Of a stretch of DNA of 28,057 nucleotides, positions 1 to 28,057 are shown piece after piece. Both the position numbers and the translations under genes were made by a program. The DNA is taken from IMG/VR virus record IMGVR_UViG_3300020446_000058, positions 1 through 28,057 of that record, one strand, 5' to 3'. Positions within the stretch are counted from its first letter, which is position 1. Every line of letters starts with the position of its first letter. This DNA is from a virus. The notes beneath the pieces are model-generated. The model was not told the origin of the DNA. It worked only from the letters and a program-made list of their open reading frames with translations, and searched no databases.

Positions 1-2630
1 TTCTTGCTAGGTGCTTTAAGGTCAGATCCAGGATTTTGGCGTTCGTAACTTTTTCTGCCTTTTTCATTAAGTCCTCCTGCCTTATTTTTTCCCTCTTTTC
101 GTTGCCATGCTGCTGATGCTTCTGTGACATTTAATTCTTGCCTCCAATTGGAGTAATCTTCTTTTTTAACACAATTATTATATCTCTTTCCGAACATCAT
201 CTTTGTGCCCTTTTTTTCGTAACCAGGCCAGCACTTCTTTGCCTCGGTGATCTGTTTTGTCCCTGCCCACTGACCATTTTCGTTGGTAACTGGTTTGAGA
301 TCATTAGGTCCTATGATGTCTGTAACATCTGCTATCAATTGACCGTCAGAGTTATTTATGTCAACACTCTCTTTACGACTATTTCCCCAGTTTGCAGCAC
401 CGACTTTACGACACTTTACTAATGCACCTGACGCATATGCTGATGGCCATACGGAATACCTTGACTTGACCTTATGGTAACAAGCATCTTTTGATCCACT
501 ACCCTTTCCTTTTTTGTCTTTAACTTCACTAATAACTAATTCATCTCCAACCTCTACATTATTATCAGAGAACCAACCACGATTTACCTCAATAGCATAA
601 ATGATTTGTCCATCAGAGGTGACAGGTGTTTCACTATTAGGTTCTAATTCTTTGATACTATCAATAATTCCATCCTCTGTGACAAATGCAACATCAAGAG
701 GTATTGATGTATTTCTCATAAAGAATGAATGTTGACCAACACTATCAAAAATAAAGAGCATACCTCTATCATTCTCAAGACTTTCACGGAACATTAATCC
801 TCTATTAAAATCTCTCATATTATTTGGTATTTCAACCTGAAGAGGTAAATCAATATATTCTGCCTCTTCATATTTGTTTCTACCTGATGGTGATGGTTGT
901 GTACTATCAAAATGAGGATTATTTTTAGCAGCTTGAGATTGTGATGCCTTTTGCTTTTCTAATTTTTTTGCTTTCTTGTCAAGAAAATCTTTCATAACAC
1001 CAGATGGTTTGCCAGATCCTTTTGCCATACCTGTTGTAGAAAATCCCTCACCAATACCTGCCTTTCTTAATCTTTTTGCCTGACTTGTATGCATTTTAAC
1101 AGCAGCGTCTAATTCTTTAGCGATTTTTTTCACATTTTTTGGAACATGTTTTTCTTCATTAAATTCAAAATTATCTTTCCAATTTGAATATTCTTCTCTG
1201 TTAACAACTAACGCTTTATAGGTTGGACTTTTCTTCTCTACTGGCATACCTGCTCTCCTTTTAGATTTGTTTCCTGCACCTCTGTCTGTTTCTGTAGGAA
1301 TATTTTTAATTGCTGATTGTGCTGTGGGTGGGTGTACAGACATTAATTTTGCCTTTCTTGAAACTCCTTTTCCACCATAAGATTCTTTCATTTTTTTCTT
1401 CCTTGGACTGTCAGTTGATACGTATGTTGGTTTTGCAGCACCAGATTTTGCTTGTTGACCAGGATCTGCTTTCTTTTTACGACGAGCAGCGGATAATCTT
1501 TCTGCTTTTGACATGCTGGCACGTTTAGCAGATGAAACACATTTAGGTGTGCCTTCACCAGGTTCATCACTTGCACAAGTTCCACCTGTGACAACATTTA
1601 CCCAACCACCTTTTCCGTCTTTGGATTTAGAACCTTTGAACCATTTGTGTAAGGAACCTTCATTCATGTTTTTTGGTTTTTTACCCTTCTTCTTCATATT
1701 TATAGCGATGGCAGCTTGCTGTGCAGGGTTTGCTGCTTCATTCATCTTTTTAGTTTTCTTTTTCATCGAGTTGATATACTTTCGATAGACAGCTGCTTCA
1801 GAAGTTTTTCCCATCTCCCTTGCTCTTTGTTCCATAGCAACAGCTGCTTGAATTTTATGAGCATGCGATCTTGAAGAATTACGTATTTTTGTGACAGATG
1901 CCTTTGCAGAAGCCACATCCTTAAAACCAAGTCCGTGAATAGTGCCTTTAGGATTTTCATCAGTATATAAATCAGAATGTTTTTTAGAATTTGCAGGTTG
2001 TCCTTTCTTACGAGGAATGCGAGGATTAGATTCCTCCTTTACCTCTTTACTATCAAGATAATCAGCAGCGGTATCCAAATAATCAGATGCCTTTGTAATT
2101 TTTGATTGTACCCATGCTTTAAAATTATCTTTTTTGTGAGTGTGTTTTTTTATTGTTTTTGATGCTCTCTTCGCTGTTTTTAATTGGTTGCGAATCATTT
2201 CTGGTTCATGATCATCTTTATCTTCCTTCATACTTTTTTTACCATAAGTTTTACAAGGTGTTTGACCACAACCACAATTTTCATTAGAACTCATTTTATC
2301 AAGATAATCTGCCTGTGCTTTATGCATCTTGGTAGATTTACGAAGTTGTTTTACAATTTTTTTAATTCTCTTACCATCAAATCCTTCACTCATTCCTCCT
2401 CCATTTCCACCACCATTGCCACCACCATTGCTACCGTTACCACCGTTAGAATTGCTGTGACCATTTCCATTTCCTTTTCCGTTTGAATGTCCATTTCCAT
2501 TTCCATTCTTTTTATCATCTTCAGTTTCTTTACGAAGATAACCACCTAATCCCCTACGATATCCGACAGGAATCTTCTTACACTTTTTATCAGTGTAGCA
2601 ATAGTAGTAACCAATTTTACATTTCTTCAC
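1..2630 (-). CDS. Lysine-rich mosaic phage protein with DUF192 domain, partial (3' end beyond window)
   Basis: I translated this frame by hand: 876 sense codons run from GTG (2630) to the window edge with no stop. An in-frame TGA lies six codons upstream, so GTG is the first credible start; the next in-frame ATG (residue 80) would remove a conserved-looking N-terminus. Modules in order: Cys motif YYYCYTDKKC (residues 8-17); Asn/Gly linker (42-79); helical motif with KMHKAQADYL (87-113); CGCGQTPC (119-126); DENPKGTIHG module (224-290); DUF5872-like module with GGWVNVVTGG (325-418); second helical motif with KMHTSQAKRL (498-525); DUF192 domain (about 594-700); CYHKVKSRYSVW module (715-749); CWPGYEKKGTK motif (797-824); DUF6321-like RKEGKNKAGGLN motif (838 to edge). 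Several of these modules recur in marine myophage proteins as I remember them. It begins 5 bp after the gp16 stop, where gene 17 is expected. Function is unknown; a basic, virion-associated protein is an inference. Confidence 0.85.
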   Translation of the reverse strand, partial: MKKCKIGYYYCYTDKKCKKIPVGYRRGLGGYLRKETEDDKKNGNGNGHSNGKGNGNGHSNSNGGNGSNGGGNGGGNGGGMSEGFDGKRIKKIVKQLRKSTKMHKAQADYLDKMSSNENCGCGQTPCKTYGKKSMKEDKDDHEPEMIRNQLKTAKRASKTIKKHTHKKDNFKAWVQSKITKASDYLDTAADYLDSKEVKEESNPRIPRKKGQPANSKKHSDLYTDENPKGTIHGLGFKDVASAKASVTKIRNSSRSHAHKIQAAVAMEQRAREMGKTSEAAVYRKYINSMKKKTKKMNEAANPAQQAAIAINMKKKGKKPKNMNEGSLHKWFKGSKSKDGKGGWVNVVTGGTCASDEPGEGTPKCVSSAKRASMSKAERLSAARRKKKADPGQQAKSGAAKPTYVSTDSPRKKKMKESYGGKGVSRKAKLMSVHPPTAQSAIKNIPTETDRGAGNKSKRRAGMPVEKKSPTYKALVVNREEYSNWKDNFEFNEEKHVPKNVKKIAKELDAAVKMHTSQAKRLRKAGIGEGFSTTGMAKGSGKPSGVMKDFLDKKAKKLEKQKASQSQAAKNNPHFDSTQPSPSGRNKYEEAEYIDLPLQVEIPNNMRDFNRGLMFRESLENDRGMLFIFDSVGQHSFFMRNTSIPLDVAFVTEDGIIDSIKELEPNSETPVTSDGQIIYAIEVNRGWFSDNNVEVGDELVISEVKDKKGKGSGSKDACYHKVKSRYSVWPSAYASGALVKCRKVGAANWGNSRKESVDINNSDGQLIADVTDIIGPNDLKPVTNENGQWAGTKQITEAKKCWPGYEKKGTKMMFGKRYNNCVKKEDYSNWRQELNVTEASAAWQRKEGKNKAGGLNEKGRKSYERQNPGSDLKAPSK
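531..851 (-). other. DUF192 domain within the mosaic protein
   Basis: Residues 594-700 of the mosaic protein show the DUF192 (COG1430) pattern: RGLMFRESL, then GMLFIFD, then FFMRNTSIPLDVAFV, then GIIDSI, a Thr/Pro stretch, and IYAIEVNRGWF followed by VEVGDEL. The usual family form reads GLM...GMLF.F...FWMKNT.IPLD...I, with VLEVNAG and a GD near the end, so nearly every hallmark is kept. The family is mostly small stand-alone bacterial proteins, often exported, with no settled function. Here it is an internal domain flanked by basic linkers. Confidence 0.8.
2394..2507 (-). repeat. Asn/Gly-rich low-complexity linker
   Basis: Thirty-eight consecutive codons (residues 42-79 of the mosaic protein) encode almost only Asn and Gly with a few Ser, His and Lys, as NGNGNGHS-type and NGGG-type units. 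The DNA is an imperfect 6-9 bp repeat. It separates the Cys-rich N-terminal motif from the rest of the protein and should be a flexible, disordered tether. Confidence 0.85.
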
Positions 2631-2635
2631 AATTA

Positions 2636-3067
2636 TTAAGTAGCGTCAGAATTGTCCTTATTATTTAGAAAACCTTGTTTTATCAATTTTGATAACTCTG
2701 ATGTAGATCCTACAAATAGAGCATTATTTGTGACATTCTTATTACTTTTATTATCATCTTCATTTACTTCTTTAACTTTTTTTTGTAAGTCTAATAATTT
2801 ATCAGTTGTATCTGCTACACTCTTAATCAACTGACCAGCAACTTCATATGCTCTGGGACTAGCAGTTTCACCTGCAACTTCCATAATACCATTAATTGCC
2901 TCTTGTCCTTTTTCAATTAGAGAATATAAATTTCCTCTCGTATAATCATAATCTTTATCTACGTCTTCTCCATTTACACTCTTCAACTCGTTCTTTTCAC
3001 CTTTTGGTGTTGGAACGATTTCAGACTCTATATTTAAAGCCTCATCAATAGAATCAAAACTAGACAT
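2636..3067 (-). CDS. gp16: Terminase small subunit gp16
   Basis: This protein of about 143 residues aligns with T4 gp16 (164 aa). It has a YDYTRGNLYSLIEKGQEAI helix (T4 DYGVVRRNMHFQQQMLMDA), an ASPRAYEVAGQLI segment (T4 DSPRHMEVFATLM), a coiled-coil-like DKLLDLQKKVKEV, and a C-terminal NNALFVGSTSEL (T4 NATVFMGSPTEL). T4 gp16 forms a ring that recognises concatemeric DNA and stimulates the gp17 packaging motor. The start lies in an ATGATGTCTAG overlap with the gp15 stop. I prefer the second ATG because an AGAGAA Shine-Dalgarno-like sequence directly abuts the first. A start further upstream (3151) would add about 28 residues that overlap the end of gp15 in another frame and have no counterpart in T4. 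Confidence 0.9.
   Translation of the reverse strand: MSSFDSIDEALNIESEIVPTPKGEKNELKSVNGEDVDKDYDYTRGNLYSLIEKGQEAINGIMEVAGETASPRAYEVAGQLIKSVADTTDKLLDLQKKVKEVNEDDNKSNKNVTNNALFVGSTSELSKLIKQGFLNNKDNSDAT
2662..2668 (-). promoter_or_regulatory. Possible degenerate late promoter CTAAATA upstream of the mosaic gene
   Basis: The minus strand reads CTAAATA in the last codons of gp16, with its end 31 bases before the GTG start at 2630. It differs from TATAAATA in the first positions. Seven-base AT-rich matches are frequent here by chance, so this is a weak call based on placement similar to the other two promoters. Confidence 0.3.
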
Positions 3068-4106
3068 CATTTCTCTGGGTTGGACTATAAACTCTACCAT
3101 CAGTATAGAAAGCAGTTGTTTCATTGAATCCAAAATTATCATCAATATCAACTAATGAATCATCAGCAGCACTCAATACATTAATAAAGATATTTTCAAT
3201 ATGAGTTGCTTTTGATGTTCCATCAACACCACGATCAACAACTAATGTTAAAGCATCAGGTATTTCAGTAATTTTCATAATTTCATTATCTATAATAATT
3301 CGATTACCTACTGCAAAATTACTAGAGTCATTAACAGCAAATCTTGTTTTTGATTTTGTTAATGCTTCACGAAGAGTTGCGGTATTATCGGAATTATAAT
3401 CTTGTAACGCTTTTGGTGTAGCAGAATATCTAACTTCACGTTTTGCTGTTTGTTGATTTGTATCTGCATAGTAATCAACCTGAACTTTCTTAATTAAACC
3501 ATCTGTAGTATCGGCAACAGGTCCAAATAGATATGTTTTTGCAGTAAATGTTAATGTGTATATTAATGCTCTTCGAGTTAAGAAATCACCTTCATAATCA
3601 TCTTGAAATGAAATATTATCTAACACAACAGGTATATCTCTTTTCTCTCCAATTGAATCTACTAAATCAATGGTTAAATTAAAAGATGGTTGAAAAAATG
3701 GTAATATCTGTTCGACAATTTGTAGAGCATCATCATTTAATTTTACAAGAATATTAAGTTCAAATCCAATATTATATGGAACAGGCATGAATACTTTTCT
3801 TAAATTAGTTCCATCGGATGCCTTAAATGTTTGTGTAATTCCAGATTTTCTTGTTGGATCATATGAGATATTTGTCATCTCAAATGACATTCTAGGTAAA
3901 GTAATTTGAACAGCTCTGTTTAATTCTGGTTGTTGTTCTAATCTTGCCAAAAACTTTTGCATTGGACCATATGCCAATGGCACTCTTAACTCACCACCAG
4001 GTTGACTTGTCGAACTTTTATGTCGAATACGAATATCATTAAAAATCGTACCAAACGCTACAACAGTCTTTCTTAATATTTGATGATAAAAATAAGTGCC
4101 TAACAT
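3060..4106 (-). CDS. gp15: Tail sheath stabiliser and completion protein gp15
   Basis: Residues 1-225 align closely with T4 gp15 (272 aa): YFYHQILRKTVVAFGTIF, RVPLAYGPMQKFL, LPRMSFEM, then the near-identical QIVEQILPFFQPSFN, and FGPVADTTDGLIKKVQVD followed by YAD. T4 gp15 is a hexameric terminator at the head-proximal end of tail tube and sheath and docks to gp13/gp14. At 348 residues it is longer than T4 gp15. The extra C-terminal part (about 254-305) holds a small module, IIIDNEIMKI...VVDRGVDGT...H, that also occurs in the two largest proteins of this window. The last residues (NFGFNETTAF and on) form a short tail after that module. The start codon shares one base with the gp14 stop (TAATG), which suggests coupled translation. 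Confidence 0.95.
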   Translation of the reverse strand: MLGTYFYHQILRKTVVAFGTIFNDIRIRHKSSTSQPGGELRVPLAYGPMQKFLARLEQQPELNRAVQITLPRMSFEMTNISYDPTRKSGITQTFKASDGTNLRKVFMPVPYNIGFELNILVKLNDDALQIVEQILPFFQPSFNLTIDLVDSIGEKRDIPVVLDNISFQDDYEGDFLTRRALIYTLTFTAKTYLFGPVADTTDGLIKKVQVDYYADTNQQTAKREVRYSATPKALQDYNSDNTATLREALTKSKTRFAVNDSSNFAVGNRIIIDNEIMKITEIPDALTLVVDRGVDGTSKATHIENIFINVLSAADDSLVDIDDNFGFNETTAFYTDGRVYSPTQRNDV

Positions 4107-5521
4107 TAGTATTGTCCAAATGGGTTAGTTTCAGTAAAATCAATCATGGAATCTGCCTCTGATTCTAATTCGTCATTAGAATCATACTCATCATATATAT
4201 CTCGATTATCATATGATCCTAATGTGTAAGATGCAAATTCTCCAGATATTGTCGATCCAGTTCCAATAATTGTTTCACCAGGTATGAATCCAGATATAGT
4301 TGAACCAATACCAACATTTGCAACTTTCAGTATCTTTGTATCTACATCCCAAGACCTTACTCTTGCCTCTGTAAGCGATGTTTCACCTCTTATAATCTCA
4401 TTATAGTAGAAAGTACCTAATCCAACTGCTGCAGGTGCAGAGAAGGATACTGCTGGAACTTGAGTATATCCGATACCAGGATTTGTGACGCGAATTGAAG
4501 TAACCTGCTTATCTGCATTGATGACTGCTTCTGCAATTGATGTGGTACCTGAACCAGTCGGACCAGCAACTGTGATTGTAGGAACAGCAGAATATCCACC
4601 ACCTTGATTAGTAACTGTGTAACTGATGACACCCTTCTGTGTGGTTTCAATAGAGCATGTTGCGATTGCACCTGTTCCATTTCCACCAATAATTGTTATT
4701 GTAGGTGGTGATGTATAACCAGAACCAGCATTTGTTAGTACAATTCTATCAATAGATTGAACCCCTGCCCTTGTTGTCGTGATTGCTACCGCTGTGGCAT
4801 TTACACCAGTAACACCAGGTGCTGTAGATATTGCGACTGTTGGAGTTGTTGTATATCCACTACCATCATTTGTTAAGAACAATTCTCTTACGTATCCAGT
4901 AGGTTGTGAGAGAACTGCAGTGGCTGTAGCAGTTGTTCCAGCACTCACTAAATTTAATGTAGTAATAAATCCTTCATCTTCAACTTGAGTGTCAATGTCA
5001 TCAATGGAAGTATCGATAACTTCACCTTCATATTCAAATAATTCACACTTCAATTGATAAACATAATTTTTGCCTAATTGATAAAAAGGTTCTTCATGTT
5101 CTACAAATTTTATTTCAAATAATCTCTGTCCTAATGGAAAATATACAAGATCTCCTTCTCTTGGTCTTGTATCTACAATAATTTCATCATCAGGTAGTGC
5201 AGTTAAAAATGCTCCGATGAAATCTTCAAATCTTTCTCTTGATATAGTAAGAGTTAATTCATCTCTCAAACTCATACCAAATTTGGTCATAATATCTCCT
5301 TGACCACCATATCCCTCATATGTGTTTACATAAGCTTCAATACTAAAGTTATCATCAAACTTTGCTTGCTGTACTTCTTCAATTATTGTCTGTCTATTTA
5401 CAAATTTTCTTGGAATATAGGTAACTTCGACACCATAAATTCCTAACTGTTCATTAATTAAATCTTGAACGAGTCTTTGCTCACTTGGAGATCCTTGTAG
5501 AAAGAAGGGATTTAAAGCCAT
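4106..5521 (-). CDS. gp14: Neck protein gp14 with internal GxGY-repeat insertion
   Basis: The N-terminal 165 residues and the C-terminus align with T4 gp14 (256 aa): GVEVTYIPRKFV (T4 GVECYYVPREYV), IEAYVNTYEGYGG, KFGMSLRDELTLTI, EGDLVYFP, LFEIKFVEHEEPFYQLG, and near the end DFTETNPFG (T4 FESSPFDND). T4 gp14 sits with gp13 under the portal and joins the finished tail to the head. At 471 residues it is almost twice the T4 length. The excess is mostly an insertion at residues 185-372 with four copies of a GSGY/GGGY/GIGY beta repeat spaced 41-46 residues. The tail is acidic (DIYDEYDSNDELESEADS). The start is 6 bp after the gp13 stop, with AGGA and GAG in the gp13 end as possible ribosome-binding sequence. 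Confidence 0.93.
   Translation of the reverse strand: MALNPFFLQGSPSEQRLVQDLINEQLGIYGVEVTYIPRKFVNRQTIIEEVQQAKFDDNFSIEAYVNTYEGYGGQGDIMTKFGMSLRDELTLTISRERFEDFIGAFLTALPDDEIIVDTRPREGDLVYFPLGQRLFEIKFVEHEEPFYQLGKNYVYQLKCELFEYEGEVIDTSIDDIDTQVEDEGFITTLNLVSAGTTATATAVLSQPTGYVRELFLTNDGSGYTTTPTVAISTAPGVTGVNATAVAITTTRAGVQSIDRIVLTNAGSGYTSPPTITIIGGNGTGAIATCSIETTQKGVISYTVTNQGGGYSAVPTITVAGPTGSGTTSIAEAVINADKQVTSIRVTNPGIGYTQVPAVSFSAPAAVGLGTFYYNEIIRGETSLTEARVRSWDVDTKILKVANVGIGSTISGFIPGETIIGTGSTISGEFASYTLGSYDNRDIYDEYDSNDELESEADSMIDFTETNPFGQY
4406..4969 (-). repeat. Four GxGY beta repeats inserted in gp14
   Basis: Residues 185-372 of gp14 contain four units of the form (V/I)xxIxLTNxGSGYTxxPTVxI, with the GxGY tetrads at 220, 266, 307 and 349. 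Units are followed by Gly/Ala/Thr-rich strands such as NATAVAI and GAIATCSIE. T4 gp14 has nothing comparable at this point. The repeat matches units seen in the giant protein, the DUF4815 protein and gp8 of this window. Confidence 0.85.
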
Positions 5522-5527
5522 GTCTCA

Positions 5528-6385
5528 TTATCCTATGAAATCAAGAGGTGGTAATTCATACTCAAGCATCATCTTATCTTTCAATGCAACGATGTCTCTT
5601 TCTGCATCTTCATATATCTCCCTACCATTTAATTCAATTCCACCAGGCAACTTAACTCCCTTGAATTTAATTAAATTTTGCCCCCACTGTCTTTTAATTA
5701 AAAGTGTAAGATACAATTTAAGGAATGGATCATTGTAGACTTTTGTAAAATCATCTGGATCTAATGCTCTGAAGCAATCAATTACAAGAAAATTATCAAC
5801 TGTTTGTGATCCATAATCTAAATCTAAATATAATCTATTTTGTCTTTTGTTGAATCTTATTTGTTTATCAGGTGTTAGTAAAAAATCTATATCTTCCAAA
5901 TATCTTTTTGTCATGGAGTATTGTAGCAACTCCACTGAATTGAAATAGTATAGATCGTTTAGAAACAATTGATATTTAATACTGAACATTCCAGCAGAAA
6001 TTGAACTGGAATCAAACTTAAATATTTTTTCAATTCCGATAACAGAATCTGGAACTTGTATAAAATTAGAGTTTTCTACAAAACTTGCAGTGGTTGTTCC
6101 ATAACCACTTATTGCAGTTGATGTTCCTGTAGTGGTTACAATACCAGCAGTATTATTACTATCACTGTCACTTCTTGCAGATCCTCTATCAATATCGTCT
6201 TGAGTAAATTGATATTTAAGATACATTCTTTCGACACCATCAAAGTGTCTTTCATTAAAGAGTTGTATTGCATCATCTACTAGATCATCAATTTGATCAT
6301 CATCAACATTAATCTCAAGGACTGGTGCACCAAGTTTCCTTAAACAATAATCGATTAATTGTGTCCTACTTGCTGGTTTCGCCAT
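5528..6385 (-). CDS. gp13: Neck protein gp13
   Basis: The 285-residue product aligns with T4 gp13 (309 aa). The N-terminus has LIDYCLRKLGAPVLEINVDDDQIDDLVDDAIQLF in pieces matching T4 [22 protein letters not shown] and the following helix, then ERHFDGVERMY (T4 EYHFNGVNKGY). The C-terminus has KLPGGIELNGREIYEDAERD (T4 LPGGVTIDGQRLIEEA) ending in PPLDFIG (T4 PPFGILVG). gp13 forms the upper part of the connector between portal and tail. A Ser/Thr/Gly-rich stretch at about residues 57-92 is probably a loop. Its start overlaps the upstream 75-residue gene by 20 bp, and gp14 follows after 6 bp, so gp13-gp14-gp15 form a translational unit. Confidence 0.95.
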   Translation of the reverse strand: MAKPASRTQLIDYCLRKLGAPVLEINVDDDQIDDLVDDAIQLFNERHFDGVERMYLKYQFTQDDIDRGSARSDSDSNNTAGIVTTTGTSTAISGYGTTTASFVENSNFIQVPDSVIGIEKIFKFDSSSISAGMFSIKYQLFLNDLYYFNSVELLQYSMTKRYLEDIDFLLTPDKQIRFNKRQNRLYLDLDYGSQTVDNFLVIDCFRALDPDDFTKVYNDPFLKLYLTLLIKRQWGQNLIKFKGVKLPGGIELNGREIYEDAERDIVALKDKMMLEYELPPLDFIG

Positions 6386-6593
6386 CTTCCTCTTCTAGAT
6401 CTGCTAATAATTCGTCATGTTTATCTTGTGTTTCTTTTAGTTGCTTTAATAATTCAGTCTTTTCTTCTAAAAAATCTTGAGTTAAAGTTTGAATTTTTGC
6501 TTCTAAAAGAACATTTTGATTTGAAATTGCTGACAATTTTTGATTATAAATTTGAATCAATACGTTAATGTCAACATCATTATTTTGTGTCAT
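6366..6593 (-). CDS. Small coiled-coil protein upstream of gp13
   Basis: This 75-residue product starts MTQNNDVDINVLIQIYNQKL and continues with heptad-like hydrophobic spacing through ISNQNVLLEAKIQTLTQDFLEEKTELLKQL, then ends in an acidic tail (LLADLEEEDGE). No signal peptide or membrane segment is seen. It lies 12 bp after the fibre-like gene and overlaps the start of gp13 by 20 bp, so it is very probably translated with gp13. Its position just before gene 13 is that of T4 wac (fibritin, a coiled coil), but it is far shorter and lacks a recognisable foldon, so I do not call it fibritin. It could be an assembly factor or a minor neck component. Confidence 0.75.
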   Translation of the reverse strand: MTQNNDVDINVLIQIYNQKLSAISNQNVLLEAKIQTLTQDFLEEKTELLKQLKETQDKHDELLADLEEEDGETSK

Positions 6594-6605
6594 TTGTTAA
6601 TACGT

Positions 6606-8438
6606 TCAAAAAGTGCCCCCATCTAGGGTGTCTGTCCAAGTTGGAGTACCAGCAGCAGTTGTCGTTAAGACAGCGTTAGATGTACTGATACCTGCAGCAG
6701 GAGATCCAGTTGAGTTCTGAAGTCCTGTTGAATCAAAGAATACAACACCATTAGTTGAAAAATCACCTGCTTGGTAAAATATTCCTTTAATATCTAGGAA
6801 ACCTTTTGTACCAGAAACCACACCATTTGTGATGGTGGCATCTGGAACATAAGTCCATCTAGAGTTTGTGTCATCATAACCAAAGAATCCCTCTTTAGTA
6901 TTCGCAGTTCCAACACCTACATTATATTGGAATGAAATACCACGATCATCGTTGGTATCAAATGCATGAGTAACAACAATTTGAGTTGCAGTTGCAATAC
7001 CAGCGGTTGTTACACCATCAATTGATACAGTTTTAGCTCCTGTATTATATGAGTGAACTGTTGTTCTTCCAGCACCTGGTAAAGATGCATGGGTAAGTGT
7101 ATCACCAGTATTGATACCAGTGATTGAATCAAGTGTAATTACAGAAACACCAGTTCCGACAGTTGCAGTAACTGTTCTTGAACTTGTTACATCTCCAAGT
7201 CTGAATATTGATTCATTTGAAGTAACAGAAGATGAGTTAACAGTAGTCTGTGTACCATCAACTTGTAAGTCACCTTTAATAATAACGGTTCCTTCATTAC
7301 TCAACCCATCAGGATATGGGTCGATGTATAGTTGATTTCCTGCTCCTGATCTTGTTGCGATGATGTTTGATGAAATACCAATATTATCAATCTCAACACC
7401 ACCAGTAACAACCATCTTACCAGTGAAGTTTGATTGTCCTTGATATGTTGATACACCAGTGACTAATAGTGCATCGGTTTCTAATGTCCCATTAATGTTA
7501 ACACCATCGATGCGAGTCTGAAGTTTGTTTGCATTATCAAAGAATAGGTTTACAGCACCATCAGGAAGGAAAGTAGCACTGTTTTCTCCAGATTTTGCTT
7601 GAATTTTTATATCATTAGTACCACCACCAACATTTTGTCTAATTGTCAAATCAGCATTTCTTGCATCAATTGAATTAGTACTACCATTTGCAAAAATTAA
7701 TAGATCTCCTACTTCCCCTAAAGATCCACCAAAGTGTGCAACATCATTATCTAAAAGATGAACTTTATCTTGAAACGTAGTTATACCAGTTACATTCAGA
7801 TTACGTGCAGTTAATTCATCAATATTAGTATCATCTTGAACAAATAAATCTCCACCAACATACAAATCACCACCAGTAGTTGTAATACCACCAGAACTAT
7901 TCAGAGTTGATACACCTACAACTGATAATTCATTGACTTCAATCGGTACATTATATCTCCATTTTACACCAGTTACTTGTATTAAGTCAGAACCATCTTC
8001 ATCATATTCAATTTTCGCATCACCACTATTTCCAAAAACTAAAAATGTATCATCAACTACAACAACTGATCCAGTTCCATTTGGATCAAATATAATATTG
8101 CCATCTGTATCAGTAGATGCGATTGTATTACCATCTAAACTTAAATTATCAACATTCCATAAATCTACTTTTCTATCACCATCAAGAATAGGTACAAATC
8201 CATTCGCAAACGTGGTTGGGTTTTGTTGTCCTGCAACTTTACCTGGTTCAATACTCAATAAATCTGTAAAATATCTACCACCAATTACTTGAGGATTTGA
8301 TGCGTTATCTCCAGCGAATATTCTTCCACCTAAATTGCCATGTGTTCCTACACCAACTGTTAAACCAAGTTCACCAAAATTTAAACTAGATGGTGCTGAT
8401 GTTCCAGTCGACCTTTTAACTCTTATAATACTTGCCAT
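6606..8438 (-). CDS. Tail-fibre-like virion structural protein
   Basis: The 610-residue product starts MASIIRVKRSTGTSAPSSLN followed by FGELGLTVGVGT and GGRYFTDLL, an N-terminus I recognise from cyanomyophage fibre-like proteins. The middle is repetitive and beta-rich: NLSLDGNTIASTDTDG, LYVGGDLFVQDD, NLNVTGITTF, LQTRIDGVNINGTLET, LLVTGVSTYQGQ, GDLQVDGTQTTVNSSSV. The part from DDRGISFQY to KEGFFGYDDTNSRWTYVPDA (about 497-530) resembles the fibre segment that usually follows SIFRLGD directly, but here about 80 residues (415-495) separate them. It ends DTLDGGTF. No chaperone or peptidase domain is visible. The start overlaps the previous stop as TAATG. A fibre or collar appendage is the likely role; the receptor is unknown. 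Confidence 0.82.
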   Translation of the reverse strand: MASIIRVKRSTGTSAPSSLNFGELGLTVGVGTHGNLGGRIFAGDNASNPQVIGGRYFTDLLSIEPGKVAGQQNPTTFANGFVPILDGDRKVDLWNVDNLSLDGNTIASTDTDGNIIFDPNGTGSVVVVDDTFLVFGNSGDAKIEYDEDGSDLIQVTGVKWRYNVPIEVNELSVVGVSTLNSSGGITTTGGDLYVGGDLFVQDDTNIDELTARNLNVTGITTFQDKVHLLDNDVAHFGGSLGEVGDLLIFANGSTNSIDARNADLTIRQNVGGGTNDIKIQAKSGENSATFLPDGAVNLFFDNANKLQTRIDGVNINGTLETDALLVTGVSTYQGQSNFTGKMVVTGGVEIDNIGISSNIIATRSGAGNQLYIDPYPDGLSNEGTVIIKGDLQVDGTQTTVNSSSVTSNESIFRLGDVTSSRTVTATVGTGVSVITLDSITGINTGDTLTHASLPGAGRTTVHSYNTGAKTVSIDGVTTAGIATATQIVVTHAFDTNDDRGISFQYNVGVGTANTKEGFFGYDDTNSRWTYVPDATITNGVVSGTKGFLDIKGIFYQAGDFSTNGVVFFDSTGLQNSTGSPAAGISTSNAVLTTTAAGTPTWTDTLDGGTF

Positions 8439-8668
8439 TAGAAGCTACCTCCATTAATATCTAAATTCTGCGTCACACCTGGTGTAAGGTCTAATGTAGT
8501 TTCAAATTTTTGTGTTGTTGCGTTAAATACTAAAACTTGACCATTCTGTAAACCACTTCCAATATCAACGTCACTTAAACTTGCCAAACTAATGGTCCTT
8601 GTTCCCGACAATGAGGAAACAACTTTAGTAGCATTTTGTTGTCCGACACGGACTTTGATGTTTGCCAT
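8438..8668 (-). CDS. Small virion-associated protein ending in NGGSF
   Basis: This 76-residue product starts MANIKVRVGQQNATKVVSSL and contains LASLSDVDIGSGLQNGQVLV FNATTQKFE as two adjacent stretches, a pattern common in phage fibre proteins ('LSDVD...L..GQVLVYN..T..W'). It ends LDINGGSF, much like the DTLDGGTF end of the downstream fibre-like protein. Both junctions are one-base TAATG overlaps, so it is embedded in a three-gene translational chain. It is probably a short fibre or adaptor piece; function is inferred from context. Confidence 0.75.
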   Translation of the reverse strand: MANIKVRVGQQNATKVVSSLSGTRTISLASLSDVDIGSGLQNGQVLVFNATTQKFETTLDLTPGVTQNLDINGGSF

Positions 8669-9012
8669 TACTGCGTAGTCACTCCAGCTCTAACTAATAC
8701 AGATCCTTCGACAACTCTTGTCACTGTATTACTGCTGTCAGTAATTAAAACATCATAAACATATCTTCCAGCCTTTAACCCAACGCTTGCTGTGGATGCT
8801 AATCCAACTCTTATTACACCACCTGATGCATTTAGTACAGTGGCATCGAAAGTAGTCTTTGTAGAACTACTTGGATGTTTTTTCATTTGAGATTGAACAG
8901 TAAAACCTGTTAAATCCAAAAGAGAGTTTGATTCGCTGTCCTCTAGTGTAAAAGTTTGTGAAAATGTAGTTCCAGTATTTAATACTAGATTACTCACATA
9001 AACGGCTGCCAT
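8668..9012 (-). CDS. Small beta-rich structural protein (BppU-N-like pattern)
   Basis: The 114-residue product has a beta-sandwich-like pattern: TGTTFSQTFTLEDSESNSLL then DLTGFTVQSQMKKHPSS, GGVIRVGLAS, LKAGRYVYDVLITDSSN and VVEGSVLVRAGVT. The 'TFTLxDxxxxxLDLTGFTV' followed by 'GxYxYDV.....G....V.G...V' resembles the N-terminal domain of phage baseplate upper proteins (BppU type), which bridges baseplate and receptor-binding protein. That match is by eye only. It is the first gene after a late promoter at 9039-9046, and its stop overlaps the next start as TAATG. A baseplate-fibre adaptor role is inferred. Confidence 0.77.
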   Translation of the reverse strand: MAAVYVSNLVLNTGTTFSQTFTLEDSESNSLLDLTGFTVQSQMKKHPSSSTKTTFDATVLNASGGVIRVGLASTASVGLKAGRYVYDVLITDSSNTVTRVVEGSVLVRAGVTTQ

Positions 9013-9024
9013 CTATTAATAATA

Positions 9025-9228
9025 TTAGGATCTAGGAATATTTATAATCTGTTTTAATAGTAACTTAATTTCATCAATATCTGCCTTGATTTTATCCAAC
9101 TCGTCTCTTTGAGTTAGTTTCGCTGTTTTCATTTGCATATACTGATTATACCCAGATGAGTCGGTATTTAAGATGGCACCAGAATTTTCATCTCTGTACA
9201 GATTTTTATGTCCGTCAACAGGTATCAT
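9025..9228 (-). CDS. Small coiled-coil protein coupled to the DUF4815 gene
   Basis: The 67-residue product begins MIPVDGHKNLYRDENSGAIL, then NTDSSGYNQYMQMK, and its last 30 residues form a coiled coil (QRDELDKIKADIDEIKLLLK). Its start overlaps the stop of the 2377-residue gene by four bases (ATGA), so the two are coupled. Its 3' end carries a perfect late-promoter sequence for the next gene. It looks like a short conserved protein of marine T4-like phages found at this place, but I do not know a function. Confidence 0.75.
   Translation of the reverse strand: MIPVDGHKNLYRDENSGAILNTDSSGYNQYMQMKTAKLTQRDELDKIKADIDEIKLLLKQIINIPRS
9039..9046 (-). promoter_or_regulatory. T4-type late promoter TATAAATA upstream of the 114-residue gene
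   Basis: The minus strand reads TATAAATA, the exact T4 late-promoter -10 element used with the gp55 sigma factor. It ends 26 bases before the ATG at 9012 and lies in the last codons of the 67-residue gene. It would drive the 114-76-610 residue cassette. I expect about four such 8-mers per strand by chance in a window this AT-rich, so the support is its placement. Confidence 0.6.
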
Positions 9229-12200
9229 GCTAATGCTATCACTCTTAAATCTTTAAATCTTGTTGATTCTGCTTCATTAGTTCCACTTGAAACAATTTTT
9301 ATTTTGAATCCTGTAAAACTTTCAAGATCATCAACACTGAATTGATATTCTTTGAATTCATCATTTTTACTTGATGTTACAAATGCATCTGATCTACCGT
9401 TATTTAATGAAACATCTACGACAGTATCACCAAATCCATCATCATCTGTATCTGTTAGATTATTAAAACCAGGAAATAGTTCGTAAGTTTGTTCAACTTC
9501 ACTTGAATCTGGTCTGAATAATTGATAGAGAACTCTAAAATCAGCAGATGAATGTCTGAATGCAGATACTAAAACTTTAAGAGATGTCGCTGGTTGTTTC
9601 AAATTGATTTGATTTGAAATGTAAATTGATGCATGAGGATCACCTAAAATTTCATTTACTCTTGAATCATTTGAATAATCAGAAACAGGTTTATTAAATT
9701 TGTTTCTTTGTAAGATTAAAGTACCATTTTGTAAATCTAACATTGGTGATAGATTTGAATCGTCTGAAGTAAATTGTACTGATAAAGTAGTTGATCTATT
9801 TTTTGGTAAGTTACTTAAATGTTCTAACTCATTTACCTCTGAACAAATTATTCTTGTTGAAGATAACTTATTAAGTTGATTAAGTTCAACATTCTCATAA
9901 CCCTGATCAATAAATGATATTTCAGACCCACCAGCACTTGTTCCAGATACAGATCTTAATTGTGCAGATAATCCAGTGGTTTCACCAGGTGTAAGCACAT
10001 TAAATCTAGGTAGTACTGAATTATATTGGAAGTTTTTGGATACAAATATATCTGTGCCACCAGTGGTTTTTTGGTTTGTGAAACTTAATTGAGAATCACC
10101 AGTCTGTCTTACACCTCTACCAGCTGATAGATAGAATTTATCAATATCTTGAAAAACATTTAAAGAAGCAGACATATCATGAGTTGTATTAATTCCAATA
10201 AGTGATACACCATTTAACTCATACTTGTAAACTAAATCATCCACTTCATGTGGTTGAGCAATAGTGTTATCAATACCCCTTGTACCAATACCTAAAGTTC
10301 CATCTGCACCTACACTACTATAGTAAATAATTTCTTGACCAATTTTTGCATATCCAGCACTCGCTGTTGATATGCCTTCATAGTTTGCAAAATATGATGT
10401 ATTTGATGCTCCAACATTTATTGTAGATGAAGATACTGTCATCCTATCAACTAATTTAACTGGAACAGTGTCTGGATGAATATCAGAAATTTGAACTTTG
10501 TTACTATCTGCCTTCATACCATGACTATAATGCTGAACTTCAAAAACATTACCTTCATTCAATGGACTTGTAACACTTTGTCCCAAGATATTAATTCCTG
10601 CAATAGCAGATCTATTTCCATTATCTGCAAAATAATAAAGAGTTGCACCTGTGGTGAATGTCTCACCAACAACATCAGTAAGATATAAAGTATTTTTTGA
10701 TGAATTAACAGCAGAGACAGTTAGTTGTGCACCACTTCCTTTTGACATATTAGCAGTTGTAATTCCTAAAACATCACCCTTAACATAACCAGTTCCAATT
10801 CCACTGACTGCTATATTACTAACAACATTATTTGTTATGGTGACAGTTGCTGTAGCAAGTTCACCATCACCTGTAATATTATATAAAGGAACACCACTGA
10901 AAGAACCATTTGAATATCCAACACCAACATTTGTTATTGAAAGTGATTGTATGGATGATCCCACTTTTTCAATAACTCCAGTTGGTCCTGCTGTCGATCC
11001 CTCACTTACTTTTCTACCAACTTCTAATGCTGCAAAATTTGTTCCATCAATAATCACTCTTAATTTTCGAGGTAAAGTAGTTATTGCATTTGGTAATAAT
11101 CTTGGTGTTTGTGCGTTTCTGTTTCCAAGTTTTGGATTATAAAGATATAAAGTACCAAGATTAGATAAGAAATTACACTTATTTAATTTAATCTTCATAT
11201 CTTCAAATTGATTTGCAGTCCAAATAGATCCGTTTTGTGATCTGAATAAACTACCACCCAAGTACTGATTTGTAATAATTACACTTTCAGTGTTTGGTAA
11301 ACTTTGGGTATCAACAGTTGCTTCTCCCATTCTTGCAATCCATGCTTCATAATTATTTGTAGTGGGTGCAAGGAGAACAACAGCAAAAGTTTCATTTGGT
11401 TGTAAATAAATTGGAGATGAAAATGTAACTGTGGTTGGTACAGATGCATCAGGAGAAACACTAATTTGAGATGGTTCAAGAGAAACATGAGCATAATCAA
11501 CAACCATTTTGTTTGTTGGAGTACCTAATTCAGTTGTCCTAACTTGAATGTGTAGTTTTTCATTCTCATCTTTTTTCGCCAAGAATATTTGAAGTGATGA
11601 TAGATAACAACCTGTTTCATCAACAGTAAATGTTTGTGCTAGAGGATCATCATCATCAACTCTTGTAACTCTAGTAATATTTGTAACGTTTGTAATATTT
11701 TGAGTTACATTAGTTACATTTATTATAACAGGTACAGGGGGTGGTGGTGGAACTCTGATTGTAACCGTGGTTTGTACAAATTCATCTACAATACCACTGG
11801 TTCTATAAGTGGTTTCAGCACTACTAATTGCTGGTTCACCTGCTAATGCTATTGCATTGTTTGGACTTGATGTTAATTTAAATGATCTAGTTCCATTTCT
11901 AAATCTTAATTCTGGAGCAGGTATTGTAAGAGGATTTCTAAAGAAGAATGATCCATACACATCACCGAAGGTATCTGTAATAATTCTTATATTAGATACA
12001 GTTGCCACAGCACCACTTCTCTGACCTAATAATGTCATACCAGATGCTATTCTTCCAAAAAATCTTCCTTGTGCCTCTTCCGATAAAGCAGCGATGTCAA
12101 CATTTAACACTGTTGTAGATGCTGAATATCCTGTTGGTAAAGTAATTGATGTATTATATGGATTATTTTTAAATGTAGTTGTTGGATTATCAATATCACC

Positions 12201-15200
12201 AGTTTTATGATTTGGTTGACATATTCTAAAAATAATTTCATTATTATCAGATATTACAGTTTCATTTGATTGGAAAGATCCAGATACCATTGTAACTTCA
12301 ATTAGTTTTGGTACTATATCAATTCCACTTGTTCCGTCAAAGAAAGGATAATATCTTGTAAATGGTTTTAATCCATTTGCAGTAAAGGCAACATTTCTTG
12401 AACGAATATGTTCATCAGGTTTACTTCCACTTCTTACCTCTGTAATAAATGTTCCCTGCGTATCACCAGTAACTGTTCTTTCACCACCTTGAATAGTTAC
12501 ATTTCGAGTCCAATTATCAGATGCTGGATTAAGAGTAATGTTTCCTTCAAATTTTACAATATTAAATGGGTTTACATTTTCAGTTCTTGATGCTAAAGGT
12601 TGATCCAAAAGAACTGTTTCATCATAATTGAGAGTAATCATATCACCAGTTTTTCTCAAATTAGTATCTAGTAATTCTAGATCTGATGATAGATCAATCT
12701 CATCAACGTTTAAAGTTGTTGAAACTGCAATTTCAGGTTTAATAGAATAAAAATCTAATGGTGATTCTAATTCTTGTTTTTCAGCGTTTACATCACATTT
12801 ACAATCAGGATTTGTTATATCTAAAAGATTATTATCTTTGAAATCATCTACAAAAAATCCAGTTTTAAATCTTGATAAACCATCAGCATCTTGTATTTGA
12901 AGAGTTTTTGTATCAAGTTCAAGTAAACTTAAAGATGTAATTGTTTCTAAATTTTCAATACGATCTTCTAATTTACCAATATCTCTCATAGTAAATCTCT
13001 TATTGTCAACCATGATTACTTTTGCATCATCAGGATCATAAAGATATGGAGGCAATTCAATGGTTGCAATGGTCATTGCAGCTTCAACATTTAAAGGTTC
13101 TTTAGGATCAACTGAAGATACACCTTTGACAACTGATAAGTTTTCTAAACTATCTAAAACAACCTTATCAATTCTAGGAAGATAGAAACTATAACCTAAA
13201 ATTGAACTTTCTTCTGGAGCAACCACGAGTGATGGATTAGTTCCCGCTACACCAAAATTTCTCATACTAAATGAAAATGGTGATGCAGTTGTAATACCAG
13301 AAACTGATGAAACTCTAGGTCTAAAATCAAGAGTGTCTGATGCTCTAACATTATTTTGTAATAATGGAACATCTTTCAAAAATCTTCTCTCATCGTAAGA
13401 TGCAACAGTGTATACGTCTCCATTATCACTATCAGGAACATTGTAACGATTATAAACGACTGTTATTTTACGAGTGGGTTTTGGTGATCCAGCACTACGA
13501 ATTATTCTAGAATAATCAAGATATTGCTCTCTATGTCCCTTATCTAAAGTAAAACGATCAGTTATATCTAAATGAATACCTAAAGTGATCGCTTGAATAT
13601 TTGTAGTAATATTTGATTCTTCAAATGTAACTGTTTCGCCAGATATAAATTTTGAATCTGTCAAGTAAACTATTTCAACTTGTGTCGCAGATGATCTTTC
13701 AGTTAATTGTGCGATTGCACGACTTTGTGATCCTATAATTTTTTCACCTAAAATTGAAGCTGTATCAAGATTAAGACCAGAAATAAATGATAATTTATCA
13801 AAACTAGGTGCAGATGTATTTAATGATTCAAAAACACCAACAATATTAACAACATCAGGTATATTTAATGATATTTCTTTATCTTCAACTCTCAAACCAT
13901 AAAAATTGTTTTGTGTTAATGCACCTGGTGCTGTAGATGCCACGGAAACTGTTTTATCAATCGTGATTTTTTCACTTCTTATTATATCTTTTTGTTTACT
14001 TATAATATCTTTTTTCTTTACTGTTGCATTTACAACAACATTATTTTGACCTGATCTTAATCCTTTAAAATCTACAGTTGTTCCGTCTGCGGACAAAGTA
14101 AATTGATCAGATGTAAGATCTTCAATTTGACCATCAGCATAATGAATTGAATATCTATCTTCATCAAAATTTTCAAAGAAAGAACTTGTAATTCCAGTAT
14201 CACTTACATTTAAAGAAAATGTTCCAGCTGCACCAGTATTTTTACTTGTTAATTGTTTTGATACTACAAGAGTTGATTCCGATAAATTAATATCAGAAAC
14301 ATTTTCTGCGGGAAGTGGTGCAAATAATCCAGAATTTTCATCGTTTGTGATTGATGGTCTTCCGATTGAAAAAGTTACTGTCTCTTGTCCAGTAGCAGGT
14401 ATTGCTCCATTACAAACTCCTGACACAGATTCAACCGCATCAAGATCCATAGTCAAACCATCGTTTGGTATATGTCTAACTTTATTAAATACTTCATCAG
14501 AATTAGGTCGTTGATAACGAATGATAGTGTCACTCTTAATACCCAAGAAGTTGCGACCAGCACAACTAGCGATACCAGATGCGTTAATCACTAATTGATC
14601 TGCAACAGTAAAACCTTTCGGTATAACTCTACTTAATACAGTGTCAGCAGCAAAGTCTACTGTAGTTGTCGCTAGTATACCACCTGATCCACCAGTGTTT
14701 TGATAAACTGATTTAATATCTTGAGTTCCAAAAACTTTCACCTCTGCAACTGATCTTGGAATCTCTATGGATCCATTTATTCTTAACGCTTCTCCTTTCA
14801 TGAAAGTTCCAGAGGTTTGAACTAACATGTGTGTGGCACTGTCACCACCAGCACTTACAGCGTAACCAAAAGCACCACTACTAATACCTTCAACATAGGA
14901 AGTTGCAGGTAACTCTGCATCAGAAAGCACTAAATTAGTTGTTATTTGAGTATAAGTTTGAACATCAAACAAATATAAATCCCATGTTGATGCATCATCT
15001 TTATAAGCTGCATCTGTTAAACTAAATGAATATACTCTTGCTTCTCCGATCACAGTGCCTGGAGCACTAGTAATTGTGCCAGAACCCATTCTTGAATTTG
15101 ATAGTTGAATTGTATGGTTATTATTAATACCTATGAATGGTGTTCCCTGAACATTATTGACTTTGATTTTATTACCTAATGACAACGGAACTAAAGATGA

Positions 15201-16358
15201 CTCAACCTTTTCCTTATCTCTTGGTTTTTCTACGTCAAGGATTGTTGTTGCTGCTTTATCAATGTCGAATCCTCTTACATATGCTTTACCTGAAGATACT
15301 TTAACTGCCATTAAATCTTCAGTTGGAGTATTTCCTTGATCTGTTGTTTGAGTTGATCTAAATACACCTTCATTTGATAGACCATCATTTAATGAATTAG
15401 CAACTTGTACTCCAAATCCTTCGACTGTGTAATTTCCTGATTCTTCAAATGTTCTTTTTGCAAAATAATCGCGAATTAAATTATATTGTGGTTTATTATT
15501 TAATAATTTTACCTCTCCCTCATCTAATCTTAAAAGTTCTACAAAAGTTTTATCACTAGTATCTGATATAGATTTTTTAACTAAAACAAGTCCTATTTTT
15601 AATCTGTCTGAACCTGGTGCTGCAAAGTTTGTGAATCCTCTTGCATTATCATATAATGAATCATCGTCTTTTGCACTTATTAATTCTTCTTGAATACTTA
15701 AACCAACACGATATGATGGAGTGTTTGTATATGGATCTAAAACAATTTTGCTTGCAGGAACATTAACAAATGTGCCTCTTATAAAATAAACACCATTAGA
15801 TATAGCAGCTGCCGACCCAACAGCACTCGCACCCTCTGATATTAAAGTTACAACACTATCACCTTCATTAAAAACTGTATTGCCATAAGCAAATACTGTA
15901 TCGGTTAAAAGTGCCTCTCCATCAATTAAACCAGATCCATCATTATTATTTCCAGATTTAATATATTTTACGAATATCGTAGTGTCATCAATTTCTGTGG
16001 AGTCTGATGGTTGTAAAAATTTGTCTATTACTATAGTTACTCCAGAATTTTGACCAGTTAATCTTAATCCAACTAGTTTATCAATGTATAAAGATATTGG
16101 TACACCTAGATGTTCGGAATTTAATTTGACAGAATAATATTGCTGATCAAAAGTAATACCGCCAGGTATCACCATAGATCCCTCTTTAAACATATGAGAT
16201 CCAAAAGATTCAACCTGATTTTGTAAGATTGATTGGAGAGTTGTTAATTCTCTCGCTTGTACAGGAAATCCTGGTTTAAATAAGACTTTATAAAAATTAT
16301 CATTCTTATCAAAGTCATCGTAATATGGACTTATATTTAAATTAGTTTTCTGTGGCAT
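9225..16358 (-). CDS. Large virion structural protein with DUF4815-type N-terminus
   Basis: The 2377-residue product opens with NLNISPYYDDFDKNDNFYKV, LFKPGFPVQARELTTLQSIL and GGITFDQQYYSVKL, the signature of DUF4815 phage proteins. The N-terminal half is conserved up to about residue 1150 (VKVSSGKAYVRGFDIDK, GHREQYLDYSRI, VASYDERRFLKDVP, MRDIGKLEDRIENLE). Then come a fibre-like region, a PPPPP run with an NVT/NIT repeat (about 1536-1563), and a domain beginning DPLAQTFTVDETGCYLSSLQ (about 1568). Two GxGY repeats lie near 1805-1865 and a TRGIDNT-type module near 2025. A DTDDDGFGD calcium-loop-like motif is at about 2301, and the end reads FTGFKIKIVSS...RFKDLRVIALA. It sits three bases after gp8 (TAAAAAATG), in the place of T4 genes 9-12, so a baseplate or appendage role is likely. 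Confidence 0.88.
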   Translation of the reverse strand: MPQKTNLNISPYYDDFDKNDNFYKVLFKPGFPVQARELTTLQSILQNQVESFGSHMFKEGSMVIPGGITFDQQYYSVKLNSEHLGVPISLYIDKLVGLRLTGQNSGVTIVIDKFLQPSDSTEIDDTTIFVKYIKSGNNNDGSGLIDGEALLTDTVFAYGNTVFNEGDSVVTLISEGASAVGSAAAISNGVYFIRGTFVNVPASKIVLDPYTNTPSYRVGLSIQEELISAKDDDSLYDNARGFTNFAAPGSDRLKIGLVLVKKSISDTSDKTFVELLRLDEGEVKLLNNKPQYNLIRDYFAKRTFEESGNYTVEGFGVQVANSLNDGLSNEGVFRSTQTTDQGNTPTEDLMAVKVSSGKAYVRGFDIDKAATTILDVEKPRDKEKVESSLVPLSLGNKIKVNNVQGTPFIGINNNHTIQLSNSRMGSGTITSAPGTVIGEARVYSFSLTDAAYKDDASTWDLYLFDVQTYTQITTNLVLSDAELPATSYVEGISSGAFGYAVSAGGDSATHMLVQTSGTFMKGEALRINGSIEIPRSVAEVKVFGTQDIKSVYQNTGGSGGILATTTVDFAADTVLSRVIPKGFTVADQLVINASGIASCAGRNFLGIKSDTIIRYQRPNSDEVFNKVRHIPNDGLTMDLDAVESVSGVCNGAIPATGQETVTFSIGRPSITNDENSGLFAPLPAENVSDINLSESTLVVSKQLTSKNTGAAGTFSLNVSDTGITSSFFENFDEDRYSIHYADGQIEDLTSDQFTLSADGTTVDFKGLRSGQNNVVVNATVKKKDIISKQKDIIRSEKITIDKTVSVASTAPGALTQNNFYGLRVEDKEISLNIPDVVNIVGVFESLNTSAPSFDKLSFISGLNLDTASILGEKIIGSQSRAIAQLTERSSATQVEIVYLTDSKFISGETVTFEESNITTNIQAITLGIHLDITDRFTLDKGHREQYLDYSRIIRSAGSPKPTRKITVVYNRYNVPDSDNGDVYTVASYDERRFLKDVPLLQNNVRASDTLDFRPRVSSVSGITTASPFSFSMRNFGVAGTNPSLVVAPEESSILGYSFYLPRIDKVVLDSLENLSVVKGVSSVDPKEPLNVEAAMTIATIELPPYLYDPDDAKVIMVDNKRFTMRDIGKLEDRIENLETITSLSLLELDTKTLQIQDADGLSRFKTGFFVDDFKDNNLLDITNPDCKCDVNAEKQELESPLDFYSIKPEIAVSTTLNVDEIDLSSDLELLDTNLRKTGDMITLNYDETVLLDQPLASRTENVNPFNIVKFEGNITLNPASDNWTRNVTIQGGERTVTGDTQGTFITEVRSGSKPDEHIRSRNVAFTANGLKPFTRYYPFFDGTSGIDIVPKLIEVTMVSGSFQSNETVISDNNEIIFRICQPNHKTGDIDNPTTTFKNNPYNTSITLPTGYSASTTVLNVDIAALSEEAQGRFFGRIASGMTLLGQRSGAVATVSNIRIITDTFGDVYGSFFFRNPLTIPAPELRFRNGTRSFKLTSSPNNAIALAGEPAISSAETTYRTSGIVDEFVQTTVTIRVPPPPPVPVIINVTNVTQNITNVTNITRVTRVDDDDPLAQTFTVDETGCYLSSLQIFLAKKDENEKLHIQVRTTELGTPTNKMVVDYAHVSLEPSQISVSPDASVPTTVTFSSPIYLQPNETFAVVLLAPTTNNYEAWIARMGEATVDTQSLPNTESVIITNQYLGGSLFRSQNGSIWTANQFEDMKIKLNKCNFLSNLGTLYLYNPKLGNRNAQTPRLLPNAITTLPRKLRVIIDGTNFAALEVGRKVSEGSTAGPTGVIEKVGSSIQSLSITNVGVGYSNGSFSGVPLYNITGDGELATATVTITNNVVSNIAVSGIGTGYVKGDVLGITTANMSKGSGAQLTVSAVNSSKNTLYLTDVVGETFTTGATLYYFADNGNRSAIAGINILGQSVTSPLNEGNVFEVQHYSHGMKADSNKVQISDIHPDTVPVKLVDRMTVSSSTINVGASNTSYFANYEGISTASAGYAKIGQEIIYYSSVGADGTLGIGTRGIDNTIAQPHEVDDLVYKYELNGVSLIGINTTHDMSASLNVFQDIDKFYLSAGRGVRQTGDSQLSFTNQKTTGGTDIFVSKNFQYNSVLPRFNVLTPGETTGLSAQLRSVSGTSAGGSEISFIDQGYENVELNQLNKLSSTRIICSEVNELEHLSNLPKNRSTTLSVQFTSDDSNLSPMLDLQNGTLILQRNKFNKPVSDYSNDSRVNEILGDPHASIYISNQINLKQPATSLKVLVSAFRHSSADFRVLYQLFRPDSSEVEQTYELFPGFNNLTDTDDDGFGDTVVDVSLNNGRSDAFVTSSKNDEFKEYQFSVDDLESFTGFKIKIVSSGTNEAESTRFKDLRVIALA
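11641..11752 (-). repeat. Polyproline run plus NVT/NIT repeat hinge
   Basis: This part of the DUF4815 protein encodes five consecutive prolines, VPVII, then a run of N-x-T units spaced three or four residues (NVTNVTQNITNVTNI), RVTRV and four aspartates. It directly precedes the conserved-looking DPLAQTF domain. It marks a structural hinge or a thin fibrous neck between two halves of the protein. Confidence 0.8.
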
Positions 16359-16361
16359 TTT

Positions 16362-17948
16362 TTAAAATTCCAATATAACTTTGATGTCTTCCTTCTGCCT
16401 AGCGTTTCGGGAAATTAAGGGTCTATTATCAATATAGATTATATCACCTGTCCCTTTATTTATCTCTGGAATAGAGAGACCTGATGTGAATTCAGTATCA
16501 AGACTGATTACTTTTGTTCCTGTTGGATTAACTTTACTATCAGTGAATGTAGTATCAATAGTTCCAGTAAAACCTTGTAAGGTTGTAACAGGATTAGATG
16601 ATGATTCAAATGCTTCTATTTTTGAACTGGTAGAAACACCAACAAAGTCAGTTTGATCATCTTCATCAGGGTTAAAAAACAATGATCTGTCTTGAAAATA
16701 CTTCAAAACTTTTGTTTCAGCATCATAAGATGCAACATATCCTTTAGCAGTATTAGTATTTGAAACTGTTTGTCTTATAATATTACCAGCTGTTGGTAAG
16801 GTTCCAGAAACACTGCTAAATTTTATTCCAGACAAAGATGAGAATTTTGCCTCTGTGAACACTGTCGTAGATGATCCTGCTTGATTTGGATTTTTAATAA
16901 TACCAATTTGTGCAAATTTAGTATCAATTGGAAAATCTTTAGTAGAATCGTCAAATCTAGCATATACTAAAACCTTATCTGCACCTAATTCTTTATATAA
17001 ATCATATCCATGTCCATTAGATGGAGGGATAATTGGTATTAATTTTGCAGAATTAGTGGTAGATACTCCAGAATTTATTGTTCCTAGATCAACCATTCCA
17101 TAAGAATAACCTTGACCTCCAGCAGAGACAGTTGCACTAGTAATTTTTCCTAGATTATTTGTGTCTATAACTACTTTTCCACCAGTACCGTCACCTAAAA
17201 TGTTAACTTCTAAACCAGTAATGTTAGCTGAATAACCTAAACCTTGTTTGTCAATGTAAACTTTTTTAATTTGGTTATTATTTACAAGAGAGTTTCCATT
17301 ATCTCTAACTGCTGTTATTTGAGCATCTGTGGATGTTGACCAATTATTAGGAACAGCGATATAATCTGTTGAATCAAACTTGATTATGTCATTAGGTGCC
17401 ACAGAAAATAGATATTTCCATATGTAACCATCTCCACTTTCACCAGCTTTACTTGGTTCTACATCAGTAAATAATGGTTCATCTTTTGATGCGTTTCCAT
17501 TTGTATTGATTCCTGATGATCCATTATCAATACAAATATAGACGTTAAAGTCTTTATTCATCACAAAATAGTTTGCATCATATAATCTTGATTCACCTGT
17601 TAATGGTGTTTTAGAATTTACTGAATAATCGTGACGGTACATCTCATATGTTGTACCTGATGTCCAAGTTGTTTTCTTAATTAATCTCCTTACATTAGCA
17701 TCACCTATTCTTCTTCCAAATAACATTGTATCTGAAACATGATTAGTATTATTAATACTATCCACTGGTGGTATTACGTTAGAATTATAGTTTGCGACAT
17801 CTGTTCCAGTTCTTCCAAAACCAATGGTTGATGGAGCAGGATTTGGTAAACTCGCAAATACATAGTAAGAGTTTGAGGAGTTCTCGACAGACTCCACAAA
17901 GTTACTTGCATTTAATATTCTAAATTGATCTGTTACAATTGCAGCCAT
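16362..17948 (-). CDS. gp8: Baseplate wedge protein gp8
   Basis: The 528-residue product aligns with T4 gp8 (334 aa) at both ends and in the centre. The N-terminus is AIVTDQFRILNASNFVESV (T4 AIVTSKFRTEKMLNFYNSI), followed by FGRRIGDANVRR (T4 PRRDWGDTRY). The centre has GDGYIWKYLFSVAPNDIIKF then YIAVP (T4 GDGYVWEYLFEIPPDVSINR then YIVVP). The C-terminus has IGIIKNP and GDIIYIDNRPLISRN ending IKVILEF (T4 GEMIYMENRPPIIMA ending INILFTF). gp8 is a dimeric wedge component next to gp7 and gp10 in T4. The extra length includes two GxGY repeats (GLGYSANI, GQGYSYGM) at about residues 232-285 and a Ser/Thr-rich part before the C-terminus. A perfect late promoter precedes it; the next gene follows after three bases. 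Confidence 0.93.
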   Translation of the reverse strand: MAAIVTDQFRILNASNFVESVENSSNSYYVFASLPNPAPSTIGFGRTGTDVANYNSNVIPPVDSINNTNHVSDTMLFGRRIGDANVRRLIKKTTWTSGTTYEMYRHDYSVNSKTPLTGESRLYDANYFVMNKDFNVYICIDNGSSGINTNGNASKDEPLFTDVEPSKAGESGDGYIWKYLFSVAPNDIIKFDSTDYIAVPNNWSTSTDAQITAVRDNGNSLVNNNQIKKVYIDKQGLGYSANITGLEVNILGDGTGGKVVIDTNNLGKITSATVSAGGQGYSYGMVDLGTINSGVSTTNSAKLIPIIPPSNGHGYDLYKELGADKVLVYARFDDSTKDFPIDTKFAQIGIIKNPNQAGSSTTVFTEAKFSSLSGIKFSSVSGTLPTAGNIIRQTVSNTNTAKGYVASYDAETKVLKYFQDRSLFFNPDEDDQTDFVGVSTSSKIEAFESSSNPVTTLQGFTGTIDTTFTDSKVNPTGTKVISLDTEFTSGLSIPEINKGTGDIIYIDNRPLISRNARQKEDIKVILEF

Positions 17949-17967
17949 TATGATTAGCTTTTTTCTA

Positions 17968-17975
17968 TATTTATA
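17968..17975 (-). promoter_or_regulatory. T4-type late promoter TATAAATA upstream of gp8
   Basis: The minus strand reads TATAAATA immediately after the TAG stop of the giant gene. It fills the start of the only sizeable intergenic gap (27 bp) and ends 19 bases before the gp8 ATG. It matches the T4 late -10 element exactly. A purine-rich AGAAAAAAG between it and the ATG could serve as a weak ribosome-binding site. Confidence 0.72.
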
Positions 17976-20900
17976 CTACCCAAGATCCGCTTTTAACGCA
18001 CCACCATCATTGAATCCATAATTGCGTCTTTGGATGGTTGGGAATGTGGATATTCCAGAACCTGTTGACAATCCAACAGTAAGTCCAGTAACACCTATTG
18101 CAATAGGTGTTGATGATCTAATCACAGTGGATAATTTACCCCATGAGAATTTACCCATTTCAACTGAACCAAGAGATGAAATACCACTTACACTTGATCC
18201 AGCGTTTGAATGAATGTTTGTGATTATTTCAGCGTTAGTTCCCGATGAAGTTATATTTTGAATATGATAAATGTTATCAAAGAAGGATGTTCCTATTCCA
18301 ACAACATTCGCATCAAGACCACTAGTAGCAAGTGAGGTTACACCTGATCCTATCGTAGTATCATAGATATATATCGGATCACCTACAGAAAGATTTCCCC
18401 AATTAGATGCGGGTTTATTCAAGAAGAACTTCAATCCTAGTGTTGATACTCCTACAGTAGTTGTAGTAATACCAGTTACGATACCAGAGAATCCCTCAAT
18501 AGTGTCAATTGAAGAAACAACCTCATTAGAAAATCTAGGGAATGATGCGAGAACCACTGGAGGATTAGAAACTGAATATCCACCTCCAGCGTTAGTAATC
18601 GTTGTTGCGGTTATAACACCAGCACTTACGGAAACTGTAGCAGTAGCAGTTGTTCCTACTCCAACGGGAGGAGCGATTGATATTGTGGCAGATGATCCCA
18701 CATATCCACTTCCACCTTCATTAATCACAAGTTGAGATAATGTACCATTAGCATCGATAATCGCTGTTATACCAGCAGCAACTGGATCTACAGATGGAAT
18801 AATTAGACCAGATATTTGATCAACTATATTGATTGTTGACTCATTTTCTTCGTAATTGAAGAATTGTGCATTATCCACATATATTTCATCATCAGTTGCT
18901 AATACATCTTTTATTATTTTTGCTGATGGATAAACTAAACCTTCAATTGAGTCTCTTGATTTATAAACAACTTCACCGTTAATAACCTTATCGACCTTTT
19001 GTTTTGTCCAGTTAACTGGTTTAAAGTTATTCTCATCTATACCAAGTCCAGAATATACATTTGTCTGAAGTGTATCTGATGTTGTAATACCAGCGATTGT
19101 TCTTGTTTTTTGTGCTGTTGTAATTCCTATATTTGAAACTTGAAGTAAATCACCTTTTTTCACAGTTTCTTTTACTTCAACAGAACTACTATCTTCACCA
19201 GTTGTTCCACGATAGAAGAATATTGATATCTCATCATTAGGTGACGGTGCAGATGTAAATGTAAATGTTGTTCCACCACCCTCAAAGTTGTATGCCTCAC
19301 CAGGATTTTGAATCACACCATCTATGAATATTAGAAGTAGAGCATCAAGATCAATTAAAGCAGAGTCACCATCAGTTGGATCTTTTTCAAATGATACTAA
19401 TTCACCATTATATCTTAATGGGAATCTTGTTCTAATACCATTTTGTAAATCTTTAATTGAATCAATAAAATCAAATTCACCAAAATTCCATGCAGTAAAT
19501 TTATCAGAGAATGTATCAAGAACTGTAAATTCAACATCAGTCATTGATGTCACTCCTCTTGCAGTAACTAATCCTACAGGTTTAAACTTATCACCAATCT
19601 TAAATGAATGACCTTCTCTGGCAATACTAAATGATCTTGCAGTTGATAATGTAGTTCCTATACCTACTGTTAATTGAGATGCTCCTACATCAATTGTCAT
19701 AAGTTGACCAGAACCAGTATCTGTAGTTGCTCCAACACCTAATCTTGAGATACCTGTTATTGGTAAGTTATCATATGACGGTTGTGGAATAGTAACTATT
19801 GGATTTATGTAACCTGTTCCACCAGCACCAATTGTAAATGCTAAAGTTCCACCAAGTCCCACTGTTGCTGTTACACTCGCACCAGATCCAGATCCACCAC
19901 CAGGACCTACGTTAACTGTAAGAGTATTAATTGAAGTGGAACCTATTGATAAATTAGCATTGTGTGCTGGATCAGTGGTTCTTGGATAACCATGATCTGT
20001 TTTATAATTATCTCTTGAACAACTTAATACCAATGATTCTGTTGATATACCGATTGTGTTAGTTCCAGCAACTAATCCATGATTTGGTATGGTTAATAGT
20101 AAATCGCCTGTACGTGAGTCATATATTGCGTTAGTTGCGGTAAATGTAGCACCTGTATTTGCAGTTATAGAATTAACACCTGCTCTTACAAATCTATGAT
20201 TGTATATTTCATCCGTTACACCGATTGAAACAGAACCTCTATATCCAGAACCAAAATTCAAATCAGCATAAAATGGAGTAGCAGTTCCTTGACCAACATA
20301 TATGTGTTTGATAGTGCTAATACCTATGTCACATATAAATGTTTTCTCTGAAGTAATTCCTGTAATAGAAAATGGACGATCTTGTAGAGTTGTTGGGAAA
20401 GTTCCTGATTTTGAACCATGTTCGGTTCCAAAGGTGACAGTACCACCACTGACATACTTATAAGTATCTGTTGTGTTCGCAACACCAGCGTTAACTGTAA
20501 TTGTTTGACTTGTTGTTGCTATGATTGGTGTAGAAACTCCACCTGCTAGTGGATCTGTACCTGGTCTTGGATAATTATGCTCTGATCCGTAGTTATCTTT
20601 ACTACACTGGAATACTAATGAACTATCAGCAATTTTTATTGGATACCCGATTGGTAAATCGTGTTGTCCAATTGTCATTTGAAGAACACCAGTAAACTGA
20701 TCATAAGTTGCATCAGTCACACTGAATGATCCTGAATATGTAAATCCTAAACCAACTAATTTTACTTGTTCGTTTGTTTTTCTAAATTTATGTGCTTTGA
20801 CGGTGGTTACTTCTAATTGACCTGTAGTATTATTGAAATTAGCAGTAGATATTCCTATAGAAACTCCTGTGGTAGGAAGTATTTTAATATCTGAAATAGA

Positions 20901-23900
20901 CTTTGCTGCACCGATTACAGGATGTACAATCGCACCTACTAATGGTGCAACACCTAATCCACCAGTAAATCCTAATGAAACTATCTTACCACCTCTAGGG
21001 AGTTGATTTTGATTAACATCAATAGGATCAATTATTGTTGCATTATTGTCAGATGTTATTCCAGTGAATACAATATCAGATTCTGTTGTGCCAACTGCAA
21101 CAAATGAATAGTTATTACCAGTATTATTAAATGTAGTTGGTTTTTGGAAAATACCATTTATTAATAGTAAGGAACTACCAACTGTGAGTGAAGTGGATCC
21201 GATACCAACACCTTCTTTAGTAATCGCAAATGTTTGTCCTATACCAGTAAATTCATCAGATATATCATCAAAAATCGCATTTGTAGTATAATTATTTCTT
21301 AAGTAAACTCTTCCGTTAAAGTCTGATCTTGCAAAAGGTAAATTTAGTTGATTTAACTCTGTTGTGCTTGATCCAAGAGGTGCATTTGTAAAATGAACCT
21401 TACCATCTTTGATATTATAAGAACCCACAAATCTCCTTACAACAGCACTGTCTGCATGTGCTGTAGCTGATGTTCCAACAAATCCTCTCTCAACTTCAAG
21501 TAAGTTTGCAGAACCTGTACCACTTATCGGACCTAAAGCAGTTGTACCAATACCGACTGATACAACTTTCATAAATTCATCATCAATTTTGATAACATCA
21601 TTTGTTGTAATTGTTGCAATACCCGCTACTTGAATCGTGGTTCTGCTAGTGGATATGTGAGCACCATTGCTTGTTAAAGTAGTGTTTATTGGAGTAAATG
21701 ATAGAGGAGATTGAATAATTCCATCAATTGACATTAATGCTTTTTCATTCTTTAGATCCATCTCTAATTCATGTGCATTTCCAGATCCTAAACTTAAGAA
21801 TGTAACTCCAATACCTGCATTAGCATTTGCAGCACTCGTTGCTAATTTAAATTCATCTCTAGTAATTTTAATTGCAAATACTTCTTCTGGTAAATCGGTT
21901 CCAGACTGATGTTGCATCGCTGTACTGCCAATACCAGTAAATGTAGATTTAGGAGTATAAATTAATTTTTCACCTGTTCTAAAGAAATGATTTGGTATGT
22001 TGAATATGCCAGTTGCAGGATTAAGTGTCAATGTATCTGCAGGGTTGAATACTTTTTCAAAAATTCTAGTTCCATTATGTCTTAAATCAAAACTCTTTCT
22101 ATTAATACGACTACCATTGATTCCATTATATTGAGTTAATGATAATGAATCAGACGCTTGACCAAATAATAGATCAGGAGCAATATTAAATGAATCAGAT
22201 TCTGTGTAGATTAATTCATCATATTGTTGTATTTCTATATTTGAACCATTAAAATCTGGTGATGGGTTAAATTGTATAAATGATTTTCCACCAGTTGATG
22301 ATGTAACAAAAGTTCCAATACCTGATGTTGTTCCAATCGATATGAATGGATATTGTAGTAAGTGATTATTTTCACCGTCAAACATAAACAAAGTTTGATG
22401 GATTGCACTAGTGTTACCTAATGATACTCTTATCATACTCTTAACACCAGTAATTATTGATGTATCAATTCCCACACCATGACCATATGAAAGACCTGAA
22501 TTAGAATTGGTTATATTTAAGAATTTAGATTCATATTTTAAACTTCTTTCTGTTCCTGGTGTCTGACCAGAAGTATTGAAATGATAAGTTCCAATACCTA
22601 TCGCTGTTGTGCCAAATCCTACAATTCTTGATCTAACTTCAACTTGATTTGCTGATGTGTTTTCATAATCTAAACTTAAAACACCAGATTCAAGTACAGA
22701 TGTAAATGTTCCAATAAAGTTTGAAGAGAAAGCACTTGTAATGCCACTATCTGCATAATATTGTGTGACATAAGAATTTGTATCATCATGAGTAACATAC
22801 AACTCTACAAGACTTTTTTCTCCAGTAGTTGTGTTCTTAACTTCCGAAGTTACAAAATATGATTCAATGTTATTACTTGAATTAGCAATTATCTCTGATG
22901 TAGATCCAACACCAACTAATCTATTTGAACTTACTAGATTTACAAATCCAACAGATCTTGTAGAAATTCCTACGATGTTGCTGATAATTGAATTCTTAAC
23001 TACTTTAATATCAAAATCATCTGTAAAAATATCAGATGGTCTAAATCTAATCGTGTTCTCAACTCCTTTAGATGAAACTAATTCTTCAGATCCGCTGAAT
23101 AAACTACCCTTTTCAAGAGTAAAAGTATTGTTAGTATCTCTATAAACAACTAATTCTGTTAATTGTGTCTCACCACTATTTGGATTTTTAAACTGAATCA
23201 CGAATCTTGAAAAATCTTCTGGAACTGCAAGTTCTGTAAATCCTTGAGTTGATACTTCTGAATTTGAAAATAGAGGACTAATATCATCTATTTTTAAAGT
23301 TCTATTTGTTTTATTGTTTATAAAGTCTGCTAATTTTGTATTTTGGAATTTAAGGAATCTTGACTTATTTGTAATACTATCAAAATCAATTACATTATCA
23401 AAATTATGAATAGTATCAACTCTTCTTTCATCAATTAAATCACGGACAACAACACTTATGTTTTCATTTGTAGTTTTACCAACACCTATTGATGTGGTAA
23501 TACCAGTATCTGCAAAATTCTTTAATCCACTTGTATGTACTAAACGATTAACTGGATTTATAAAATCGTCAAATCCAATTGAACTTTTTATACTATAAGA
23601 TAAGTTTTGATAGTAATCATTATCAGGTAGAACTTGATAATCTTCGCTTAACTTACCAATGTTATTATTCCAACCTTTATTTTTGTCGAGTGAATAATTA
23701 ACTTCAAATCTACCAGTGTTTCTAACTAATGTATTGATAGTAGCAATAGTGCCACTCAAAACTCCCTTTATCTTGTCATTAACTAATAATCTGTATATTC
23801 CATAAACTTTTAAATTCTCACCATCACTTTCAGCAACGGTTAAACCCTGTGAGGTATAAACACCATTGATAAAGACAACTACCTCTTCACCAGGTATAAA

Positions 23901-26900
23901 TTTAGATGAAATTTGTTTTACTTTAAATTGCGGATATGAATCAAATTTGACAATGCTTGCAAAACCTTTTTGATCTGTTACTGCAATCCCTGTATTAGAT
24001 GTAAATTCTGTTAAATCAAATTCAACCTCTGCTCTGCCTGTTGATGCATTTTGTGCAGTGTATTTACTAACAGTAAAGAAATTAAAATCATTATCAGGTG
24101 AATTAAATCCACTTCCCTCTGAACTTAATTTTTGAATATTTTCTACAAATATTTTATCACCCACAGCAAACGGTGGTGGACTATTACTAAATCCTAAAAC
24201 AGGAGTAACAAGACTACATGTGATTATACCAGTTATATTTGTTGTTGATGGTCCTACAACACTTTGTATTGCAATACCATTAGTATTATTTGTAGCAAAT
24301 ACTAGATGCTCAAGTGGTTTCAAACCATTTGGTGAAGTTAAAATATCAACACCTGTGATAGTGCTACCAGTCATTTGTGGTTCAATAGCACCTGAACCAA
24401 CCACATCACGTGTTTCAGGGTCAACGATTACTAATATTGGAGGACTCAAATAATTTTTACCACCACTTATAACATCAATCGCGTTTATTCTATTTGAATC
24501 TCGAACAGTAATACTTGGTGAAATTGAAGCTTCTGGTCTTAATGTTTTATCTGCAGAATACTCAAAACCTGGATCTAAAATGTTTACACTCTTGATTCTA
24601 TTAATACTGTTTGATAAAGGTAATACTTGTCCACCAGAACCAGTTGTAGATGCCATGCTAACAAAAGTTGGTAGTGTAACATAACCAAACCCACCAAAGT
24701 TGAGTTTAACGTGATCTACACCTCCTGTGGTGTTCTTGGAACTTGTTGAATATTTAAATGTTCCTATACCAATATTAGTAGTTGTATATGATAGAGATTC
24801 TGGTTCCTCTGGAAGTGATAAATTAAATGTTGTTGCTCCAACACCAGATATCAAATATTCACCTGTATATGTACTATCAACATATAAAATCTTTGATCTG
24901 TTTTCCACATCAGTATCTGATGTACTAATAAATCCAGATTTTTCAATTGAATAGTAAAGTTGATTTGGATTTGTGTTCTGATAATTTATTGTAATATTTG
25001 TTGTACCAGCACCAATTACTGCGAATGTTTCTGTTGAACCAGTTGAAACAAATTCGTTATGGAAATTTTCATCATAAAATATTTTAAAATTATATTCATT
25101 TAATGAACTATGAGATAAATCAAATTTAATATTATTATTTTTAACCACTTCGATTTGTGGATTTATACGTGATAATTCTTGACCTGATCCACCTGTGTTG
25201 GTTGTAATTGCAACAACGGTTGGTGGAAATTTCTTGACATCATATAAAGTCTCACCTAACTGAATTACATCATCATCAATTCGATAAACATAATAAGATC
25301 CTGTAGATAATCCAGTTGCATTTCCATCATAGAATACTTTTTCACCTGTTTTTAGATTATGTTTACTTAAATTAAGATCATTGGTTCTAACAGATGAATT
25401 ATTAAAGGATATAGGATTAATTAATAATTTTCCATTTTCCGCATTATATTTAACTGTTGTAACTCCAGTTTGATTTGGTTCAACAACCATTTCAATACTA
25501 TCACCATTCAATAAACTATGAGATGTTGATACTGCAACTGTTGATGTAATTTTTTGTGTCTTTGCTGTGACTTGATTGAAATTACTTTCAAGTAGATACT
25601 CATTATCATTTGAAGCGTTATATACAAATAATACACCATCAGTAGTAGATGCAAGATCGCTTTGAGTTGCAAGTCCAATAAAATCTTTTGATTTATTAAT
25701 AACATATAATGTTTGAGTATTACCTAATAATGGAAGATTAAATTGTGCTCCACCAGAAGTATTCGATACAGTAAGAGCAAGACCTGGACCTGGTTTTGTT
25801 AGAGTTACTTGTTGATTGTTTTTGAATGGATGATTTGGTAAAAATATACTTTGAGATGGGACATCGACAGTAGTTGTAATAACTCCCACTGTAAAACTAA
25901 CTGTAGTTCCCACACCTACATTTGTACTGACACCAACAGATTCTACTGGATTGAAAAATACTTTATCATTTACTTTTGATTCAAAATAATCACTATTAAC
26001 AGATAAGCTAAAGAAACTTGGAATTAATTCCACTAATTCTGAAACTGTATGTGCTGTGCCAGATACACCTCTCTTAACTCTTAATGCAGACTTATCTTCA
26101 AATTTCTTTAAAACTAAAAACTTTTCTGTACCAATACCAATGCTACTTCCAACAGATATATTTTTAGGTATTGTAGAAACGAATATATCTGTTACGATAC
26201 CAGATGTATTATTTGCAGGAATTTCTTGATACAATACAGTTCTTGCAGTTTCAATTCCAATTTTATGAGATTTAGTTAAATTTTTAACATAAGTCGAAAC
26301 ACCAGATATTGCAACTTGATCATTTTCATTAAAAGTATGAGATGTAGATATATGTCCTGATATTTGTGTAGGACTATCCCATACAAATACAACATCTTGA
26401 TAAGTATCAACAACAGTGTTTATATCAATAATTGGTTTACCAGTTACTCTCCCTATCTCTGCATTTACACCATTACCACTTGTACCTGTACTGTCAAAAA
26501 GAACACCTTCTCCAACCGTGTATCCAATACCAGAACTTACAACGTTAAATGACGTTACACTACCTTTTGTTGTTGATTCTACCTCTGCAGTTTGTTCTAC
26601 CAATTCATTTGATTCAACTATAAAATCATTATCAGAGAAAATATCTGCTAAACGATATGGAAAAGTATTTCTGATTAAATTTGATTCGTTAAATTTAAAA
26701 TTATCTTGATTGATAGCAAAATTCTCTTTGATTGGGTTTGATCTGTAAACATCACCTATAAAATAAGGAAAAGTTGTTTCGAGTATATTATTTGTTGGAT
26801 TTACACCGATAGATGCAAAATAGGCGTAAGTTCCGTTTGGAAACTCTGGAGTTTTACAATAACGCCCATTACTAATATCTAAATCACCGCTATTATCAAA

Positions 26901-28057
26901 AACATAATCATTCACAAAAAATCCTGTCGCAAAACCAACTGGTCTATCAGTGATATTTACAGCGTTTGGTTTGTAACTCGATGTAATTATACCAATAGGA
27001 GAATTAGCATCATCAGCATCTGTATAACCATAAGATCCATAAATTGGATTACCATCATATGCATATCCAATAATTGGAGAATGAGCAGCACCTGTATCAC
27101 CAAAAGCAACCCTCACTGTATCTGTATAACCTGTGACAGTGTATCTAATTTGATCAAGTGCATTTTGTGATTCGGCTAATACTTCACCACCAAATCTATC
27201 GAAACGGCTGATTGATAGTCCTCTTACCTGTGGTTCAAAAATAGCACCAGTTCCAGGTGCTTTAACCTTGATAGTTGTATTTGTAGTTGCATATCCTATA
27301 CCTGTATTAATTACAACCACATTTACTATCTCACCATTTTCAACAACTGCTCTTAATTTAGAACCTATCGCAGTTCCAAAACCAACAACTTCTAAATCAG
27401 GTGCTGCATTATATTCTTGACCACCTTTTTGTACTTGGACAGATATTATTTTACCATTGGATATGATTGGTTTTAACTCTGCCTTTTTACCAGTCTTAAT
27501 ATTTACAAGAGGTCTTCTTTCAAAATTTAATACAGTTGATCCATATCCAGTTCCCCCATCATAGACATATGCCTGTTCAATATTTCCTCTCACAACAGGA
27601 GTAACTGTAAGAATACCTACAGGTATTGTGTTTATTCCTGTCGGACCTGTTGATATGCCGAGATATTCAACTTCAACATTTAATGTTATAGGTGGATATT
27701 GGAATGTATGTAAACCAGTTCCAATACCTGTAATCTCTTTATAATTACCTCTTATATAATTCGATGTTATTGTGCCTCCGATACCTGCCTCTGCGAGTCT
27801 GAAAGTGTTATTATCAACTTCTATAATTTGATATTGTATCGATGTTGACAGACCTGTTATAAGCGATCCTGTGGTTGAATATATAACTTTTTGACCGTTC
27901 TTAAATCCATGATTTTCAAATGTAATTGTATTGTTTATTGTTGATACACCAACTGGGTTAATATTTAACTTACGATTACTATATCCTCTACCAGAATTTA
28001 ATACTTTGACAGAATTTAAAGTATTTTGTGATTGGAACATTCTAAATTTATGAATTC
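17976..28057 (-). CDS. Giant repeat-rich virion structural protein in the gene 7 position, 5' partial
   Basis: At least 3354 residues are encoded, ending at a TAG next to the gp8 promoter. An ATG lies at 28040, but the frame stays open to the edge (IHKFR precedes it) and the sequence begins inside a repeat (VKVLNSGRGYSN), so the true start is probably outside. Visible repeats: about eleven GxGY-type units; ENHGFKNGQKVIY-like units (near residues 40, 750, 920 and 2010); three ID/INGxxQxP units near 2101, 2291 and 2904; two CSxDNY...YPR units near 2477 and 2671; two E-MK/RGxxGT modules near 620-670 and 2135-2200. The C-terminus is TIQRRNYGFNDGGALKADLG. It directly precedes gp8, as T4 gene 7 does, so a baseplate wedge or peripheral role is likely. 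I could not align it with T4 gp7 itself (1032 aa). No membrane segment or enzyme domain is seen. Confidence 0.88.
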   Translation of the reverse strand, partial: IHKFRMFQSQNTLNSVKVLNSGRGYSNRKLNINPVGVSTINNTITFENHGFKNGQKVIYSTTGSLITGLSTSIQYQIIEVDNNTFRLAEAGIGGTITSNYIRGNYKEITGIGTGLHTFQYPPITLNVEVEYLGISTGPTGINTIPVGILTVTPVVRGNIEQAYVYDGGTGYGSTVLNFERRPLVNIKTGKKAELKPIISNGKIISVQVQKGGQEYNAAPDLEVVGFGTAIGSKLRAVVENGEIVNVVVINTGIGYATTNTTIKVKAPGTGAIFEPQVRGLSISRFDRFGGEVLAESQNALDQIRYTVTGYTDTVRVAFGDTGAAHSPIIGYAYDGNPIYGSYGYTDADDANSPIGIITSSYKPNAVNITDRPVGFATGFFVNDYVFDNSGDLDISNGRYCKTPEFPNGTYAYFASIGVNPTNNILETTFPYFIGDVYRSNPIKENFAINQDNFKFNESNLIRNTFPYRLADIFSDNDFIVESNELVEQTAEVESTTKGSVTSFNVVSSGIGYTVGEGVLFDSTGTSGNGVNAEIGRVTGKPIIDINTVVDTYQDVVFVWDSPTQISGHISTSHTFNENDQVAISGVSTYVKNLTKSHKIGIETARTVLYQEIPANNTSGIVTDIFVSTIPKNISVGSSIGIGTEKFLVLKKFEDKSALRVKRGVSGTAHTVSELVELIPSFFSLSVNSDYFESKVNDKVFFNPVESVGVSTNVGVGTTVSFTVGVITTTVDVPSQSIFLPNHPFKNNQQVTLTKPGPGLALTVSNTSGGAQFNLPLLGNTQTLYVINKSKDFIGLATQSDLASTTDGVLFVYNASNDNEYLLESNFNQVTAKTQKITSTVAVSTSHSLLNGDSIEMVVEPNQTGVTTVKYNAENGKLLINPISFNNSSVRTNDLNLSKHNLKTGEKVFYDGNATGLSTGSYYVYRIDDDVIQLGETLYDVKKFPPTVVAITTNTGGSGQELSRINPQIEVVKNNNIKFDLSHSSLNEYNFKIFYDENFHNEFVSTGSTETFAVIGAGTTNITINYQNTNPNQLYYSIEKSGFISTSDTDVENRSKILYVDSTYTGEYLISGVGATTFNLSLPEEPESLSYTTTNIGIGTFKYSTSSKNTTGGVDHVKLNFGGFGYVTLPTFVSMASTTGSGGQVLPLSNSINRIKSVNILDPGFEYSADKTLRPEASISPSITVRDSNRINAIDVISGGKNYLSPPILVIVDPETRDVVGSGAIEPQMTGSTITGVDILTSPNGLKPLEHLVFATNNTNGIAIQSVVGPSTTNITGIITCSLVTPVLGFSNSPPPFAVGDKIFVENIQKLSSEGSGFNSPDNDFNFFTVSKYTAQNASTGRAEVEFDLTEFTSNTGIAVTDQKGFASIVKFDSYPQFKVKQISSKFIPGEEVVVFINGVYTSQGLTVAESDGENLKVYGIYRLLVNDKIKGVLSGTIATINTLVRNTGRFEVNYSLDKNKGWNNNIGKLSEDYQVLPDNDYYQNLSYSIKSSIGFDDFINPVNRLVHTSGLKNFADTGITTSIGVGKTTNENISVVVRDLIDERRVDTIHNFDNVIDFDSITNKSRFLKFQNTKLADFINNKTNRTLKIDDISPLFSNSEVSTQGFTELAVPEDFSRFVIQFKNPNSGETQLTELVVYRDTNNTFTLEKGSLFSGSEELVSSKGVENTIRFRPSDIFTDDFDIKVVKNSIISNIVGISTRSVGFVNLVSSNRLVGVGSTSEIIANSSNNIESYFVTSEVKNTTTGEKSLVELYVTHDDTNSYVTQYYADSGITSAFSSNFIGTFTSVLESGVLSLDYENTSANQVEVRSRIVGFGTTAIGIGTYHFNTSGQTPGTERSLKYESKFLNITNSNSGLSYGHGVGIDTSIITGVKSMIRVSLGNTSAIHQTLFMFDGENNHLLQYPFISIGTTSGIGTFVTSSTGGKSFIQFNPSPDFNGSNIEIQQYDELIYTESDSFNIAPDLLFGQASDSLSLTQYNGINGSRINRKSFDLRHNGTRIFEKVFNPADTLTLNPATGIFNIPNHFFRTGEKLIYTPKSTFTGIGSTAMQHQSGTDLPEEVFAIKITRDEFKLATSAANANAGIGVTFLSLGSGNAHELEMDLKNEKALMSIDGIIQSPLSFTPINTTLTSNGAHISTSRTTIQVAGIATITTNDVIKIDDEFMKVVSVGIGTTALGPISGTGSANLLEVERGFVGTSATAHADSAVVRRFVGSYNIKDGKVHFTNAPLGSSTTELNQLNLPFARSDFNGRVYLRNNYTTNAIFDDISDEFTGIGQTFAITKEGVGIGSTSLTVGSSLLLINGIFQKPTTFNNTGNNYSFVAVGTTESDIVFTGITSDNNATIIDPIDVNQNQLPRGGKIVSLGFTGGLGVAPLVGAIVHPVIGAAKSISDIKILPTTGVSIGISTANFNNTTGQLEVTTVKAHKFRKTNEQVKLVGLGFTYSGSFSVTDATYDQFTGVLQMTIGQHDLPIGYPIKIADSSLVFQCSKDNYGSEHNYPRPGTDPLAGGVSTPIIATTSQTITVNAGVANTTDTYKYVSGGTVTFGTEHGSKSGTFPTTLQDRPFSITGITSEKTFICDIGISTIKHIYVGQGTATPFYADLNFGSGYRGSVSIGVTDEIYNHRFVRAGVNSITANTGATFTATNAIYDSRTGDLLLTIPNHGLVAGTNTIGISTESLVLSCSRDNYKTDHGYPRTTDPAHNANLSIGSTSINTLTVNVGPGGGSGSGASVTATVGLGGTLAFTIGAGGTGYINPIVTIPQPSYDNLPITGISRLGVGATTDTGSGQLMTIDVGASQLTVGIGTTLSTARSFSIAREGHSFKIGDKFKPVGLVTARGVTSMTDVEFTVLDTFSDKFTAWNFGEFDFIDSIKDLQNGIRTRFPLRYNGELVSFEKDPTDGDSALIDLDALLLIFIDGVIQNPGEAYNFEGGGTTFTFTSAPSPNDEISIFFYRGTTGEDSSSVEVKETVKKGDLLQVSNIGITTAQKTRTIAGITTSDTLQTNVYSGLGIDENNFKPVNWTKQKVDKVINGEVVYKSRDSIEGLVYPSAKIIKDVLATDDEIYVDNAQFFNYEENESTINIVDQISGLIIPSVDPVAAGITAIIDANGTLSQLVINEGGSGYVGSSATISIAPPVGVGTTATATVSVSAGVITATTITNAGGGYSVSNPPVVLASFPRFSNEVVSSIDTIEGFSGIVTGITTTTVGVSTLGLKFFLNKPASNWGNLSVGDPIYIYDTTIGSGVTSLATSGLDANVVGIGTSFFDNIYHIQNITSSGTNAEIITNIHSNAGSSVSGISSLGSVEMGKFSWGKLSTVIRSSTPIAIGVTGLTVGLSTGSGISTFPTIQRRNYGFNDGGALKADLG
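19964..20625 (-). repeat. Tandem CSxDNY...YPR repeat in the giant protein
   Basis: Two related segments lie about 193 residues apart at the two ends of this span: SLVFQCSKDNYGSEHNYPR with GTDP, and SLVLSCSRDNYKTDHGYPR with TTDP. Each is preceded by a YDxxTGxLxxTIxxHxL-type strand pair and followed by a TITVN-like strand, so the repeat unit is about 190 residues long. Each unit has one Cys. Confidence 0.75.

Follow-up and report, generated by a model that had tools for sequence, protein, structure and literature searches.

A modular gene between the terminase genes of marine T4-like phages as a possible internal-head polyprotein with exchangeable cargo

The DNA analysed here (the window) is an entire IMG/VR record of 28,057 bp, at the left end of which a modular protein is encoded next to a run of T4-like structural genes. 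A preliminary description of an uninterrupted, left-open minus-strand frame of at least 876 codons, with a GTG start 5 bp from gp16, was borne out: a single open frame of 876 codons occupies 3..2630, 5 bp separate its GTG from the gp16 stop and no stop is met up to the left window edge. The 3' end of the frame is absent because the record ends at that edge. The genes at this end are as follows.

3..2630, minus strand: modular protein gene of the T4-GC 119 / phrog_727 type (876 codons; the contig stops short of its 3' end)
2636..3070, minus strand: gp16, small terminase (ATG at 3070; Pfam and PHROGs)
3060..4106, minus strand: gp15, tail sheath stabiliser (Pfam and PHROGs)
4106..5521, minus strand: gp14, neck / head closure protein (Pfam and PHROGs)

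More T4-like tail and neck genes lie upstream of these in the window. The long C-terminal part of gp14 consists of repeated GxGYTxxPTV units that match tail-fibre and baseplate PHROG families, so that it is an extended neck protein; gp15 has a C-terminal extension (approximately aa 235–310) that matches tail-fibre families, and in the tail/baseplate region gp8 is flanked by very large frames at 9225–16358 (2377 aa) and 17976–28040 (at least 3354 aa).

By profile and homology searches, the modular gene is the T4-GC 119 / phrog_727 / DUF6321 gene of marine T4-like phages, an already known family. The phrog_727 profile matched most of the protein (PHROGs, E 2e-97), and DUF6321 scored 32.7 bits against a Pfam cut-off of 28.5 with only 29 of its 72 profile positions inside the window. 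The 2010 clustering in which the gene was named T4-GC 119 gave it no function (PMC3037559). Relatives were found by tblastn in 460 phage records, nearly all of them marine T4-like cyanophages, and a homologue search gave 171 matching stretches in IMG/VR contigs. S-SM2, S-SCSM1, S-B43 and dozens of IMG/VR contigs share the gene order gp15–gp16–homologue–gp17–gp18; P-SSM4 is an exception, with a homologue that is far from gp16/gp17 and adjoins a cytidylyltransferase cluster. Searches with Pfam and PHROGs gave no match to terminase ATPase or nuclease domains in the window protein and no such terminase match in the record. The idea that the gene stands in place of the large terminase gene had to be abandoned: among 50 complete relatives in which both the gene and gp17 were seen, gp17 starts at most 8 bp past the homologue stop in 46 (two of which overlap gp17 by 4 bp). 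Gene 17 is therefore not replaced and is expected just past the window edge; gp16 lies directly upstream in the window, while gp17, the next gene in relatives, falls outside the contig.

The protein is a string of small modules joined by linkers, as first described and as supported by Pfam and module mapping, and was divided as follows.

2529..2627, minus strand: CYY Cys module (KKCKIGYYYCYTDKKCKKIP), aa 2-34 (module mapping; folded island, pLDDT ~80)
2394..2504, minus strand: Asn/Gly linker, aa 43-79 (sequence; pLDDT < 50)
2286..2375, minus strand: helical motif copy 1, aa 86-115 (module mapping and model)
2049..2219, minus strand: HEL helical module, aa 138-194 (module mapping and model)
1740..2030, minus strand: SDLY helical module, aa 201-297 (module mapping; aa 239-297 pLDDT ~95)
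1404..1658, minus strand: LHKW module, aa 325-409, the most conserved (module mapping)
1161..1379, minus strand: VHPP module, aa 418-490 (module mapping)
1053..1142, minus strand: helical motif copy 2, aa 497-526 (module mapping and model)
534..839, minus strand: DUF192 domain, aa 598-699 (Pfam E 9e-27; PDB 3pjy and 3m7a by sequence and fold)
369..491, minus strand: CYHK Cys module (KDACYHKVKSRYSVWPSAYASGALVKCRK), aa 714-754 (module mapping)
159..239, minus strand: CWPG Cys module, aa 798-824 (module mapping)
3..116, minus strand: DUF6321 module, aa 839-876, truncated at the contig edge (Pfam match aa 847-876)
120..2393, minus strand: 11 linker positions with a candidate prohead-protease site (hydrophobic-x-E; motif scan)

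The duplicated helical motif, the Asn/Gly linker, the three Cys-containing modules, DUF192 and DUF6321 of the preliminary list are thus all present, and DUF192 (COG1430) is secure at 93 bits against a Pfam cut-off of 27, with a fold match to 3pjy (E 4e-10). The DUF5872-like module did not stand, as it was a weak partial match to the CYHK Cys module only, below the cut-off (14.5 bits against 27.5, E 0.053). The AlphaFold models consist of folded islands (CYY, SDLY aa 239-297 at pLDDT ~95, and DUF192) with disordered linkers between them, and nearly all the candidate protease sites are in linkers of low pLDDT or border a module. Fold searches gave meaningful scores only for the DUF192 structures (3pjy, 3m7a), and a PDB search with the DUF6321 module gave no match. 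The protein is basic (pI 9.8), as are 11 of the 12 predicted fragments (pI 9.2–10.3, compared with 8.9–9.5 for the T4 internal proteins), the DUF192 fragment having a pI of 4.8.

Twelve recurring modules were named and mapped on all homologues (approximately 87 relatives), among which module presence, order and ends differ. The first module is SDLY in S-SM2 and CYY or LHKW in most homologues, the last may be DUF6321, SDLY or CWPG, and a DUF3008 module forms part of some relatives. This massive shuffling agrees with the earlier suggestion that the gene is a composite which arose as modules recombined. An assembly artefact was also considered; the same modules are fused in one frame in dozens of independent marine contigs and in isolates, and the frame is therefore not an artefact. 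DUF6321, CYHK, SDLY and DUF3008 are found elsewhere as separate small genes: Pelagibacter phage Mosig has one for SDLY, a Roseobacter phage and many marine contigs have one for CYHK, and DUF3008 stands alone in S-SCSM1, where it is labelled a virion protein. The podovirus P-SCSP1u, for which a cryo-EM structure has been published, has a stand-alone 84-aa DUF6321 gene between its major capsid and tail-tube genes (L097:6959-7213). In marine MAG contigs (L103–L119) whose assignments span many phyla, and which are probably viral contigs that were binned together with hosts, CYHK is also encoded by separate genes of 47–85 aa or within fusions; some of the leaders in these contigs end EFEVLAE or EFEQLAE directly before the module.

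Exchange was followed in contigs with 93–100% identical gp17, in which homologues of 374 to 659 aa have matching ends and a differing middle, and cassette swaps start right after I-x-E. Among 38 pairs that carry different cassettes, the sequences agree closely through GVWKGTxIxE, and one residue further on identity drops to 3%. The pattern used as anchor held the Glu constant and demanded a hydrophobic amino acid two positions earlier, and left the end-point of identity free.

Eleven of the 15 [LIVMF]xE motifs in the window protein lie within linkers or on the border of a module, approximately one per junction, and the candidate sites follow aa 82, 136, 199, 298, 324, 416, 492, 528, 702, 796 and 837. 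As enrichment of [LIVMF]xE over whole proteins is weak (window z 2.1; gp22 z 3.4–3.7), junction-specific tests were used; the strict [LI]xE motif gave no strong protein-wide enrichment (mean z 0.8). [LIVMF]xE was present in 249 of 266 distinct linkers compared with 156 ± 7 after shuffling, and since these shuffles do not preserve sequence relatedness the clustered count given below is the fairer figure. The junction test held the Glu and the beginning of the module after it constant, left all else free, and scored the residue two before the Glu (P3). P3 was hydrophobic in 196 of 205 cases over five module starts (LHKW 58/59, CYHK 58/59, SDLY 38/38, AAWT2 23/23 and AAWT 19/26) and, with the upstream 10-mers clustered at 60% identity, in 55 of 65, compared with 3–32% at other offsets. 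P2 varies freely, and the codons at the junction differ synonymously, so that it is the protein and not the DNA that is conserved. P3 is often Met or Val, as against the Leu/Ile of T4, and some junctions have a residue outside LIVMF (HAE, RSE, DFEE). T4 gp21 cuts after L/I-x-E (PMC9026906), and the gp23 cleavage position, when aligned, reads LTE/A in T4 and LTE, LAE and LTE in three cyanophages. Judged by its residues, the junction motif is this known gp21 specificity, relaxed to admit Met and Val.

The suggestion of a virion-packaged factor is supported by homologues in two virion proteomes. S-SCSM1_29 is labelled 'virion protein' in a record in which several expected structural genes are not; 45 phage proteins of S-SCSM1 were detected by mass spectrometry (PMC9602691), against approximately 48 such labels counted by eye in the record. 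S-CREM2 ORF137 was detected in virions by four unique peptides at 4.1% coverage (PMC10665884); its gene is between gp16 and gp17 and it ends in DUF6321 (E 3.5e-10). By virion mass spectrometry a protein inside the head looks no different from a tail protein or a contaminant; the gene location and virion association of the family are well supported, and packaging inside the head is probable. S-SZBM1_190, a 'virion structural protein' detected by mass spectrometry and encoded between gp16 and gp17, was dropped as it is not a homologue. Near the NMNAT gene of S-SCSM1, S-SCSM1_89 (L090:36357-37328) and S-SCSM1_92 (L090:40061-41623) are labelled virion proteins and are basic linker-rich chains with stretches in common with the family (MYKAADHMKE, FSNWRNDL); by these stretches they suggest a wider class of such proteins.

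T4 IPII and IPIII start with the capsid-targeting peptide MKTYQEFIAE/A. Four relatives (L012, L055, L071 and L075) start MKSLNxF[IL]xE/G, which resembles it, and the neighbouring proteins S-SM2_108 and S-SCSM1_30 start MKTLKQFLKE/T and MKTFKQFMSE/S. The window protein (VKKCKIGYYYC) and most of its relatives start without such a peptide. Similar starts are found on the S-SCSM1 NMNAT, S-SCSM1_91 (L090:38819-40048; labelled a virion protein), with MKSFLQFLKE/A, and on the P-SSM4 cytidyltransferase, P-SSM4_155 (L084:4370-5521), with MKKFSAFLKE/A, and may explain the repeated detection of NMNAT/cytidylyltransferases in virions. Our literature search found no description of a cyanophage capsid-targeting sequence or internal head protein.

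The best reading, which we hold to be about evenly poised, is that of an internal-head polyprotein with exchangeable cargo that is cut by the prohead protease. We propose that the precursor would be a chain of small, mostly basic folded modules on flexible linkers, built into the prohead core, and that a gp21-type prohead protease would cut it at hydrophobic-x-Glu sites within the linkers. The peptides set free, most of them basic, would remain with the packaged DNA together with the DUF192 domain and be ejected into the host, like the T4 internal proteins. Phages would exchange modules at the same linker sites that are used for cutting, which would allow the cargo to change fast with constant ends and neighbours. 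In its fullest form, with an interchangeable effector polyprotein, protease sites that double as exchange points and an injected set particular to each phage, the proposal is tentative and falls a little short of even. Cleavage at the junction Glu by the prohead protease is what we infer from the motif, and the products would then be ejected and take effect in the host. It is speculation, by analogy with T4 IPI, which counters host defences, that the cargo might do likewise.

One unlikely alternative, the best of those considered, is an uncut virion protein, a long flexible basic chain in the head or neck that condenses DNA or aids packaging, with the motif a matter of linker style. The position between the terminase genes, the pI of 9.8 and the detection of homologues in virions would fit, but mere linker style has no need of a P3 that stays hydrophobic while P2 and the upstream residues vary, and, since other phages encode the modules as small genes of their own, joining them is not needed. 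Another possibility, and a distinctly improbable one, is that the junction motifs are by-products of recombination (fossil MxE starts or short DNA homologies) without proteolysis. P3 in linkers is most often Met, the swap points coincide with the motif and the modules exist as separate genes; however, L, I or V predominates at P3 of the CYHK, AAWT and AAWT2 junctions, and the synonymous codon differences indicate conservation of protein rather than DNA. A tail- or fibre-associated adhesion protein is very improbable: the family is hypervariable, and tail-fibre or beta-rich proteins are also encoded between gp16 and gp17 in S-SM2, S-SCSM1 and P-SSM2, but the protein is Lys-rich, its linkers are disordered and its modules are small and helical or Cys-containing, with no match to fibre or receptor-binding families (Pfam, PHROGs) and no fibre-like fold at a meaningful score.

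The family is known; as far as we could find, its reading as a polyprotein with exchangeable cassettes has not been described, and a literature search found no paper naming DUF6321. What is new is the module shuffling, the junction motif, the swaps right after the Glu and the targeting-like starts. Few marine viruses are as abundant as the T4-like cyanophages. If the internal-head polyprotein reading is true, it would name a whole class of injected cargo in these phages, give a sequence rule for finding more of it (targeting peptide plus hydrophobic-x-Glu), account for virion-packaged enzymes such as NMNAT and provide a route by which host-takeover or anti-defence factors are quickly swapped between phages.

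Closest to the window protein are S-SM2_109, S-SCSM1_29 and S-SM1_115, which have in common with it their genome position and the CYY, SDLY, LHKW, DUF192, CYHK, CWPG and DUF6321 modules. The cyanophage T4-GC 119 proteins are approximately 60–80% identical to it over aligned common modules but differ from it in which modules they hold, in the order of these and in overall length; two helical repeats and VHPP are present in the window copy, which in the part seen is without VRMP. The ejection proteins of phiKZ and SPN3US are internal to the head and processed by a gp21-like protease before ejection, as is proposed here, but no sequence relation to them was seen and we know of none that is a modular polyprotein. 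T4 gp22, gp67 and gp68 are core proteins that are multiply cut by gp21, and the likeness is that the window protein too would be a single precursor with many L/I-x-E sites; they belong to the prohead core/scaffold and their fragments mostly leave the head, whereas the window protein is basic with folded modules. The likeness to T4 IPI, IPII, IPIII and Alt lies in the predicted small basic virion products, gp21-like junctions and variable cargo and, in some relatives only, in a capsid-targeting-like N-terminal peptide. Sequence homology between the T4 internal proteins and the family was not found, and the two differ in plan: each T4 internal protein is a separate gene with one cleaved propeptide, whereas the family described here carries many modules in one frame.
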